NCBI RefSeq assembly: GCF_015291645.1
Contig: NZ_CP030055.1
Location: 2,914,001-2,978,000 of the forward strand
Direction: 5' to 3'
DNA from: Bradyrhizobium sp. CCBAU 53340
Lineage (GTDB): Bacteria > Pseudomonadota > Alphaproteobacteria > Rhizobiales > Xanthobacteraceae
DNA length: 64,000 bases
Shown: positions 1 through 64,000 of the stretch, one piece after another
Numbering within the stretch: the stretch's first letter is position 1
Layout: every line of letters begins with the position of its first letter
The notes under the pieces: generated by a model
What the model saw: only the letters and a program-made list of their open reading frames with translations
The model's database searches: none
What the model was told of the DNA's origin: nothing
Made by a program: the position numbers and the translations under genes

Positions 1-1
1 C

Positions 2-1159
2 GGCGTGTTCTCCTACAGCGAGCTCGGCGCGATGTTTCCGCGCTCGAGCGGGGAGTACAATTTTCTCGGACGCGCCTATCATCCGGCCTTCGGCTTTCTC
101 GCCGGCTGGGTCTCGGCAACGGTGGGCTTCGCGGCGCCGGTTGCGCTCGCGGCCATGGCCTTCGGCGAATACGCCAAGTCCGTCATGCCCGATCTGCCGC
201 CGATCCCACTCGCGATCGGCGTGGTGTGGCTGGTCTCGATCGTGCAATTGACCGGCGTCAGGCACTCCTCGACCTTCCAGTTGATCTCGACCATCCTCAA
301 GGTCGTGCTGATCGTCGCTTTCCTCGTCGCCGGCTTCATCATCGGCACGCCGCAGCCGATCTCCTTTACGCCGCAGGCCGGCGATCTCGCCCATATCGTC
401 AGCGCGCCCTTCGCGATCGGGCTCGTCTTCGTGATGTATTCGTTTTCGGGCTGGAATGCCGCGACCTACATCATCGGCGAGATGAACACGCCGCAGCAGA
501 GCCTGCCGCGCGCGCTGCTCGCGGGGACGCTGATCGTGCTGGTGCTGTATGTCGCGCTCAACGCGGTGTTCCTCTACTCGACGCCGATCAGCGCCCTGGC
601 CGGTCAACTCGACGTCGCGAGCGTCGCCGGCAGCGCCATCTTCGGCAATCTCGGGGGCCGGATCGTCGGCGCGATGATCTGCGTCGGCCTGATCTCCTCG
701 ATCAGCGCGATGATGTGGATTGGTCCGCGCGTGATGATGACGATGGGGGAGGACATCCCGGCGCTGCGCGTGTTCTCGAAGAAATCGGTGAACGGCGCGC
801 CGGCCTACGCCATCCTGTTTCAGCTCGCGGTCGCCAATCTCCTGCTGTTCACGCGCAGCTTCGAGGCGGTGCTCGACTTCATCCAGTTCGCGCTGTTGTT
901 CTGCTCGTTCTTCACGGTTGCCGGCGTGATCAAGCTGCGCATCACCGCCCCCGACCTGCCGCGGCCCTATCGCGCCTGGGGATACCCGTTCACGCCGCTC
1001 ATTTTCCTGCTCGTGACCGCGTCCATGATGTACTACCTCTTGACCGAGCGGCCGGTGCAGTCGGTGTCGGGGATGCTCGTCATGCTCTCGGGCCTGTTGA
1101 TTTATGCTGTTTTCCGCAGGCGGCCGGTCGCCGCTGCCACGTCACATAATCGCGAATAG
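2..1159 (+). CDS. APC family amino acid permease, 5' end cut by window edge
   Basis: This is an amino acid/polyamine/organocation permease of the inner membrane. The reading frame is open from the first bases. The first visible residues (YSELGAMFPRSSGEYNFLGR) match the conserved stretch in the second membrane segment of the family, so the true start and the first one to two helices lie outside the window. The GTG at position 5 is not a credible start. About ten hydrophobic segments follow, and the protein ends in a short basic cytoplasmic tail. The substrate cannot be told from sequence. The next gene starts 2 bases after the stop, so they may be cotranscribed. Confidence 0.9.
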   Translation, partial: GVFSYSELGAMFPRSSGEYNFLGRAYHPAFGFLAGWVSATVGFAAPVALAAMAFGEYAKSVMPDLPPIPLAIGVVWLVSIVQLTGVRHSSTFQLISTILKVVLIVAFLVAGFIIGTPQPISFTPQAGDLAHIVSAPFAIGLVFVMYSFSGWNAATYIIGEMNTPQQSLPRALLAGTLIVLVLYVALNAVFLYSTPISALAGQLDVASVAGSAIFGNLGGRIVGAMICVGLISSISAMMWIGPRVMMTMGEDIPALRVFSKKSVNGAPAYAILFQLAVANLLLFTRSFEAVLDFIQFALLFCSFFTVAGVIKLRITAPDLPRPYRAWGYPFTPLIFLLVTASMMYYLLTERPVQSVSGMLVMLSGLLIYAVFRRRPVAAATSHNRE

Positions 1160-1161
1160 AC

Positions 1162-2376
1162 ATGTTTCGAACCATGAGACTTGCGGCCGTCGCTCTTGCC
1201 CTTATGGCTGCGGCCATCTCGTCCGCGCGCGCGGCCGACGTCACCTTCGACGACACTGCGCGTTTCCTCGCAGGCATGCAGCCGTCTGCGGACTCGCCGC
1301 TGGTGCCGCTGACCAAGGATCCGTCCTGGCAGCATCATGCAAAGTTCTTCGACGGGGCCTTTGCTCAGCTCGAGCAGCGGCAGCTCTCGAAGATCCAGAA
1401 CTGGTCTGACGTCAATCTCGCCGCGCCACGGCCGACCATGTTCTACTTTTTCAGCGGCCCGGATTTCCTTTACGCCAACGCGTTCTATTCCAAGGCCAGC
1501 ACCTATGTGCTCGGCGCGCTGGAGCCGGCCGGCGCGGTGCCCGATCTGACCAGGCTGCCGCGCGGCTCGGTCAATGCCGCGCTCTACAATGTCGAGCGCT
1601 CGCTCGGCTCGATCCTGAGCTTTTCCTTTTTCATCACCAAGCAGATGAAGGTCGACCTGCACGCCAACCAGGTCAATGGCACCTTGCCAATCCTCTATGT
1701 CTTCCTGGCGCGCTCCGGCAAGACCATCCGCAACGTCGAGATGGTCGCGCTCGACGACAAGGGCGGGGTGCATACCGGCAGCGATAATCCGGGGCCGAAC
1801 GCCACGCGCGGCGTCCGCATCACGTTTGCTGGCGCCGACGGCGAGGCGCGTACGCTGTATTATTTTTCCACCGATCTCTCCAACTCGGGCGCACGTGCAG
1901 CCGGATTCCTGAAGTTCTGCGAGACGCTCGGGCCCGGCAACAGCCTGATCAAGAGTGCCTCGTATCTCCTGCACGCAGGCAATTTTACCGTCGCCCGCGA
2001 CTGGCTGCTCGCCAATAGCGCGACCATCATCCAGGACGATTCCGGCATTCCGCTTGCCAATTACAATTCACGGCAATGGCGCTTCTTCCCGTTCGGCCGT
2101 TATCTCGGGCCGATCGGCGAATTCCCCGGCCGCTACCAGGAGCGCTACGCTGAATTGTTCACCCGCGCTCAGCCGATCGATTTCGGCGTCGGCTATCGCT
2201 GGCGGATGCATGAGTCGAATCTGCTGCTGTCGGTGAAGATCCCGGGGAGCGAGATCGCCCCGGCCGCCGAGACCACTTCGTCCGCCGAGCCACCGCCGAA
2301 ACCGGCGCGGCCGAAGCGTCCGCGTCCACCCGAACCGATTCCGCCGCCGCCCGGACGTTTCTTCTGGTTCCGCTAA
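1162..2376 (+). CDS. conserved hypothetical secreted protein with proline-rich tail
   Basis: This 404-residue protein has a clear Sec signal peptide (MFRTMRLAAVALALMAAAIS, cleavage probably near SARA-A at residue 24). The mature part has no motif I can assign. It contains many aromatic residues and ends in a run rich in proline, lysine and arginine before FFWFR. The start 2 bases after the permease stop suggests coupled translation; a second ATG at 1174 is possible. It ends directly against the convergent small gene, with no spacer. Function unknown; probably a periplasmic or surface protein. Confidence 0.8.
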   Translation: MFRTMRLAAVALALMAAAISSARAADVTFDDTARFLAGMQPSADSPLVPLTKDPSWQHHAKFFDGAFAQLEQRQLSKIQNWSDVNLAAPRPTMFYFFSGPDFLYANAFYSKASTYVLGALEPAGAVPDLTRLPRGSVNAALYNVERSLGSILSFSFFITKQMKVDLHANQVNGTLPILYVFLARSGKTIRNVEMVALDDKGGVHTGSDNPGPNATRGVRITFAGADGEARTLYYFSTDLSNSGARAAGFLKFCETLGPGNSLIKSASYLLHAGNFTVARDWLLANSATIIQDDSGIPLANYNSRQWRFFPFGRYLGPIGEFPGRYQERYAELFTRAQPIDFGVGYRWRMHESNLLLSVKIPGSEIAPAAETTSSAEPPPKPARPKRPRPPEPIPPPPGRFFWFR

Positions 2377-2589
2377 CTACCAGTGCACGCTCTGGCTCGG
2401 CACGATGAACGCTGTCGTGCTTGATGGCGTTGCAAGGCTTGCCGCCAGGTACCATCCGGAGCCGACGACGAGGACGAGCAACGCGATGATCGCGAGCATG
2501 TCGATCGTTCTGGGATCGTGATCCCTGGGATGAAAGCTAAGATGCGAACCGGGCCTGAAGTGAAAATGATGGCTGATTTTCCAGCGCAT
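2377..2589 (-). CDS. small single-pass membrane protein, unknown function
   Basis: The start is set at the ATG preceded by GGAGGAAACAAC, a strong ribosome binding site, giving 70 residues. The N-terminal half is rich in histidine and basic residues (MRWKISHHFHFRPGSHLSFH). It is followed by one hydrophobic helix (IDMLAIIALLVLVVGSGWYL) and a short polar tail. The longer frame upstream of this ATG lacks a comparable binding site. The gene is convergent with the preceding one and the stop codons abut. No family recognised; reality is supported by the binding site and the membrane-protein layout. Confidence 0.6.
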   Translation of the reverse strand: MRWKISHHFHFRPGSHLSFHPRDHDPRTIDMLAIIALLVLVVGSGWYLAASLATPSSTTAFIVPSQSVHW

Positions 2590-2674
2590 TGTTGTTTCCT
2601 CCCGCGGGAGCATCACAACAACGCGAGGGCAGAGTTCCGGTTCCGCTCAGGGCAGCAACGCGCAAAGTCACTGC

Positions 2675-3013
2675 TTACGATGCGTTGACGCCGCGCCAGC
2701 GCGCGTAGCGCCATGGCAAGTACCAGCATGCACCTTGGGGGGCGGTGAGGGGGACGTTGTCGATGCCTGATGTGCCGAATGGATTGCAGCGCAGCAGGCG
2801 CGCCAGCGTCATCCAGCCGCCGGCCCAGAGTCCGAACCGTTCGATTGCCTCATCGCCATAGACGGAACAGGTCGGCAGATGGCGACAATTGTAGCCGACC
2901 AGGGGCGAAAGCGTATGGCGATAGAGCCAGATCAGCGCGCGGCCGAATCTGCGCGGCAACCGGGAGGCTTCGGCCAGGGAGGCGGAACAGTGCTCGCAGG
3001 TTGAGTGCTTCAT
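2675..3013 (-). CDS. yidD: YidD membrane protein insertion efficiency factor
   Basis: YidD is a small membrane-associated protein that assists YidC-dependent insertion of inner-membrane proteins. The family core is visible: an amphipathic N-terminal helix (ALIWLYRHTLSPLVG), then NCRHLPTCSVYGDEAIERFG with the conserved Cys-Arg-x-x-Pro-Thr-Cys-Ser pattern, then a glycine-tryptophan segment and RLLRCNPF. The start is placed at MKHSTCEHC, giving 112 residues, close to family length. The frame extends 26 codons upstream, but that part does not resemble YidD. The ribosome binding site is weak, so the start is uncertain. Confidence 0.9.
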   Translation of the reverse strand: MKHSTCEHCSASLAEASRLPRRFGRALIWLYRHTLSPLVGYNCRHLPTCSVYGDEAIERFGLWAGGWMTLARLLRCNPFGTSGIDNVPLTAPQGACWYLPWRYARWRGVNAS

Positions 3014-3243
3014 GTGCGCTGTGCCGACATCCTGAGCGCGTTGATGCCCGGTTCCAACGCAGGGAACAACGAGCTGTTGTAGGCGCGCCATATTTTGCCT
3101 GCTTTCAGGGAGCAGTGCAGCAAGTACCTATGGACGATCTGTATTCCCCCGGATACCATTTTTGTGACGTCCATGTGTAGACTTGTTGGAACGTCGAAAC
3201 GGGGCTTGCCTGACTGCTTTTGGGGCTTGGGGAAGGAACCAGT

Positions 3244-4134
3244 TTGAAAGTTCTGAAGTCGCTCAACCTTCGCGGCTGGTTGCTGGTGGGAACCGCCGCT
3301 TGTGGTGTCGTGCTGGCGGGCGCCATCGCGACCTTTGGCTCGCCGGCCAGCGCCGGCGCTTCGCTCGAAGAACGCAAATTGCCGATGAAGTTTGCCTGGG
3401 TTGCCTGCGAGCCCAATTGCCGCGGCTGGATTAGCGCGGTCGGCATCATCACCGCAGATACACCGAAGGATTTCGACGACTTCGCCCGCGCGCGTCAGCT
3501 CGGCGGCGCTACCGTGGTGCTCGACTCCAGCGGCGGTTCCGTCAACGACGCGATCACGCTCGGCCGGCGCTTCCGCAATCTCGGCCTTCTCACCACGGTC
3601 GGCATCACGCAGCCGAACAACAGGCAGGGCGTCCGTCCGGCGGTGGCGTCGGAAGCCTATTGCGAATCGATGTGCGTGTTCCTGCTACTGGCCGGCAAGA
3701 AGCGCTACGTGCCGGAAGCGGCCCACGTCCGTGTCCATCAGATCTGGATGGGCGATCGCGCCGACGACGCCAAGGCGGCGAGCTACAGCGCGCAGGACCT
3801 GATGATCGTGGAGCGCGACATTGGCAGGCTCGCCAAATACACCTTCGACATGGGCGGCGCAGGCGACCTGCTGTCGCTCGCGCTCAACGTGCCGCCCTGG
3901 GAAGAGCTGCACGAGCTCGACGCGGCCGAGCTGAAGCTGACCAACCTCGTGACCACCGATCTGGTGGCCGATGTGCTGCCGCATGTGGAAATGACCGCGC
4001 CTGCAGTGGCTCAGCTTGCGCCGAAGACGCAGGCAAGATTCGGTGAGGAGCCGCCCGCCAAGTCGACCAAGACAGCGGAAGCCGTGGTGCCGACCGGAGG
4101 CGTAGCGGCGCCGGCTACGGCACCGCAGCAGTAA
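3244..4134 (+). CDS. predicted periplasmic protein with ClpP/crotonase-like fold (COG3904-like)
   Basis: A TTG start at 3244 has GGAAGGA six bases upstream and is preferred to the ATG at 3220. The protein has an N-terminal membrane anchor or signal (residues 11-35 approximately, GWLLVGTAACGVVLAGAIAT). A domain follows resembling ClpP/crotonase-type periplasmic proteins, with VLDSSGGSVNDAITLGRRFR and a Ser-rich ESMCVFLLLAGKKRYVPE segment matching the usual nucleophile loop. HVHQIW follows. The C terminus is a low-complexity Ala/Pro/Thr tail. Proteolytic activity is not shown; the family is largely uncharacterised. It is convergent with the next gene. Confidence 0.75.
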   Translation: MKVLKSLNLRGWLLVGTAACGVVLAGAIATFGSPASAGASLEERKLPMKFAWVACEPNCRGWISAVGIITADTPKDFDDFARARQLGGATVVLDSSGGSVNDAITLGRRFRNLGLLTTVGITQPNNRQGVRPAVASEAYCESMCVFLLLAGKKRYVPEAAHVRVHQIWMGDRADDAKAASYSAQDLMIVERDIGRLAKYTFDMGGAGDLLSLALNVPPWEELHELDAAELKLTNLVTTDLVADVLPHVEMTAPAVAQLAPKTQARFGEEPPAKSTKTAEAVVPTGGVAAPATAPQQ

Positions 4135-4162
4135 GAGCTTCAGTCTTAATCCAGCCCCCGAC

Positions 4163-4618
4163 TCAGCCTTGCGCGGTGGCGGGCTGTTTTGCCTTGGCTT
4201 CGATCTGACCGATCGCATCGACCACGGCATCAAAGGTCAAGAGCGTGGAGGCGTGGCGCGCCTTGTAGTCCCGGACCGGCTCCAGGAACTTGATCTCGTC
4301 CCATTTGCCTTGAGGAGGGGTGCCATTCTCCTTGAGCATTCTGCGAACGGTTTCGCGTAACTCACGGAGTTCGCTCGCGGTCGAGCCGACCACGTGACTT
4401 GCCATGATGGATGAAGAGGCCTGTCCCAGTGCGCAGGCCTTCACGTCATGGGCGAAGTCGGTGACGGTGTCGCCGCTCATCTTGAGATCGACCTTCACGG
4501 TCGAGCCACACAATTTGGAGTGAGCGGTCGCGGTGGCATCGGGGTCCGGCAGCCGCCCGAGGCGCGGAATATTACCGGCCAGCTCGATGATCCGCTTGTT
4601 ATAGATGTCGTTCAGCAT
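4163..4618 (-). CDS. IscU/NifU-type iron-sulfur cluster scaffold protein
   Basis: This 151-residue protein belongs to the IscU/SufU/NifU N-terminal domain family, which assembles nascent Fe-S clusters. [19 protein letters not shown] is the typical N terminus. [16 protein letters not shown] and [15 protein letters not shown] carry the first two conserved cysteines in the usual contexts. The third conserved Cys of classical IscU (near the C-terminal helix) is not seen; the corresponding region reads [17 protein letters not shown], with a histidine, as in the alphaproteobacterial subgroup. No suf or isc genes are adjacent, so it may be an accessory scaffold. Strand opposite to folE, with divergent start regions. 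Confidence 0.85.
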
Positions 4619-4858
4619 GTGATGGAGTCCAACACTTCCGGGCCGGATCGGCCTTGGCGGGCGCCGTCCACGGTCCTATATAGGGGCGGAACTGGCGGAA
4701 AAACAGTCCAGCGGTGCGTCGGCTGCGGTCCAGACCTGCGCTATCGACGTTGTGACCGAAGGGCCTTTTCGCCAAGATTGTTTTCTTCAGGCGTCCGGCG
4801 GCTTGCCGCCCCGTCTGCCGGTGACACTCCGGCCACAAGGCCGTCGAACGGAGTAGAC

Positions 4859-5539
4859 ATGGACGCTACCATCAAGCCGATCCGCCCCAACAAGCAACCC
4901 GAGAGCCGTCCGGCCGAGCTTGACCCTTCTGAATTCCTCGCAGTTGCCGTCCGTGCCGACCAGCCGCGCCCGGCGCGTGCCGAGGCGGAAGCGGCGGTGA
5001 AGACGCTGCTCGCCTATATCGGCGAGAACACCGACCGCGAGGGCCTGCTCGACACGCCCCGCCGCGTGGTCGAGGCCTTCGACGAGCTCTATCAGGGTTA
5101 CCATCAGTGCCCGGCGGAGGTGCTCGACCGCACTTTCGGCGAGACTGCCGGCTATGACGACTTCGTGCTGGTGCGCGACATCGAGTTCACCTCGCAATGC
5201 GAGCACCACATGATGCCGTTCTACGGCAAGGCGCACATCGCCTATACGCCGGTGGAACGCGTCGTCGGCCTGTCGAAGCTCGCGCGCCTGACCGACATCT
5301 TCGCCCGAAGGCTTCAGACCCAGGAGCATCTGACGGCGCAGATCGCAGCCGCGATTGACGAGATCCTGAAGCCGCGCGGCGTTGCCGTCCTGATCGAGGC
5401 CGAGCATACCTGCATGTCGGTGCGTGGCGTCGCCAAGCATGGCGCCTCCACCTTCACCAGCCGCTACACCGGCATGTTCCGCGACAATCCGGCGGAGCAA
5501 GCCCGTTTCCTGTCCATGGTGCGAGGCATGGACCGCTGA
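4859..5539 (+). CDS. folE: GTP cyclohydrolase I
   Basis: FolE converts GTP to 7,8-dihydroneopterin triphosphate, the first step toward folate and queuosine-type pterins, in the cytoplasm. The ATG at 4859 follows GGAGTAGAC and gives 226 residues. Diagnostic segments are [20 protein letters not shown], the zinc site [36 protein letters not shown] and [16 protein letters not shown] with the third zinc ligand. The N-terminal 45 residues are a variable extension. hisI follows 27 bases later on the same strand, a neighbour pair that is common in this group. Confidence 0.95.
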
Positions 5540-5566
5540 CCTCGCAAGTCATTCGCGAGATGCCCC

Positions 5567-5989
5567 GTGTCCGCTCACTCCCATGAGATCGAGGAAGGCT
5601 TGGCCTTCCTGCCAAAGTTCGATGCTGCCGGCCTCGTGACCTGCGTGGCGACCGACGCCGCCACCGGCGACGTGCTCATGGTCGCGCACATGAATGACGA
5701 GGCGCTGCGCAAGACCATTGCGACCGGCGAGGCCTGGTACTTCAGCCGCTCGCGCAATGCCTTGTGGCGAAAAGGTGAGACTTCAGGTCAGACCCAGCGC
5801 GTCCTTGAGATGCGCACCGATTGCGACCAGGACGCGGTCTGGATTCGCGTCGAGCAGTTCGGCGCCGCCTGCCACACCGGGCGGCGGTCCTGCTTCTACC
5901 GCAAGGTTGAAGCCGAGGGCGGCGGAGCGAAGCTTGTGTTCGTCGATGCCGACAGGCTGTTCGATCCGAACGCGGTCTACAAGAAATAG
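5567..5989 (+). CDS. hisI: phosphoribosyl-AMP cyclohydrolase
   Basis: HisI opens the adenine ring of phosphoribosyl-AMP in histidine biosynthesis. The 140-residue protein matches monofunctional HisI. It has [40 protein letters not shown], the metal-binding [16 protein letters not shown] and the C-terminal [11 protein letters not shown] zinc motif. The HisE pyrophosphohydrolase domain is absent, as is usual in alphaproteobacteria. GTG at 5567 is the start used, as no ATG fits. It probably shares a transcript with folE. Confidence 0.95.
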
Positions 5990-6128
5990 AGCTCGCATCT
6001 GAGGCGAGCCCCGGAATGACGGCGACCGCCGAATTAACCCCGCATTAACCATACCTGTCCCACGGTAGGACGATCAGGCGTCCGAATTGCCGGCGCCGCT
6101 CAACGCCACGCGGGCCGGGCACCCCATC

Positions 6129-7145
6129 ATGTCGGTCGACAATTCCAGTGCCTCGCAGATAACCGCTACGGATGGTGCGCGTCGCGTCGCGGGCGCGATC
6201 AAGCAGGCCTCGAGCCAGACCGGCGTCAGCTTCGAATACATGCTGACCACCGCCAAGATGGAATCGGATTTCGATCCATCGGCCGGCGCCACCACCTCGT
6301 CCGCCCACGGCCTCTATCAGTTCATCGACCAGACCTGGCTCGGCACGGTGAAGGAGGCGGGTGCCCAGCTCGGCTATGGCAACTATGCCGATGCGATCAC
6401 CCGGACGTCGTCAGGTACCTATACGGTCGACGATCCCTTCATGAAGCGCTCGATCATGAAGCTGCGCGACGATCCGGAGGCCGCATCCAGCATGGCGGCG
6501 GCGCTGACGCAGTCCAACAGTTTCAAGCTGACCGGTCTGCTCGGCCGCAGGCCATCCGACAGCGAACTCTACATGGCCCATTTCATGGGGGTCGGCGGCG
6601 CGGCGAAACTGATCGCCAATGCCGAAGACAATCCGCAGGCGGTCGGTGCACGGCTGTTTCCCAATGCCGCATCCGCCAACCGCTCGATCTTCTATGCCAG
6701 GGATGGTCGTGCGCGCAGCGTCTCCGAAGTCTATTCGGTCCTGAACGCCCGCTACGCCAGCGCCGCGAACGCAAGATCGACGCGCAGTGCGATGGCGATG
6801 TATGGCGATACGCCGTCGACCACGCAGGTCGCCAGCGCCAACGGCGTGCAGCCTGCCGCGCCGATGGTCAATGGTGCCGCCTATCTCCAGACCTTCCCCG
6901 ACCAGCGCGCGGTAACGCCCGTGAGTGCGACATCGTCGACATCGGTGGCCGACAACGCGCCGACTGCGCCTGCATTCCGTTCGATCTATCAGCCGGGCGA
7001 TGCCACGCAGCCGGTCTCGACGACGGTGCAGAAATTGTGGGGCAACAACGCCTCGCTCACATCCGTTGCCGCGGCGACAGCTGACGTGCGGCCGCCGCAA
7101 CCGCTTGATCTCTTCAGCGATCGCAGCGGCACATTCTCGAGCTAG
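6129..7145 (+). CDS. lytic transglycosylase (SLT domain) protein
   Basis: This is a predicted peptidoglycan lytic transglycosylase. With the ATG at 6129 (MSVDNSSASQIT) the catalytic glutamate of the SLT fold is E45 in TTAKMESDFDP, followed by SSAHGLYQFIDQTWL, the usual second motif. The frame can be extended to a TTG at 6087. No signal peptide is visible, a feature shared with the alphaproteobacterial subgroup thought to travel by non-Sec routes or with the flagellar apparatus (inference). The C-terminal third is low-complexity Ala/Ser/Thr and ends in SGTFSS. No flagellar gene is nearby in this window. Confidence 0.85.
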   Translation: MSVDNSSASQITATDGARRVAGAIKQASSQTGVSFEYMLTTAKMESDFDPSAGATTSSAHGLYQFIDQTWLGTVKEAGAQLGYGNYADAITRTSSGTYTVDDPFMKRSIMKLRDDPEAASSMAAALTQSNSFKLTGLLGRRPSDSELYMAHFMGVGGAAKLIANAEDNPQAVGARLFPNAASANRSIFYARDGRARSVSEVYSVLNARYASAANARSTRSAMAMYGDTPSTTQVASANGVQPAAPMVNGAAYLQTFPDQRAVTPVSATSSTSVADNAPTAPAFRSIYQPGDATQPVSTTVQKLWGNNASLTSVAAATADVRPPQPLDLFSDRSGTFSS

Positions 7146-7304
7146 CCGCGCTGCCGCGCCGACGGGGCGCTTCCGGCCCTTAACAAATCATCAATAAAAC
7201 CAGCCGGTTATGGTGAACGCTTTGTTAAGCGTCGTGGTTTATTTTGTGTTGCAGGTGACATCCAGTCATCGTTTCGTTTTTTCGTTGCGTAAGCCGGAAG
7301 CACC

Positions 7305-8480
7305 ATGATTGTTCGGCAGTTCATTAACTGGATCAGGACCGCGTCCGCCGGTGAGCGGGCGGAGGCCACGCGGGCATTGGCTCGGGCCTGGCTGATCTCA
7401 GACCTTTCCCATGATGATCGCATCGCAGCCGAAGGCGCGCTGCTGATGCAGCTCGACGATCCGTCGCCGCTGGTACGGCAGGCGATGGCCGAGGCTTTTG
7501 CCCGCAGCACGGATGCGCCGGCATCGATCGTGCGGGCGCTGTCGGCGGACCAGCCGGCCGTGGCGCTCCCGGTGCTCGAACATTCGCCGCTGCTGATCGA
7601 TGCGGATCTCGTCGACATCGTCGCGACCGGCAATGACGAGGTGCAATGTGCGGTCGCCCGCCGCATCGTGCTGCCGGTCTCGGTCTGCGCCGCCATCGCC
7701 GAGGTCGGTTGCGCCGCCGCCGCCCTCGAGCTGATCGAAAATCCCCACGCCGAGCTCGCGCCATTCTCCTGGACGCGCATCGTCGAGCGTCACGGCCATC
7801 TGGCCGCGATCCGCGAGGCGATGCTGGTGCTCGATGACATTCCGGCCGCAACGCGTGCCGCGCTGGTGGCAAAGCTCTCCGAGACCCTGGCGCAATTCGT
7901 CGTGGCGCGGAACTGGTTGAGCGCCGATCGTGCCGAGCGCATGACGCTCGAGGCGCGTGATCGCTCCACCATCAATATCGCAGCGCGCTCGCGCGGCGAC
8001 GACATGCAGGGCCTGGTGAAGCATCTGCGTATCACCGGCCAACTGACCGCGGGCCTGATCCTGCGCGCGCTGCTGTCCAGCAATCTCGAACTCTTTGATG
8101 CGGCGCTTGCCGAACTCGCCGACCTGCCGCTGGCGCGCGTCTCCGCGTTGCTGCATGACCGCGGCGGCAACAGCCTGCACGCGCTGCTCCGTCGCGCCGG
8201 GTTGCCCGAGGCGACATTCGCCGCCTTCCAGGTCGCGCTCGATGCATGCCACGAGCAGGGCTTTGTCGACACCGACGACACCGCGACGCGCTTGCGCCGG
8301 CGCATGGTCGAACGCGTGCTCACCCATTGCGAGACCGACCGCGGCGCCACCGAGCCCTTGATGGTTCTGCTGCGCCGCTTCGCCACGGAGTCGGCGCGCG
8401 AAGAGGCGAGATTGTTCTGCGACGAGCTGGTCGCGGAGGATGCGATTGATCCGGTCTATGACGACCTGATCGCGGCGTAG
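7305..8480 (+). CDS. DUF2336 domain protein
   Basis: A 391-residue, leucine- and alanine-rich all-helical protein with the layout of the DUF2336 family, which is found mainly in alphaproteobacteria. The N-terminal half has HEAT-like helical pairs (LMQLDDPSPLVRQAMAEAFA, ALSADQPAVALPVLEHSPLL). The C-terminal half is also helical. There is no signal peptide or membrane segment. Biochemical function is unknown; related proteins often sit near two-component genes, and here an Hpt protein and a CheY-like regulator follow on the opposite strand. A perfect 31-base palindrome lies just beyond its stop. Confidence 0.8.
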   Translation: MIVRQFINWIRTASAGERAEATRALARAWLISDLSHDDRIAAEGALLMQLDDPSPLVRQAMAEAFARSTDAPASIVRALSADQPAVALPVLEHSPLLIDADLVDIVATGNDEVQCAVARRIVLPVSVCAAIAEVGCAAAALELIENPHAELAPFSWTRIVERHGHLAAIREAMLVLDDIPAATRAALVAKLSETLAQFVVARNWLSADRAERMTLEARDRSTINIAARSRGDDMQGLVKHLRITGQLTAGLILRALLSSNLELFDAALAELADLPLARVSALLHDRGGNSLHALLRRAGLPEATFAAFQVALDACHEQGFVDTDDTATRLRRRMVERVLTHCETDRGATEPLMVLLRRFATESAREEARLFCDELVAEDAIDPVYDDLIAA

Positions 8481-8502
8481 TCCGAGCTGGTCCCACAAAC
8501 TC

Positions 8503-8583
8503 CGTCATTGCGAGCGCAGCGAAGCAATCCAGACTATCCCCGCGGAGGGATTTCTGGATTGCTTCGCTGCGCTCGCAATGACG
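8503..8583. repeat. perfect 31-bp inverted repeat, Bradyrhizobium-type REP element
   Basis: Positions 8503-8533 and 8553-8583 are exact reverse complements over 31 bases, with a 19-base loop. The arm begins CGTCATTGCGAGCGCAGC. Elements with this core are scattered through Bradyrhizobium and Rhodopseudomonas intergenic regions (general knowledge). Located between two convergent genes, it would also fold into a strong bidirectional RNA hairpin. It lacks a following T-run on either side. Confidence 0.9.
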
Positions 8584-8598
8584 AGGGAGAGAGGCGTA

Positions 8599-9177
8599 CT
8601 ATTCCGCCGGGATGATGCTGGGCGCCAGGATTACTTCGAGATGCTCAGGGCGGTCGCGGTTGACGTCGGCGAGATAGTCGTCGGCGACCTTGCGCAGACG
8701 GCGGCTGAGCTCGGCGGATACGCTGATGGTGTCGAGCTTGGTGTTCTCGTGCACGATGGCAAGGATCGCGTTGATATGGTGCGTGAACAGTTCGGCCGGC
8801 ACCTTCTCGAGGTCGGGTGCGTGCTCGATGATGCGGCATAGGCTCTCGGCAACACCCGCTGCGGCCGGAAAGCCGAACGTGGCGGCATCGCCCTTGATAT
8901 CGTGCGCGGCGTGGAACAGCTCGTCGCGCCGCGCCTTGGTGAAGCCCTCGTTGCGGATGGCAACGTAGGCGGCCGACAGCCGGTTGACCTCGGTCGTCAT
9001 CCAGTCCTTGAACTCGTTGGCGAGTCCCGCCAACGCCTGCTCGGCGCGGCCAATCGGATCGTCCATGTCTTTTTCTTCGACACGGCGCAGCACCTTGCGC
9101 AGCGGGTTGGGCTGCGTGATGACGTGATGCGTGGCGAAGGCCTTGACCTCGATGTCCTTTGTGCTGTTCTTCGCCAT
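8599..9177 (-). CDS. Hpt domain phosphotransfer protein
   Basis: A 192-residue protein built around a histidine phosphotransfer domain. H92 in AAHDIKGDAATFGF is the predicted phosphorylated histidine in the classical H-x-x-K-G context. A charged, helical N-terminal extension of about 50 residues precedes it. The start MAKNSTKDIE at 9177 is preceded by GAGGCAGG. It lies just downstream of a CheY-like regulator on the same strand with a 31-base gap, so the two form a probable phosphorelay pair in one transcript. The cognate kinase is not in the neighbourhood. Confidence 0.88.
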   Translation of the reverse strand: MAKNSTKDIEVKAFATHHVITQPNPLRKVLRRVEEKDMDDPIGRAEQALAGLANEFKDWMTTEVNRLSAAYVAIRNEGFTKARRDELFHAAHDIKGDAATFGFPAAAGVAESLCRIIEHAPDLEKVPAELFTHHINAILAIVHENTKLDTISVSAELSRRLRKVADDYLADVNRDRPEHLEVILAPSIIPAE

Positions 9178-9208
9178 GATGCCTGCCTCGTCGTGAGAGA
9201 CGCCTGCG

Positions 9209-9754
9209 CTAGATGGAGGAGCGGGCCTTGTCGAGCAGAGAGGGCTGCTGCAGCACCTCGTGCTTTTCGCCGACGCGGCGCTCGGGGCCCATATAGGCGG
9301 AGTTGGTGTTGCGGCGCCGGTCGGGGCCGAAATAGGTCTTGGTCTTGATGAAGGGGCGGGGGCTGGCGACCACGTTGAGGATGCGCTGATAGAGGCCCTT
9401 GGCCGAAATCGGCTTGGCGAGGAATTCGGTGACGCCGGCATCGCGCGCGACGGTGACGCGGCGCTTCTCGGAATGGCCGGTCAGCATGATGATCGGCGCG
9501 TAGGGGTTGCCCTTGGATTCCGGCTGCCGGATCATCTGCGCAAGTTCGAGGCCATCGAAGATCGGCATCGCCCAGTCGGTGATGACGATGTCGGGCACGT
9601 AATGGCTGTACATTTCAAGCGCAGTCGCGCCGTCCTCGGCCTCATAGACCTCGCGCGCGCCGAATGAATGCAGCAGCGTCCGCAGGATGCGGCGCATGTG
9701 CGGATTGTCGTCGCAGACAAGGAAGCGCAGCTTGTTGAAGTCGATGCGGAACAT
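9209..9754 (-). CDS. CheY-like response regulator with GPDRR tail
   Basis: A 181-residue receiver-domain protein. The acidic pair is D15-D16 in FLVCDDN, the phosphoacceptor is D60 in DIVITDWAMP, T92 lies in IIMLTGH and K114 in FLAKPIS. After the receiver domain comes an approximately 50-residue tail with FGPDRRRN and YMGPERR, a motif seen on many alphaproteobacterial stand-alone regulators. There is no DNA-binding domain, so the output is probably protein contact. The frame extends 46 codons upstream, but MFRIDFNKLRFLVCDD is the natural start. Operon with the downstream Hpt gene. Confidence 0.9.
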   Translation of the reverse strand: MFRIDFNKLRFLVCDDNPHMRRILRTLLHSFGAREVYEAEDGATALEMYSHYVPDIVITDWAMPIFDGLELAQMIRQPESKGNPYAPIIMLTGHSEKRRVTVARDAGVTEFLAKPISAKGLYQRILNVVASPRPFIKTKTYFGPDRRRNTNSAYMGPERRVGEKHEVLQQPSLLDKARSSI

Positions 9755-9924
9755 GACGCCCGGGCCAAAGCGGACAACCTTCGTTAACCATATCGCGCCG
9801 GGAGTTAATGAAGGGTTGCCGCCGCATTTGGCGGCATGTCGTCGGTCAAGGACGCGAATATCGTAATTCTGCCATTTTTTATCGTAAAACAATAAAAATA
9901 TTCAAATCAGCGAGGGCTAGTCCG

Positions 9925-10488
9925 ATGAGCATCATCGCGTTTCCTTATCCGGTCCCGACCGAGCGGCGGTTGCGACGCATCGGACGCACCGTGGCCGTCG
10001 GTGCACTCGTCTGCATCGTGGGGGCGATGCTTGCGGTGCCGCTGCTCTGGTCGAGCGACGACATGCTTCGGCACTGGATCGCGACCCAGTCTCCGTTGGG
10101 CGCGCGGCCGTTCACGCTCAATCCCGGCACGCGTTTCGCCGGCGCACTGATCAGCCTGGTCGGGCTTGCGCCCGTCATCTATGCGCTGATGCAGCTCTCG
10201 ATGCTGTTCTCGTGTTTCGCGCGTGGCGAGGTCTTCGTGACCAGCAATTCCTGGCGTATCCGCCGTATCGGCCTCGCGTTGATCGTCAACGCGTTGATCT
10301 CGCCGCTGGTGCAGATGCTCACCACGATCAACCTGACGCGGGCCAATCAGCCCGGCCAGATCGTCGTCATGTTCGGCATCGAGCAGTCGCATGTGCTCTC
10401 GGTGCTGAGCGGCCTTGCGCTCGTCGCGTTCGCGACCGTGATGGCCGATGCCGTTCGTGTGTGGCTCGAGAACAGCGAGATCATCTGA
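9925..10488 (+). CDS. DUF2975 membrane protein
   Basis: A 187-residue inner-membrane protein with four predicted membrane segments (roughly residues 21-45, 75-100, 112-135 and 155-178). The pattern YALMQLSMLFSCFARGEVFV followed by RRIGLAL is typical of DUF2975. The gene is followed 2 bases later by a small XRE-type regulator, the standard genetic partner of DUF2975 genes. The pair may form a membrane-regulator switch, but function is unproven. A longer upstream frame exists, but ATG 9925 begins the conserved protein. Confidence 0.85.
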   Translation: MSIIAFPYPVPTERRLRRIGRTVAVGALVCIVGAMLAVPLLWSSDDMLRHWIATQSPLGARPFTLNPGTRFAGALISLVGLAPVIYALMQLSMLFSCFARGEVFVTSNSWRIRRIGLALIVNALISPLVQMLTTINLTRANQPGQIVVMFGIEQSHVLSVLSGLALVAFATVMADAVRVWLENSEII

Positions 10489-10490
10489 CC

Positions 10491-10745
10491 ATGCCGATCG
10501 TCGTCAATCTCGACGTCATGCTCGCTAGGCGCAAGATCAGGTCGCGTGAGCTTGCCGCACGCATCGAGCTCACCGAGGCGAACGTCTCTCTGCTGAAGTC
10601 GGGCAAGGTGAGGGGCATCCGTTTCGACACGCTCGAGCGGATCTGCGCCGTGCTCGACTGCCAGCCGGGCGATATTCTCGAATATGTCCCCGACAGCGCC
10701 GACGACACGCTGGCGCCTGGCGCGGCCGGCCATAGATCGGCCTAG
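10491..10745 (+). CDS. XRE/Cro-type HTH regulator (DUF2975 partner)
   Basis: An 84-residue DNA-binding protein consisting almost wholly of a Cro/C1-type helix-turn-helix. The core is RSRELAARIELTEANVSLLKSG with FDTLERICAVLDCQPGDIL, the YozG-like variant of the fold. The start is 2 bases after the DUF2975 stop, so the two are translated together. It most likely controls its own operon; no operator could be picked out upstream of 9925 by eye. The last 20 residues are a disordered tail. Confidence 0.88.
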   Translation: MPIVVNLDVMLARRKIRSRELAARIELTEANVSLLKSGKVRGIRFDTLERICAVLDCQPGDILEYVPDSADDTLAPGAAGHRSA

Positions 10746-10780
10746 GCGCATCCTCTCATTCCAGACTGGAGATGCCTGCG

Positions 10781-11365
10781 ATGAACGGCCTCGTGCGCGT
10801 TCTTGCGAGTGCGGCTGCGCTCGTGCTCGCCGGATGCAGCTCGGTGCCGCTGACGTCGATTCCGTCGCTCGCCCGCATCGATGCCAAGACGACGGATCTG
10901 TCGATGCTGCGCGTCGGCGTGCAGTTGCCCGATGCGCTGCGGCCGCGATCGGGCGGCGTCAAGCTCGACGTCGTCACCAAGGTGACGGGCGAGGCCGAGA
11001 CCAAGACGAGTTTTGCGATGATGGAGATCAGCGAAGCGCGGGATCGCGTTGGCTTGCCCGTACCTCCGCAGGGCTCTTCAACCTATGCCTATCGCTTGTC
11101 ATCGGGCGATGCCGCGCGCTTCGAAGCGCTACGTGCGTCGATGATCGAGCAGGGCAAGCAAGGCAAGCGCGGGTCAATGGGGCTGGGCGTCGCGGCCAGG
11201 GAATTCTGCCGAGCAAATGCGGCGCCGCAACCCTCGCTGCCCGTGACGATCTATCTGATGACGTCGGAGACGAAGAGCTTCATTCCCGTCGTCCAGGATT
11301 TCGACCTGCTCGAGGATCCAGCAATCGCGGGAGGGCTGGGGTCGATTCAACCTTGCGATCAGTGA
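10781..11365 (+). CDS. lipoprotein of unknown function
   Basis: The protein starts MNGLVRVLASAAALVLAGCS, with the lipobox VLAGC placing the lipidated cysteine at residue 19. A GGAG at 10768 sits nine bases before this ATG, while the ATG at 10772 would have no spacing, so 10781 is preferred, giving 194 residues. The mature part has no recognised domain. SIPSLARIDAKTTDLSMLRV and the C-terminal SLPVTIYLMTSETKSFIPVV may form a beta-rich fold. It is possibly the third gene of the DUF2975-XRE transcript (36-base gap). Confidence 0.75.
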   Translation: MNGLVRVLASAAALVLAGCSSVPLTSIPSLARIDAKTTDLSMLRVGVQLPDALRPRSGGVKLDVVTKVTGEAETKTSFAMMEISEARDRVGLPVPPQGSSTYAYRLSSGDAARFEALRASMIEQGKQGKRGSMGLGVAAREFCRANAAPQPSLPVTIYLMTSETKSFIPVVQDFDLLEDPAIAGGLGSIQPCDQ

Positions 11366-11378
11366 TTGGCGCTGAAGT

Positions 11379-12158
11379 TCAGTACCCGAACTGCTCGCGC
11401 AGGATGCGCTCTTCCAGGCTGTGGCCTGGATCGAACAGCATCCGCATCGAGATGGTCTTGTCCGAGAGCACCTCGACGCGGCGGACGTCGCGTACCTCGT
11501 CATGGTCGGCGACCGCGGCGACGGGGCGCTTGTCGCCTTCCAGCACCTCGATCACGACATAAGCCGTGTTGGGCAGCAGCGCGCCGCGCCAGCGGCGCGG
11601 ACGAAAGGCGCTGATCGGCGTCAGCGCCAGCAGCGCGGCGTTGATCGGCAGGATCGGTCCCTGCGCCGACAGATTGTAGGCGGTGGAGCCGGCCGGCGTT
11701 GCTACCATGATGCCGTCGGCGATCAGTTCCGGCATGCGCTCGCGCTCGTCGATCAGGATCCTCAGGCGTGCGGCCTGGTAGGTCTGCCGGAACAGAGCAA
11801 CCTCGTTGATGGCGTGGTGCAGATGCACGCGGTCGTTGACGTCGGTCGCGCGCATCAGCAGCGGATTGATCTCGGACTCATGCGCGGCTGCGAGCCGTGC
11901 GCGCAGATCGTGCGTCGAGTACTCGTTCATCAGGAAGCCGACCGTGCCGCGGTGCATGCCGTAGATCGGCTTTCCCGTGTGCATGTTCTGGTGCAGCGTC
12001 TGGAGCATCAGGCCGTCGCCGCCGAGTGCGACCACGACGTCGGCCTGGTTCGGCTCGCAATTGCCATAGTCCCTGGTGAGCTGGCCGAAGGCGGCCTGCG
12101 CCTCGCTGCTCGGGCTGGCGACGAAGGCAATTCGGTCGTATCGCGATGGCTTGGTCAT
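11379..12158 (-). CDS. nadK: NAD kinase
   Basis: NadK phosphorylates NAD to NADP in the cytoplasm. The 259-residue protein has the GGDG motif at residues 46-49 ([16 protein letters not shown]), the NE/D motif ([11 protein letters not shown]) and the glycine-rich substrate loop [19 protein letters not shown] followed by GPILP. The start [10 protein letters not shown] at 12158 gives the normal family length; an upstream extension in frame is not conserved-looking. It is convergent with the lipoprotein gene. Confidence 0.95.
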
Positions 12159-12411
12159 GGCTTCCGGACAGGCCGCTGGCTCGAGAAAGTTCCGCCGCGC
12201 TCGTCTATACGAGGTGGGCCCGCATTGTCGAGGACGACCACCGTTCAAGGCAAACGGGCGACGGTCCATCCCGATTCAGGGACGAAACCGGGGCGATTTG
12301 AGCTCGGAAGGCCTCTGCAGCCGCCGCGACCCCATGATCCCCCAAACTGTCGCAATTCCTCGCTAGCTATCGTTGCGCACCGGCTCACCGAGCCGGGCAG
12401 GGAGGACGATC

Positions 12412-13971
12412 ATGGTTTTGGGTTCGCAGCTGCTTCGCCGCGCGATGCTGGTGCTGACTATGTCGGCTTTCGGGCCCGCGGGATTGGCGCGCGCGGACGA
12501 TCCGCCGCAGCTGCGAAACGAGGCGACGGCGCCCGCGGGGCAGAAGGGTGGCCGTGGTGGCAACGCAGCGCCGGCCGCGCCATCGGCCGCCGACCAGCAC
12601 CGCTTGCCCGGCGACTCGACCACGAAGCAGACCCTCGATCTGCCGGGCCGAACGCTCAACTTCGCCGCGACCGCCGGCTCGATCCGTGTGTTCGACGGCA
12701 AGGGTGAGCCGCTCGCCGACATCGCCACCACCTCCTACGAGCTCGACGGCACCGATCGTGCCACGCGCCCGGTGACCTTCCTGTTTAACGGCGGGCCCGG
12801 CGCCTCCTCGGCGTGGCTCCAGTTCGGCGCGGTCGGACCCTGGCGGCTGCCGCTCGATGGCGAGAGGCTGTCGCCATCGGCCTCGCCGGAGGTGAAACCC
12901 AATGCGGAGACATGGCTCGATTTCACAGACCTCGTCTTCATCGATCCCGTCGGTACCGGCTATAGCCGTGTCATCGCGAGCGGCGAGGATGCGCGAAAGC
13001 GATTCTACTCGGTCGAGGGCGATGTCAATTCGATCGCGCTCGTGATCCGGCGCTGGCTCGAGAGGCACGACCGTCTGACTTCGCCGAAATACGTCGCGGG
13101 TGAAAGCTATGGCGGCATTCGTGGGCCGAAGGTCGTGCGGCAGTTGCAGCTTCAGCACGGCGTGGGCGTCAGGGGATTGATCCTGGTGTCGCCGCTGCTG
13201 GATTTTCGCGAGTTCACGGGCACCAGCCTCCTGCAATATGTCGCGACCCTGCCGAGCTATGTCGCGGTCGCGCGTGAAGCCAGGGGGCCGGTGAAGCGCG
13301 CCGATCTCGCCGACGTCGAGGCTTACGCGCGCGGCGAGTTCCTGACCGATCTCGTCAAGGGCGAGGCCGACAAGGAGGCTACCAATCGCCTTGCCGACAA
13401 GGTCGCCCAGCTCACCGGCATCGACCAGGCAGTGAGCCGCAGGCTCGCCGGCCGCTTCGACGTCGGCGAATTCCGCCGCGAGCTCGATCGCAAGAACGGC
13501 ATGGTGACCGGACGCTACGACGCGTCCGTGCGCGGCTTCGATCCCTATCCGGATTCGAGCAGCTCGCGTTTCGGCGACCCTTCCGGCGATGCGCTTCAGG
13601 CGCCGCTGACGAGTGCTGCGGTCGACGTTCTCACCCGCAAGCTCAACTGGCGACCGGACGGCTCCTATGAAGTCCTCAACGGCGCCGTCGAGCACAACTG
13701 GGATTTTGGCGGCGGCATAAGCCCGCCGCAGTCGTTGTCGGAGCTGCGCCAGATTCTCGCGACCGATGCGAAGCTCAACGTGCTGGTCGCTCACGGCCTG
13801 TTCGATCTCGCCACGCCCTATTTTGGGACGAAGCGGGCGCTCGATCAACTGCCGGCCTTCGCGACATCGCGGGTGAAGTTCGTCGTCTACCCCGGCGGCC
13901 ATATGTTCTATTCGCGCGACGGTTCGCGGCAGGCGTTTCGCAGCGAGGTCGAGGCGCTGATCAGGGAGTAG
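12412..13971 (+). CDS. S10 family serine carboxypeptidase-like secreted peptidase
   Basis: A 519-residue exported protein with an alpha/beta hydrolase fold of peptidase family S10. A signal peptide covers about residues 1-27. NGGPGASSAW (126-135) is the family-typical oxyanion region. The nucleophile is S232 in AGESYGG. The acid is the Asp of LVAHGLFDLATPY and the base the His of VVYPGGHMFY. GGGAGGAC ahead of ATG 12412 supports the start. A low-complexity Gly/Ala/Pro stretch (residues 35-60) follows the signal. The last 11 bases overlap the end of the convergent hydrolase gene. Confidence 0.9.
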   Translation: MVLGSQLLRRAMLVLTMSAFGPAGLARADDPPQLRNEATAPAGQKGGRGGNAAPAAPSAADQHRLPGDSTTKQTLDLPGRTLNFAATAGSIRVFDGKGEPLADIATTSYELDGTDRATRPVTFLFNGGPGASSAWLQFGAVGPWRLPLDGERLSPSASPEVKPNAETWLDFTDLVFIDPVGTGYSRVIASGEDARKRFYSVEGDVNSIALVIRRWLERHDRLTSPKYVAGESYGGIRGPKVVRQLQLQHGVGVRGLILVSPLLDFREFTGTSLLQYVATLPSYVAVAREARGPVKRADLADVEAYARGEFLTDLVKGEADKEATNRLADKVAQLTGIDQAVSRRLAGRFDVGEFRRELDRKNGMVTGRYDASVRGFDPYPDSSSSRFGDPSGDALQAPLTSAAVDVLTRKLNWRPDGSYEVLNGAVEHNWDFGGGISPPQSLSELRQILATDAKLNVLVAHGLFDLATPYFGTKRALDQLPAFATSRVKFVVYPGGHMFYSRDGSRQAFRSEVEALIRE

Positions 13972-15346
13972 GGCGCCTCTTGCGCGGTGCATAGCGCCGC
14001 GCGATCTCGCGCGCCACGACGGCTGCCGGCTTCACATTGGCGCCGGCGATCCAGATGTCGCTGACCTTGCCGCGCGCGTTGCGGATGCGGCGCACCGGCT
14101 CGCCGTGGCTGGAATAACCGGCGGCCCAGGCGAGCTTGCCGGCGTCGCGACCGGTCACCTCGATCTCGGCGGCATCCATGAACGGATTGTTGAACTGCGG
14201 ATTGGCGATCAGCACGCGGTTGCCGGCAGGCACGAAGTCCGTCGCGCCCCAGATCGTCCACCAGCGTCCGGTCCAGTCGCGCAGCCGTCGGTCGGGTGCA
14301 CCGCGCGTCTTGAAGACGCGCAGGATCTGCATTGCGCCATCCATCCAGAACGGCGCCGCGCCGTCGATGGAATTGCTGAGGATGCTGATTGCGAGCTCGC
14401 AGGCAGGAATGGAGCAGGTCCGGGAGATATAGCCCTGGAAGCCGCCGCCATGGCCGAACCAGTCCCAGCCGTCGGTCTTGCCGGCGTTGACGCCGAGGCC
14501 GTAATAGGCCTCGAAGCTCTGCGGGACGCGCCAATGATGCCGCGTCATCTCGCGGCGGCTCGCGACCGACAGCACGCTCTTCCTGGCATTGGGCGCGAGC
14601 TGGGCGAAGAAGCGCGCGGTATCCGCGGCGGTGGCGACGAAGCCGGCTGCCGATGCCATCGCGTGGGCCGGATTGTCGCCGGGGATGACGCAGCGCTCGC
14701 CCAGGGGCAGACTTCGCGTATGGCCGCGCGCAAACGGCGCGCCCTTGGGAAACGGCGCATTCGGCTCGGTCTCGCGCAGCCCTGCAGGCTCGATGATCTC
14801 GCGCTTGATCCAGGCGGCGTAGGATTGCTTCGTGACCGCCTCGATGACGAGGCCCATCAGGGCAAAGCCGTGGTTGGAGTATTTGAAGCGCGTGCCTGCT
14901 TCGATCGCGGTCGGCAGCTTCAATTCCGCAAGGAGCTCTTTCGCGTTGAGATAGGGACGGCCGTCGATGAACTGGCCGGAATCGGCGCCGTCGCGTGTCA
15001 GCCCGGCGCTGTGCGAGAGCACCTGCGCGATCGTGGTCTCGGCGATGTGCGGATGCAGACCGTTGACATATTCGCCGATGGAATCATCAAGCCTGAGCTT
15101 GCGCTGCTCGCGCAGCTTCATGATGCCGGCCGACGTAAAACTCTTCGAGTGCGAGGCGATGCGGAAGCGGTGGCGCGGGGTGAGCTTCTCGCCGGTGTCG
15201 AGATTGGCAAGACCGAACGCATGCTCGGCAACGACCTCGCCGCGATGGACGAATGCGACCATGACGCCGGGCTGTTGGAAGGCTGTCTGCTGGAATTCAA
15301 TCCAGGAGCCGATGTAGTCGATCGCGGATCTCAGCCACGTGTCCAT
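13961..15346 (-). CDS. serine hydrolase of the beta-lactamase/D-aminopeptidase fold
   Basis: A 461-residue protein of the class C beta-lactamase-like superfamily. The catalytic S-x-x-K is S65-H-S-K68 in FRIASHSKSF, and the Tyr-x-Asn motif is Y156-S-N158 in FKYSNHG. The third motif is HGGG within WFGHGGGFQG. No signal peptide is seen, so a cytoplasmic peptidase or esterase role is more likely than antibiotic resistance. A C-terminal domain of about 100 residues follows the catalytic part. The gene overlaps the S10 peptidase tail-to-tail by 11 bases. Confidence 0.88.
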   Translation of the reverse strand: MDTWLRSAIDYIGSWIEFQQTAFQQPGVMVAFVHRGEVVAEHAFGLANLDTGEKLTPRHRFRIASHSKSFTSAGIMKLREQRKLRLDDSIGEYVNGLHPHIAETTIAQVLSHSAGLTRDGADSGQFIDGRPYLNAKELLAELKLPTAIEAGTRFKYSNHGFALMGLVIEAVTKQSYAAWIKREIIEPAGLRETEPNAPFPKGAPFARGHTRSLPLGERCVIPGDNPAHAMASAAGFVATAADTARFFAQLAPNARKSVLSVASRREMTRHHWRVPQSFEAYYGLGVNAGKTDGWDWFGHGGGFQGYISRTCSIPACELAISILSNSIDGAAPFWMDGAMQILRVFKTRGAPDRRLRDWTGRWWTIWGATDFVPAGNRVLIANPQFNNPFMDAAEIEVTGRDAGKLAWAAGYSSHGEPVRRIRNARGKVSDIWIAGANVKPAAVVAREIARRYAPRKRRPTP

Positions 15347-15398
15347 TGCGCCACCGGTTTGCGAGGGGAAGGGTGCGCGAAGGCTAGCCGAGAAAGCA

Positions 15399-15431
15399 GA
15401 ACGGGCACAACCCGGAAGGTTGTGCCCGTTC
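15399..15431 (-). terminator. intrinsic terminator of the TPR protein gene
   Basis: A perfect 14-bp stem (15399-15412 with 15418-15431) around a 5-base loop lies 25 bases beyond the stop of the minus-strand TPR gene. In the minus direction it is followed by TGCTTTCT. This is a good factor-independent terminator and separates that gene from the hydrolase downstream. Confidence 0.85.
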
Positions 15432-15455
15432 GCTTGAAGCGAAGATGCGGTGTCT

Positions 15456-15995
15456 TCAGTAGACGAGCGTCGCGCCGGTCGGCTTGTCGAGCGCAGCGGC
15501 CAGCGAGCGATATTCGGAGCTGTCGGTGCCAGCGAGCGAGGCGATCTTGTTCAGATGATACTGAGCCTGTTCGCGGTTGCCCTGCTCGAGCTGCCAGAGG
15601 CCATAATACTGCCAGGTGCGGACGTGGTTCGGATCGTCCTTCAGCGCGATCTCGTAATAGACCTTCGAGGACTGATAGTCGCCGAGCTTGCGATAGGAGT
15701 ACCCGATCAGGTTGGCAACGTCGGCGACGTCGTCGCGCTTGAGCTGCTTCAGCTGGCCGATTGCGTCCGTGTAGTCGTGCTTGTCGTAGATCGTGGTGTA
15801 GGCTGTGCGATAGGCGGCGAGGAATTTGGGATCGCTGACGGAAGAGCTTTTCTTCTTCCCTTTCTTGGTCGAGGTATCCGACTTCGGCGGCGAGGGCTCG
15901 TCGCTACCGGCGGCATAGGCGCTTGTCAGCACCGGTCCGGCTGCCAGTGCCAGCGAGACAAGTCCCGGTACCAGAAGCATGGAAAGTTTGCGCAT
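15456..15995 (-). CDS. exported tetratricopeptide repeat protein
   Basis: A 179-residue protein with a signal peptide (MRKLSMLLVPGLVSLALAAG, cleavage near AYA-A at 28-29). A lysine/serine-rich linker follows, then two to three TPR-like helix pairs (LKQLKRDDVADVANLIGYSY, KLGDYQSSKVYYEIALKDDP, HVRTWQYYGLWQLEQGNREQ). It should be a periplasmic protein-interaction module. No partner is evident from the neighbours. Transcribed alone, with its own terminator. Confidence 0.85.
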   Translation of the reverse strand: MRKLSMLLVPGLVSLALAAGPVLTSAYAAGSDEPSPPKSDTSTKKGKKKSSSVSDPKFLAAYRTAYTTIYDKHDYTDAIGQLKQLKRDDVADVANLIGYSYRKLGDYQSSKVYYEIALKDDPNHVRTWQYYGLWQLEQGNREQAQYHLNKIASLAGTDSSEYRSLAAALDKPTGATLVY

Positions 15996-16249
15996 CTAAG
16001 TTCTCCCGTATGGAACGTGGCGATCCTACACGATTGCCCAAAGACCGGAACACCCGGCTGGCGAAAACATTCCCGGCCCTCGGTGGTCGCCCGGTCGTCC
16101 CGCGGCAAGATGACAAACTTGTCATCCAGATGAACGGAAGCTTGCCGGGCGCTTCAGAACCGGTTCAGCGCGCGCCCTCTAGGCTCTCACCATGATCGAA
16201 GGGTCGGCGAGAGGGCGCCGCCTCAAGATCCTTCCAAGAGGAGACCACC

Positions 16250-16642
16250 ATGTTGAAGACCATTTCCGCAGCCTTGCTCGCAGCTTCCGTCATCGCAGCG
16301 CCGGCCTTCGCCGCTGAAGCCGGCAAGACCACCACGACCGCTCCGGTGATCAAGGCCGACCAGACCCAGAGCAAGGTCTCGACCACCGCCGCCAAGCCCG
16401 ACGCCGGCCTCAAGGCCGACGCCAAGACGGGCGCCAAGGCCGACGCCAAGACCGCCGATGTCAAATCGGGTGCCAAGGTCGATACCAAGACGAAGGCGAT
16501 GAACGCCAATGCCGCGATCACGCCCGACGAACACAAGACCGTACGGATGCATCGCCATCACCACAAGCATCTGTCGGCCAAGAAGTCGCTCAAGGCCCAG
16601 CCGGACCTCAACAAGCCGGCGACGACCGAGAAGCGCAGCTAA
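16250..16642 (+). CDS. small exported Lys/Ala-rich protein with histidine cluster
   Basis: A 130-residue protein with a signal peptide ending near AFA-A (residue 21). The mature part is strongly biased: repeated K-A-D-A-K-T-like units (residues 50-85) followed by MHRHHHKHLSAKK, a histidine cluster that could bind metal. AAGAGGAGACCACC precedes the ATG. The compositional bias suggests a disordered periplasmic protein. A hairpin follows the gene at 16657-16683 (8-bp GC stem, no T-run). No family recognised. Confidence 0.7.
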   Translation: MLKTISAALLAASVIAAPAFAAEAGKTTTTAPVIKADQTQSKVSTTAAKPDAGLKADAKTGAKADAKTADVKSGAKVDTKTKAMNANAAITPDEHKTVRMHRHHHKHLSAKKSLKAQPDLNKPATTEKRS

Positions 16643-16837
16643 CGACTGATCCCGCAGGGGCGGCATCCATTGCCCGCCGCCCCGTGCGGAGTTCAGGCCC
16701 GGCCCGTTTCGTCATGCCTTGCGCGAAAGCGCAAGGTGCTGGCGGCGGGCCGGTGCGCCGTTTGCGGAAGCGAATTCCCTTTATGCGGTCTTGAAGCTAG
16801 AACACTCCGAACCTGACTGGGCAGAGAATCTGATTCC

Positions 16838-17260
16838 TTGAGTCGATTGGCGAAACGCGCGGCGATCCTGGTGCTGCCTCTGGCACTCGCGGCCTGTTTC
16901 GGCAGCGACGGTGATCGCCCATCCCTGATGGAAGGAGGGCAGGCCGGAGGGCCTCAGCCGTTTCCCGACAATTTTCGCGGCGACGCACTCGCTCTGATTC
17001 ACGCCTATCTCAACAATCCGGTCGGAGTGCGCGACGCCAGCATGGCGGATCCTGTGCTGCGTGAGATCGGCGGACGGCAATTCTACATCAGCTGCCTGCA
17101 CTTCACGCCGCGCGAAAGCGACGGCAGCTACAAGGCCATGCGCGAGCGCGCCGTCGTCTACGTCAATGGCCGCGCCGACCGTGTCGTCGATCGCGCCAGC
17201 GAGCTCTGCGCCGGCGCGGTTTACACACCCTTTCCGGAACTGGAAAAGATGGCGCGGTAG
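16838..17260 (+). CDS. small lipoprotein, unknown function
   Basis: From a TTG start at 16838 the protein is 140 residues, beginning MSRLAKRAAILVLPLALAAC with a good lipobox (ALAAC, lipidated Cys20). The mature part has a conserved-looking core (FRGDALALIHAYLNNPVGVR, then GGRQFYISCLHFTPRESDGS) with two further cysteines. A ribosome binding site is not obvious, so the start rests on the signal sequence. No domain recognised. Confidence 0.7.
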   Translation: MSRLAKRAAILVLPLALAACFGSDGDRPSLMEGGQAGGPQPFPDNFRGDALALIHAYLNNPVGVRDASMADPVLREIGGRQFYISCLHFTPRESDGSYKAMRERAVVYVNGRADRVVDRASELCAGAVYTPFPELEKMAR

Positions 17261-17543
17261 CGCAAAGTCCGCCTTCATCGCGGACTGCTAGAGTAAGCGC
17301 TGCCGGAGCCGCTGAATCACATTTTGGCGAGCTTTGAACGAGACGGTTTTGCCTTGCGACAAATTGTTACGGCTGGACATGCGCGAACGGGATCTGTCGG
17401 CGCAAACGGACGTGACGGAACAAAATCGCGATGTTGCCGCCCCGTCACAGTAACGAACGATCAACGTTCCGGCATCGCCGCGAAGCAACCAAATTCACGC
17501 CACGTTGTTTCCCGAGGGTCGATTTGAAAGAACGGGGATGACC

Positions 17544-18251
17544 ATGAAGACGATCTTGCTCGGTGCAGCGGCTCTGCTGGCGCTGGCCGCACCGGCGGCC
17601 GCGGCCGACATTCAGCCGCGCACCTACACCAAGGCTCCGGCCTACACGCCTCCCCAAGTGATCTACAACTGGACCGGCTTCTACATCGGCGGCCACGTCG
17701 GCGGCGCCTTCGCCGGAGACAGCACCTTCCAGTCGAGCGACGCCCGCTTCCTGGGCGGCGTGCAGGGCGGATTTGACTACCAGTTCGCACCCAATTGGGT
17801 GCTGGGTATCGAAGCCCAGTACTCCTGGCTGCCGACCAACAACAACGGCGTCACGTTCCCGCTGGGGACACAGGTGACGTCCAACACGGATCAGCTCGGC
17901 TCGGTGACCGGCCGCATCGGCTACACTTGGGGCCCAACGCTACTCTACGCCAAGGGCGGTTACGCCTGGCGTAACGGCGGGCTTGGCGTCAACGTCGCTG
18001 GCGTGCCGCAGGCCTTCACCGCCACCGGCAACAGCAAGGACGGCTATACCGTCGGCGCCGGCCTCGAATACATGTTCGCCCCGAACTGGTCGGCCAAGGC
18101 CGAGTACCAGTATTATAATTTCGGCAGCACCACCTTCACCTCCGGCCCGGCCGACATTGTCGGCGTTCGCGGCCGGGACGAGGAGCATACCGTCAAGGTC
18201 GGCGTGAACTATCGCTTCGGCTGGGGCGGTCCGGCGGCCTCGCGCTACTAA
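17544..18251 (+). CDS. outer-membrane beta-barrel protein (Omp25/porin-like family)
   Basis: A 235-residue outer-membrane protein of the rhizobial Omp25/Omp31-like beta-barrel family. The signal peptide MKTILLGAAALLALAAPAAA is cleaved before ADIQPR. The segment NWTGFYIGGHVGGAFAG is diagnostic. Alternating strands follow, including GGVQGGFDYQFAPNWVLGIE and GYTVGAGLEYMFAPNWSAKA, and the C terminus reads VGVNYRF before a short tail. The ATG at 17544 is favoured over 17538 by spacing from GGGG. The gene is long-leadered, with 283 bases of non-coding DNA before it, and ends in a clear terminator. Confidence 0.9.
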   Translation: MKTILLGAAALLALAAPAAAADIQPRTYTKAPAYTPPQVIYNWTGFYIGGHVGGAFAGDSTFQSSDARFLGGVQGGFDYQFAPNWVLGIEAQYSWLPTNNNGVTFPLGTQVTSNTDQLGSVTGRIGYTWGPTLLYAKGGYAWRNGGLGVNVAGVPQAFTATGNSKDGYTVGAGLEYMFAPNWSAKAEYQYYNFGSTTFTSGPADIVGVRGRDEEHTVKVGVNYRFGWGGPAASRY

Positions 18252-18277
18252 CCGCTGAGAAACGACCACGATCTGAC

Positions 18278-18302
18278 AAAGGCCGGCTTCGTGCCGGCCT
18301 TT
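18278..18302 (+). terminator. intrinsic terminator of the outer-membrane protein gene
   Basis: A 10-bp GC-rich stem (18278-18287 with 18293-18302) with a 5-base TTCGT loop begins 27 bases after the stop. The arms carry A and T runs at their outer ends and CGTTTG follows. Confidence 0.85.
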
Positions 18303-18488
18303 CGTTTGCCGGTCCCTGTTTATATTGCGTGAGCCATCTGGCGCGTCATTTGCAAGCAAGCAGTCTGGCGCGCGCCTTCTCACGCGTGTCACGGGGCGCA
18401 GGTAAAGCAAAAATAATTTTTGCGACTTACGGAACTCGCGCTTCTGAAAGCGTTATTATTCAATTCCCGGGCTGGTGGGACAACGAAC

Positions 18489-18728
18489 ATGCGTATCTTG
18501 GCGTTGGCGGTAGTCTGGTGCTTCGTGGCCCTGCCTTGCTTTGCCCAAACAATCCTCAAATCCGAGCCTCTGATGTTGGCACCTTACGAGGTTGCCTTCG
18601 TGAAGGACCTCGCCTGTCCGTCCGGCCGGGTGCTGAAGGTGACCGGGGCGATCCGCGGGCTGCACCGTCGCAAGGCCTGCGTCGCGCTCGCCGGTGAGCA
18701 GGCCTCGCTGGCGACCGCGACGCCCTGA
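18489..18728 (+). CDS. small exported protein, unknown function
   Basis: A 79-residue protein starting MRILALAVVWCFVALPCFAQ, a short signal peptide cleaved near CFA-Q. The mature 60 residues (ILKSEPLMLAPYEVAFVKDL, then CPSGRVLKVTGAIRGLHRRK) look like a compact conserved unit of a kind I associate with Bradyrhizobium small secreted proteins, but I cannot name the family with confidence. Two mature cysteines could pair. The frame extends upstream to 18420 without a binding site. Confidence 0.65.
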   Translation: MRILALAVVWCFVALPCFAQTILKSEPLMLAPYEVAFVKDLACPSGRVLKVTGAIRGLHRRKACVALAGEQASLATATP

Positions 18729-18748
18729 GGCGGCCTTGCGGCCGCGCC

Positions 18749-19003
18749 TTACGGGCTTAGCTGAAGCTCCATCCTGGATTCCCGCTCGGCGTCCGCCTTG
18801 TTCTTGGCGGGATCTTCGCCTTGGGCGGCGGGGCACGATTTGACTTCATAGTCATTGTCGAGAACCCGGCGCGGACCCTGTCGCTCCTCGTCGGTGCCGA
18901 CATCCACAACGAGGCCGCTCCGCTGCGCGAGCTTCCAGACGTCAGCCTCGCTCGGATAGGCTTTGCTGATCTGGCTGTCGTTGCAGAACAGGGCGTAGGG
19001 CAT
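18749..19003 (-). CDS. small conserved hypothetical protein
   Basis: An 84-residue cytoplasmic protein starting MPYALFCNDSQISKAYPSEA, with GGAGCGGAGAAC just ahead of the ATG. The C-terminal half is highly charged (DPAKNKADAERESRMELQ). No domain recognised. It is convergent with the preceding small exported-protein gene, with a 20-base gap. The strong binding site and even composition argue that it is real. Confidence 0.65.
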   Translation of the reverse strand: MPYALFCNDSQISKAYPSEADVWKLAQRSGLVVDVGTDEERQGPRRVLDNDYEVKSCPAAQGEDPAKNKADAERESRMELQLSP

Positions 19004-19166
19004 GTTCTCCGCTCCCGGAAAGCGCGTTAACGGCCGGAGGGGGCGAGGGTTCCGGGTCAATCACGGGGGCGTGATCGGGGGCCTCCGGCCGCCGGAGCCT
19101 GAGTCCTTAACGAGTCCTGAATCCCCAAAAAAAGAAACTTTGGGACTCGTTTGGCGGAATCAGCGG

Positions 19167-19286
19167 ATGTTTCAGGCCATGACGACGGACCTGAAAACCT
19201 GCTGCGGGCATATGCTCCTGCCACTGACGCTGGCACTGTTTGGAGCCTGCGCAGCCAATCTCTGGCTGGTGTGGTCCTGGCTGTAA
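19167..19286 (+). CDS. possible 39-residue membrane peptide
   Basis: An ATG at 19167 opens a 39-residue frame (MFQAMTTDLKTCCGHMLLPL then a hydrophobic tail ending NLWLVWSWL). It would be a single-pass membrane peptide in an otherwise empty gap between two minus-strand genes. The ribosome binding site is weak, so this is a tentative call. Confidence 0.3.
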   Translation: MFQAMTTDLKTCCGHMLLPLTLALFGACAANLWLVWSWL

Positions 19287-19313
19287 GTTCTCGGGCTTGT
19301 AAGCGAGCCAGCC

Positions 19314-19700
19314 TCACTTCGGTGCCGGTGGCGGGGGCAGCGTATCGCGAATGGCGGCGCGTAGCTTGGTCAGGGTCGTCGCGCAATATTCCTCGCGCTC
19401 GCGCTCGAAGCGCTCCTGGTGCTTTCTGAAACTGGCGATGCGGGCCTGCATCTCGCTGCGGAAGTCACTTGTCCGTGGAGCGGCCGGTAACGGCTGCGGT
19501 GGCGAGATAGTCTGCGGGGGTACGGCGTCCGGCGGTTCGAACGCGACAGCCACGGCCTGTACAGAAATGATCTCCACCGCCGGGACGGGCGTAGCCGCAG
19601 CGGTATCCTGTTGACGAAGGTCGTCCTTCTTGCCGGAGACTGATTGCACGAAGGCCAGTGTCTGCGCGATCAGTGCGTCGCGCTCCCTGATCCACTTCAT
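19314..19700 (-). CDS. hypothetical protein with coiled-coil and proline-rich linker
   Basis: A 128-residue protein starting MKWIRERDALIAQTLAFVQS, with GGGTGGGTGGACC ahead of the ATG. An amphipathic N-terminal helix is followed by a Pro/Ala/Val linker (residues 40-75) and a C-terminal charged helix (MQARIASFRKHQERFERERE) likely to form a coiled coil. It ends in PPPPAPK. No signal peptide and no recognised domain. The 12-residue longer frame upstream is less likely. Confidence 0.65.
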   Translation of the reverse strand: MKWIRERDALIAQTLAFVQSVSGKKDDLRQQDTAAATPVPAVEIISVQAVAVAFEPPDAVPPQTISPPQPLPAAPRTSDFRSEMQARIASFRKHQERFEREREEYCATTLTKLRAAIRDTLPPPPAPK

Positions 19701-19806
19701 GGTCCACCCACCCTGTTGGAGCCATTCCATCAAAGCTAGAGCGCCGAATCAAGCGGGCTGTTTGCAAGGGATTGCATATTTTTCCCGGACGCCTGACATT
19801 GGACGG

Positions 19807-19971
19807 ATGGAGTCCAAAGCCGCCCCATCCGACGAAGTGCAGGGCCTGCGACTTGTGCGCGCCTTTCTCTCGCTGCCGCCCGACAAACGGGCGGAGGTGA
19901 TCGCGTTTGTCGAGAATCTGGTGCGCGCCCATGCCCGACCCGACGACGGCCAGGGGGTCTCGCCAGCTTAA
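19807..19971 (+). CDS. small helical protein, 54 residues
   Basis: The ATG at 19807 follows GGACGG and opens MESKAAPSDEVQGLRLVRAF, continuing into an amphipathic helix pair (LSLPPDKRAEVIAFVENLVR). The segment resembles the C-terminal helix that follows XRE domains in larger regulators, but the DNA-binding part is absent. It could be a stand-alone small protein. Coding is supported by clean amphipathicity and a divergent position from the gene at 19700. Confidence 0.5.
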   Translation: MESKAAPSDEVQGLRLVRAFLSLPPDKRAEVIAFVENLVRAHARPDDGQGVSPA

Positions 19972-19994
19972 TCGCTACGCTGGGGACCTTGTAC

Positions 19995-20108
19995 TTATCG
20001 CGGCAGCAAGAACGCCATCGCGACGGCGAAAAGGAAGAGCGTCGCGACGACGGCCGCGACCGCTCCGGCGATGATCTTGGCGCTTTCTCGGCTGGTGTAG
20101 GGTCGCAT
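19995..20108 (-). CDS. 37-residue single-pass membrane protein
   Basis: Reading the minus strand from 20108 gives ATG CGA CCC TAC and a 37-residue protein: a polar N terminus (MRPYTSRESAKIIAGAVAAV) then VATLFLFAVAMAFLLPR, a clean membrane helix ending in Arg-stop (TAA). It fits exactly the gap between 19971 and the methyltransferase start at 20209. It has no homology I can assign. The shape (short charged head, one alanine-rich helix, basic end) is typical of conserved small membrane proteins. Confidence 0.5.
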   Translation of the reverse strand: MRPYTSRESAKIIAGAVAAVVATLFLFAVAMAFLLPR

Positions 20109-20208
20109 GCAGCGTGTATGCTACCTTATGTTGAGGTCTGGTCCAATCTGTGGTCAGTCGTCGTCCCGCACTTTCGCGCGGCGAACATCAACTCCCGAAG
20201 GCCGAGAT

Positions 20209-20928
20209 ATGAACGAGGATGTCAGCGGCGGCTGGAGCACGTCCGCGGCCGCCTGGATCGTCGAGCAGGGTGACGACGGCGATTATGGCCGCCGTTTCGT
20301 GCTCGATGCGCCGATGCGGGCGCGCGTCGAGGGACGCGGCTTCCGCGATGCGCTCGATGTCGGCTGCGGGGAAGGGCGCTTCTGCCGCATCATGCAGCGC
20401 GCCGGCATCCGCACCACCGGCATCGATCCGACCGAGGCGTTGCTCGCGCGCGCCAGGCAATTGGATCCGCAGGGCGACTATCGGCTCGGCCGTGCCGAGA
20501 CGATGAAGGTCGGTGCGGAGTTCGACCTGGTCGTCAGCTATCTCACTCTGGTCGACATGCCCGATCTCGTCGCGGCTATCGCCAAGATGGTGGCGGCGCT
20601 GCGGCCGGGTGGCACGCTGCTGATCGCCAATTTGACCAGCTTCAACACCGCCGGGCAGCCCGAAGGTTGGACGTGGGACGGCGAGAACGGCGTCCGTTTC
20701 GCCATCGACCATTACATGGACGAGCGCGCGGTCTGGTTGACCTGGCGCGGCATCCGAATCCAGAACTGGCACCGCCCGCTCAGCACCTACATGACACTGC
20801 TGCTCGACCACGGCCTGCTGCTGCGCCTGTTCGTCGAGCCGGAGCCTGTCGGGGGCGATCCCGCAAAAATTGCGAGGCACCGTCGTGTGCCGTACTTCCA
20901 CATCATGGAATGGCAGAAGCCGGCATGA
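20209..20928 (+). CDS. class I SAM-dependent methyltransferase
   Basis: A 239-residue methyltransferase with the Rossmann-fold SAM motif ALDVGCGEGRFCRIMQRAG (motif I), TTGIDPTEALLARAR (acidic residue of motif II), FDLVVSYLTLVDMPDLVAAI (motif IV) and ALRPGGTLLIAN (motif VI). The start MNEDVSGGWS at 20209 is the first in-frame ATG that keeps the natural N terminus. The substrate is unknown. It is convergent with the dienelactone hydrolase-like gene, with a 10-base gap. Confidence 0.88.
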   Translation: MNEDVSGGWSTSAAAWIVEQGDDGDYGRRFVLDAPMRARVEGRGFRDALDVGCGEGRFCRIMQRAGIRTTGIDPTEALLARARQLDPQGDYRLGRAETMKVGAEFDLVVSYLTLVDMPDLVAAIAKMVAALRPGGTLLIANLTSFNTAGQPEGWTWDGENGVRFAIDHYMDERAVWLTWRGIRIQNWHRPLSTYMTLLLDHGLLLRLFVEPEPVGGDPAKIARHRRVPYFHIMEWQKPA

Positions 20929-20938
20929 CGTGTCGCGG

Positions 20939-21694
20939 TCAGGCGGCGAGCCGCGCCTCGAAGAATTTCGTGACCCGATCGATCGCATCCGCCGTCATCG
21001 GATCGGTGTCGGAGAAATCAAAGCCGTGAGCCTTGCCCGGATAGGGCACAAACTCGGTCTCGGCGCCGGCCAATTTGCCGAGCGCAACCAGTTGCCGACC
21101 TTCAGCGATCGGGACGTTCCGGTCTTCCTCGCCATGGAGTACGATGAGCGGCGGCATGTGCTTGATCTTGGTGGTCATAGCCTGGGGCATGCCGCCATAG
21201 AGCGCCGCGAGGGCTGCGATACGGAGGTCGCGCGCCGCGGCCTCGGCGGCGATGTAACTCCCCAGCGAAAAGCCGAGCAAGCCGACGCGTCCCGAACAGT
21301 CGGAGCGGCCGAGCACGGCCGTCACGGTGGCGGCGACAATATCGGCCCAGCCGTCGAACCGTGTCGTCTCGTAAGCCTCACGGATCTCATGCGAGGTGGA
21401 TGTCAACGCGGCCATGTCGGCTGGCGTCATGTAGCGGAGAAAATAGGTATCGATGCCCCGTGCCGTCAGCGCATCGGCGTAACGCTCGTAAGCGCGCGGC
21501 TTGAGCTCGACGCCGCGGGCGCCGTGCAGCGCGATCACGGCGGGACGCCTCTCCGATCCGGCCGCCGCATAACGCGACACGGAGAGGCTGTCGCCGCCGG
21601 AGGTGACCTTGAACTCTTCGCCGGAAGCGCCGTGTGCGGCGATGGGGGAGAGCAGGGTGGCAAGGCCAGCTAGGACCGTTCGTCGGGCGATCAT
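20939..21694 (-). CDS. exported dienelactone hydrolase-like alpha/beta hydrolase
   Basis: A 251-residue protein with an N-terminal export signal (MIARRTVLAGLATLLSPIAA; the RR pair followed by TVLAG makes a Tat route possible). The hydrolase core shows VIALHGARGVELKPRAYERY, the nucleophile Ser in GLLGFSLGSYIAAE, the acid in LHGEEDRNVP and the base in GKAHGFDF. Classic dienelactone hydrolase has Cys as nucleophile, so this is a serine relative of unknown substrate. A very long upstream frame (to 22552) is an artefact of the antisense of the next gene. Confidence 0.88.
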   Translation of the reverse strand: MIARRTVLAGLATLLSPIAAHGASGEEFKVTSGGDSLSVSRYAAAGSERRPAVIALHGARGVELKPRAYERYADALTARGIDTYFLRYMTPADMAALTSTSHEIREAYETTRFDGWADIVAATVTAVLGRSDCSGRVGLLGFSLGSYIAAEAAARDLRIAALAALYGGMPQAMTTKIKHMPPLIVLHGEEDRNVPIAEGRQLVALGKLAGAETEFVPYPGKAHGFDFSDTDPMTADAIDRVTKFFEARLAA

Positions 21695-21763
21695 CAGCGA
21701 ACCTGCCTCGCGGGAAATTCCGGATTGAATACTTCGCGCGTATAGTATGCTTGCGACGGAATC

Positions 21764-22495
21764 TTGACGCGAGTCCATCCGGTGATTTCCAATCGTCCCC
21801 CTGTGCTCGCCCATGAGCGGTTCGTTGCCGACCGCGCGAATTTTGCCGGCCTCGACCTCGCCGCCCGCTTCGAGCGGATCGAACAGACCAACCTGTGGGG
21901 AGCTGCAACCTCGGTCTCGGGTCTCGGCTCGGAGGATCGCGCCACCGCTGCGGTCCGCGAAGCATTGCCCGGCCTGTTGCAGCGGCTCGGCGCGCGTTCG
22001 CTGCTCGATGCGCCGTGCGGTGACGCCGGCTGGATCGGGAGCATGAAGCTCGACGTCGATTATATCGGCATCGACATCGTGCCGTCGCTGATCGGGGCCA
22101 ACAACGCGCGCGTCGCGCGAGGCGAAGCGCGCGGCCGCTTTCTCGTCGCCGACATCACGCACGATTTCCTGCCGGGTTGCGATGTCATCCTGTGCCGGGA
22201 TTGTCTCGTGCATCTGAGCTATCATAACATCGCGCGCGCCATCGCCCGCTTTCGTGCCAGCTGCGCGCAATTCCTGCTGGTCACGACGTTTCCGCAGTGG
22301 GAAGATAATCGAGATTGCGACGACGGCGATTGGCGCGCGCTCAACATGACGAGGTCGCCGTTCAACTGGCCGCGCGCGCGCGAGTTGATCAATGAGCGCT
22401 GCGACGAGGGCGATGGCGGCTGGCGCGACAAGAGCCTGGGGCTCTGGCGACTGGATGACTTGACCGGCCGCGAGTCCCCGGAGGTCAGCCGCTGA
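21764..22495 (+). CDS. class I SAM-dependent methyltransferase-like protein
   Basis: A 243-residue protein from a TTG at 21764 (a GTG at 21782 is an alternative). SAM-binding features are SLLDAPCGDAGWIGSMKLDV and DYIGIDIVPSLIGANN, with motif IV CDVILCRDCLVHLSYHNI. The tail WRDKSLGLWRLDDL matches proteins of this class that are often encoded near polysaccharide genes. An acyltransferase gene overlaps its 3' end by 11 bases on the other strand. Substrate unknown. Confidence 0.82.
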   Translation: MTRVHPVISNRPPVLAHERFVADRANFAGLDLAARFERIEQTNLWGAATSVSGLGSEDRATAAVREALPGLLQRLGARSLLDAPCGDAGWIGSMKLDVDYIGIDIVPSLIGANNARVARGEARGRFLVADITHDFLPGCDVILCRDCLVHLSYHNIARAIARFRASCAQFLLVTTFPQWEDNRDCDDGDWRALNMTRSPFNWPRARELINERCDEGDGGWRDKSLGLWRLDDLTGRESPEVSR

Positions 22496-23546
22496 CTGCG
22501 ACAGCAGGGCCGGGAGCAGGGATGCGCGAGCGGTCGGCGAGCCTGTTTCCAAGCGCGATGAATGGCGTTTCGATCGTGCGCCAGGTGAGGGTTGATACGA
22601 GGCAGCTCACTGCGAGCGCTGCAAACCGCCAGACTTCGCACAACCAGTCGGGCAAATGGTTGATCTGTAGGCCGAGCCATGCGGCATAGAAAAGGATAAT
22701 GCCGTGCAGGAGATAGATCGAGTACGAGGCGTCTCCGACCTTCACCAGCCAATGCAGGGATGGATGCGTCCACGGGACATTGATGTGAACCATCCCCAGC
22801 AGCATGAAGCCGAGGCAGATCGTCGTCGCGAACGGGAAGAGTTTCGCCGGTACGAGCCACAGCGACACTAGCCCGACGATGCCCCCGACGAGGGCGAACC
22901 ATGCCAGTGGCGGCATGATCCGCGCGGCGAGTGGCACCATCCGCACATATTTGCTGAGCATGAACACCAGAACGCCGGCAAGGAAATCTGCCTGATAGGT
23001 CGACACCAGATGGCATGACCACGGATTGTGGTAGGTGTACCCCGCCCAGGCCAGCGCGGCGAGCACAGCGGCAAGCCCAAGAACGCCGACGAGCGGGATC
23101 GTAATCGCCGCCAGCGCATAGAACACCAATTCGCGTTCGAGCGTCCAACTTACCGAATAGGCCGGCAGTCCATGCTGCGGAAGCAAGGTCAGTGAATAGA
23201 AATATTGTCCAGGAGTCACGGGGTCCGGATGCTTGCCATACCAGATCATCACTGCGACGATGGCCATGGCTGTCCAGTACAGAGGATAGAGACGGAAGAA
23301 GCGCTTGATGAAGAAACTGCGCAGCGTGAACGATGATTTGGCAACAACGAGGCAGATCACATAGCCGCTGATGGCGAAGAAAAAATCGACGCCCATGTGT
23401 CCCCAGTCAGTGAGGAACGGAATCGGATGCCGGGCAGCGTCGGGAAATACCCACCTGACCGACATATAGGAGTGATAATAGGCGACACTGAGCGCTGCGA
23501 TGGCGCGTGCAGCCTGCAACCCCTCGAGCTTGTGATCTTTCCCCAT
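22485..23546 (-). CDS. acyltransferase family 3 (OafA/YrhL-like) membrane protein
   Basis: A 353-residue integral membrane O-acyltransferase with about ten membrane helices. The N terminus KLEGLQAARAIAALSVAYYH carries the family's conserved RA and the catalytic-site His. HMGVDFFFAISGYVICLVVA and the R-x-x-R-like KRFFRLYPLYW segment are also diagnostic. It would transfer acetyl or succinyl groups to surface polysaccharides or other periplasmic acceptors. The gene overlaps the methyltransferase-like gene tail-to-tail by 11 bases. Confidence 0.9.
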   Translation of the reverse strand: MGKDHKLEGLQAARAIAALSVAYYHSYMSVRWVFPDAARHPIPFLTDWGHMGVDFFFAISGYVICLVVAKSSFTLRSFFIKRFFRLYPLYWTAMAIVAVMIWYGKHPDPVTPGQYFYSLTLLPQHGLPAYSVSWTLERELVFYALAAITIPLVGVLGLAAVLAALAWAGYTYHNPWSCHLVSTYQADFLAGVLVFMLSKYVRMVPLAARIMPPLAWFALVGGIVGLVSLWLVPAKLFPFATTICLGFMLLGMVHINVPWTHPSLHWLVKVGDASYSIYLLHGIILFYAAWLGLQINHLPDWLCEVWRFAALAVSCLVSTLTWRTIETPFIALGNRLADRSRIPAPGPAVAVSG

Positions 23547-23678
23547 CTGGATCTACCCTAAATGGAATTCAGCCGGAACAGCAAGGCCTTCCTATCTCAG
23601 GACGAGCATGCACGCGCGGCCGCTGGGCTTCCAGACGCGAGGTAAAGGTTGGAAGGATCAATCTCAGGAGTGCGTTTG

Positions 23679-24095
23679 ATGATCGACGCCAGATGCAGTT
23701 GTGGCGCGCTTGCGCTGTCGCTTCCGGGACCGGCCAAGCTGGTCGCGGCCTGTCACTGTCTCGAATGCCAGCGGCGGACCGGCGCACCATTCGGCGTTGG
23801 AGCCTTCTATCCGGTCGAGGCCGTCGCGATCTCGGGGACGCCGAAGGAATATGTTCGCTCAGGCGAGAGCGGCGGCAAGGTCCGCTGCTTTTTTTGCGCA
23901 GATTGCGGCTCGACGGTTTTTTGGAAGCCCGACAAGTTCCCTGGGATGATGGGTGTTGCCGTCGGCGCGATCGCTGACCCGAAGTTTCCGGCGCCGATCA
24001 AATCAGTGTTCGAGCGATCGAAGCATGGCTGGGTCGAGATCACGGGCGTCGGCATCGAGCATCTGCAAGGCAGTGCGCCGAAGCCTTCAGGCTGA
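23679..24095 (+). CDS. GFA family (CENP-V/glutathione-dependent formaldehyde-activating-like) zinc protein
   Basis: A 138-residue protein with the complete GFA zinc-binding pattern: CSCGALALSLPG, then ACHCLECQRRTGAPFG, then CFFCADCGSTVFW. AGGAG lies eight bases before ATG 23679. Members bind two zinc ions; the name comes from one debated formaldehyde enzyme, and the function of most members, including this one, is unknown. Confidence 0.9.
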   Translation: MIDARCSCGALALSLPGPAKLVAACHCLECQRRTGAPFGVGAFYPVEAVAISGTPKEYVRSGESGGKVRCFFCADCGSTVFWKPDKFPGMMGVAVGAIADPKFPAPIKSVFERSKHGWVEITGVGIEHLQGSAPKPSG

Positions 24096-24110
24096 AGGCA
24101 CATCAAGCGC

Positions 24111-24185
24111 TGGTGCCGGCTGAGGGGATTGAACCCCCGACCTTCGGTTTACAAAACCGCTGCTCTACCGCTGAGCTAAGCCGGC
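24111..24185 (-). tRNA. tRNA-Thr (anticodon TGT)
   Basis: On the minus strand the gene reads GCCGGCTTAGCTCAGCGGTA at its 5' end, with a 7-bp acceptor stem (one edge pair variable), a D-arm, an anticodon loop TTTGTAA and a T-arm GGGGG-TTCAATC-CCCTC. The CCA end is encoded (24111-24113). The anticodon TGT reads ACA threonine codons. Confidence 0.95.
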
Positions 24186-24298
24186 GACGCCGCAAGGGAA
24201 GCGGGCAGGGCCGGCACGCGCCGGGCTGCCCGCCCGCGCGTCGCAATACCAGACTTGGTTGGAAAGTGCCAGAACCCGCGTGTCTCTTGTCGGCATGA

Positions 24299-24323
24299 AA
24301 CAGGCGGCCCTGAGCCGCCTGTT
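24299..24323 (-). terminator. terminator of the minus-strand secreted protein gene
   Basis: A perfect 10-bp stem (24299-24308 with 24314-24323) with a 5-base loop lies 27 bases beyond the stop of the gene at 24350-24817. In the minus direction the stem ends in GTTT. Confidence 0.75.
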
Positions 24324-24349
24324 CGCGTGCATGCGAGAGTTGGACCGGC

Positions 24350-24817
24350 TTACTGACAGATGTGCCGGCGGCCGTCCTCGCCCTTGAACCAGGTACCGGG
24401 CGTACAGACGAAACCGTTGCGCTGGGCGTAGCTGCGGGTGTCCCAACCGCGATTGTCCCAGCCACGATTGTCATAGGCGTAGCTGTTGTCCATGGCGCGG
24501 AACGGGGCGGTTGCGATCGCGCCGGCAGTGCCGATCGCAGCGCCGGCCACGTCACCCGCAACGTCGGTCGGCCAGAAGCCGGTGTGCGTCCTGTTCCAGT
24601 CGTTATTCCAGTCGCGATTGGTCTGGCGGTAGCTCACACGGCGATGCCGATAGCCGTTGTCGGTATAGGGATTGCCGGGTCCGAGGTTCGTGCAGTTGGC
24701 GTTGGGGAATTGCGCCGCACAGCGTCCCGGGTTGGTCACGACCGCTTGCGCCATCGCAGAGCCGGACACCAGGGTCGCCGCAATCGCGGCTGCGCCGAGA
24801 AGTTGCATCTTCGTCAT
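24350..24817 (-). CDS. small exported protein rich in Asn/Tyr/Trp
   Basis: A 155-residue protein with a clear signal peptide (MTKMQLLGAAAIAATLVSGS, cleavage after AMA). GGGAGACAACA precedes the ATG. The mature part contains a cysteine pair (RCAAQFPNANC), a glycine/alanine-rich segment (DVAGDVAGAAIGTAGAIATA) that may contact the membrane, tandem W-D-N-R-G units (residues 120-130) and a C-terminal CTPGTWFKGEDGRRHIC with two more cysteines. No named domain. Ends in its own terminator, next to tRNA-Thr. Confidence 0.75.
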   Translation of the reverse strand: MTKMQLLGAAAIAATLVSGSAMAQAVVTNPGRCAAQFPNANCTNLGPGNPYTDNGYRHRRVSYRQTNRDWNNDWNRTHTGFWPTDVAGDVAGAAIGTAGAIATAPFRAMDNSYAYDNRGWDNRGWDTRSYAQRNGFVCTPGTWFKGEDGRRHICQ

Positions 24818-25085
24818 TGTTGTCTCCCATCCAATTGACGGGGGGCTAAATGTCGGGGGCGCTCGTCGTTCCGGACGTCAGGCTGATTTTCCGACGACCT
24901 CGGGTCAAACGGATGTGAGCGGATGGGAACAAGGCCCGGCCGTTAACGCTTCGCTAGTGCGCGTTGCAGCATTTGAGCAGAGCGAAACCCTTACGCGTTA
25001 GGCTTACCGGAATTTGGTGAGCTGTCCTTAACCCTCTCTATGCGGCCTTCCGATAGGTTGTGTTCCGGACAACCGGGATACTTCC

Positions 25086-25571
25086 ATGCGCGTTATGGCG
25101 CTTGCGACCTTTCTGATCGGACTGCCCGCGACGGCCTTTGCCGGCGGCGGTTTCGATATCGTCGTGCCCGGCCGTCCCGGCGTGCCCATCATCATCAACA
25201 ATATCGATGCGTCCTACAGCGTCATCGAAGGTGTCTGGGGCCTGGGTAAGAATGTCCAGGTGCAGCCCACGATCTATGGCGGGACATATGTCCCGGAACG
25301 GCAGCCATCCGATGTCGGCCATTATTATCCGAGCCTGGGCTTGCAGCCCGGCTATGGCCGCCTCGAGGTCGAGCCACCCGCGAACCGCAAATTGCCAAAG
25401 CCGGCGGAGAGCTATCACCAGAGTTGGGGCGCCTCGTCAGCGCCGCTGCCGCCGCAAATGGATGTGCCGGTCAACCCGCCACCGGTGATCCTCGCACCCG
25501 AGATCAACGACCATCCGCGGCGTCCACGACCAAGACCGCATGAAGAAATGCCCGGCAAGCCGCCGGGTTAG
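25086..25571 (+). CDS. exported proline-rich protein, unknown function
   Basis: A 161-residue protein with a signal peptide (MRVMALATFLIGLPATAFAG). The mature N-terminal part (GFDIVVPGRPGVPIIINNID) looks beta-stranded and continues to a Pro-rich C-terminal half that ends in a run of arginine and proline. The next gene starts 43 bases later on the same strand and is also a small exported protein, so they probably form one transcript, closed by the terminator at 26123. No family recognised. Confidence 0.75.
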   Translation: MRVMALATFLIGLPATAFAGGGFDIVVPGRPGVPIIINNIDASYSVIEGVWGLGKNVQVQPTIYGGTYVPERQPSDVGHYYPSLGLQPGYGRLEVEPPANRKLPKPAESYHQSWGASSAPLPPQMDVPVNPPPVILAPEINDHPRRPRPRPHEEMPGKPPG

Positions 25572-25614
25572 AAACGTCAAAATCAAACAAGACGAAAATC
25601 AACAGGAGAGAGTA

Positions 25615-26100
25615 ATGCGTCAAATGATTTCGGGACTGGTCGCGGCGGCTGCCGTGATGTTTGTGGGCGCTGCGCCCGCCATGGCCTGCGGCTTCAGCCC
25701 GTGCGAGCCGGTTGCACCGGTGTTCTCCGGCTGCAACACCGGCTGCGGCGGTTATGGCTACGGCGCCGGCTACGGTTATGGCTATGAGCGCCTCGCCGAG
25801 CCGACCACGCAATATTACTACGTCAACCAGGGCCCGACCTACACCGGTCCGGGCGCCTTCGCGCCGTATCCGACCTACCAGGAAGACGCGGTCGTTGCGC
25901 CCGCCAATTATGGCTACGGCTATGGCTATCGCGCTGCCTATCCCTATCACCGCCCGTACTACCGTCCGTACCGCTACGGCTACGGCCCGCGCTACGGCTA
26001 CCTGCCGCGCACGCATTACGGCTATGGTCCGCGCTATGGCTACACCCATCGCTACGCACCGTATTACGGCGGCCATCGCGTGCTGCGCCGCTATTACTGA
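25615..26100 (+). CDS. exported Gly/Tyr-rich repetitive protein
   Basis: The ATG at 25615 follows AACAGGAGAGAGTA, an excellent binding site, giving 161 residues. A signal peptide (MRQMISGLVAAAAVMFVGAA) ends near AMA-C. The mature part starts with four cysteines (residues 24-45) and is then dominated by G-Y-G-Y, R-Y-G-Y-G-P and H-R-P-Y-Y units. Such tyrosine/glycine-rich proteins are thought to be surface or matrix components, but no function can be assigned here. Confidence 0.8.
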   Translation: MRQMISGLVAAAAVMFVGAAPAMACGFSPCEPVAPVFSGCNTGCGGYGYGAGYGYGYERLAEPTTQYYYVNQGPTYTGPGAFAPYPTYQEDAVVAPANYGYGYGYRAAYPYHRPYYRPYRYGYGPRYGYLPRTHYGYGPRYGYTHRYAPYYGGHRVLRRYY

Positions 26101-26122
26101 TCTCTTATCGCTGAGCCAAAAG

Positions 26123-26156
26123 AAGCGCCCGTTCGCACGAATGCGGACGGGCGCTT
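26123..26156 (+). terminator. strong intrinsic terminator after the Gly/Tyr-rich gene
   Basis: A 15-bp stem with one G-T wobble (26123-26137 with 26142-26156) and a CGAA tetraloop starts 23 bases after the stop, and is followed by TGCTTTGTCT. Confidence 0.88.
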
Positions 26157-26345
26157 TGCTTTGTCTCCAAAACAACCCCATGCACAGTAGCCGGGGACAG
26201 CGAAATCAACGACTTGAAGCGCAACGCGGTCGAGATGCGCGATCATGGCCCCTTGGCGTGCTATTCGATGTCGAAAAACCGAAAATTCCTTGATCCGTCG
26301 GGCAAAACAGGGGTACTATGGCATCATCCGGATATGCAGGCGACG

Positions 26346-26452
26346 CCTAAAGCGCTCGCGCTTTAGGTCAGTGCTTGAGCATGATCTCCGCGCAAACGCG
26401 TTCCGCGTTTGTCGCGAGGGAAAACCGCTACGCACTTTTCCGGATCATGCTC
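26346..26452. repeat. composite palindromic repeat (rhizobial RIME-like element)
   Basis: The element has two parts. A 9-bp perfect hairpin at 26346-26354 and 26359-26367 (CCTAAAGCG, CTCG loop) is followed by a unit bounded by GAGCATGATC (26377-26386) and its reverse complement GATCATGCTC (26443-26452), with AAACGCG-type inner palindromes and GGATCATGCTC at its end. Units of this design are dispersed in rhizobial genomes (RIME-type, general knowledge). The right arm reaches the stop codon of rlmB (26452-26454). The rest of the gap 26157-26345 shows nothing else. Confidence 0.75.
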
Positions 26453-27282
26453 TAGCGCTTCATCAGCCCCAGCCGGCTCGCACCGACATAGAGCGAGAGC
26501 ACCGCGGCGTTCGAGACGTTGAGGCTCTTGATCTCGCCTGGCATGTCGAGCCGCGCCACCACGCTGCAGGTCTCGCGCGTCAATTGCCTGAGGCCCTTGC
26601 CTTCGGCGCCGAGCACGAGGGCAAGCGGTTCGCGCAAGGTCACGTCCGAAAGATCCTCGCTGCCTTCGCTGTCGAGGCCGACGGTCTGGAAGCCGCGCTC
26701 GTTCAGGGCGGTCAGCGCACGCGCGAGGTTTTGCACCGTGACCATCGGCACCAGCTCCAGCGCGCCCGAGGCGGCCTTGGCCAGCACGCCGGTCGCTTCC
26801 GGGCTGTGGCGCGCGGTGGTCACGATCGCCTTCACCGCGAACGCCGCGGCCGAGCGCAGGATGGCGCCGACATTGTGCGGATCGGTGATCTGGTCGAGCA
26901 CCAGCACCATGCCTTCCTGCTTCAAGGTCTCGATGTCAGGCGAGGGCAGGGGATCGGCCTCGGCGAGCAGCCCCTGGTGCACGGCATCCGGCGAGAGCAG
27001 GCGATCGATCTCCTGGGGACGGACGATCTCGGGGGCAATCCGGGTTTGGATGTTTTCATCGGCCAGGCGCCGTGCGGCGTTCTCGGTCAGCGTCAGCTTG
27101 CGGATCCGCCGCTGCGGGTTGGCGAGCGCCATGGTGACGGTGTGCCAGCCATAGAGGATGACGGGCCCGTCGGGGTGCGAATCGCGCTCGCGCCAGGCCG
27201 GCCGGCCAGCCGATTTTCCTGTTCTATTGAAGGGCTTAGCCCCGCCGCGGGGCCCCCTCGGAGCAAATTTTTTATCCTTCAT
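26452..27282 (-). CDS. rlmB: 23S rRNA 2'-O-methyltransferase RlmB-like (SpoU family)
   Basis: A 276-residue SPOUT-class RNA methyltransferase. The N-terminal substrate-binding domain reads VILYGWHTVTMALANPQRRI. The catalytic domain shows VLVLDQITDPHNVGAILRSA (motif 1), LVLGAEGKGLRQLTRETCS (motif 2) and MPGEIKSLNVSNAAVLSLYV (motif 3 with the knot). These identify the RlmB subgroup that modifies G2251 of 23S rRNA. An approximately 40-residue basic N-terminal extension precedes the domain. The start MKDKKFAPRG at 27282 is preferred to an upstream ATG at 27333. Confidence 0.93.
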   Translation of the reverse strand: MKDKKFAPRGPRGGAKPFNRTGKSAGRPAWRERDSHPDGPVILYGWHTVTMALANPQRRIRKLTLTENAARRLADENIQTRIAPEIVRPQEIDRLLSPDAVHQGLLAEADPLPSPDIETLKQEGMVLVLDQITDPHNVGAILRSAAAFAVKAIVTTARHSPEATGVLAKAASGALELVPMVTVQNLARALTALNERGFQTVGLDSEGSEDLSDVTLREPLALVLGAEGKGLRQLTRETCSVVARLDMPGEIKSLNVSNAAVLSLYVGASRLGLMKR

Positions 27283-27489
27283 GGGCTCGCTTGTGTCACG
27301 GGTGCCGGAATATGGCAATTTGGGTGGCAACAAGGGCGATTTTTGCTGTTCGCCTCGGTTGACTTTGCCCCACCGCTTCGCCCATAAACGCGCCCGGTCG
27401 CGCCCCCATCCGGGCTGTCGCGGCCTTCACGTTCCATGGCCGTCTTCGGTCCGCCGGCAAGGTCCGGCCCGATTGTGCTGCCGTCGAGC

Positions 27490-27575
27490 GGGGGAGTGTC
27501 CCGAGTGGCAAAGGGAGCTGACTGTAAATCAGCCGCCTCATGGCTTCGCAGGTTCGAGTCCTGCCTCCCCCACCA
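27490..27575 (+). tRNA. tRNA-Tyr (anticodon GTA)
   Basis: The 86-base gene has a 7-bp acceptor stem (GGGGGAG with CTCCCCC), an anticodon loop TGTAAAT with GTA, a long class II variable arm (GCCTCATGGCTTC region) and a T-arm with GGTTCGAGTCC. CCA is encoded at 27573-27575. A tyrosine recombinase remnant lies 80 bases away, so the 3' end was probably used as an attachment site. Confidence 0.96.
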
Positions 27576-27618
27576 TCCTGCGCTTCGGCGTTTGATCCTG
27601 TTGAGTTTTCCGTCCTGA

Positions 27619-27646
27619 AATTACCACCTCAGAGAGGGTGGTAATT
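27619..27646 (-). terminator. hairpin after the integrase remnant
   Basis: A 10-bp AT-rich stem (27619-27628 with 27637-27646, AATTACCACC) with an 8-base loop lies 9 bases beyond the integrase stop and is followed in the minus direction by TTTCAGG. It could equally serve the tRNA-Tyr transcript from the other side. Confidence 0.5.
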
Positions 27647-27654
27647 ATAACCGT

Positions 27655-28644
27655 TCACGCCGCGTTCTCTGCGCGCTCGGTCTCCAATTGAAGATATTCG
27701 AGGTCGAATGCCTCCACGGCATCTTCGGATGATGGGCGGGCCCACTTCGCCATGGCGCGTGCGGCCAGCCGCCTGCGGTCAGCTTTTCGTGTGTACAACT
27801 GCGCCATCTGGTGGCCGCTCCAGCCGAACATTGCGTTCAGCTCCGCTTCCGTGGCGCCGCTCTCGGCCGCGATGGTCGCTGATGCCTTGCGTAAGCCGTG
27901 GCCGGAATAGCCCTTGTCCTTCGATCCGCGCTTCGTAACCGGGATGCCGGCCGCCTCGACCGCCTCGCGGAAGAGATTGCCAACGCTCTCCTTGCTGAAG
28001 TTGGTGCCGTCGGGCTTGGCGATGATTGCTAGACCGCGCGAGGGACAAGCCTTGATCGATGCTGCCAGCGCCGGATGTACCGGCACATAGATGGGCATCT
28101 TGCCTTGGCTCTTCTCGGTCATCAGGTGCACGGTTCCGCGCCTAATGTGTTGCTTGCCTAGTCGGGCTGCATCGCCGCGCCGAAGGCCGATATAGAGATA
28201 GACATCAAAAATCAATCTCTGCCTGCTGCCGATCGGCCATCGCTTTTCGAACTGTTCAATCAAATCGATGGGCCATGCGAGATGTCCGTCACCGTTGTCC
28301 TTTTTGACTTTGATGCCATCGGTGGGATTGCGATCATGGTGCTCGTTATCGACAGCCCACTTAAAAACACCGCGCATGGTGTCGTAGAAGTGCCGCCCCT
28401 GATTCTCGGTGCGGGCCATGATGCCATCTTCGACGTCCTTGCGCTTGATCGCAGCGTACGGGACATCGCCGTTCTCATCTTCTTGCTGTTGGAGGATGCC
28501 GCTGCGTTGTTTGCGTGTGCCTGCCGATAACTCATCGCACCAAGATCGCGACTTGCGGTACTGTTGGATCAACCAACCCAGCGATCCCTTCTCTCCGTTC
28601 GCACGCTTAGCTGGAGCAGTGGTCGGTGCTTCCACGTTGAGCGC
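27655..28644 (-). pseudogene. 5'-truncated tyrosine recombinase/integrase
   Basis: The frame holds an intact catalytic domain of a phage-type tyrosine recombinase. It shows the Arg in LYIGLRRGDAARLGKQH, the Lys in MTEKSQGKMPIY, H-x-x-R in GHGLRKASATIAAESG, the second His in WSGHQMAQL and the nucleophilic Tyr in QLYTRKAD. The core-binding domain is also present (SLGWLIQQYRKSRSWCDELS). Homology begins abruptly at ALNVEAPTT (28644). Upstream residues in the same frame are low-quality arginine-rich sequence, and the usual first 50-70 residues are missing. It sits next to tRNA-Tyr and is most likely an inactive relic of an integrated element. Confidence 0.75.
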
Positions 28645-28679
28645 TGGCGAGCACGCTCGCCGACTTTCAGTTCGACGAT

Positions 28680-29024
28680 CTATACGGCGTCGGCTGGCAC
28701 AAAACAGCTGATGATGATCATGCCGCGGTGATGTACGTACCACACCACGGCCTGACCGACTGGATTGCCGCGATTGCGGATGACGGCTCGCTCGGGCACA
28801 ACCATCCATTGTCCTTCAATTGGAACCCAATAGGCGCCCTCACGATAATCATAGTCAGTGCGATGACCGTCCGACATGTCGCAGCACGGCACGCCGTTCG
28901 GCGCCGTCACCGCCTTGAACCACGAGCGGATGTCAGGCGAGACGTTGTCGTATTGTTCGCTATCGAAAGCGAGCGCCGCGCTAGTCAGCGTAGCGACGAA
29001 CGCCAGCAGAGCGAGCCATCGCAT
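28680..29024 (-). CDS. small exported protein, probable cargo of the integrated element
   Basis: A 114-residue protein starting MRWLALLAFVATLTSAALAF, a signal peptide cleaved near ALA-F. GGCGGAGGATCGG stands ahead of ATG 29024. The mature domain (IRSWFKAVTAPNGVPCCDMS, GHRTDYDYREGAYWVPIEGQ, AVVWYVHHRGMIIISCFVP) has three cysteines and a compact conserved look; I associate similar proteins with multi-copy Bradyrhizobium families. Its stop lies 36 bases before the integrase remnant, so it is either element cargo or the host gene at the break point. Confidence 0.75.
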   Translation of the reverse strand: MRWLALLAFVATLTSAALAFDSEQYDNVSPDIRSWFKAVTAPNGVPCCDMSDGHRTDYDYREGAYWVPIEGQWMVVPERAVIRNRGNPVGQAVVWYVHHRGMIIISCFVPADAV

Positions 29025-29254
29025 CCGATCCTCCGCCACATGCTGGCGTTCTTGCCTACCTATCGTTGAACACGATTCGACGTTGTCGCGATTAAGCCTG
29101 AGCTCCGCCGGGGTTGCACGCTCAAAAATTGAGCGTTCGTGGCACTGGTAATGGTGCAGCGCAAAATCAGCGTTCGTTTCGGCTTTGCAAATGGCAACGT
29201 CTCTACGACAGCAATCCTTCCGATTGGGAGCGTTGCTTCATTAAAGATGCATTC

Positions 29255-30181
29255 TTATGAATTGCGCCGGCTTGCGTTCGTCGCAATCGCCGCCGCTGCG
29301 GTCCGGTTCTCCACGCCGAGCTTGGCGTAGATCTGCTCCAGATGCTTGTCGACGGTGCGCGGGCTCAACCCCAGGATCTGCGCGATGTCGCGGTTGGTCT
29401 TGCCCTTGCTAAGCCAAGCCAGCACCTCGCCCTCGCGCGTGGTGAGGCCGAGTTCGCTGGTAAATTCCGGCGGCAGCGCCGTGCCGGCTTCCTTGGACAG
29501 CCGAAGCAGAAACTCGTTCGGCGCGGTTTCGCCCATGTAGTAGATGCGGAGCTGCGGATTGTCGGGTAGGGACGCTGCCTGCGACTTCGCGCTGCCTCTG
29601 CCCTTCGCCTGCTCCAGCCATTGCAGCAGCGACGGCGGCAGCACGAAGTCATCGGCCTGCGCGCCGTGATGATCGGCCAGTAGCTTCTGTGCCTGCGGTG
29701 TTGCCCAAAGGATGTGGCCCTGGCGGTTGACCGCGAACAGGAAGCGGCCGGAGACGTCCAGCGCGGCCCGGGCGCTCTGGGTCAGCCGCGCATTGCCGAG
29801 ATGGACGCGGATGCGCGCCAGCATCTCCTCAATCACGATCGGCTTGGTCACGTAATCGACGCCGCCGGCCTCCAGCCCGCGCACGATGTGCTCGGTTTCG
29901 GCCAGGCCCGTCATGAAGATGACAGGGACATTCGCAAGGCCCGCGTCGCGCTTGAGCCGCCGGCAGGTCTCGAACCCGTCCATGCCGGGCATCACGGCAT
30001 CGAGCAGCACGATGTCGGGCGTGATCTGGTCGACGATGCGCATCGCGCTGGCGCCGTCGAGCGCCACCATCACAGTCATTCCGGCGCCGTCGAGCGCGTC
30101 GGTCAGCAGCCTCAAGGTCTCCGGCGAGTCGTCGACAACGAGCGCGACGTCGCGCTTTTTCGGCTCAATGCTCATAAGCAT
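29255..30181 (-). CDS. response regulator, receiver plus LuxR-type HTH
   Basis: A 308-residue transcription factor. The receiver domain occupies about residues 10-125, with the acidic pair in ALVVDDSPE, phosphoacceptor Asp in DIVLLDAVMPGMDG and Lys in VDYVTKPI. A central 100-residue linker region follows, with a PAS-like stretch (VSGRFLFAVNRQGHILWATP). The C terminus is a LuxR/FixJ helix-turn-helix (LTTREGEVLAWLSKGKTNRD, then GLSPRTVDKHLEQIYAKLGV). Its start overlaps the end of the kinase gene by 17 bases, so they are coupled. It probably controls the divergent amide/urea transport operon. Confidence 0.93.
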   Translation of the reverse strand: MLMSIEPKKRDVALVVDDSPETLRLLTDALDGAGMTVMVALDGASAMRIVDQITPDIVLLDAVMPGMDGFETCRRLKRDAGLANVPVIFMTGLAETEHIVRGLEAGGVDYVTKPIVIEEMLARIRVHLGNARLTQSARAALDVSGRFLFAVNRQGHILWATPQAQKLLADHHGAQADDFVLPPSLLQWLEQAKGRGSAKSQAASLPDNPQLRIYYMGETAPNEFLLRLSKEAGTALPPEFTSELGLTTREGEVLAWLSKGKTNRDIAQILGLSPRTVDKHLEQIYAKLGVENRTAAAAIATNASRRNS

Positions 30182-33100
30182 GCAGTGTTTTCAATGTTGT
30201 CATGTATTGATCAAGGTCGAAGCGATCGACCAGCGATCGCATTTCGACGACGAAATCTGCGTGTTCAGGATGCTCGCTGCCGATCTCGTCCAGCTTGAGT
30301 TGGATGGCTTTGACGTAGCCGATCTGGCCGAGCCCGATCAGCGCCTCGATGTGCCTGACCGGCGGCCGCGAGCAACTCTCCGGCCGCCACAGCGGCACGA
30401 CCGTCTCCTCCGAGCCGTACTGCCATTCAACCTTGAGCAATTGTCTGATGGTCTCCAGCAATCGCGGAATGTCGATCGGCTTCATGAGATAGCCGTCATG
30501 GAACGGCTGTGCGAGCGGTGCGCCATGCGCCTCCAGCGCGCTTGCCGACACCATCAGGATGCGAGCCTGGTGATGGCCTGCTGCGCGCAGCTGTTCCGCC
30601 ACCGTCCAGCCGTCCATGCCAGGCATGGAGATGTCAAGCAGGAACAGGTCCGGCCGGCAATGCTGCGCCAATGCAAGGCAGCCGGGGCCGTCGGCGGCAC
30701 TCAGCAGGATGAAGCCGAGCGGCGTCAGCACCTCGCGCAGGAGATCGCGATGAACAGGGTCGTCGTCGGTGATGAGGATGGTCTTGCGTGCGCCATGATA
30801 GCCTGAGACCGGCGCCTCCACCGGCGCGGTGCGCCGGGGATTGGTGACCTCCGACAGCAGCATCTTCACCTTGAATGTGCTGCCGCGGCCGACGGTGCTG
30901 GTGACCTTGATGTCGCCGCCCATCACGCCGGCGAGCAACCGGCTGATGGTGAGGCCCAGCCCTGTGCCTGTCTGCGGCTGCGAGACCCCGAGCGCGCCGC
31001 GCTCGAACGGCGCAAAGATGCGTTCGAGATCGTCGCTCTGGATACCGGGCCCGGTGTCGATCACCTCGAACTCGGCGACCGGGCTGCGGTAATGCACGAC
31101 GAACTGGACGCTGCCGGTCTGGGTGAATTTGATGGCGTTGGAGAGCAGGTTGATCAGCACCTGACGCAGTCGCTTCTCGTCGGCATAGACGACGCTCGGT
31201 AGTGTTGTCGGCCGCCTGAAGACAAAATCGATGCCCTTGGCGCCGGCCTGGAGGCGGAACATGCCGACCAGCTGATCGAGGAATTCGCTCAGGCGGACTT
31301 CGTCGCGGGAGAGATAGAGCCTGCCCGCCTCGATCTTGGAAATGTCCAGAATGCCGTCGATCAGGCCGGAGAGATGGTCGGCGCTGCGGCGGACGACGCG
31401 AACCTGGTCGCGCGGCTTGGTGTTCAGCGTCGCATCCTGCTCCAGAAGTTGCGCATAACCGCTGATCGCGTTCAGCGGCGAGCGCAGCTCGTGGCTCAGT
31501 CCCACCACATAGCGGCTCTTGGCAAGGTTGGCGGATTCGGCAACCTCCTTGGCGCGCTGCAGCTCGGCATCGGTTCGCTTGTGCGCGTCGATTTCCTGGA
31601 TGAGGAGCGCAGTCTGCCGCCGCGTCTCGGCCTCCGCTGCTCGGCGGCTCTGCTGTGCCAGCACGAACAGCCAGGCGACCACGCCGATGATGATGCTGAG
31701 CGAAAAGAACACCTTCCACAGCACGTTGGAGACCAGCGCGTTCTCGCCGTGCACGCTTGCTGATGTTTGCAGGTAGATTAGCCCAAGCACCAGCGCCACG
31801 AGGCCTGCGGAAACGACGAACACGCCGATGTAGTGGCCGAACTGCGAGTTGATGCGCTGATAGATAGGCTGCGGCAGGATTTTTCCGAGTGCCTCGGAGA
31901 ACTGCACCTGCGCCCGTCCATGGGGCTTGCATAGATCGTGGCAGCGGGCGTCGAGCGAGCAGCACAGCGAGCAGATCGGGCCGGCATAGGCCGGGCAGGA
32001 GGTGGTATCCTCGGGCTCAAAGCTGTGCTCGCAGATACAGCACTGTATCGCCTCGATATTGGCCCAGCTTCGCTTCGGCTTGCGCGCGATGTAGAATTTT
32101 CCGTCGGTGAGCCACGCGATCACAGGCGCGGTGACGAAAGCCACCGTCAGCGCGACGAAGGCGGCGAGCGCCTTCATGGTCGGGCCGAACAGACCGTAGA
32201 ACGCTGCGATCGAGACGATGATCGCGAGCGTCATCGCGCCGACGCCGACCGGATTGATGTCGTAGAGATGCGCCCGCTTGAACTCCATTTGCGGCGGGCG
32301 AAGCCCAAGCGGCTTGTTGATGACGAGATCAGATACCAGCGCGCCGACCCAGGCGATCGCGACGTTGGAATAGAGCGCGAGCGTCTGCTCCAGCGCCTTA
32401 TAGACGCCGATCTCCATCAGCAGCAGCGCCACCATCACGTTGAACACCAGCCAGACAACGCGGCCGGGATGGCTATGCGTCAGGCGCGAGAAGAAATTCG
32501 ACCAGGCGATCGAGCCGGCATAGGCGTTGGTGACGTTGATCTTGATCTGCGACAGCACCACGAAGAAGCCGGTGAGCGCCAGTGCGAGGTCCGGATCCGA
32601 CAATACGTAGCGAAACGCCACGAGATACATATGCGCGGGCTCGGCGGCTTCCTCGGGCGGCACGCCGTGGCTGAGAGCAAAGAAGGCGAGGAACGAACCC
32701 GCCAGCAGCTTCAGCGCGCCGAGCACGATCCAGCCCGGCCCCGCGCTCATCAGCGCGATCCACCACGACGCCTTGGAGGTGCGGCGGTCGCGCGGCAGAA
32801 ATCGCAGGAAGTCGACCTGCTCGCCGATCTGCGCCACCAGCGAGAATACGACGGAAGATGCGACGCCGAACAGCAGCAGATCGAAATGGCCGCCGAGGTC
32901 GCCGTGCTCGCCGGCGAATTTGTGCCATTCCGTGAAGGCGTGGGGGCTCGCCCATGCGATCGCGGCAAAGGGCAGGATGTGCAGGATGATCCAGAGCGGC
33001 TGGGTCCAGAGCTGGAAGCGGCTGATCAGCGTGATGCCGTAGGTCACCAACGGGATGATCGCGATCGCGCTGATAAGGTAGCCGATCGGGCGGGGAATCC

Positions 33101-33536
33101 CCAGGCACATCTCCAACGCGGTCGCGAGGATCACCGCCTCGATGGCAAAGAAGATGAAGGTGAAGGAGGCGTAGATTAGCGAGGTGACGGTCGAGCCGAT
33201 ATAGCCGAAGCCGGCACCGCGCGTGAGCAGGTCAATGTCGATGCCGCATTTGGCGGCATAATAGGCAATCGGAACGCCGCAGCAGAAGATGATGGCGGAG
33301 ACGACGAGAATTGCAGAAGCGGCGTTGGTCACGCCGTAGTTGAGGGTGATGGTACCGCCGATTGCCTCCAGCACCAGAAAAGAAATCGCGCCAATCGCGG
33401 TGTTAGCGACGCGCGCGGCGGACCAGCGTCGCGCGCTCTTGGCCGTGAAGCGCAGCGCGTAGTCTTCCAGCGTCTGGTTGGCGACCCATTGGTTGTACTG
33501 GCGCCTGACGCGGTCTATTCGCTGCCGCCCTGCCAC
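30165..33536 (-). CDS. NCS1-type permease fused to hybrid histidine kinase
   Basis: This 1123-residue protein has a solute-transporter half and a signalling half. Residues about 20-480 form a 12-helix domain like the NCS1 cytosine/purine permeases (AIGAISFLVLEAIGGTITLN; GAGFGYIGSTVTSLIYASFT). Next comes a cysteine-rich module at about 495-540, with nine Cys in some 45 residues. Two more membrane helices lie near 575-635. The kinase core has its H box near residue 684 (GLSHELRSPLNAISGYAQLL) plus N, G1 and G2 boxes (NLLSNAIKF; DTGPGI; TGTGLGLTIS). A receiver domain has its Asp near 966 (LFLLDISMPGMDGW). GTG start with GGGTAAAGC upstream. Probably the sensor for amide, urea or a nucleobase. Confidence 0.92.
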   Translation of the reverse strand: MAGRQRIDRVRRQYNQWVANQTLEDYALRFTAKSARRWSAARVANTAIGAISFLVLEAIGGTITLNYGVTNAASAILVVSAIIFCCGVPIAYYAAKCGIDIDLLTRGAGFGYIGSTVTSLIYASFTFIFFAIEAVILATALEMCLGIPRPIGYLISAIAIIPLVTYGITLISRFQLWTQPLWIILHILPFAAIAWASPHAFTEWHKFAGEHGDLGGHFDLLLFGVASSVVFSLVAQIGEQVDFLRFLPRDRRTSKASWWIALMSAGPGWIVLGALKLLAGSFLAFFALSHGVPPEEAAEPAHMYLVAFRYVLSDPDLALALTGFFVVLSQIKINVTNAYAGSIAWSNFFSRLTHSHPGRVVWLVFNVMVALLLMEIGVYKALEQTLALYSNVAIAWVGALVSDLVINKPLGLRPPQMEFKRAHLYDINPVGVGAMTLAIIVSIAAFYGLFGPTMKALAAFVALTVAFVTAPVIAWLTDGKFYIARKPKRSWANIEAIQCCICEHSFEPEDTTSCPAYAGPICSLCCSLDARCHDLCKPHGRAQVQFSEALGKILPQPIYQRINSQFGHYIGVFVVSAGLVALVLGLIYLQTSASVHGENALVSNVLWKVFFSLSIIIGVVAWLFVLAQQSRRAAEAETRRQTALLIQEIDAHKRTDAELQRAKEVAESANLAKSRYVVGLSHELRSPLNAISGYAQLLEQDATLNTKPRDQVRVVRRSADHLSGLIDGILDISKIEAGRLYLSRDEVRLSEFLDQLVGMFRLQAGAKGIDFVFRRPTTLPSVVYADEKRLRQVLINLLSNAIKFTQTGSVQFVVHYRSPVAEFEVIDTGPGIQSDDLERIFAPFERGALGVSQPQTGTGLGLTISRLLAGVMGGDIKVTSTVGRGSTFKVKMLLSEVTNPRRTAPVEAPVSGYHGARKTILITDDDPVHRDLLREVLTPLGFILLSAADGPGCLALAQHCRPDLFLLDISMPGMDGWTVAEQLRAAGHHQARILMVSASALEAHGAPLAQPFHDGYLMKPIDIPRLLETIRQLLKVEWQYGSEETVVPLWRPESCSRPPVRHIEALIGLGQIGYVKAIQLKLDEIGSEHPEHADFVVEMRSLVDRFDLDQYMTTLKTLHAYEH

Positions 33537-33605
33537 GCTTTACCCCACTCCCGATACGGACCCGGAGCCCTCGCAAATCCCGTACCAAAAGCCTACGTCG
33601 GTATT

Positions 33606-33647
33606 TTGCGGTGCAGTATACGCGATCTTGCGTATGCTTGCGGTGCA
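33606..33647. promoter_or_regulatory. candidate operator: direct repeats around a palindrome
   Basis: Two exact copies of TTGCGGTGCA (33606-33615 and 33638-33647, 32 bases apart) flank the palindrome ATACGC-N6-GCGTAT (33618-33635). The block lies in the 171-base gap between the divergent sensor kinase and the transporter operon. It is a plausible binding region for the LuxR-type response regulator; this is inferred from position and symmetry only. Confidence 0.5.
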
Positions 33648-33707
33648 CAAATTCGAGCCATCCTCACGACACCAATCGCGTGTCCTCGAACAAACTGTGG
33701 GGTGCTC

Positions 33708-34967
33708 ATGTCAGACGAAACCAACAAGGGCTTGTTGTCGCCGCTCCGGCGCAAACTATTGATGGGAATGGCGGCCGTTCCGGCCATCACGATGCTGCCG
33801 CGGGCGTCGTTTGCGCAGGCCCCGGCGACTTCGGCGGTCAACACCACCGGCCTTGCCGTCACCGACACCGAGGTGACGGTCGGCATCCTGCATTCGGCGA
33901 CCGGTACCATGGCCATCTCCGAAACCGGCTCGATTGAGGCCGAAAAGCTTGCCATCGAGCAGATCAACGCCGCCGGCGGCGTGCTCGGCCGCAAGATCAA
34001 GTTCATCCAGGAAGATGGCGCCAGCGACTGGCCCACCTTCGCGGAGAAGGCGAAGAAGCTGCTCGTGAACGACAAGGTTGCGGCGATCATGGGGTGCTGG
34101 ACCTCGGCCTCGCGCAAGGCGGTGCTGCCTGTGGTCGAGCAGTACAACGGCATGCTCTACTACCCGACCTTCTACGAAGGTCTCGAGCAGTCCAAGAACG
34201 TGATCTACACCGGCCAGGAAGCGACCCAGCAGATCCTCGCCGGCCTGAACTGGATCGCCAAGGAGAAGGGCGCCAAAACCTTCTTCTTCATCGGTTCCGA
34301 CTACATCTGGCCGCGCACCTCGAACAAGATTGCGCGCAAGCATGTCGAGAACGTGTTGAAGGGCAAGGTGGTCGGCGAGGAGTATTATCCGCTCGGCAAC
34401 ACCCAGTTCAACTCGGTCATTAACAAGATCAAGCTGACCAAGCCCGACGTGATCTTCACCGACGTCGTCGGCGGCTCCAACGTCGCCTTCTACAAGCAGC
34501 TCAAGGCCGCCGGCATCGATCTCGCGAAGCAGCCGCTGCTGACCATCTCGGTGACCGAGGACGAAATCGACGGCATCGGCGGCGAGAATATCGCGGGCGC
34601 CTATGCCTGCATGAAGTACTTCCAGTCGCTCGACAACCCGAACAACAAGGCCTTCGTGCCCGCGTTCAAGAAGATGTGGGGCGAAAAGACCGTGATCGGA
34701 GACGTCACCCAGGCTGCCTATCTCGGTCCGTGGCTGTGGAAGTTGACGGTCGAGAAGGCCGGCTCCTTCGACGTCGACAAGATCGCGGCAGCTTCCCCCG
34801 GCGTCGAGTTCAAGGGCGCGCCGGAAGGCTATGTGCGCATCCACGAGAACCATCACCTCTGGTCGAAGACCCGCGTCGGCCGCGCCAAGCTCGATGGCCA
34901 GTTCGAGCTGATCTACGAGACCGCCGATCTCGTTGAGCCGGATCCGTTCCCCAAGGGCTACCAGTAA
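33708..34967 (+). CDS. urtA: urea/short-chain amide ABC transporter substrate-binding protein
   Basis: A 419-residue periplasmic binding protein of the UrtA/FmdD type (Peripla_BP_5 family), which binds urea or short amides. The export signal is of Tat type: RRKLLMGMAAVPAITMLPRA, cleaved near SFA. The core shows VTVGILHSATGTMAISETGS, MGCWTSASRKAVLPVVEQYN, YPTFYEGLEQSKNVIYTGQE and GGSNVAFYKQL. ATG 33708 is preferred to the much longer frame from 33489. It opens a run of eight collinear genes ending in amiE. The presence of FmdA, FmdB and AmiE downstream argues for amides as well as urea. Confidence 0.92.
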   Translation: MSDETNKGLLSPLRRKLLMGMAAVPAITMLPRASFAQAPATSAVNTTGLAVTDTEVTVGILHSATGTMAISETGSIEAEKLAIEQINAAGGVLGRKIKFIQEDGASDWPTFAEKAKKLLVNDKVAAIMGCWTSASRKAVLPVVEQYNGMLYYPTFYEGLEQSKNVIYTGQEATQQILAGLNWIAKEKGAKTFFFIGSDYIWPRTSNKIARKHVENVLKGKVVGEEYYPLGNTQFNSVINKIKLTKPDVIFTDVVGGSNVAFYKQLKAAGIDLAKQPLLTISVTEDEIDGIGGENIAGAYACMKYFQSLDNPNNKAFVPAFKKMWGEKTVIGDVTQAAYLGPWLWKLTVEKAGSFDVDKIAAASPGVEFKGAPEGYVRIHENHHLWSKTRVGRAKLDGQFELIYETADLVEPDPFPKGYQ

Positions 34968-35098
34968 GTCGCGGCATTCGTCGCAGCATCCCTCGAGCTC
35001 AAGCCGCTCCCTGGCGTGGATTGCAAGTCCATGCCCACGACCCCCGCGTCGCGCATTTGCGCGCAACGCGGGACCCTATTCCCTGACGGAGGACATCG

Positions 35099-36025
35099 AT
35101 GTTCGGCGACTACTCGCTTGGTGATCTTGGCTCCATCTTCGTCATGCAGGGTTTTGCAGGACTGATCCTGTTCTCTGTCTACGTGCTGATGGCGCTCGGT
35201 CTTGCGATCATCTTCGGCCAGATGGGCGTCATCAATATGGCCCACGGCGAGTTCATGATCCTTGGGGCCTACGTCACCTGGATGACCTCCAATCTGTTCC
35301 AGACCTACATGCCTGGCCTGTTCGGCGGCTACTTCTTCCTCGCCATGATCCTCGCCTTCCTCGCCTCTGGTGCGCTGGGGATGCTGGTGGAATGGGTGCT
35401 GATACGACATCTCTACAAGCGTCCGCTCGACACGCTGCTCGCGACCTGGGGTCTTAGCCTGATGTTGCAGCAGGCCTATCGCTCCGTGTTCGGCGCGCGC
35501 GAGGTCGGCGTCGAGCTGCCGCAATGGATGCTCGGCTCGCTGCAGGTGACCTCCAGCATCGAAGTGCCGATCAACGGCGTCTTCGTGATGTGCCTGACGG
35601 TGCTGATCACCATTGGCGTCGCCTATGTGATGTTCAAATCGCGCTGGGGCCGCCAGGTCCGCGCCGTGGTGCAGAATCGCATCATGGCTGGCGCCGTCGG
35701 CATCAACACCGAGAAGGTCGACCGCTACACCTTCGGCCTCGGCTGCGGCATCGCCGGTGTCGCCGGCAGCGCCTTCACCATGATCGGCTCGACCGGGCCG
35801 ACCTCGGGCCAGCTCTACATCGTCGACACGTTCCTGGTGGTCGTGTTCGGCGGCGCTGCAAGCCTGCTCGGCACCATCGCCTCGGCCTTCTCGATCTCCC
35901 AGACGCAATCCACCCTCGAGTTTTTCATGTCGGGCTCGATGGCCAAGGTGCTGACGCTGCTCGCCGTTGTCGGAATCCTGATGCTGCGGCCGCAGGGGCT
36001 GTTCGCCCTCAAGGTCCGCAAGTGA
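35099..36025 (+). CDS. urtB: urea/amide ABC transporter permease UrtB type
   Basis: A 308-residue LivH-class inner-membrane permease with about eight helices. Typical segments are YVLMALGLAIIFGQMGVINM with AHGEFMILGAYV, the EAA-like GRQVRAVVQNRIMAGAVGIN and GCGIAGVAGSAFTMIG. It pairs with the next permease to form the membrane channel. GGAGGACATCG is directly upstream of the ATG. A 131-base gap separates it from the binding-protein gene. Confidence 0.92.
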   Translation: MFGDYSLGDLGSIFVMQGFAGLILFSVYVLMALGLAIIFGQMGVINMAHGEFMILGAYVTWMTSNLFQTYMPGLFGGYFFLAMILAFLASGALGMLVEWVLIRHLYKRPLDTLLATWGLSLMLQQAYRSVFGAREVGVELPQWMLGSLQVTSSIEVPINGVFVMCLTVLITIGVAYVMFKSRWGRQVRAVVQNRIMAGAVGINTEKVDRYTFGLGCGIAGVAGSAFTMIGSTGPTSGQLYIVDTFLVVVFGGAASLLGTIASAFSISQTQSTLEFFMSGSMAKVLTLLAVVGILMLRPQGLFALKVRK

Positions 36026-36043
36026 GAATGTGGGGCTGATGCA

Positions 36044-37186
36044 ATGACCGATAACAGGTTCTTCAATCGATCGGAGCTGATCGGAATTCTGGTGCTCGCG
36101 GTCTTCCTGGTGGTGGTGTTGCCGCTCGCGCTCGATGTCTTCAGGCTCAACCTCGTCGCAAAATATTTGACCTATGCCTTCGTCGCGTTGGGGCTGGTGA
36201 TCTGCTGGGGTTATGGCGGCATTCTCAGCCTTGGTCAGGGCGTATTCTTCGGCCTCGGCGGCTATTGCATGGCGATGTTCCTCAAGCTCGAGGCCTCGAG
36301 CGTTGAGAACACCAAGATCCAGTCGACGCCGGGCATCCCCGACTTCATGGACTGGAATCAGCTCACCGCGCTGCCGTTCTTCTGGAAGCCGTTCTACAGC
36401 CTCACCTTCACGATCGCGGCGATCGTCCTGGTGCCGGGCATCTTCGCCCTGATCATCGGCACCGCGATGTTCAAGCGCCGCGTCGGCGGCACTTACTTCG
36501 CCATCATCACCCAGGCGGTCGCGGCGATCCTGACGATCCTGATCGTGGGCCAGCAGGGTTACACCGGCGGCATCAACGGCATGACCGATCTGCGCACGCT
36601 GAAGGGATGGGACATCAGGCCCGATCACGCCAAGATCGTGCTCTACTTCTTCGAGGTCGGCTGCCTGTTTGTCTGCATCATGATCGCGCAGTTCGTCCGG
36701 CACTCCAAACTCGGGCGCATCCTGGTCGCGATGCGCGAGAAGGAGGACCGGGTCCGCTTCTCCGGCTACAGCGTCGCGAACTTCAAGATCTTCGCCTTCT
36801 GTATCGCCGCCGTGTTCGCCGCGATCGGCGGCGCCATGTTCGCGCTCAACGTCGGCTTCATGTCGCCGTCCTTCGTCGGCATCGTGCCGTCGATCGAAAT
36901 GGTGATCTACACCGCGGTCGGCGGCCGGCTGTCCATCCTGGGGGCGATCTACGGCACGCTGCTGGTGAATTTCGCCAAGACCAGTCTCTCAGAGACGTTC
37001 CCTGAATTGTGGCTGTTCGGCCTCGGCGGCCTGTTCATCGCCGTGGTGCTCGCCTTCCCGAATGGGCTTGCCGGCATCTGGGGCGACTATGTGCAGCCGC
37101 GCATCGATCGCTTGATCTCGTCGCGCAAACAAAAACCCGAGGGTTGGACCGACAGCTCGGTCGCCGACGGCGCCCCGGCGGAGTGA
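36044..37186 (+). CDS. urtC: urea/amide ABC transporter permease UrtC type
   Basis: A 380-residue LivM-class permease. The signature segments are ALGLVICWGYGGILSLGQGV with FFGLGGYCMAMF, GGTYFAIITQAVAAILTILI, RILVAMREKEDRVRFSGYSV (the EAA loop contacting the ATPases) and FVGIVPSIEMVIYTAVGGRL. A soluble C-terminal tail ends in SVADGAPAE. The start is 18 bases past urtB, in the same operon. Confidence 0.92.
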   Translation: MTDNRFFNRSELIGILVLAVFLVVVLPLALDVFRLNLVAKYLTYAFVALGLVICWGYGGILSLGQGVFFGLGGYCMAMFLKLEASSVENTKIQSTPGIPDFMDWNQLTALPFFWKPFYSLTFTIAAIVLVPGIFALIIGTAMFKRRVGGTYFAIITQAVAAILTILIVGQQGYTGGINGMTDLRTLKGWDIRPDHAKIVLYFFEVGCLFVCIMIAQFVRHSKLGRILVAMREKEDRVRFSGYSVANFKIFAFCIAAVFAAIGGAMFALNVGFMSPSFVGIVPSIEMVIYTAVGGRLSILGAIYGTLLVNFAKTSLSETFPELWLFGLGGLFIAVVLAFPNGLAGIWGDYVQPRIDRLISSRKQKPEGWTDSSVADGAPAE

Positions 37187-37196
37187 GGAGATCGTC

Positions 37197-37952
37197 ATGC
37201 TCGTAGGTCATCAGCCCAAGGAATTCCTGCTCGCTGTCGAGGCACTCACCGTGTCGTTCGACGGGTTCAAGGCGGTCAACGATCTCTCCTTCTATGTCGA
37301 CGAGAACGAGATCCGCGTCATCATCGGCCCCAACGGTGCCGGCAAAACCACCGTGCTCGACCTGATCTGCGGCAAGACCAAAGCGACGTCAGGCTCGATC
37401 CAGTTCCGCGGCAAGGAGCTGACGCGGATGAAGGAGAACGAGATCGTCAAGGCCGGGGTGGGGCGCAAATTCCAGAACCCGTCGATCTACGACGATCTCA
37501 CGGTGTTCGAGAACCTTGAGATCTCCTACCCGCGCGGCCGCTCGGTGTTCGGGGCGCTGACCTTCACCCGCGATGCTGCCGTGCGCGACCGGGTGCATGA
37601 GGTCGCGGAGATGATCTTCCTGCAGGACAAGCTGAATATGAGCGCCGACCTGCTCAGCCACGGCCAGAAACAATGGCTCGAGATCGGCATGCTGCTGATC
37701 CAGGACCCGGACCTTCTGATGCTCGACGAACCCGTCGCCGGCATGAGCGTCTCCGAGCGCGCCAAAACCGCCGAACTGCTCAACCGCATCATCAAGAACC
37801 GGTCGGTGCTCGTGATCGAGCACGACATGAAGTTCGTTGAGGACATCGCGCACAAGGTCACCGTGCTGCACCAGGGCCAGATCCTCTCGGAGGGGACGAT
37901 GGAGAAGGTGCAGAACGATCCCAAGGTCATTGAAGTGTATCTCGGCCATTAA
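37197..37952 (+). CDS. urtD: urea/amide ABC transporter ATPase UrtD type
   Basis: A 251-residue LivG-class ATPase. Walker A is residues 44-51 (GPNGAGKT). The signature is the UrtD-specific variant LLSHGQKQWLEIGML in place of LSGGQ. Walker B is DLLMLDEPVAGMS, and the H loop VLVIEHDMKF. GAGGAG lies five bases ahead of the ATG. The stop codon is embedded in the ribosome binding site of the following gene. Confidence 0.93.
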   Translation: MLVGHQPKEFLLAVEALTVSFDGFKAVNDLSFYVDENEIRVIIGPNGAGKTTVLDLICGKTKATSGSIQFRGKELTRMKENEIVKAGVGRKFQNPSIYDDLTVFENLEISYPRGRSVFGALTFTRDAAVRDRVHEVAEMIFLQDKLNMSADLLSHGQKQWLEIGMLLIQDPDLLMLDEPVAGMSVSERAKTAELLNRIIKNRSVLVIEHDMKFVEDIAHKVTVLHQGQILSEGTMEKVQNDPKVIEVYLGH

Positions 37953-37964
37953 GGAGGCGTGACG

Positions 37965-38654
37965 ATGCTGGCAATTTCCGATCTTCACGTCGCCTACGGC
38001 CAGAGCGAGGTGCTGCACGGCCTCAACGTCAAGGTCGCGCCCAACGAGATCGTTGCGATCATGGGCCGCAACGGCATGGGCAAGACCACGCTGATGAAAT
38101 CGCTGATGGGCATCCTGCCGGCGAAAAGCGGCTCGGTGACCATGGACGGCGCCGAGCTCGGCGGCCTGCCGAGCTATGAGCGCGTCGCCAAGGGCCTCGC
38201 CTATGTGCCGCAGGGCCGCATGATCTTCTCCACCATGACGGTGAAGGAGAACATCGAGACCGGTCTCGTCGTCTCCGGCGGCTCCGAGGTGCCGAGCGAT
38301 ATCTATGAACTGTTTCCGGTTCTGCTGGAGATGAAGGGCCGCCGCGGCGGCAATCTCTCCGGCGGGCAACAGCAACAATTGGCGATCGCCCGCGCGCTCG
38401 CGACCAAGCCGAAAGTGCTGCTGCTGGATGAGCCGACCGAAGGTATCCAGCCGTCGATCATCAAGGACATGGCACGGACACTCAAGCGCATCCGCGACGA
38501 GAAGGGCCTCTCGATCGTCGTGTCCGAGCAGGTCCTGAGCTTCGCGCTCGACATCGCCGACCGCGTGCTGGTCATCGAGAACGGCGCGATCGTGCGCGAC
38601 GATCCGCGCGATGCCGTCGATGCCGCGCAAGTCTCCAAATATCTGTCCGTCTAA
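37965..38654 (+). CDS. urtE: urea/amide ABC transporter ATPase UrtE type
   Basis: A 229-residue LivF-class ATPase. Walker A is residues 34-41 (GRNGMGKT), the signature NLSGGQQQQLAIARAL and Walker B VLLLDEPTEGIQPSI, the last typical of UrtE. The ATG at 37965 has AAGGAGG seven bases upstream and is chosen over a GTG at 37959 that lies inside the spacing. Completes the five-component importer. Confidence 0.93.
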   Translation: MLAISDLHVAYGQSEVLHGLNVKVAPNEIVAIMGRNGMGKTTLMKSLMGILPAKSGSVTMDGAELGGLPSYERVAKGLAYVPQGRMIFSTMTVKENIETGLVVSGGSEVPSDIYELFPVLLEMKGRRGGNLSGGQQQQLAIARALATKPKVLLLDEPTEGIQPSIIKDMARTLKRIRDEKGLSIVVSEQVLSFALDIADRVLVIENGAIVRDDPRDAVDAAQVSKYLSV

Positions 38655-38682
38655 CCATCAGTAGTAAAAGGGGAGAATCTCG

Positions 38683-39912
38683 ATGCCAGAGACACTGATC
38701 AAGGTCGATCTCACCAAGTCGGCTTACGATAACGACATGGTGCACAACCGCTGGCACCCCGACATCCCGATCGTGGCCTGGGTCAATCCCGGCGACGACT
38801 TCATCATCGAGACCTATGACTGGACCGGCGGCTTCATCAAGAACAACGATTCCGCCGACGACGTGCGCGACATCGACCTCTCGATCGTGCACTTCCTCTC
38901 CGGCCCGATCGGCGTCAAGGGCGCCGAGCCCGGCGACCTCCTGGTGGTCGACCTGCTCGACGTCGGCCCGCTCAAGGAGAGCCTCTGGGGCTTCAACGGC
39001 TTCTTCTCCAAGCAGAATGGCGGCGGCTTTCTCACCGACCATTTTCCGCTGGCGCAGAAGTCGATCTGGGACATCAGGGGCCTCTACACCTCGTCGCGCC
39101 ACGTGCCCTGCGTCAATTTTGCCGGCCTCGTCCATCCCGGCCTGATCGGCTGCCTGCCCGATCCGAAGATGCTGGAGACCTGGAATAAGCGCGAGGCCGA
39201 GCTGATCTCGACCAATCCGACCCGCGTGCCTGGTTTGGCCAATCCGCCGTTCGCGGCGACCGCCCATGGCGGCCGTGCCAAGGGTGACGTGAAGGCCAAG
39301 ATCGGCGCGGAGGGTGCGCGCACCGTGCCGCCGCGCGAGCACGGCGGCAATTGCGACATCAAGGATCTTTCGCGCGGTTCGAAGATCTACTTCCCGGTCT
39401 ATGTGCCCGGCGCTGGTCTGTCGATGGGCGACCTGCACTTCAGTCAGGGCGATGGCGAGATCACCTTCTGCGGTGCGATCGAGATGGCCGGCTGGCTGCA
39501 TCTGAAGGTCGAAGTGATCAAGGACGGCATGTCGAAGTACGGGATCAAGAACCCGATCTTCAAGCCGTCGCCGATCACGCCGAACTACAAGGACTATCTG
39601 ATTTTCGAAGGCATTTCGGTCGACGAAGCGGGCAAGCAGCACTATCTCGACGTCCACATCGCCTATCGCCAGGCGTGCTTGAACGCGATCGAATACCTGA
39701 AGAAGTTCGGCTATTCCGGCGCCCAGGCCTATTCGATCCTCGGCACAGCGCCGTGCCAGGGCCACATCTCCGGCGTGGTCGACGTGCCCAACGCCTGCGC
39801 CACGCTGTGGCTGCCGACCGAGATCTTCGACTTCGACGTGATGCCGTCGGCGGCGGGACCCATCAAGCACATCACCGGCGATATTCAGATGCCGATCTCG
39901 CCGGACAAGTAA
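38683..39912 (+). CDS. fmdA: formamidase/acetamidase, FmdA family
   Basis: A 409-residue cytoplasmic amidohydrolase of the FmdA/AmdA family, which releases ammonia from formamide (and related short amides) using a metal site. Typical segments are MVHNRWHPDIPIVAWVNPGD, GFNGFFSKQNGGGFLTDHFP, PREHGGNCDIKDLSRGSKIY, HFSQGDGEITFCGAIEMAG and GTAPCQGHISGVVDVPNACA. The length matches Methylophilus FmdA. It is followed by fmdB, reproducing the Methylophilus fmd order together with the upstream transporter. GGGGAGAATCTCG precedes the ATG. Confidence 0.94.
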   Translation: MPETLIKVDLTKSAYDNDMVHNRWHPDIPIVAWVNPGDDFIIETYDWTGGFIKNNDSADDVRDIDLSIVHFLSGPIGVKGAEPGDLLVVDLLDVGPLKESLWGFNGFFSKQNGGGFLTDHFPLAQKSIWDIRGLYTSSRHVPCVNFAGLVHPGLIGCLPDPKMLETWNKREAELISTNPTRVPGLANPPFAATAHGGRAKGDVKAKIGAEGARTVPPREHGGNCDIKDLSRGSKIYFPVYVPGAGLSMGDLHFSQGDGEITFCGAIEMAGWLHLKVEVIKDGMSKYGIKNPIFKPSPITPNYKDYLIFEGISVDEAGKQHYLDVHIAYRQACLNAIEYLKKFGYSGAQAYSILGTAPCQGHISGVVDVPNACATLWLPTEIFDFDVMPSAAGPIKHITGDIQMPISPDK

Positions 39913-39994
39913 TCCCTGCGCGACGGGATGCGGGACGGTGCCTCTTGCCGCCCCGTATCCGCCGCGAGGTGTGTTGAAGCATAGGGAAGATGCG

Positions 39995-40372
39995 ATGCCG
40001 GTCTATGAATATCTCTGTGACGATTGCGGTCCGTTCAAGGACCTCCGCCCGATGGCGGAATGCGATGATCCGCAAAACTGTCCGCATTGCGAGACGATGG
40101 CGCCGCGGGTGATGCTGACCGCGCCGAATTTCTTCTGCATGACGGCGGAGAAGCGCAAGGCGCATGCCGTCAACGAGCGCAGCACGCACGCGCCGCAGAC
40201 GCTGGCGCAATACAAGGCCTCGCACGGTCCGGGCTGCGGCTGCTGCTCCTCGGGCAAGACCGTCAAGGACAAGAGCGGGACGGACAAGAAGAAGCCCGCG
40301 CGGCTGATGACCAAGACCAAAGGCGGCGCCAAGGGCTTTCTCACCGCACGGCCCTGGATGATCAGCCATTAA
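39995..40372 (+). CDS. fmdB: FmdB family zinc ribbon protein
   Basis: A 125-residue protein with an N-terminal FmdB zinc ribbon: MPVYEYLCDDCGPFKDLRPM and PQNCPHCETMAPRVMLTAPN, supplying the Cys-x2-Cys pairs. The C-terminal half is basic, with GCGCCSSGKTVKDKSGTDKK. FmdB was described as a possible regulator of formamidase in Methylophilus; its molecular role is not established. The start is set by the conserved MPVYEY sequence; the longer frame from 39938 is not supported. Confidence 0.92.
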   Translation: MPVYEYLCDDCGPFKDLRPMAECDDPQNCPHCETMAPRVMLTAPNFFCMTAEKRKAHAVNERSTHAPQTLAQYKASHGPGCGCCSSGKTVKDKSGTDKKKPARLMTKTKGGAKGFLTARPWMISH

Positions 40373-40417
40373 CGCCACGCGCCAACATCAAGCAAATAAA
40401 AGTACAGGAGCGTCCCA

Positions 40418-41458
40418 ATGCTTCACGGCGACATTTCCAGCAGCAACGACACGGTCGGCGTTGCAGTTGTCAACTACAAGATGCCTCGCCTGCACACCAA
40501 AGCCGAGGTGCTCGACAACGCCCGCAAGATCGCCGACATGCTGGTCGGCATGAAGGCCGGCCTGCCCGGCATGGATCTCGTGATCTTCCCGGAATATTCG
40601 ACGCAAGGCATCATGTACGACGCCAAGGAGATGTACGAGACGGCCTCCGCCGTGCCGGGAGAGGAGACCGCGATCTTTGCGGAAGCTTGCCGCAAGGCGA
40701 AAGTGTGGGGCGTATTCTCGCTGACCGGCGAGCGCCACGAAGAACATCCGCACAAGGCGCCCTACAACACGCTCATCCTGATGAACGACAAGGGCGAGAT
40801 CGTTCAGAAATATCGCAAGATCATGCCGTGGGTGCCGATCGAAGGCTGGTATCCCGGCAACTGCACCTATGTGTCCGAAGGCCCGAAGGGGATGAAGGTC
40901 AGCCTGATCATCTGCGATGACGGCAATTTCCCGGAGATCTGGCGCGACTGCGCCATGAAGGGCGCCGAACTGATCGTGCGTTGTCAGGGCTACATGTATC
41001 CGGCCAAGGAGCAGCAGGTCACGATCTCCAAGGCGATGGCCTGGGCCAACAACGTCTATGTCGCGGTTGCCAACGCCGCCGGCTTCGACGGCGTCTACTC
41101 TTACTTCGGTCACTCCGCGATCATCGGCTTCGACGGACGTACGCTCGGCGAGTGCGGTGAAGAGGATTACGGCATCCAGTACGCCCAGCTCTCGAAGAAC
41201 CTGATCCGCGATGCGCGGCGCAACGGCCAGTCGCAGAACCACCTGTTCAAGCTCTTGCACCGCGGCTATACCGGCATGATTAATTCCGGCGAGGCTGCGA
41301 AGGGACTCGCCGCCTGTCCCTACGATTTTTACTCAAAGTGGATCGCCGACCCCGAAGGTACGCGCGACATGGTGGAGGCGATGACCCGCCCGACTGTTGG
41401 CACCGAAGAATGCCCAATTGACGGCATTCCGAACGAGAAGTCCGGCACGAATTACTAG
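40418..41458 (+). CDS. amiE: aliphatic amidase AmiE
   Basis: A 346-residue nitrilase-superfamily amidase, the same length as the Pseudomonas enzyme and collinear with it. It hydrolyses short aliphatic amides to acid and ammonia in the cytoplasm. The catalytic triad is E59 (VIFPEYS), K134 (VQKYRKIMP) and C166 (LIICDDGN). The N terminus [20 protein letters not shown] and the segment [12 protein letters not shown] are diagnostic of AmiE rather than formamidase AmiF, although short formamide activity cannot be excluded. CAGGAGCGTCCC stands ahead of the ATG. Last gene of the operon. Confidence 0.95.
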
Positions 41459-42159
41459 ACCATCCGGTGGGGTTAACAGATTTACTGGAGGGCGTGCCTC
41501 TGGTATCATCTGCCGTGAGCGTCATCAGGAGCTTGGATCACCTCCGAAATCGAATCGCTACCGCTTCCTGAATCCTGGAGATCAGGAAAAATCAGACCGA
41601 AGCCAATCTGCGCAAGCATGTTGCGCATGTGCATGATCTGAACTTCCGATAGCAGGGCGTGGGCGATCTTTACAAGCAGTCTTACTGCTCGATACGGAAC
41701 AGTTGAACGTGGTTTGACTCCCACTCTCTCCGTCATCTTGCACCAGCCGCGCGAGTTCGCAGGTGACCGCCGCGTCGGAGACGGCAACTGCTGAGAACAA
41801 ATTGCCACCAGCTAATGTGCGCGAGTCGACCCCTCGTGTGTCAAGGCTGTTCGGCAACCCATAGGTCGAAGCGATTAATCTCATTTGGCCGTGGATGTCT
41901 GGTTCCGAGGCGTCGCTCGTCAATGTGATTCCGCTCGCCGGCGTGGTTCGGCACATCGAGCACTATTCGATCTCTTTCCTTTTCATCGCCGAGGCACCAC
42001 GCCATCTTAGCGCCTGCGACGGGGTACGTTCCGCCGCGTCAGCAAAAGCGTGCGCGGCCGGGGAGCAGGGTTCAGCGATATGGCGGACCTTTAGCAGTGC
42101 AAGCTTCGCGATCGAAAGTTAGGGGACCCTTTGCGTGGTTGTGAGCTATTGCTAATATT
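41459..42159. other. about 700 bases without a supported gene
   Basis: Several short frames exist on both strands (for example minus 41506-41808 and 41582-41956), but none shows a binding site, signal sequence or recognisable fold. Some stretches have coding-like composition (AVTCELARLVQDDGES in the minus frame at about 41760), so this may be a decayed gene. It separates the amide operon from the next catabolic cluster. Confidence 0.5.
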
Positions 42160-42169
42160 TGATATATCA
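42160..42169. promoter_or_regulatory. candidate GntR operator 1 (TGATATATCA)
   Basis: The perfect 10-bp palindrome TGATATATCA lies 41 bases before the DUF1537 gene. Its extended form AATATTTGATATATCA is identical over 16 bases to the reverse complement of the site at 44946. A further TGTATCATGA half-site follows. Confidence 0.7.
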
Positions 42170-42210
42170 TGTATCATGACTGCAGGAGTTGCACTGGATC
42201 TGCGAGACGC

Positions 42211-43497
42211 ATGACGACGCTCATCTTCGGAGTGGTGGCGGACGATCTGACGGGCGGCATGGAAACGGCCGCCATGCTGGTCGCTGCCGGCATCGAATGC
42301 GGATTTGTCACCGACCCCGATCTCGTCGGCAGCTGCGGCGATGTGCCGGCTATCGTTATCGCGCAGAAGACGCGGGTGATCCCCGCGGGCGAAGCCGTCT
42401 GCATGACGGAGAGGGCTGCACGGGCACTGCTTGCGCGGGATGTCAGGCAAGTCTTCTTCAAATATTGTGCGACGTTCGATTCCACCGACCAGGGAAATAT
42501 CGGCCCGGTCTCCGATCTGCTAATGAGGCTGACCGGCGCCGAATACACCGTCTTTTGCCCGGCTTCTCCGACTCTTCGAAGGACCGTCTACAATGGTCAT
42601 TTGTTTCTCGGGACCGAGCTGATCTCAGACTCGCCGAAACGCAATGATCCGCTGACGCCGATGACCGATCCTGATCTGGTCCGGGTTCTGCAGCGCCAAA
42701 CGCGGACCAGGGTTGGCCTTCTGGCGCATTCCCTGGTGAGCGCCGGCTCTGATCCGGCTGGACGTGCCATTGGGGAAGCGGCGGCTCGAGGTATCCGCTA
42801 CTTCATCGCGGACGCGATCTACGATCGGGATCTCGATACGCTTGCCGCGCTCACCTGCGACTGGAAGCTGATGACGGGCAATGCGACAATCGTGCAGCAC
42901 TATCCTGATATATGGAAGGCGAGGGGGCTCATCCCCGCGGTCAGAAGACCACCGGGCTTGCGCGCGGTTGGCGGCGGCGGCGTGGTTCTGGCCGGGAGTT
43001 GCGCCGAGCGGACGTTGGAGCAACTCGCTGAATTCGAGAAGAGTCATCCCGTGCTTCGTATCGATCTCCTGAATGCTGGGGATGTGGCGGCGACTATTGG
43101 CGATGCGCTCGACTGGGCGCGGCCACGGCTGGACGATGGTCCTGTCGGCTTCGCCACGTCGGAGGTGCCCGAGGCCGTAAAAATAGCTCAAGAACGATAC
43201 GGCCGTGAAGGCGCAGCGCGACTTGCTGAAACCATTCTTGGTCGGCTCGCTGTCGCTCTTCGCGAGATCGGCGTGCGGCGCTTCGTCGTGACCGGTGGCG
43301 AGACCTCCGGTGCGATCGTCGAGCAGCTCGGCATTCGACGTTTGCGTGTCGGTCCCTATGGCGGACCCGGCATCGGCATCGCGGTGACTGAGGACGACGA
43401 CCCGCTGGCCCTCTGCCTCAAGTCCGGCAAGCTCGGTCCCGTCGATCTGTTCGCGACAACGCTCGAAGCGATGTTGAATCCGGAGGGAGTCAAGTGA
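42211..43497 (+). CDS. DUF1537 four-carbon acid sugar kinase (3-oxo-tetronate kinase-like)
   Basis: A 428-residue kinase of the DUF1537 family (OtnK/LtnK/DtnK), which phosphorylates 3-oxo- or erythro/threonate-type four-carbon acids. The N-terminal half has the substrate site: FGVVADDLTGGMETAAMLVA, KYCATFDSTDQGNIGPVSDL and FCPASPTLRRTVYNGHLFLG. The C-terminal half binds ATP: GVVLAGSCAERTLEQL, RFVVTGGETSGAIVEQLGIR and GPYGGPGIGIAV. The ATG at 42211 is set by the conserved N terminus; the binding site is weak. The stop overlaps the next gene's start by 4 bases. Confidence 0.9.
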   Translation: MTTLIFGVVADDLTGGMETAAMLVAAGIECGFVTDPDLVGSCGDVPAIVIAQKTRVIPAGEAVCMTERAARALLARDVRQVFFKYCATFDSTDQGNIGPVSDLLMRLTGAEYTVFCPASPTLRRTVYNGHLFLGTELISDSPKRNDPLTPMTDPDLVRVLQRQTRTRVGLLAHSLVSAGSDPAGRAIGEAAARGIRYFIADAIYDRDLDTLAALTCDWKLMTGNATIVQHYPDIWKARGLIPAVRRPPGLRAVGGGGVVLAGSCAERTLEQLAEFEKSHPVLRIDLLNAGDVAATIGDALDWARPRLDDGPVGFATSEVPEAVKIAQERYGREGAARLAETILGRLAVALREIGVRRFVVTGGETSGAIVEQLGIRRLRVGPYGGPGIGIAVTEDDDPLALCLKSGKLGPVDLFATTLEAMLNPEGVK

Positions 43498-44141
43498 ACG
43501 AACGCGAACTCAGGCAATCATTGCTGGATATCGTGGCCCGCCTGGAGGCCAGGGGCTTTAACCACGGCAACAGTGGAAACGTCAGCTGTCGCATCGGAGA
43601 GGACATTCTCATTACGCCGACGGGCGGCAACACCAGCAACACGACGATTGACGGTCTCGTCCGGTTGAAGCGTGACGGAACGGTGGTCGGAGACGGCTTG
43701 CCCTCCAGCGAATGGCACATGCATCTGGCTGTTCTAAACGCCTATCCGCATGTGAACGCGGTGCTTCACACTCATGCCGACTGCTGCGTCGCGCTGTCCT
43801 GCCTCGCAAAGTCAATTCCGGCGTTCCACTACATGATCGCCAGCTTTGGCGGAAACGACGTGCCTTGTGCGCCCTACGCCACATTCGGCACCAGGGCTCT
43901 CGCTGATGGCGCCGTCGCAGCGCTGAAACAGCGCAAGGCCTGCCTGCTGGCGAACCACGGCATGATTGCCGTCGGCAAAGACCTGCAGGCGGCTTTCGAC
44001 CTCACCGTGAAGCTCGAAACCCTCGCCCGACAGTATCTGCTGGCCTGTCAGGCCGGCGCGCCCGCGATCCTTGCCGACGATGAGATGGCGCGGGTGGTCC
44101 AGCGCTATGGCAGTTACGGTCGCGCTTCACTGCCGGCCTGA
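43494..44141 (+). CDS. class II aldolase/adducin family protein (OtnC-like decarboxylase)
   Basis: A 215-residue zinc enzyme of the class II aldolase family. In DUF1537 clusters this partner (OtnC) decarboxylates 3-oxo-tetronate 4-phosphate to dihydroxyacetone phosphate. Features are NHGNSGNVSCRIGEDILITP, SSEWHMHLAVLNAYPHVNAV with the catalytic Glu, HTHADCCVALS (zinc histidines) and LLANHGMIAVGKDL (third histidine). GTG at 43494 overlaps the kinase stop, indicating translational coupling. Function as OtnC is inferred from the neighbour. Confidence 0.9.
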   Translation: MNERELRQSLLDIVARLEARGFNHGNSGNVSCRIGEDILITPTGGNTSNTTIDGLVRLKRDGTVVGDGLPSSEWHMHLAVLNAYPHVNAVLHTHADCCVALSCLAKSIPAFHYMIASFGGNDVPCAPYATFGTRALADGAVAALKQRKACLLANHGMIAVGKDLQAAFDLTVKLETLARQYLLACQAGAPAILADDEMARVVQRYGSYGRASLPA

Positions 44142-44154
44142 GAAGGACAGCTCC

Positions 44155-44943
44155 GTGGAGGTCACCGGGAAGACCAAGATCATGTTCGTGCTCGCCGACC
44201 CGATCGATCATGTGCGGGCGAGCGCGGTCATGAACGCCTATTTCGAATCGATCGGCGACGATCTGGCGGTGTCGCCGATCCATGTCCTGCCTGGCGACCT
44301 CGGCCACGTCGTTGCAAGTATCAGGCTCATGCGCAACGTCTACGGCTTCGGCGTAACGATCCCGCACAAGACCTGCGTGATAGAGCACCTGGATGAGATT
44401 ACGCCGACGGCACGGCTCATCGGCGCGGTCAACTTCGTCAAGCGGACGGCCGAAGGGCGTCTTGTCGGCGACAATCTGGATGCGAGGGGATTCATCGACA
44501 GCCTTGCTCAGCATGACATTGCCGTGCGCGATCGGAAGGTGCTCCAGGTCGGCGCTGGTGGCGCGGGGCGCGCAACTGCATTCAGCTTGGCGGAGGCCGG
44601 CGCGCGCGAACTCATGATCATGAACCGGGATGACGAGAAAGCCCGCGCGCTCGCGGTTGCCGTGGCTGCCCATTTTCCCGCGACGAAGGTCAGCGCCGGG
44701 CGCACAGAGGCGCGCGCATTCGATCTCATCGTCAATACGACGTCGCTCGGCATGAAACCGGATGATCCGCTTCCACTGGACATTGATGGCATAGGTCCGG
44801 CCGTGACCGTCAGCGACATCATCGTCAATCCTGCTGTCACGCAGCTTCTCGCAAGGGCGGCTGCACAAGGCGCAAAGATCGTCGGCGGAAAGCCGATGCT
44901 CGATGCGCAGATGGCGCTTGTCGCGCGGCTCATCGCGCGCTAG
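44155..44943 (+). CDS. shikimate/quinate dehydrogenase-like oxidoreductase
   Basis: A 262-residue AroE-family protein. From a GTG start (AAGGA seven bases upstream) it reads MEVTGKTKIMFVLADPIDHV, where AroE normally has the D-P-I-x-H-S substrate region. VTIPHKTCVIEHLDEITPTA keeps the catalytic lysine and GDNLDARGFIDSL the catalytic aspartate. The NAD(P) site is VLQVGAGGAGRATAFSLAEA, and VNTTSLGMKPDDPLPL follows. No other shikimate gene is nearby, so it probably oxidises a polyol or hydroxy acid in the cluster's pathway. The 13-base gap implies cotranscription with the aldolase. Confidence 0.88.
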   Translation: MEVTGKTKIMFVLADPIDHVRASAVMNAYFESIGDDLAVSPIHVLPGDLGHVVASIRLMRNVYGFGVTIPHKTCVIEHLDEITPTARLIGAVNFVKRTAEGRLVGDNLDARGFIDSLAQHDIAVRDRKVLQVGAGGAGRATAFSLAEAGARELMIMNRDDEKARALAVAVAAHFPATKVSAGRTEARAFDLIVNTTSLGMKPDDPLPLDIDGIGPAVTVSDIIVNPAVTQLLARAAAQGAKIVGGKPMLDAQMALVARLIAR

Positions 44944-44945
44944 CC

Positions 44946-44955
44946 TGATATATCA
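44946..44955. promoter_or_regulatory. candidate GntR operator 2 (TGATATATCA)
   Basis: The palindrome starts 3 bases after the dehydrogenase stop and 35 bases before the ABC ATPase GTG. It is followed by AATATTATATC. Its position suggests that the importer operon has its own controlled promoter overlapping the end of the dehydrogenase unit. Confidence 0.7.
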
Positions 44956-44980
44956 AATATTATATCGAGCAGGAGAATGC

Positions 44981-46165
44981 GTGGCGACTGAAGATCGAGT
45001 GGAAGGGCGGCGCCCTGCACCGACGCAAGGGAAGAGGAAACGAGACTCCGTGAATATTGCATCGGCCAGACAATCGGCGTCGGGCGCATCGATCCGCATC
45101 AGTCGCCTGGAGAAGCGTTTCGGTGCCGTATCGGCCGTCGACGGCGTCGATATCGATATTGCTGCCGGTGAGTTTATCGCCCTGCTCGGACCGAGCGGCT
45201 CTGGCAAGACAACGATCCTGATGAGCGTTGCAGGATTCGAATTCCCGACCAACGGCACCATACACGTCGATTCCGAAGACCTGACCTATGTCCCTTCGAA
45301 CCGGCGCAACCTGGGAATGGTGTTCCAGAACTATACACTGTTTCCTCACATGTCGATCCTCGACAATGTCGCCTTTCCCTTGAAGATGCGCGGTCTGCGG
45401 ACAGCTGAACGTCATGCGCGCGCCGAAGCCGCGCTCGCGACCGTGCGTCTGGCAGGCTATGGCCATCGTCGTCCGAATGAGCTTTCCGGCGGCCAGCAGC
45501 AGCGTGTGGCGCTTGCGCGTGCGATCGTCTATCAGCCACGCGTCCTCCTGATGGATGAGCCGCTCAGTGCGCTCGACAAGAATCTGCGCGAAGACATGCA
45601 ACTCGAAATCAAGCGATTGCATGCCGAGCTTGGTATCACCGTCATCTTCGTCACCCACGACCAAAGCGAGGCGCTGACGATGGCCGACCGGATCGCCGTC
45701 CTGAAGGATGGCAAGATCCAGCAGATCGGGCCGGCGCGCCAGCTTTACGAAAGGCCCGCGAATCTTTTTACTGCCGGCTTCATCGGCGAGATGAACTTCG
45801 TCGACGTCACGGTCGAAAGCGTCGGCGACGATGTCTCGGTGGCGCTGCCATGGGGCGAAACTTGGCGCCTGCCGGCCACGGCGGCGGTCGAGCCGGTGGG
45901 AGCCAGCGAAGCCGCGGTGCTGGCCGTGAGGCCCGAGCGGTTGCAACTCGGCGCCAACTCCGCCGGGCAAGTCGTCACCGTGACGCTGAGCGACATTGTC
46001 TATGCCGGCGCAGCCCTGCTGCTGATAGGTCGTCTGCCTGACGGCACCGAGATCCGCGCGCGAATCCCCGGGGCTTCGCAGCTCAGCTCCTTGGTCCCGG
46101 GCGACATCGCGTCCTTCACCATTCCCGCGGAGGCGATGCTGCTCTACCGAGGGAAGCGGCAATGA
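44981..46165 (+). CDS. ABC transporter ATPase, spermidine/putrescine (PotA) type
   Basis: A 394-residue ATPase. GTG 44981 has AGGAG six bases upstream. After an unusual 30-residue basic N terminus come IRISRLEKRFGAVSAVDGVD, Walker A GPSGSGKT, the signature NELSGGQQQRVALARAI, Walker B VLLMDEPLSALD and the H loop VIFVTHDQSEAL. The C-terminal TOBE-like domain (about residues 280-394) contains MNFVDVTVESV and VLAVRPERLQL, as in PotA/FbpC. It energises the two permeases that follow. Confidence 0.92.
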   Translation: MATEDRVEGRRPAPTQGKRKRDSVNIASARQSASGASIRISRLEKRFGAVSAVDGVDIDIAAGEFIALLGPSGSGKTTILMSVAGFEFPTNGTIHVDSEDLTYVPSNRRNLGMVFQNYTLFPHMSILDNVAFPLKMRGLRTAERHARAEAALATVRLAGYGHRRPNELSGGQQQRVALARAIVYQPRVLLMDEPLSALDKNLREDMQLEIKRLHAELGITVIFVTHDQSEALTMADRIAVLKDGKIQQIGPARQLYERPANLFTAGFIGEMNFVDVTVESVGDDVSVALPWGETWRLPATAAVEPVGASEAAVLAVRPERLQLGANSAGQVVTVTLSDIVYAGAALLLIGRLPDGTEIRARIPGASQLSSLVPGDIASFTIPAEAMLLYRGKRQ

Positions 46166-47040
46166 CGGAGGCGGGACGTTCACAGTTTTGGCATTCCGAC
46201 GGCCGCCGGCTGAGCGGCCTGTCGACGCTGCTGCTGCTCGTGCCATTCTTCGCCATCATCGCCTTTGTCTTCGTCTATCCGATCCTGCAGCTCTTGATGA
46301 TCAGTGTCCTCGAGCCGCATCCGACCTTGGACAACTACGCCCGCGTCGTCGAAAATCCGGTTCACCTGCGCGTCCTGATGCGCACGCTCTGGACCGCCAC
46401 GCTGGTGACGGCCTTGTCGGTGCTCCTCGGCTTCCCGGTGGCCTATTACATGAGCCGGGCAAAGGGGACAGTCGCAGCCCTTGTCGCAGTCTGCGTCATC
46501 CTGCCGCTCTGGTCGAGCGTCCTGGTGCGCACCGCCGCCTGGTCCTTTCTGTTCCAGCGCAACGGGCTGATCAATTCGGCGTTGATGGCTCTCGGTCTGA
46601 CCTCACAGCCGTTCAAGTTGCTTTATACCCAGAGCGCCGTGGTCATCGCCATGACGCACGTGCTCTTGCCGTTCATGATCCTGCCGATCTACGGCGCATT
46701 GCGCAGTATTCCGAACGATTATGGCCGTGCGGCCGCCGTGCTCGGCGCAACGCGCCTGCGGACCTTTCTGGAAGTCATCCTTCCTCTGAGCCTGCCAGGC
46801 GTCGTCTCCGGCTCGCTGCTCGTGTTCCTCACGGCGCTCGGCTTCTTCATCACGCCCGCGTTGCTCGGCTCGCCGCAGGAAATGATGATCTCGACGCTCG
46901 TCTCGAAGCAAATCCGTGAGGTGCTCGATTGGCCGTTCGCGGCCGCGCTGGTCGGGGTGCTGACCGTGTTCGTGACCTTGCTGGCGATCGTCTTCGGCAA
47001 GACGCTCCGGTTCGACCGGTTGATGGGGAATGCCTCGTGA
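46162..47040 (+). CDS. ABC transporter permease, PotB type
   Basis: A 292-residue permease with six membrane segments. The N terminus is cytoplasmic (MTEAGRSQFWHSDGRRLSGL). The EAA loop is GRAAAVLGATRLRTFLEVIL, and the typical start of the channel part is TLWTATLVTALSVLLGFPVA. ATG overlaps the ATPase stop by 4 bases. It matches the PotB/HisM-like first permease of polyamine-type importers. Confidence 0.92.
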   Translation: MTEAGRSQFWHSDGRRLSGLSTLLLLVPFFAIIAFVFVYPILQLLMISVLEPHPTLDNYARVVENPVHLRVLMRTLWTATLVTALSVLLGFPVAYYMSRAKGTVAALVAVCVILPLWSSVLVRTAAWSFLFQRNGLINSALMALGLTSQPFKLLYTQSAVVIAMTHVLLPFMILPIYGALRSIPNDYGRAAAVLGATRLRTFLEVILPLSLPGVVSGSLLVFLTALGFFITPALLGSPQEMMISTLVSKQIREVLDWPFAAALVGVLTVFVTLLAIVFGKTLRFDRLMGNAS

Positions 47041-47843
47041 AACCGCCAACCGACCGCGGATCGCTCGCGCTGGGGGCCTATGTCTATGCCGTGCTGGTCT
47101 TCATCATCGTGCCGCTGGTGATCGTCATTCCAATGTCGTTCAGCCAGAACGACTATCTGGCATTTCCGCCGTCCGGCTTTACGCTGAAATGGTATTCGGA
47201 ATATTTTGACAGCAGGCAATGGCGTGCAGCTACCTTGCTCAGCGTACAGGTGGCCTTGCTGACCGCTCTTTTCGCGTCGATTATCGGCACAGCCGCGACC
47301 TATGCCATGATCCGTGGCCGCAGCCGGCTCGTTACCGCTTTCCAGATCCTTCTGATCGGGCCGATCATCGTGCCGCATATCGCGCTTGCCGTCGGCCTTT
47401 ATCTGTTCTTTCAGACGATCGGACTCTCCGGGACCATTCCCGGCTTCGTGCTGGCGCATACAGTGCTCACCTTGCCGTTCGTCGTTTTCACGATGGCCGC
47501 GGCCCTCGGAAAGGTCGATGCCAGTCTGGAGGCGGCGGCCATGAGCTGTGGTGCGACGCGCTTCCAGGCCTTCCGCCTGGTCACGCTGCCACTTGTCCTG
47601 CCAAGCCTCGCCAGCAGTGCGCTGTTTGCCTTCATCATCTCCTTCGACGAGCCGGTGGTGTCGTTCTTTCTGTCCGGGGTGCGTCAGAAAACGCTGCCGC
47701 GCCGCATGTTCGAAGACATCGAGCAGAATCTGACGCCGGTGATTCCCGCGATTGCGACGCTGCTGATCGTCTTGTCCATTTTAATTCTGCTGGGAGCCCA
47801 TGTCCTCAGATCCCGCAGCGTCACCCAGTCGCGAGCCAGGTAG
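47037..47843 (+). CDS. ABC transporter permease, PotC type
   Basis: A 268-residue permease that pairs with the preceding one. It shows six helices with VLVFIIVPLVIVIPMSFSQN at the N terminus and the EAA loop EAAAMSCGATRFQAFRLVTL, and the FIISFDEPVVSFFLSG segment is characteristic of PotC/YdcV proteins. GTG at 47037 overlaps the upstream stop by 4 bases (coupled translation). The ORF in frame upstream of the GTG is antisense-like noise. Confidence 0.92.
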   Translation: MKPPTDRGSLALGAYVYAVLVFIIVPLVIVIPMSFSQNDYLAFPPSGFTLKWYSEYFDSRQWRAATLLSVQVALLTALFASIIGTAATYAMIRGRSRLVTAFQILLIGPIIVPHIALAVGLYLFFQTIGLSGTIPGFVLAHTVLTLPFVVFTMAAALGKVDASLEAAAMSCGATRFQAFRLVTLPLVLPSLASSALFAFIISFDEPVVSFFLSGVRQKTLPRRMFEDIEQNLTPVIPAIATLLIVLSILILLGAHVLRSRSVTQSRAR

Positions 47844-47864
47844 AAGCCAGAGAGGAGACCCTCG

Positions 47865-48932
47865 ATGTTGAAAACAGGTTGGACGTGGAACTCGGCAGTT
47901 TTGGTGCTTGCTTCAGTTCTTTGCGGAGCGTTGCCGGCGGCCGCTGAAAAGTTGGAAGACCAGTTGGTGATTGCCACGACCGGTGGCCTGATGGGCAACA
48001 CCCTCGCGAAGTATTTCTATGATCCCTTCAACAAGGCCAAGAATGTCGAGATCGTCCCAGTCGCAATCGAGGTCCCCGACCAGTGGGCGCGCGCCAAGGC
48101 GATGCAGCGAACCGGCAAGGTGGAGTTCGACATCGTCACGGCAACAGGTCCCGACCTGGTCGGACGCACTGACATGCTCGAGAAGATCGACTGCGCGAAA
48201 TTGCCGAGCGTCCAGAAGTTCGGCGTCTCCGACGCCTGTCAGCCCTACGGTGTTGCCCGCACGACGGGCGGCATGCTGATCACCTACAATACCGAGACGT
48301 TCAAGGACAAGGCGCCCAAGACGTGGGCGGACTTCTGGGACGTCAAGCAGTTTCCCGGGCCGCGAGGACTGCCCGATACCGGCGACAGCGATTGGTGGGT
48401 TCCAGTCGCCGCGCTGCTCGCCGACGGCGTCAAGCCGGAGCAGCTTTTCCCGCTGGACCTCAATCGCGCTTACAAGAAGCTGGATGAGATCCGTCCAAAC
48501 GTCGCGGTGTGGTGGAAGACAGGCGACCAGGTGCAGCAGATCATGCGCAGTCGCGAGGTCGTCATGGCCATGAGCTACTCAGGCCGTGCGCTCGCCGTCG
48601 TGAAGGAGGGCGTACCGGTCGCCATGTCCTGGGATCAGGCCATTCGCGACACCGGTTACATGGCTGTCCTCAGGGGCGCACCTGACCTCAATGCCGCCAT
48701 GGCCTATCTCGACTTCTTCTATGCGAGCTCAGATGCACATGTGCCGTTCATGCGCGCCGTCAACTATGCGACAGCCAGCAAGTCGGCCATCGAACTGCTA
48801 AAGCCGGAGGAGCGCAATCTCTACGCGACCTCGCCGGAGAATTACGAGAAGCTGGTCAAGCCCGATTTCGCCTGGATCGGCGAACACCGCAACGAACTGC
48901 GGGAGCGGTGGATCGCCTGGCTGACCCGCTGA
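47865..48932 (+). CDS. periplasmic substrate-binding protein, PotD type
   Basis: A 355-residue extracellular solute-binding protein of the PotD/spermidine class. The signal peptide is MLKTGWTWNSAVLVLASVLC, cleaved near PAAA-E. Mature motifs include LVIATTGGLMGNTLAKYFYD, FDIVTATGPDLVGRTDMLEK, GGMLITYNTETFKDKAPKTW, and MAMSYSGRALAVVKEGVPVA. GAGAGGAGACCCTCG precedes the ATG. Sequence alone does not define the ligand; the surrounding genes suggest a small amide- or amine-containing organic acid rather than a polyamine. Confidence 0.9.
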   Translation: MLKTGWTWNSAVLVLASVLCGALPAAAEKLEDQLVIATTGGLMGNTLAKYFYDPFNKAKNVEIVPVAIEVPDQWARAKAMQRTGKVEFDIVTATGPDLVGRTDMLEKIDCAKLPSVQKFGVSDACQPYGVARTTGGMLITYNTETFKDKAPKTWADFWDVKQFPGPRGLPDTGDSDWWVPVAALLADGVKPEQLFPLDLNRAYKKLDEIRPNVAVWWKTGDQVQQIMRSREVVMAMSYSGRALAVVKEGVPVAMSWDQAIRDTGYMAVLRGAPDLNAAMAYLDFFYASSDAHVPFMRAVNYATASKSAIELLKPEERNLYATSPENYEKLVKPDFAWIGEHRNELRERWIAWLTR

Positions 48933-48981
48933 TCCCCGGCAGCCTCGTCCGCCGTTCGCGTTACAAGATGAGGACCGACCC

Positions 48982-49332
48982 ATGGATCACACCAGTGACC
49001 CCGGTGCGATGCGCTACATGATCGATCCCGGAAGGCTCGATCTCGTCAAGGAGTTCCGTGCAAGTCCGCTCGGCGTGCACAGTCCGGAACTTCGCAAGCT
49101 GTTGGCGCGGATGCGATGGGGCAAGCCGCAAGGGCGGCTGGTCCTGATCGTGCTCGAACCTGGGAAAGCCTGGCGGCTGTCGCGCATCCCCAAGCGTCGG
49201 GGCGATCCCATGCCTTTCGTCGATGATCGCGTCTTCACCTCTCTCGCTGAAGCGGAGTGGCACGTCTTCAAGCTGCGTTGGCAGGAAATGACGGGAACGA
49301 CGCTGCCTGCGGAGGTCTCCGGTGATCTATAG
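48982..49332 (+). CDS. N,N-dimethylformamidase small-subunit-like protein
   Basis: A 116-residue protein preceding and overlapping the large-subunit gene by 11 bases. By eye its order of features matches the small subunit of N,N-dimethylformamidase as I remember it: RLDLVKEFRASPLGVHSPEL, a middle strand VLIVLEPGKAWRLSRI, then FVDDRVFTSLAEAEWHVFKL. DMFase hydrolyses N,N-dimethylformamide to dimethylamine and formate in an alpha-beta heterodimer. Identification rests on this loose likeness and gene order, so the subunit call is moderate. Confidence 0.75.
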   Translation: MDHTSDPGAMRYMIDPGRLDLVKEFRASPLGVHSPELRKLLARMRWGKPQGRLVLIVLEPGKAWRLSRIPKRRGDPMPFVDDRVFTSLAEAEWHVFKLRWQEMTGTTLPAEVSGDL

Positions 49333-51583
49333 GACCAACGAGTATCTCGGCTATCCGGATCGCATCAGCGTGCCGGCCGGCGAGGCCGTCAGATTCCAGC
49401 TCAGCAGCAAGCAGCCGAGCGTGAAGGTCGAGGTGCTCAGACTGCGCTGCGGCGATGTCGATGCCAACGGCCCGGGCTTCAAATATGAGGTAATGACGAG
49501 CCACATTGACGGTGTGCATGCCTGCCTCGACCAACCGATCCGCCCGGGATCAAACGCCGTCGTTGACCACGGTGGCGCGCTGGTCCCGACCGGCGGGCAC
49601 TGGTGTTTCGGAGCCTATGTGTATCCGACGCGGATCGTGGATAATGCCAAAGCCGTGATGGGAAATTGGTGCGAGCGCTCGGCGCGTGGCTATGCGCTCG
49701 AACTCGACGAGCAGGGGCATCCGGTCCTGGTGCTGGGCCAGGCGAATGGTGCGCCGGCCCGTTTTGCCCTCGACGTCAAGCTGCGCCTACGCGCTTGGTC
49801 GTTCGTATCGTGCGCGCTTGACCTTGCGCAGGGATCGGCCTCGGTGTCGCTGATCGTTCCGGCAGACGGCGTTCGGCCGGCGGCCGCCTATTCGAAATCG
49901 TTCGCCCTGCCGCAAGCGGTCGCGCTCGACTCCGGACTGCCGTTTCTGATCGCGGCCCATCATCTGAACGACGATCGCCAATATACCTCGCACTTCGACG
50001 GCAAGATCGAGGCGCCTCGTGTCTTTTCGCGTCCGCTGGACGCTGAGGCGCTGCGTGTCTTCGACGGCCGGCAGCGGACGGGAGCAAGCGATGCCGGGCT
50101 TGTGGCCTTCTGGGATTTCTCGAACGGAATCTCGTCACTGGCGATCAAGGACCTTTCGCCGAACGGCCTGCATGGCAGCCTTCGCCAGTTGCCGCGCAGG
50201 GGCGTGACCGGCTTTCACTGGTCCGGATCCGTCCACGACTGGCGGCTGTCGCCGCAGGAATATGCGGCGATTCATTTCCACAGCGACGACATCTACGATT
50301 GCGAGTGGCGGACCACCTGCACGCTCGATGTGCCGGCCCACTGGCGGTCAGGAGTCTACGCGCTCCGGCTGACCCCGGGCGGCGACAGCCCCGACGTGGC
50401 TTGCGAGAGCTACGTCACCTTCTTTGTGACGCCCGGCAAGACGTCCAGGCGTGCAGATCTCGTCGTGGTCGCTTCGGTTGCGACATACCTGGCCTACGCC
50501 AACAGCGCGCTGCGGCTCTATCAGGTTCATTTCGAGACGCTGATGGAGCATGTTCTATGGTTGCCGCAAGACGACGTCTTCATGCAGGAGAACCCGGAGA
50601 TCGGCCAATCGACCTATGATTGCCACGTCGACGGCTCGGGGCGAGCATACAGCTCCTGGCTGCGGCCCGTCCTGAACATGCGCCCGCGTGGCTATTGGTT
50701 CAATCTGATCAACGATACCCATATCCTCGACTGGCTCGAGGAGAAGGGGGTCGCTTACGACCTGATCACGGATGTCGAGCTTGATCGGGAAGGCGCGCGG
50801 GCGCTTGCTCCTTACCGGGTCATGATGACGCCGACCCATCCCGAGTATTACAGCTTCAACATGATGAACGCGATCATGGCGTATCAGAACGCCGGCGGGC
50901 GGCACATTTCGATGGGGGGCAATGCATTCTATTGGCGCTGCGGCTTTCATCCGGCCGCGGCCGCCGCGCTCGAGGTTCGCCGCGGCATGGCCGGAACCCG
51001 CACTTGGGAATCGGAACCGGGCGAAGTTCATCTTGCCGGCACCGGCGAGCCGGGCTCGCTGTGGCGGCATTCGGGCTTTGCACCCCAAAAGCTTGTCGGC
51101 GTCGGGTTCTCGGCCATGATCAATGATACCTGCGGCTACTATTTGCGGACTGTCGAAAGTGAGGATGCGCGCGTCGCGTTCATTTTTGAGGGCACGGGCC
51201 GCCACGAGAAGTTCGGTGATTTTGGATTTCGCTACAATGGTGCTGTCGGCAGTGAGATCGACCGCTACGATCTCGAGCTCGGAACTCCGCCGCATGCGTT
51301 GCGGATCGCGACTTCAGAAGGATTGGGCGCGGGCGCGCTGCCGACACCAGAGGAGTTTCGCACCGTGGTCGATGGACTCGACGGTACGCAGAACGCGCTG
51401 GTGCGCGCCGACATGGTGTTCTTCGAAACTGCCCATGGTGGCGCCGTCTTTGCGACCGGATCGATCACCTATGGCATGTCGTTGGGCCACAACAACTACG
51501 ACAACAACATCAGCACCATTACGGCAAATGTCGTGAACCGGTTTCTTGATCCACGGCCTTTCGTCGTGCCTGCCGAAGCCTAG
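49322..51583 (+). CDS. N,N-dimethylformamidase large-subunit-like amidohydrolase
   Basis: A 753-residue protein close in length to the DMFase large subunit. It has three parts: an N-terminal beta domain (about 1-95, EYLGYPDRISVPAGEAVRFQ), a concanavalin/LamG-like domain (about 95-290, with FWDFSNGISSLAIKDLSPNG) and a C-terminal DMFase domain (about 330-750). The latter holds HPEYYSF (Y509, Y510) and GGNAFYWR (Y537); characterised DMFase uses tyrosine and glutamate to hold a mononuclear iron. I could not place each ligand. GTG start with GGAGG upstream. Likely cleaves an N-substituted amide. Confidence 0.85.
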   Translation: MIYRTNEYLGYPDRISVPAGEAVRFQLSSKQPSVKVEVLRLRCGDVDANGPGFKYEVMTSHIDGVHACLDQPIRPGSNAVVDHGGALVPTGGHWCFGAYVYPTRIVDNAKAVMGNWCERSARGYALELDEQGHPVLVLGQANGAPARFALDVKLRLRAWSFVSCALDLAQGSASVSLIVPADGVRPAAAYSKSFALPQAVALDSGLPFLIAAHHLNDDRQYTSHFDGKIEAPRVFSRPLDAEALRVFDGRQRTGASDAGLVAFWDFSNGISSLAIKDLSPNGLHGSLRQLPRRGVTGFHWSGSVHDWRLSPQEYAAIHFHSDDIYDCEWRTTCTLDVPAHWRSGVYALRLTPGGDSPDVACESYVTFFVTPGKTSRRADLVVVASVATYLAYANSALRLYQVHFETLMEHVLWLPQDDVFMQENPEIGQSTYDCHVDGSGRAYSSWLRPVLNMRPRGYWFNLINDTHILDWLEEKGVAYDLITDVELDREGARALAPYRVMMTPTHPEYYSFNMMNAIMAYQNAGGRHISMGGNAFYWRCGFHPAAAAALEVRRGMAGTRTWESEPGEVHLAGTGEPGSLWRHSGFAPQKLVGVGFSAMINDTCGYYLRTVESEDARVAFIFEGTGRHEKFGDFGFRYNGAVGSEIDRYDLELGTPPHALRIATSEGLGAGALPTPEEFRTVVDGLDGTQNALVRADMVFFETAHGGAVFATGSITYGMSLGHNNYDNNISTITANVVNRFLDPRPFVVPAEA

Positions 51584-51660
51584 AGGGCTGGCTGGACCTC
51601 GGCCCAACAAGAATTTCCATCTCGTCGCCAGAGATGGTTTCTCGAACCAGGGAGGCTGTC

Positions 51661-53337
51661 ATGCCGGACAAGCGCGAGTTTCAAGCCCCGGAATTGGGAG
51701 CCCTCAACGTCGCTCCTCGCAGGGCGCGTCCGATGCATGCGGACGAGCACTGGGGCAGCCAACCCTGGTACGAAGCTCCGCGCGGCGATCCCGCCGTGGC
51801 CGAGGTCTACACCTATACCGATGCGATGTCTTACGACCCCGGAGACGAAATCGTCTTTCGCTCGTCCGCAACGGCAAAGGTCTGGCGGCTGCAGATCTAT
51901 CGCGATGATCTCGAACCCGAGATGGTGCATGAGATGGACGCGCTAGTGGGCGTGTTCACGGCCACGCCGTCAGATGCGTATCGCACTGGCTGCAACTGGC
52001 CCGTCGCTCATCGCTGGAAATTGCCGACGGATCTGCGCTCGGGCTTCTACCGCGTGGTCTCGTCGTGCGAGCGAACGAACGGGGCCCGCTTCGTCCAGCA
52101 TCATTTCTTCGTCGTGCGCCCCTCGGAGAAGACACGGCGCGCCAAGATCCTGATGATCCTACCGACCGGCACCTGGACCGCGTACAACGATTTCGGCGGT
52201 GCCAATCACTATTTCGGCGTCGAGGGTCCCGGCAGAGACGAGCCCTCGGCGGTGTTGTCGCTGCAGCGACCATGGACGCGCGGCGTGGTCTGGCTGCCGC
52301 CAGGCGCGCCGCGCATCTGCGCCAATCCCGCACCCGAGATGGGAGACGCGCCGCGCTATCCGATGAAGGAGTGGGCGTTCGCCAACGGCTTTGGCCAGTA
52401 TTACGCGGCGGCGGGCTGGGCTCAGTTCGACCGGCATTTCGTGCTCTGGGCGCAGAAGGAAGGCTACGCCCTCGACATGATCACCCAGACCGATCTTCAC
52501 TACCGGCCCGAGCTGCTCGATGCCTACTCTTGTGTCACCATCATCGGCCATGACGAGTATTGGACCTGGGAGATGCGCGAGGCGATCGAGCGCTATGTGG
52601 AGGGCGGCGGGCGGCTCGCGCGCTTCGGTGCCAACTTCCTGTGGCAGATCCGGCTCGAGGAGGAGGGCAGGCGCCAAGTCTGCTACAAGTTCAAAGCCAT
52701 CCACAAGGACCCGGTCGTCGGCACGGAGCGCGCGCGTCTGATGACGTCAGCCTGGGAAGATCGCAATGTCCGTTGGCCCGGCGCCTCGACGGTCGGTGTG
52801 AACGGTGCGCACGGCCTCTACGCGTCCTGGGGCGGTTTCGCGCCGAACGGCCAACGCGGCTTTACCGTCTATCGCCCCGAACATTGGGCGTTTGCCGGCA
52901 CTGGACTGCACTATGCCGATGTCTTCGGCGACAAGCAGCACATCTTCGCCTACGAGGTCGACGGGCTGGACTACACCTTTCGCAACGGTCTTCCGTTTCC
53001 GGTGCCGGTCGAGGGGCAGCCCGAGACCATTCAGATCCTGGCGATGGCCCCGGCCGTCCTGGCCGAAGACGAGCCGCCGGGCGAGGGCTTCCGCTACTAC
53101 GTGCGCAGCAGCGACCATGAAGGCCTGGTGGAATGCATCACGGGCGAGGTCACGCCCGAGGGGCTCGCTCGTTACAAATACGGCTCCGGCATGATGGTGC
53201 ACATGACCCGCGGAAAGGGCGAGGTGCTGACGGCGGCGACCTGCGAATGGGTGATGGGGCTGAAGCGCGGCGATCCGTTCACGCAGCGGATCACCCGCAA
53301 CATCCTCGATCGCTTCTCAGCGCCTCGCTCCGCGTGA
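51661..53337 (+). CDS. second DMFase-type protein without LamG domain
   Basis: A 558-residue paralogue of the preceding gene's C-terminal part. It begins MPDKREFQAPELGALNVAPR, with GGGAGGCTGTC ahead of the ATG at 51661. A beta domain (about 40-150, YDPGDEIVFRSSATAKVWRL) leads to the DMFase domain (TWTAYNDFGGANHYFGVEGP, then HDEYWTWEMREAIERYVEGG). The LamG-like domain is missing. In the position of Y537 of the neighbour it has L327 (ANFLWQ), aligned by eye. Either the metal site differs or it is a partner subunit. Coexpression with the neighbour is likely (77-base gap). Confidence 0.85.
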   Translation: MPDKREFQAPELGALNVAPRRARPMHADEHWGSQPWYEAPRGDPAVAEVYTYTDAMSYDPGDEIVFRSSATAKVWRLQIYRDDLEPEMVHEMDALVGVFTATPSDAYRTGCNWPVAHRWKLPTDLRSGFYRVVSSCERTNGARFVQHHFFVVRPSEKTRRAKILMILPTGTWTAYNDFGGANHYFGVEGPGRDEPSAVLSLQRPWTRGVVWLPPGAPRICANPAPEMGDAPRYPMKEWAFANGFGQYYAAAGWAQFDRHFVLWAQKEGYALDMITQTDLHYRPELLDAYSCVTIIGHDEYWTWEMREAIERYVEGGGRLARFGANFLWQIRLEEEGRRQVCYKFKAIHKDPVVGTERARLMTSAWEDRNVRWPGASTVGVNGAHGLYASWGGFAPNGQRGFTVYRPEHWAFAGTGLHYADVFGDKQHIFAYEVDGLDYTFRNGLPFPVPVEGQPETIQILAMAPAVLAEDEPPGEGFRYYVRSSDHEGLVECITGEVTPEGLARYKYGSGMMVHMTRGKGEVLTAATCEWVMGLKRGDPFTQRITRNILDRFSAPRSA

Positions 53338-53344
53338 GCGGTTG

Positions 53345-54151
53345 TCAGCGACGCCTGGATTTCGCGCGCGCTGCTCTGGCTGGTGGTGCGGCGCGCGTCT
53401 GCGTCGCTTCAATCTCGACGTCTTCGTCGATGGCGGTCGCCGGGGTGATGAAGCGCGTGCCGCCATGCTTCTCCAGCAACCGGACGAGGTTCTGGCCGCC
53501 CTCCATCATGTCGGCCTGGATCGACTCGCGCACCTTGTCCGGCCGGCGCTGCCGCAGATTCTTGAGAACGGACAGGTGCTGATGTTCGTTTGGATAGGTC
53601 GGGGGGGCGTGCGGGTAATGGAAATTCAACAAGGGTCCGTTGCGCATCCAGATATCGTCGAGGATGGCGAGCACTTCGGGAAGACCCGATCCATCGTAGA
53701 GACCGCGGTGGAATTGCCAGTTGGCACGAACCGCGTCGGACCATCTGCGCTCCTTCTCCGCGCTGATGAGTTCGCGGTGAACAGCCTCCATCCTGTCGAT
53801 ATCGGCTTCCGAGATGCGCGTGGTGGCGTGCTCGGCGGCGAGGCCCTCGAGAAACAGCCTGACAGTCCTGAGCTCGATGTACTGCTTGGCCGTCATGTGG
53901 GCGACCATGATCGAGCGTCCCGCCTGCATCTCGAGCGCACGGCCGCGCACGAGCTGCATCAGGGCTTCGCGGATGGGCGTTTCCGACACGTTCATGGTCG
54001 CAGCAAGGTCGCGAATCTTGAAGCGATGGCCCGGCCAGAACCGGCCTTCCATCAAGGCCTGGCGCAGATTGTTGTAGACCAGGCTCGTCAGGCTGTCGCG
54101 AGCGACCGGCCCCACGCCGCCCTCACCAGGTCTCTGTTTAACATCAGCCAT
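53345..54151 (-). CDS. GntR/FadR-subfamily transcriptional regulator
   Basis: A 268-residue regulator. The winged helix-turn-helix is LVYNNLRQALMEGRFWPGHR with FKIRDLAATMNVSETPIREA and LMQLVRGRALEM. The C-terminal all-helical FCD domain spans about 90-220, with metal- or ligand-site residues in ELRTVRLFLEGLAAEHA and NWQFHRGLYDGSG. Start MADVKQRPGE at 54151 follows GGGGACCGAGA; upstream ATGs up to 54235 are possible. Its tail is rich in alanine and arginine. The gene is divergent from the aminotransferase, with a TGATATATCA site between them, and convergent with the DMFase-like gene. Confidence 0.92.
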   Translation of the reverse strand: MADVKQRPGEGGVGPVARDSLTSLVYNNLRQALMEGRFWPGHRFKIRDLAATMNVSETPIREALMQLVRGRALEMQAGRSIMVAHMTAKQYIELRTVRLFLEGLAAEHATTRISEADIDRMEAVHRELISAEKERRWSDAVRANWQFHRGLYDGSGLPEVLAILDDIWMRNGPLLNFHYPHAPPTYPNEHQHLSVLKNLRQRRPDKVRESIQADMMEGGQNLVRLLEKHGGTRFITPATAIDEDVEIEATQTRAAPPARAARAKSRRR

Positions 54152-54270
54152 TCTCGGTCCCCGAAAGATCTCGGCCGTTTCGGCCATCCGCGCCAATACG
54201 CTTCGATATGAGGGTCTACGGTCCCCAGCCGGCAAAGCAACAATTCCCTTGTTGCCGACAACATAATATA

Positions 54271-54280
54271 TGATATATCA
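54271..54280. promoter_or_regulatory. candidate GntR operator 3 (TGATATATCA)
   Basis: The palindrome sits in the 148-base gap between the GntR gene and the divergent aminotransferase, 20 bases before the GTG. It is embedded in ATAATATATGATATATCAAA. The position is right for autoregulation of the regulator and repression of the aminotransferase. Confidence 0.75.
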
Positions 54281-54299
54281 AAATTGACAGGAGATGAGG

Positions 54300-55526
54300 G
54301 TGTCGGAATTGACCAAGACAAGGGATGCTGCCCTGCGGGCGCGGGCCGAAAAGGTTGTGCCAGGCGGGATGTGGGGTCATCTCCACGCGGCGAAGCTGCC
54401 GGAGACGTACCCGCAATTCTTCAGCCGCGGCGAGGGCGGCGTGCTCTGGGATGTCGACGGTCACCGGTATGTCGACTTCATGTGCAGTTGGGGGCCTAAT
54501 CTGCTCGGCCATCACCATCCCGAGGTGGAGGAAGCCGCCGAGCGTCAGCGGCGCGACGGCGACTGCCTCAACGGTCCGGCAGAAGTCATGGTCGAGCTCG
54601 CCGAGCTCATCGTCGACATGATCGGCCATGCCGATTGGACGCAGTTCCAGAAGAACGGTACCGATGCCACGACGACGTGCGTCACGATCGCAAGGGCTGC
54701 AACAGGCCGACGAAAGATCCTCGTCGCGAAGGGGGCCTATCATGGTGCCGTGCCGTGGTGCTCACCGTCGCTTCTCGGGGTGACGGCGGAGGATCGCGCT
54801 CATCTCGGATACTTTACTTTCAACGACGTCGAGAGCCTTGAAGCGGCGGCCAAGACGGCCGCCGACGATCTTGCCGGAACTCTGATTTCGGCGTACCGCC
54901 ACGATCTCGGGTTCGACCAGGAGCTTCCAACCGTCGAGTTCGCGCGTGCGGCGCGTCGCATCTGTGACGACAAGGGAGCCGCGCTGATCATCGACGAGGT
55001 TCGCGCCGGCTTCCGCTTGAATGCCGCGGGGAGCTGGGAAGGGCTTGGTGTTCGGCCCGACCTGTCCGCCTGGAGCAAGGCGATCGCCAACGGCCATGCC
55101 CTGGCGGCCGTGACCGGCGCCGATTGGCTGCGCCGCGCCGCGTCCCAGGTCTTTGTCACGGGGTCATTCTGGGCTGGCGCCGTCGCCATGGCTGCTGCCG
55201 TCGCGACGTTGAAGATCGTACGCAGGGACAATATTCCGAGCCGCCTCGCGCAGCTCGGGCAAACGTTGCGTGACGGCCTCGAGACGCGTTCCCGTCAATT
55301 CGGCCTTTCAATCCGTCAATCGGGACCGGTGCAAATGCCAACCCTTTTGTTTGAAGAGGACCCAGACTACCGGAAAGGTTCGGCCTTCTGCAGCGCGATG
55401 CTTGCAAGGGGCGTCTACTTCCATCCCAAGCACAACATGTTCCTCTGCGCCGCCCATACCGAGGCCGACATCGCCGCTGCTCTCCAGGCCTCAGAGCACG
55501 GCTTTGCAACTGTGGCGGCGCTTTGA
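54300..55526 (+). CDS. class III PLP aminotransferase (glutamate-1-semialdehyde aminomutase-like)
   Basis: A 408-residue fold-type I PLP enzyme. GTG 54300 has AGGAG six bases upstream, while the ATG at 54294 has no spacing, so GTG is chosen. The PLP lysine is in DLSAWSKAIANGHALAAVTG, and the PLP-binding Asp is in ALIIDEVRAGFR. QFQKNGTDATTTCVTIARA contains the phosphate-binding part. The N terminus VVPGGMWGHL and WDVDGHRYVDFMCSWGPNLL resemble GSA aminomutase and the related beta-amino acid aminotransferases. hem genes are absent, so the role is most likely amine-group transfer in the catabolic pathway. Confidence 0.9.
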   Translation: MSELTKTRDAALRARAEKVVPGGMWGHLHAAKLPETYPQFFSRGEGGVLWDVDGHRYVDFMCSWGPNLLGHHHPEVEEAAERQRRDGDCLNGPAEVMVELAELIVDMIGHADWTQFQKNGTDATTTCVTIARAATGRRKILVAKGAYHGAVPWCSPSLLGVTAEDRAHLGYFTFNDVESLEAAAKTAADDLAGTLISAYRHDLGFDQELPTVEFARAARRICDDKGAALIIDEVRAGFRLNAAGSWEGLGVRPDLSAWSKAIANGHALAAVTGADWLRRAASQVFVTGSFWAGAVAMAAAVATLKIVRRDNIPSRLAQLGQTLRDGLETRSRQFGLSIRQSGPVQMPTLLFEEDPDYRKGSAFCSAMLARGVYFHPKHNMFLCAAHTEADIAAALQASEHGFATVAAL

Positions 55527-56099
55527 TTGTCACGTGGTGCAAACACGAATACCTCAATTTGAAGATCGTGCCGCGGCAATGCGTCGTGGCCAATCGACGG
55601 ATCACCGCTCCCCGTTCAGGGCGGTCGCTTGATTGCATCCCGTTCTGTGCCACGACCAACCCGCTATCTCGCCGCGTCGGTGTGAATAAGCGCCGAAGTT
55701 TGACCTCCATCGGCTTACAACATTGACCCCACGCTCGACGCCGAAACTGCTGTGCGAGCGCGCTAGCCTAATCATAATCCTCGGGTGGGGAGCTCGAGTC
55801 CCCCATCGACTCGAACCCCGATTGGCAGTGGCGGCAGCCCAAAAATCTTGCACTGGCTAGCGTCGGCTCCTCCGCCGCAACTCCAAGATCCGGACGCCGG
55901 GTGAAGGCACGTGCCGAGCTTCTTAGAGCCAGCTGGAATGGCCTTTATTTGGCTGGAGCGAGCTCAAATTGGCCATGATGGATTGGAGCGTTCAATTTTT
56001 TCAATCCGTTAGAGGGTCTGGTGCGCGCGACGTGTGCACCGGGAGATCCAGAAAAATCTATCGACGGCAAGTCTGAGGAGGCATTCTGAGCCGGGATGC
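55527..56099. other. about 570 bases without an intact gene, possible IS21-type end
   Basis: No supported gene. Between 55672 and 55730 the minus strand carries two imperfect 20-base direct units (GGGGTCAATG... and GGAGGTCAAAC...), which recall the multiple terminal repeats of IS21-family elements. This is a weak observation from pattern alone. The rest is unremarkable, and the stretch ends in a decayed gene. Confidence 0.35.
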
Positions 56100-56485
56100 G
56101 GAGATCGGGCTCAAGGCGATCGAATTGACAAGAGTAGTGGCGCTCATCAGCAGCATGTATCCGTCGGGGGCTACGTGTGCTGCGGCGGCAGTGCCGATAT
56201 TGCCGCCGGAGCCGGGGCGGTTGTCGATCAGGAAAGCTTGACCGAGCGATGTGGACATACGGTTGAGCAGGATGCGCGTGACGACGTCGCTGGCACTCCG
56301 CCGGCAAAGGGCACGAGCGCTTGTACCGGCCGGGCGGGATAGTCCTGCGCCTGCGCAGGACACAGCCCTATGGCGGCGAAGGCCGCGAATGCGCCGGACG
56401 ACAGCAAAGACCTGCGGCTGGGGTGAAAGCCGCTCGTGCGCCGCGCTGCGCTGACCGTGATCTTGCTGCGATCGAAGCGTGTCAT
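56100..56485 (-). pseudogene. truncated, frameshifted Bug/TctC solute-binding protein
   Basis: The frame from ATG 56485 has a signal-like N terminus (RRSLLSSGAFAAFAAIGLCP) and the Bug-family start QDYPARPVQALVPFAGG. The match then jumps to another frame (SASDVVTRILLNRMSTSLGQ, FLIDNRPGSGGNIGTAAAAH, VAPDGYMLLMSATTLVNSIA), consistent with a one-base loss near 56295-56302. Homology stops around 56103, after only about 130 of the usual 320 residues. The gene is not functional, and no TctA/TctB genes are nearby. Confidence 0.85.
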
Positions 56486-56713
56486 CTCGGACTGGATCTC
56501 CCGATTGCGTCTCGTTCTGCAAGACCTGGGATCATCAGGGAGAGAAATCATCGGATGCGGGCCAGGTTCGCGAGCTTCTGCGCCTGGAGCGTAATGAGCG
56601 GCTCGCTGCCGCCGTCATGCCAGCCGGTCTCAAAATTTACCAAGGCGTCTCATTTTGCGGCGGCCGCGACAGTTTGCCCGTGCGGGCCGAGCGAGCCCCG
56701 ATCTCGATCGGCT

Positions 56714-57688
56714 CTAACCGGCGCGATTCCGTGGTGCCTTGCGCGAGGGCGAGCTTGCGCGGCGGGAAGCAGGCTCGACGAATTCCCTCGCCACGAAAGC
56801 TGCTTGCGCAAGATCGTGGCTGATGACGTCGAGCACGGCCTTCGCCGCGACCGATACTGCGCGGCGCGGGTGGTGCACCCAGGCAATCGAACGCACGATC
56901 CGTTGTTCATCGAAGCGATGCGCCCTGATAGTCCCGTTGGCGAGCGACTGCCGGAGCGCGATGGTCGGCAGCACCGTCGCGAAGTCGGTGGTCGCGATCA
57001 CGTCGCAGAGCGCAGGCAGCGTATCGAGCTCGAGCCGTGGGCGCAGGTCGATGCCGATGGCGGCGGCGTGCTCGTCGAGGATCAGGCGCAGACCGTGCCG
57101 CTTCGAAGGAAGCACGAGATCGAAGTTGGCGATGTGGTCGAAACGCAGCTTGGCAGGCGGCCGGATCGGGCCGTCCTTCCGGCAGGCGAATACCATCTCC
57201 TCGTCCATGACGTGATGCCCGGCCAGCGGCGTCTTGCGGCGCGGCACGTTGATCAGCGCGAAATCGAGCTGGCCGGTGCTGACCCAGTCGACCAGCGTTT
57301 CGGTATAGCCCTCGCAGACCGACAGCATGATCTCTGGATAGCGGCTGGCGACGGTCGCCGACGACCTCGCCATCGTGCTCTGCGCCACCGAGGTGATGAG
57401 GCCGACCGAGACGCGGCCCGAGATGCGCCCGCCGAGTTGGGCCATCTCCTGTCGGGCATATTCGGCGTCGCGCAGGATCGGCGCCGTCAGCCGCACCAGC
57501 GCTTCGCCGGCGCTGGTCAGCGTCATGCCCTGGACGCTACGGTCGAACAGCTTTTGACCAAGCTCGGCTTCGAGTTTGGCGATCTGCATGCTTAGTGCCG
57601 GCTGCACGATGTTGAGCTGGCGCGCGGCCCTTGTGACGTTCTTTTCCTCGGCTAGGCACAGGAAATATTGCATCTGCCTGAGTTCCAC
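56714..57688 (-). CDS. LysR-type transcriptional regulator
   Basis: A 324-residue regulator from a GTG start (VELRQMQYFLCLAEEKNVTR, with AAGGA about seven bases upstream), preferred to the ATG at 57727. The N-terminal winged HTH is AARQLNIVQPALSMQIAKLE. The effector-binding domain spans about 90-295. The last 20 residues are a basic, serine-rich extension. It is divergent from the UbiX/UbiD pair, with a LysR-box-like palindrome in the gap, so it probably controls them in response to an aromatic acid. Confidence 0.93.
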   Translation of the reverse strand: MELRQMQYFLCLAEEKNVTRAARQLNIVQPALSMQIAKLEAELGQKLFDRSVQGMTLTSAGEALVRLTAPILRDAEYARQEMAQLGGRISGRVSVGLITSVAQSTMARSSATVASRYPEIMLSVCEGYTETLVDWVSTGQLDFALINVPRRKTPLAGHHVMDEEMVFACRKDGPIRPPAKLRFDHIANFDLVLPSKRHGLRLILDEHAAAIGIDLRPRLELDTLPALCDVIATTDFATVLPTIALRQSLANGTIRAHRFDEQRIVRSIAWVHHPRRAVSVAAKAVLDVISHDLAQAAFVAREFVEPASRRASSPSRKAPRNRAG

Positions 57689-57741
57689 GGGCCTGTCCTT
57701 CGGTCGCTGATCTCTTATTATCATCACAAATGATCGTCTGC

Positions 57742-57756
57742 ATAATCAATCATTAT
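57742..57756. promoter_or_regulatory. candidate LysR box (ATAAT-N5-ATTAT)
   Basis: ATAAT CAATC ATTAT is a perfect T-N11-A-type palindrome with 5-base arms, in the gap between the LysR gene and ubiX. A wider imperfect inverted repeat (TCACAAATGAT / ATCATTATTTGTG) surrounds it. Confidence 0.6.
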
Positions 57757-57840
57757 TTGTGGTGATGGATGCAACTACCTAGTCTGGCCGCGGACCGGGT
57801 AACCTCGGATGGAGTTCCAGGGAGCGAAACCAGACCTATG

Positions 57841-58458
57841 CAGGACGCCAGCCCCAAGCGGATGATTATCGGCATTTCCGGCGCCTCGGGCGTCACCTAT
57901 GGCGTGCGCCTGCTGCAGCTTCTGCGCAATGCCGGCGTCGAGACGCATCTCGTGATGTCGAAGACCGCCGAGCAGACCTTTGCCTACGAGACCGACCTGA
58001 AGATCGCGGAGGTGAGGGCGCTCGGCAATGTCAACCATGCTATCGACGACATGGCCTCCGCCATCGCGAGCGGCTCGTTCCGCACCGCCGGCATGATCGT
58101 AGCACCGTGCTCGATGCGCTCGATGTCCGAGATCGCCTCGGGCGTGACAACGACGCTGCTGACCCGTGCTGCCGACGTTGTGCTTAAGGAGCGCCGCCGT
58201 CTGGTGCTTATGGCGCGCGAGACCCCGCTGCACATCGGGCACCTCAGGACCATGACGGCGCTATCGGAGATGGGCGCGATCATCGCGCCGCCCGTGCCGG
58301 CCTTCTACGCCAAGCCGGAAAATCTCGAAGACATGGTCGAGCACACCGTCGGCCGCGTGCTCGACTTGTTCGATATCGACATCGGCGTGGTGCGCCGCTG
58401 GGGCGAGGACGAGGCCCTCAAGCGCCGCTCGCCGACGCTGCGCAAGATCGCGCCCTGA
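57841..58458 (+). CDS. ubiX: UbiX-family flavin prenyltransferase
   Basis: A 205-residue flavoprotein that joins dimethylallyl phosphate to FMN, making the prenyl-FMN cofactor for UbiD. The ATG at 57841 gives MQDASPKRMIIGISGASGVT; the glycine-rich ISGASG and later MIVAPCSMRSMSEIASGVTT and VLMARETPLHIGHLRTMT are diagnostic. The C terminus reads MVEHTVGRVLDLFDID. Another ATG at 57769 in frame adds 24 residues without homology. It lies directly upstream of a UbiD decarboxylase, as in catabolic aromatic acid clusters, so this is more likely a degradation gene than the ubiquinone one. Confidence 0.92.
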   Translation, partial: QDASPKRMIIGISGASGVTYGVRLLQLLRNAGVETHLVMSKTAEQTFAYETDLKIAEVRALGNVNHAIDDMASAIASGSFRTAGMIVAPCSMRSMSEIASGVTTTLLTRAADVVLKERRRLVLMARETPLHIGHLRTMTALSEMGAIIAPPVPAFYAKPENLEDMVEHTVGRVLDLFDIDIGVVRRWGEDEALKRRSPTLRKIAP

Positions 58459-58483
58459 TTTGAGACCTTGAGGAAAGACCCGT

Positions 58484-59896
58484 ATGGCAATGGACAATGT
58501 TGCGAGGAACGCGCCCGCCGATCTGCGCGCTTGGCTCGCTTATCTTGCCGAGCGCGGCAAGCTCGCGATCGCGCGCGAGGGCGTTGCGCTGGTGGACGAG
58601 CTCGCCGCCATCGCCAAGCGGCTGGAGCGCGACAGCGCGGTGCTGTTTCCGCGCCCTGAAGGGCACGCGATCCCCGTGGTCGCGAACCTCTTTGCCGGCC
58701 GCGACTGGGTCGCCGATTCCATCGGTGTGACCGAGGACCAGTTGCTGCCGCGGTTCCTGGCGGCTGCCAGCCATCCGTTGCCGACGCACGAGGTCGCGAG
58801 CGGTCCAGTGCAGGAGGTCGTCCATGACGACGTCGACCTGCTGCGCCAGCTTCCGGTCCCCAAGCACAATGAGCGCGACAGCGGCCCCTATATCACAGCC
58901 GGCCTGCTGATCGCTCGCAACCCGAAGACCGGCGTCCAGAACGTCTCGATCCATCGTTGCCAGATCTCCGGCAAGAACCGCATCGGCGTGCTGCTGCTGC
59001 CGCGGCACACTTTCTCCTATTATCGCCTCGCCGAGCAGCTGGGCCAGGCGCTGGAGATTGCGATCGTGATCGGCGCGCATCCGGCCTTGATGCTGGCCTC
59101 GCAGGCGATCGCGGCACTGGACGAGGACGAGATGGCGATTGCCGGTGCGCTGTTAGGCGCGCCTGTCAATGTCGTGAAGTGCCGGACCAATTCGGTCCGG
59201 GTTCCCGCCCATGCGGAGATCGTGATCGAGGGGCGCATTCTGCAAGACGTGCGTGAGCCGGAGGGGCCGTTCGGCGAATTCCCCCAATATTACGGCCCGC
59301 GCGCCAATCGCGAGGTGATCGAGGTCGACGCGATCACGCATCGTAAGAAGCCGATCTTCCACACCATCGTCGGCGGCGGCTTCGAGCACCTGGTCCTCGG
59401 CGGCGTGCCGCGTGAGGCGACGCTGCTCCAGCATCTGCGCCGCAGCTTCCCCAACGTGCTCGACGTTCGACTGACGCGCGGCGGCACCTGCCGCTATCAT
59501 CTCGCGATCAAGATCGACAAGGCCAATGACGGCGAGCCCAAGAACATCATGATGTGCGCTTTCGGCGCGCATTACGACATCAAGCAGGTGGTCGTCGTGG
59601 ACAAGGACGTCGACATCTCCTCGTCGGACGAGATCGAATGGGCGGTGGCGACGCGCTTCCAGGCTGATCGCGATCTCATGGTCGTCTCGGGCGCGCTCGG
59701 CTCTAAGCTTGATCCGACCACCGACAACGGCATCAGCGCCAAGATGGGCCTAGATGCGACCGCACCGGTCAGTGCGCCCGAGCTCGCCTTCAAGCGCATC
59801 CGCGTCAAGGGCGAGGAGGATGTCGATCTCGTCACCGCGTTGCAGGCCGACCCCAGCGCCGCCATCGTGCGGCTTCTTGCGGAGGCACGAACGTGA
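58484..59896 (+). CDS. UbiD-family (de)carboxylase
   Basis: A 470-residue prenyl-FMN-dependent decarboxylase. Segments include NVSIHRCQISGKNRIGVLLL (cofactor region), VPAHAEIVIEGRILQDVREP and EGPFGEFPQYYGP (metal and catalytic glutamate region), HTIVGGGFEHLVLGGVPREA, and KQVVVVDKDVDISSSDEIEW. These match the catabolic UbiD enzymes acting on aromatic or unsaturated acids. The substrate is unknown. The gap to ubiX is 25 bases; they form one transcript. AGGAAAGACCCGT precedes the ATG. Confidence 0.93.
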   Translation: MAMDNVARNAPADLRAWLAYLAERGKLAIAREGVALVDELAAIAKRLERDSAVLFPRPEGHAIPVVANLFAGRDWVADSIGVTEDQLLPRFLAAASHPLPTHEVASGPVQEVVHDDVDLLRQLPVPKHNERDSGPYITAGLLIARNPKTGVQNVSIHRCQISGKNRIGVLLLPRHTFSYYRLAEQLGQALEIAIVIGAHPALMLASQAIAALDEDEMAIAGALLGAPVNVVKCRTNSVRVPAHAEIVIEGRILQDVREPEGPFGEFPQYYGPRANREVIEVDAITHRKKPIFHTIVGGGFEHLVLGGVPREATLLQHLRRSFPNVLDVRLTRGGTCRYHLAIKIDKANDGEPKNIMMCAFGAHYDIKQVVVVDKDVDISSSDEIEWAVATRFQADRDLMVVSGALGSKLDPTTDNGISAKMGLDATAPVSAPELAFKRIRVKGEEDVDLVTALQADPSAAIVRLLAEART

Positions 59897-60023
59897 TCCG
59901 ATCAACGCGTGCGAGAAACTTGCGTCGGTTTGCGCGGTTGGAATATGAAGCGGGTGCCGCTTATAGTGTCGCGCCAATGAGCCAATCGTGTTGCAGCGCA
60001 ATGCTGCCGGGAGGAAGGAACTG

Positions 60024-60863
60024 ATGTCGACGGCCCTGCGCATCGCTCACGGCGCTTTCGGCCGGGTCGCGCTGCTCGACATGGACCGTTCGCTGGTCCG
60101 TCACGCTCATCATCACTGTCACGTCCTGCTCAAGGTCGAGGGCGCCGACACGCAGTTCCTGGTCGGCGACCAAGTCACGCCGCTTACCGGTACCGCGGCC
60201 GTGCTCGTCGACGGCTGGAAGCCGCATGCTTACGTGCACGACGTCAATCGTCCGCGCACGCTGATCATGGCCCTCTATATCGAGCCGGAATGGCTGAAGG
60301 AGTTTCGCCCCGGTTGGGCCGCCAGCGGCGCGCCGGGCTTTTTCGAGCGTCCCTCGGGCGAAGTGTCGCCGCGCATCCGTCAGCTCACGCTGCATCTGGC
60401 CGCTGAAATGATGGCAAATCCCGATGCGGTGCGGACCCACGAGCAGACGCTGTCCGACCTGATGATCGCGGTGATCGAACGCTTCACGCCCTGGCGCACC
60501 TTCCCGACCTCGATCCGCGGCATGAGCGCCGTGAGCTGCGACTGGCGCATCCGCCGTGCGATGGACGCGATGCGGGTGCATGACTCCTACGCCAATGTCG
60601 ATCAGTTCGTGAAGGGGGCAGGGCTCTCGCGCGCGCAGTTCTTCCGCCTGTTTGAGACCTCGCTCGGCGTCTCGCCGAAGCTCTATCTCAACGTCGTCCG
60701 CATGGAGCGCGCGCTCGAGGCTGTGATGCGCGAGGACACGCCGCTCGGTGAGCTCAGCGAGCGCTTTGGTTTTCCGGAGCCGGCGCATTTCACGCGCTTC
60801 TTCCGCGATCACGCCGGCGTCAGCCCGCGCGAGTTTCGTAACGTCTCGCGTCTTGCGGGTTGA
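60024..60863 (+). CDS. AraC-family transcriptional regulator
   Basis: A 279-residue regulator with an N-terminal cupin-like effector domain (about 1-125; HAHHHCHVLLKVEGADTQFL) and a C-terminal double helix-turn-helix (about 175-279; DQFVKGAGLSRAQFFRLFET, then LGELSERFGFPEPAHFTRFF and FRDHAGVSPREFR). GGGAGGAAGGAACTG stands ahead of the ATG at 60024. It lies between the UbiD pair and the molybdenum hydroxylase gene and may control either one. Confidence 0.93.
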   Translation: MSTALRIAHGAFGRVALLDMDRSLVRHAHHHCHVLLKVEGADTQFLVGDQVTPLTGTAAVLVDGWKPHAYVHDVNRPRTLIMALYIEPEWLKEFRPGWAASGAPGFFERPSGEVSPRIRQLTLHLAAEMMANPDAVRTHEQTLSDLMIAVIERFTPWRTFPTSIRGMSAVSCDWRIRRAMDAMRVHDSYANVDQFVKGAGLSRAQFFRLFETSLGVSPKLYLNVVRMERALEAVMREDTPLGELSERFGFPEPAHFTRFFRDHAGVSPREFRNVSRLAG

Positions 60864-61006
60864 GTCTCACAAGCTGATATTGCGCTGCACGCTCTCGAAT
60901 GAGACGATTTGGTAAGTCGTGAGAGCGGGCGGTATGGCTCCCGCACACCCAATCCTGACAAACGTCATCGTCGCGTCAAAGAGCGCGTCGGGAGGTATGC
61001 CGGGAT

Positions 61007-64000
61007 ATGCTGCAGGCGGTCGAATCCGCAAATCCGGGAAGTGGCGATGAGCCGTGGGTCGGGCGTTCGATCGAGCGCTTCGAGGACGCCGCGCTGCTCA
61101 GCGGCCGCGGTCGCTTCATCGACGATCTCGGCGTTCAGCCCGGCACGCTGCACGCAACCATCCTGCGCTCACCGCACGCGCATGCCGACATTCTCTCGAT
61201 CGATGCTGAAGCTGCAAGGCGCCTGCCGGGCGTCGCCGCGGTTCTGACCGGCAGCGACGTCAAGGCCGTCACCGCGAGCCTCGTCGTCGGCGTGAAGGCG
61301 CCGGTCGAGTGCTGGCCGATCGCGATGGATCGCGTGCGCTATGTCGGCGAGCCCGTCGCCGTGGTCGTCGCCACCGATCGTGCGCGCGCAGAGGATGCCG
61401 CCGAGCTCATCAACGTCGAGTACCGCCCGCGCGGCGCCGTCGTCGATCCGCTGGGCGCGCTCGCCGCGGGTGCGCCGGTGCTGCATGACGGCTTTCCCGG
61501 CAATCTTGCCAGCGACCGCTCGTTCCGCTATGGCGATCCTGAAAAGGCCTTTGCGGATGCGCCGCATCGCCTCTCCATCGACATCAGATATCCGCGCAAC
61601 TCCTGCACGCCGATCGAGACCTATGGCGTCGTCGCATCGCATGACGCCGGCGAGGATGCCTACGAGGTGCTCGCCAATTTCCAGGGCCCGTTCAGCATCC
61701 ATACGGTCATTGCGCGCGCGCTGAAAGTGCCGGGCAACCGGCTGCGGCTGCGCACGCCGCCGGACTCCGGCGGTAGCTTTGGCGTCAAGCAGGGGGTGTT
61801 TCCCTACATCGTGCTGATTGCGGCCGCTGCGCGCGTCACGGGACGGCCGGTGAAGTGGATCGAGGACCGGCTCGAGCACCTGACCGCTTCGGTGTCGGCC
61901 ACCAATCGCGCGACGACCTTGTCGGCGGCCGTCGCGGCCGACGGCAAGATTCTCGCGCTTGACTGGGATCAGGTCGAGGATTGCGGCGCCCATCTGCGTG
62001 CGCCAGAGCCGGCGACGCTCTATCGCATGCACGGCAATCTGACCGGCGCCTACGACATCCACAACGTCAGGATTCGCAATCGCGTCGTCGTCACCAACAA
62101 GACCCCGACCGGGCTCAATCGCGGCTTTGGCGGCCCGCAGGTCTATTTCGCGCTCGAACGTCTGGTGCAGCGGATCGCGATCTGCCTCGGCCTCGATCCG
62201 CTCGATGTGATCGAGCGCAATCTGATCGACGCCGGTGCGTTCCCGTATCGCACTGCGACCGGCGCGTTGCTCGATTCCGGCAATTACCAGGAAGCCGTTG
62301 CTCGTGCGGTGGAGCAGGGCAGGCTCGCCGAGCTGAAGGCGAAGCGCGACGAGGCGCGGGCCCAGGGCCGTCTCTACGGCATCGGCTTCACCGCGGTGGT
62401 CGAGCCCAGCGTCTCCAACATGGGCTACATCACGACCGTGCTGACGGCGGCCGAGCGCCGCAAGGCTGGTCCCAAGAACGGCGCGCAGGCAACCGCGACC
62501 GTCGGGCTCGATCCGGTCGGCAGCGTCACCGTGCACGTCGCCTCGGTACCGCAGGGGCAGGGCCATCGCACCGTGCTGTCGCAGGTCGTCGCCGACGTCT
62601 TCGGTCTCCAGCCCAAGGATATCCGCGTCAACACCGAGATCGACACCGCCAAGGATGCCTGGTCGATCGCGTCGGGCAATTACGCCAGCCGTTTTGCTGC
62701 GGCGGTGGCGGGCACGGCGAAGATCGCGGCCGAGCGCGTCGCCGGCCGTCTCGCTCGCATCGCCGCGAGCCAGCTCAACGTCGAGGCCGCGGACATCGTG
62801 TTCGCAAAAGGCTTCGTTGCTTCGAAGCACAATCCTGAGAACCGCATCGCGTTCTCGCGGGTCGCCGCGCTCAGCCATTGGTCACCGGGCTCGCTGCCTG
62901 ACGATGCCGGCCAGACCATCCGAGAGACCGTGTTCTGGACGCCGCCCGAGCTCACGCCGCCCGACGAGGACGACCGCATCAACTCCTCGCTCTGCCACGG
63001 TTTCATCTTCGATTTCTGCGGTGTCGAGATCGATCCTGTGACGCTGGAGACGCGGATCGACCGCTACGTCACCATGCACGATTGCGGCACTATCCTGCAT
63101 GCTGGCATGGTCAACGGCCAAATCCGCGGCGGCTTCACGCAGGCGCTCGGGGCAGCGCTCCTTGAGGAATATGCCTATGCCGAGGACGGCAGCTTCCTGA
63201 CGGGCACGCTTGCCGACTATCTGCTGCCGACCACCACCGAGGTGCCGGAGCCCGAGATATTCCACATGGAGACGCCGTCGCCGTTCACGCCGCTCGGTGC
63301 AAAAGGCGTCGGCGAAGGCAATTGCATGTCGACGCCGGTGTGCCTCGCCAATGCGGTAGCCGATGCACTTGGCGTTGCCGGCGTCACCTTGCCGCTGGTG
63401 CCGGCGCGGCTCGTGGAGCTCGTGCGCGGCGCCGAGCCGCCGCCTCCCGCGGGTCGTGCGACCGCTGCCTCCGCGCGCGATGGTGATCGGCGCTTGCGGG
63501 GTGAGGGGCAGGCTGTGGTGAAGGGCGCGCCCGAACAGGTCTGGGCCATGCTGCTCGATCCCGCGACGCTGCAATCGGTCATTCCGGGCTGCCAGCGCGT
63601 AGACAAGGTCACCGACACCCATTTCCGCGCCGATGTCTCGCTCGGCATCGGCCCCGTCACCGGCCGCTATCGCGCCGATGTCGAGCTGTTCGACCTCGAC
63701 CCGCCACGCGCAGTCACCTTGCGCGGCAGCGCCACCGGTGCGCTCGGCTTCGGCAATGCCGAGGGACGCATCACGCTGGCGCCCGATGACAATGGCGGAA
63801 CCAAGCTGACTTACAGCTATGACGCCGCGATCGGCGGCAAGGTCGCCAGCATTGGCGGCCGCCTGCTCGATGGCGCAACGCGCGTGATCATCGGCCAGTT
63901 CTTCACCGCGCTCGCCCGCAAGGCCGGCGGCGGTGGCGCGGAGGCTGGCGGCTTCTCGCTGGTCGCGCTGCTCGCGAAGGCGGCCAGCCTGTTCGGAGGG
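61007..64000 (+). CDS. xanthine dehydrogenase family molybdopterin large subunit fused to CoxG-like domain (partial)
   Basis: The frame runs 998 codons without a stop to the window edge. ATG 61007 has GGAGGT ten bases upstream. Residues about 15-770 form the molybdenum-binding large subunit (SIERFEDAALLSGRGRFIDD; NFQGPFSIH; LNRGFGGPQVYFALERLVQR; PLGAKGVGEGN with the catalytic Glu). Residues about 820-970 are an SRPBCC/CoxG domain (GEGQAVVKGAPEQVWAMLLD; TLQSVIPGCQRVDKVTDTHF). Such hydroxylases act on aromatic or heterocyclic aldehydes and acids. The FAD and 2Fe-2S subunits are not in the window. The last bases GLFGG suggest the end is near. Confidence 0.9.
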   Translation, partial: MLQAVESANPGSGDEPWVGRSIERFEDAALLSGRGRFIDDLGVQPGTLHATILRSPHAHADILSIDAEAARRLPGVAAVLTGSDVKAVTASLVVGVKAPVECWPIAMDRVRYVGEPVAVVVATDRARAEDAAELINVEYRPRGAVVDPLGALAAGAPVLHDGFPGNLASDRSFRYGDPEKAFADAPHRLSIDIRYPRNSCTPIETYGVVASHDAGEDAYEVLANFQGPFSIHTVIARALKVPGNRLRLRTPPDSGGSFGVKQGVFPYIVLIAAAARVTGRPVKWIEDRLEHLTASVSATNRATTLSAAVAADGKILALDWDQVEDCGAHLRAPEPATLYRMHGNLTGAYDIHNVRIRNRVVVTNKTPTGLNRGFGGPQVYFALERLVQRIAICLGLDPLDVIERNLIDAGAFPYRTATGALLDSGNYQEAVARAVEQGRLAELKAKRDEARAQGRLYGIGFTAVVEPSVSNMGYITTVLTAAERRKAGPKNGAQATATVGLDPVGSVTVHVASVPQGQGHRTVLSQVVADVFGLQPKDIRVNTEIDTAKDAWSIASGNYASRFAAAVAGTAKIAAERVAGRLARIAASQLNVEAADIVFAKGFVASKHNPENRIAFSRVAALSHWSPGSLPDDAGQTIRETVFWTPPELTPPDEDDRINSSLCHGFIFDFCGVEIDPVTLETRIDRYVTMHDCGTILHAGMVNGQIRGGFTQALGAALLEEYAYAEDGSFLTGTLADYLLPTTTEVPEPEIFHMETPSPFTPLGAKGVGEGNCMSTPVCLANAVADALGVAGVTLPLVPARLVELVRGAEPPPPAGRATAASARDGDRRLRGEGQAVVKGAPEQVWAMLLDPATLQSVIPGCQRVDKVTDTHFRADVSLGIGPVTGRYRADVELFDLDPPRAVTLRGSATGALGFGNAEGRITLAPDDNGGTKLTYSYDAAIGGKVASIGGRLLDGATRVIIGQFFTALARKAGGGGAEAGGFSLVALLAKAASLFGG

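Follow-up and report, generated by a model that had tools for sequence, protein, structure and literature searches.

Which compound does a bacterium take apart with DMFase-type amidases, a DUF1537 kinase, a class II aldolase and a class III aminotransferase encoded side by side? In the 64-kb window (the whole stretch of DNA analyzed here), 12 neighboring genes at 42,169–55,526 make up one putative catabolic gene cluster, confirming the observation of an earlier note on this DNA that DMFase-like and tetronate-type genes share a GntR-linked cluster. Together they look like an apparently undescribed energy-yielding catabolic route; a literature search, in which part of the papers were judged by title or the start of the abstract, found no paper describing this gene combination. 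Genes are on the + strand unless stated otherwise.

The cluster is conserved and shares a palindrome

The cluster's GntR/FCD regulator gene (53,345–54,235, − strand) lies next to one of several copies of an exact palindrome, TGATATATCA, which occurs five times in the 8.72-Mb genome. Three of the five copies fall within the cluster, ahead of three transcription units: an operator-like site before otnK (42,160–42,169), in a place conserved in relatives, one before potA (44,946–44,955) and one between gntR and the aminotransferase gene (54,271–54,280); the other two lie outside it. The palindrome recurs in relatives, including some distant ones that keep the GntR; locus L014 and the examined stretches of G092, G247, G120, G055 and G633 lack an exact copy. 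The GntR protein would bind TGATATATCA, and the twelve genes are probably co-regulated by one regulator.

In each of the 15 related loci that reach far enough to tell, the gene for the second DMFase-type protein (dmf2) occurs together with kinase and aldolase genes, and the cluster is a co-conserved unit across many soil bacteria. The earlier note had staked its proposal on co-regulation and on co-occurrence of DMFase and tetronate-type genes elsewhere; both turn out in its favor, the former as far as can be read from the DNA. The cluster is also carried by plasmid record NZ_CP129381.1, where the region is unannotated.

Because the loci mostly begin ~0.5 kb before otnK, upstream linkage was judged on whole genomes, with the neighboring operons searched for in 15 cluster-holding genomes or records (L005 left out). 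A formamide-type operon at 33,489–41,458 was rejected as part of the cluster: linkage of fmdA is not conserved, the gene being absent (E 1e-60) from five of the 15 and, in the other 10, on a different contig (eight), ~4.9 Mb away (one) or ~27 kb from dmf2 (G688). UbiX/UbiD (57,769–59,896) was set aside as well, with UbiD in 5 of 15, never adjacent and at its nearest ~29 kb from dmf2. Finally, the 42–48% relatives of the second amidase (L020–L082) were rejected as members of the same pathway, as none of the 63 has otnK, aldII or aroE in its stretch.

The kinase and aldolase depart from the tetronate enzymes

Threonate and erythronate pathways are built from OtnK, DtnK, LtnD and OtnC, with kinases of the DUF1537 family. 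The cluster has in common with them the succession of a DUF1537 kinase and an enzyme of the class II aldolase fold; unlike them, it has a kinase of a separate clade, a FucA-type aldolase (no OtnC) and a FumI-like aminotransferase. The kinase (42,211–43,497, frame open from 42,169; PF07005 and PF17042) scores 389 bits against the model for the 3-oxo-tetronate kinase OtnK (NF043035), above the cut-off of 350. The earlier label of OtnK-like stands by the curated model; the protein falls in a clade (clade A) apart from canonical OtnK, with altered motifs. Four other clade-A members score 391–415 bits and two canonical OtnK proteins 585–600. Ala30, Asp32, Met157 (or Leu) and His160 (window numbering), fixed in the two N-terminal motifs of the canonical clade, are replaced in clade A by Gly, Glu, Lys and Asp, and these residues may have a role in substrate binding.

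The aldolase (43,494–44,141) shows the same clade split. Its earlier description as OtnC-like did not hold up, since it scores 108 bits against the OtnC model (NF043034; cut-off 250) and carries FucA residues, among them Ser72, Tyr113 and Tyr209 (FucA numbering); the OtnC-like neighbors of canonical OtnK carry Lys at position 72 and lack Tyr both at 113 and at 209. In FucA, zinc binding, catalysis and recognition involve His92, His94, His155, Glu73, Tyr113 and Tyr209. All of these are identical in the cluster's enzyme, as are all 11 residues compared, and its scores are below the curated FucA cut-offs (186.5 bits vs 400.25 for TIGR01086; 203.4 vs 264 for PRK08087). The likeness to L-fuculose 1-phosphate aldolase extends over the compared residues, while the cluster partners are different. 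FucA-type residues do not forbid decarboxylation.

Amidases, importer and AroE-like protein

Amidases of the type of DMFase (N,N-dimethylformamidase), which hydrolyzes dimethylformamide, are known chiefly from solvent degradation. The small subunit (48,982–49,332) has the DMFase fold (6lvb/6lvv chain B). The large subunit (49,322–51,583; PF20254) resembles that of DMFase (α2β2, PDB 6LVB) in sequence and retains six of six active-site residues (Y399, Y440, H519, E521, N547 and E657; PMC7686228), i.e., the two-Tyr, one-Glu iron site plus His519, Asn547 and Glu657. The second DMFase-type protein (dmf2, 51,634–53,337), which is shorter and lacks the lectin-like domain, has equivalents of all six, that of Tyr440 being less certain. 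Among solved structures, the one closest to the large subunit is an N-acetyl-(R)-β-phenylalanine acylase (8HUY), which acts on a β-amino acid. Relative to DMFase and 8HUY, the cluster adds this shorter protein and linkage to a kinase, an aldolase and an aminotransferase. With the iron site intact, the amide hydrolysis proposed earlier is predicted for these enzymes. A dimethylformamide- or formamide-specific role was not taken up, as little speaks for it beyond the unconserved formamide operon.

The importer genes encode a PotA-like ATPase (45,050–46,165; start uncertain, 44,981–45,050), PotB-like (46,162–47,040) and PotC-like (47,037–47,843, frame open from 46,929) permeases and a periplasmic binding protein (47,865–48,932). 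The earlier assignment of a polyamine-type system was right as to an ABC importer with PotA/B/C-like parts, but the binding protein resembles opine/GABA binders and not PotD: it scores 37 bits against the PotD model (cut-off 582), and its nearest solved relatives, 5l9s (named mannopine) and 4i1d, give ~180 bits, versus 41 for PotD.

In the HSxSP motif of shikimate dehydrogenase, a serine pair binds the shikimate carboxylate. The AroE-like protein (44,155–44,943, start uncertain, frame open from 44,071) has HVRAS in its place, keeps the Lys, Asn and Asp, and scores 164.1 bits, below the TIGR00507 cut-off of 200.2. Its proposed part as the oxidation step was not upheld: the carboxylate-binding serines are lost, and the enzyme would not be needed to make the ketone if, as is most likely, the aminotransferase does so.

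The aminotransferase accompanies the clade-A kinase

FumI, which uses pyruvate in its deamination reaction, is known from mycotoxin breakdown. The class III aminotransferase (54,294–55,526) is 50% identical to it (201 of 399 aligned residues), and likeness to fumonisin catabolism (FumI, PDB 6HBS), compared on the aminotransferase alone, lies there; unlike that system, the cluster's importer and kinase would point to a small polar compound. FumI converts a 2-amino-3-hydroxy compound to a hydroxyketone (PMC2933618).

An aminotransferase gene was found near the clade-A kinase in 7 of 8 distant genomes versus 0 of 11 canonical OtnK loci. It was absent within the 40 kb seen of G092, from L014 and from L013, whose contig is truncated. 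DMFase genes were seen near just two of the eight distant clade-A kinases. Because the aminotransferase gene occurs with this kinase and usually without DMFase, we place the enzyme on the main line, where it most likely makes the ketone used by the kinase, and not in the handling of released amine as suggested before. Stretches of all eight distant genomes also encode transketolase or E1-like (thiamine-type, acyloin-acting) enzymes, and one holds an aldehyde dehydrogenase and a CoA-transferase.

A tentative route for amino-polyol amides

From this evidence we infer the step order, chemistry and substrate class of a catabolic module under GntR control that would act on an amino-polyol in N-acylated or lactam form, a reading we favor tentatively, at somewhat under an even chance. 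The ABC importer would bring in the amide, which one or both DMFase-type iron amidases would hydrolyze. The FumI-like aminotransferase would then convert the freed HOCH2-CH(NH2)-CH(OH)-R head to the α-hydroxyketone HOCH2-CO-CH(OH)-R, whose CH2OH the clade-A kinase would phosphorylate, and the FucA-type aldolase would release dihydroxyacetone phosphate and an aldehyde by retro-aldol cleavage, for which R must begin with CHOH. The AroE-like enzyme may interconvert ketone and alcohol on the path. Chloramphenicol-like aryl amino-diols were set aside as substrates, since a retro-aldolase would find nothing to cut where the hydroxyl-bearing carbon carries an aryl substituent.

An amino-tetronate route is unlikely but deserves weighing. 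Here the amidases would free 3-amino-2,4-dihydroxybutanoate, a β-amino acid, which the aminotransferase would turn into 3-oxo-tetronate, the kinase into its 4-phosphate and an aldolase-fold decarboxylase into dihydroxyacetone phosphate and CO2. The relation of the large subunit to an N-acetyl-β-amino acid acylase, the kinase score above the 3-oxo-tetronate kinase cut-off and L021 (a distant relative of the second amidase), which adjoins a class III aminotransferase and a β-keto acid cleavage enzyme, are consistent with it. However, the aldolase is of FucA type at all 11 positions and lacks OtnC features, the kinase substrate motifs are unlike those of canonical OtnK, and such a route has no need for transketolase or E1-like neighbors or for an aldehyde dehydrogenase.

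It is improbable that one regulator controls two pathways for two co-occurring plant-derived compounds, with importer, amidases and aminotransferase as an amide/amine branch and kinase, aldolase and AroE as a separate sugar-acid/ketose branch. The gene sets do sit on different transcription units, and stretches of G477, G631, G649 and G521 hold DMFase-type and aminotransferase genes together without the kinase, but the pairing of kinase and aminotransferase in the distant clade-A genomes argues against such a division. In the earlier note's scheme, the amide is hydrolyzed, the AroE-like protein oxidizes the product to 3-oxo-tetronate, the kinase and an OtnC-type decarboxylase follow, and the aminotransferase only recycles amine. 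This scheme accommodates the gene content and the catalytic Lys, Asn and Asp of the AroE-like protein, but is very improbable given a non-OtnC aldolase, a different kinase clade, the missing serines and an aminotransferase that tracks the kinase clade with no DMFase seen in six of eight genomes.

The amino-polyol module could possibly, though we hold this with reserve, be one version of an Alphaproteobacteria-wide route in which amide opening and FumI-like transamination yield a ketose-like acyloin, handled by a new DUF1537 specificity (neutral ketose) and by retro-aldol or thiamine-dependent cleavage. If so, several large families would acquire a shared role: the DMFase-family iron amidases would gain a natural role and substrate, the name 3-oxo-tetronate kinase would be wrong for a clade of proteins that now bear it, and the ordinary context of the FumI family would come into view. 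The substrate could be sought through the cluster's regulator, its candidate operator or its binding protein. Opening of N-acyl or lactam amino-polyols across the Alphaproteobacteria would be of DMFase type, and in one genome of hydantoinase type.

Amidase and sugar-type genes recur together in close relatives

In the host genome (8.72 Mb), the gene order from otnK to the class III aminotransferase gene comprises 12 genes, 11 on the plus strand and one, encoding the GntR/FCD regulator, on the minus strand. Three proteins are encoded 3' of the binding-protein gene: a small ORF (116 residues), a DMFase-type protein of 753 residues with a lectin-like domain and DMFA2_C, and a second DMFase-type protein of 567 residues that carries DMFA2_C without the lectin-like domain. 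We scanned species genomes with this second protein; the best 80 of 313 candidates yielded 79 loci, 16 of which encode close relatives (at least 76%). One of these, L018, is a 4.5-kb contig and was set aside, and 15 of the 16 were scored for gene content.

The earlier note had placed DMFase-type and tetronate-type genes in a single catabolic system, and the two do occur together elsewhere: all 15 of these loci, which come from the best 80 of 313 candidates, have otnK and the aldolase gene, and 13 have dmfS and dmfL (missing in L010 and L013). In the same set, gntR is found in 15 (with copies just 41-44% identical in L013 and L014) and the aroE-like gene and potABCD each in 14. Thirteen loci have the FumI-like aminotransferase gene (missing in L013 and L014); L010 has aminotransferase relatives of only 55% and 63%, elsewhere in the locus. 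Because the L013 stretch stops 0.8 kb past the match, genes missing from it carry little weight. Hosts include Bradyrhizobium, Enhydrobacter, Microvirga, Neorhizobium, Kaistia and Aquamicrobium. A Rhizobium plasmid carries the same gene set plus a split transketolase, which is also found in L010, L011 and L016. No otnK, aldolase or aroE genes were found in the fetched stretches of 63 loci with distant (at most 48%) dmf2 relatives.

The kinase belongs to a distinct clade that travels with a FumI-like aminotransferase

DUF1537 relatives at 1e-60 occur in 133 of 297 genomes of the order. We fetched 18 such stretches and two from the window's own genome; the class search contributed a further clade-A genome, G633. 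Of the 18, G143 was not counted because it appears to be the same genome as locus L004, with an identical otnK. Clade A, the window kinase's group, was first drawn by identity to that kinase. In a tree of 40 rows (41 were given; refetched-locus repeats were dropped beforehand and L008 is absent), clade A (23) separates at 100/100 from the remaining 17. At nine positions (rows include repeats) each group has a fixed or nearly fixed residue of its own; four of these positions lie in two N-terminal-domain motifs. Clade-A proteins score 389-415 against the 3-oxo-tetronate kinase model (cut-off 350) and two canonical kinases 585-600.

Companion genes were compared between eight clade-A genomes outside the close group and 11 canonical OtnK loci. 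Beside the clade-A kinase, all eight genomes have a related gntR (36% in G092) and a transketolase or E1-like gene, seven have a FumI-like aminotransferase gene, four a FucA-type aldolase, two a DMFase-type gene and one an aroE-like gene. In contrast, aminotransferase, gntR, thiamine enzymes and DMFase were each found at 0/11 canonical loci (one just 4 kb, another 12 kb).

The best solved relative of the window's aminotransferase is FumI (456 bits; the next scores only 170); the two proteins share 201 of their 399 aligned residues. FumI is described as acting on hydrolysed fumonisin B1, whose 2-amino group it transfers to pyruvate, leaving a ketone beside a hydroxyl (PMC2933618). Across 385 genomes of the class, 13 were found to carry a FumI-like aminotransferase. 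Leaving aside the window's own genome, a DMFase-type gene lies within the stretch fetched for four of the other 12, against ~0.02 expected (68 places in 190 genomes, with an assumed mean genome size of 3.9 Mb). The Microvirga genome has a second DMFase-type copy (57%) and a second FumI-like gene ~2 kb apart (position converted using the contig range).

Enzyme signatures and the proposed pathway

The earlier note's OtnC-like assignment was not borne out. The window aldolase has the FucA residue at 11/11 positions compared and scores 108 in the OtnC model (cut-off 250), which an OtnC-like neighbour of a canonical OtnK passes at 325. All 27 rows of the aldolase's own type (39-100% identical, repeats included) have Tyr113 and Tyr209; six have Ser in place of Thr43 and one has Thr in place of Ser71. 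Neither tyrosine is present in the 24 OtnC-like rows (repeats included), in which position 72 is Lys.

In the AroE-like protein the catalytic Lys, Asn and Asp are conserved, but the serine pair that binds shikimate's carboxylate is missing. Its closest solved relatives include 5-ketofructose reductase (113 bits; best 139). For the binding protein, the nearest relatives are 5l9s (named mannopine) and 4i1d; agropine, MotA and GABA-type binders rank lower.

The large subunit best matches N-acetyl-(R)-beta-phenylalanine acylase (415 bits), with DMFase second (395), and the small subunit has a fold match to the DMFase small subunit. DMFase is described as having the iron ligands Tyr399, Tyr440 and Glu521 and the further residues His519, Asn547 and Glu657 (PMC7686228). 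All six are present in the aligned large subunit; they are kept in 17-20 of 20 large-subunit rows (including two cross-matched rows at 23-24%), and their equivalents in 84-88 of 88 second-type rows (repeats included; the Tyr440 match comes from a profile alignment).

The core of the pathway would be the aminotransferase, kinase and cleavage enzyme, with the amidases feeding it. On the substrate side, aldolase type, kinase motifs and AroE serines lean toward a neutral ketose and away from a tetronate, though no one of them is decisive. Other evidence leans the opposite way, toward a beta-amino acid, including neighbourhoods of the L021 type. In this locus (6931-15488), a second-type DMFase relative lies in a different cluster with a class III aminotransferase, a beta-keto acid cleavage enzyme, a histone-deacetylase-like protein and, by eye, an amino-acid-type importer and an acetyltransferase, which looks like a beta-amino acid pathway.

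A palindrome recurs in the cluster

The window has three exact copies of TGATATATCA: one precedes otnK, one separates aroE from potA, and one lies between gntR and the aminotransferase gene. Allowing one mismatch, the window holds three sites against 0.23 expected, and at least three occurred in 0 of 100 shuffles; the whole genome has five against ~1.2 expected from base composition. Among the 15 close-relative loci (from the best 80 of 313), 11 carry three exact sites, L009 and L010 two, L013 one and L014 none. Exact sites were also found in the distant relatives G245 and G209; none was found in the fetched stretches of G092, G247, G120, G055 and G633, in loci of other DUF1537 kinases totalling 209 kb, or across 1.2 Mb of 63 loci with distant dmf2 relatives. 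We infer that the cluster's GntR binds this palindrome. In genome G004 (L115, 1-9246), exact sites precede both otnK and a hydantoinase A/B-type gene pair, which suggests that a different amide-opening enzyme is in the same regulon there. Elsewhere in the window's own genome (L162, G000:C1:3125091), a further exact site precedes a second GntR gene (41% identical) by ~150 bases; next to it is what by eye resembles a gluconolactonase-type gene.

Neighbouring genes

A formamide/short-amide operon (33489-41458) encodes a urea-type ABC importer, FmdA formamidase, an FmdB zinc ribbon and a nitrilase-type amidase; in the relatives searched, it does not lie next to the cluster. Beside it, a response regulator and a hybrid histidine kinase (29255-33536, minus strand) are possibly its sensor. 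At 56714-60863, a LysR gene diverges from UbiX and UbiD genes, a prenyl-flavin decarboxylase unit, followed by an AraC gene. A phage-type integrase gene lies at 27655-28809.
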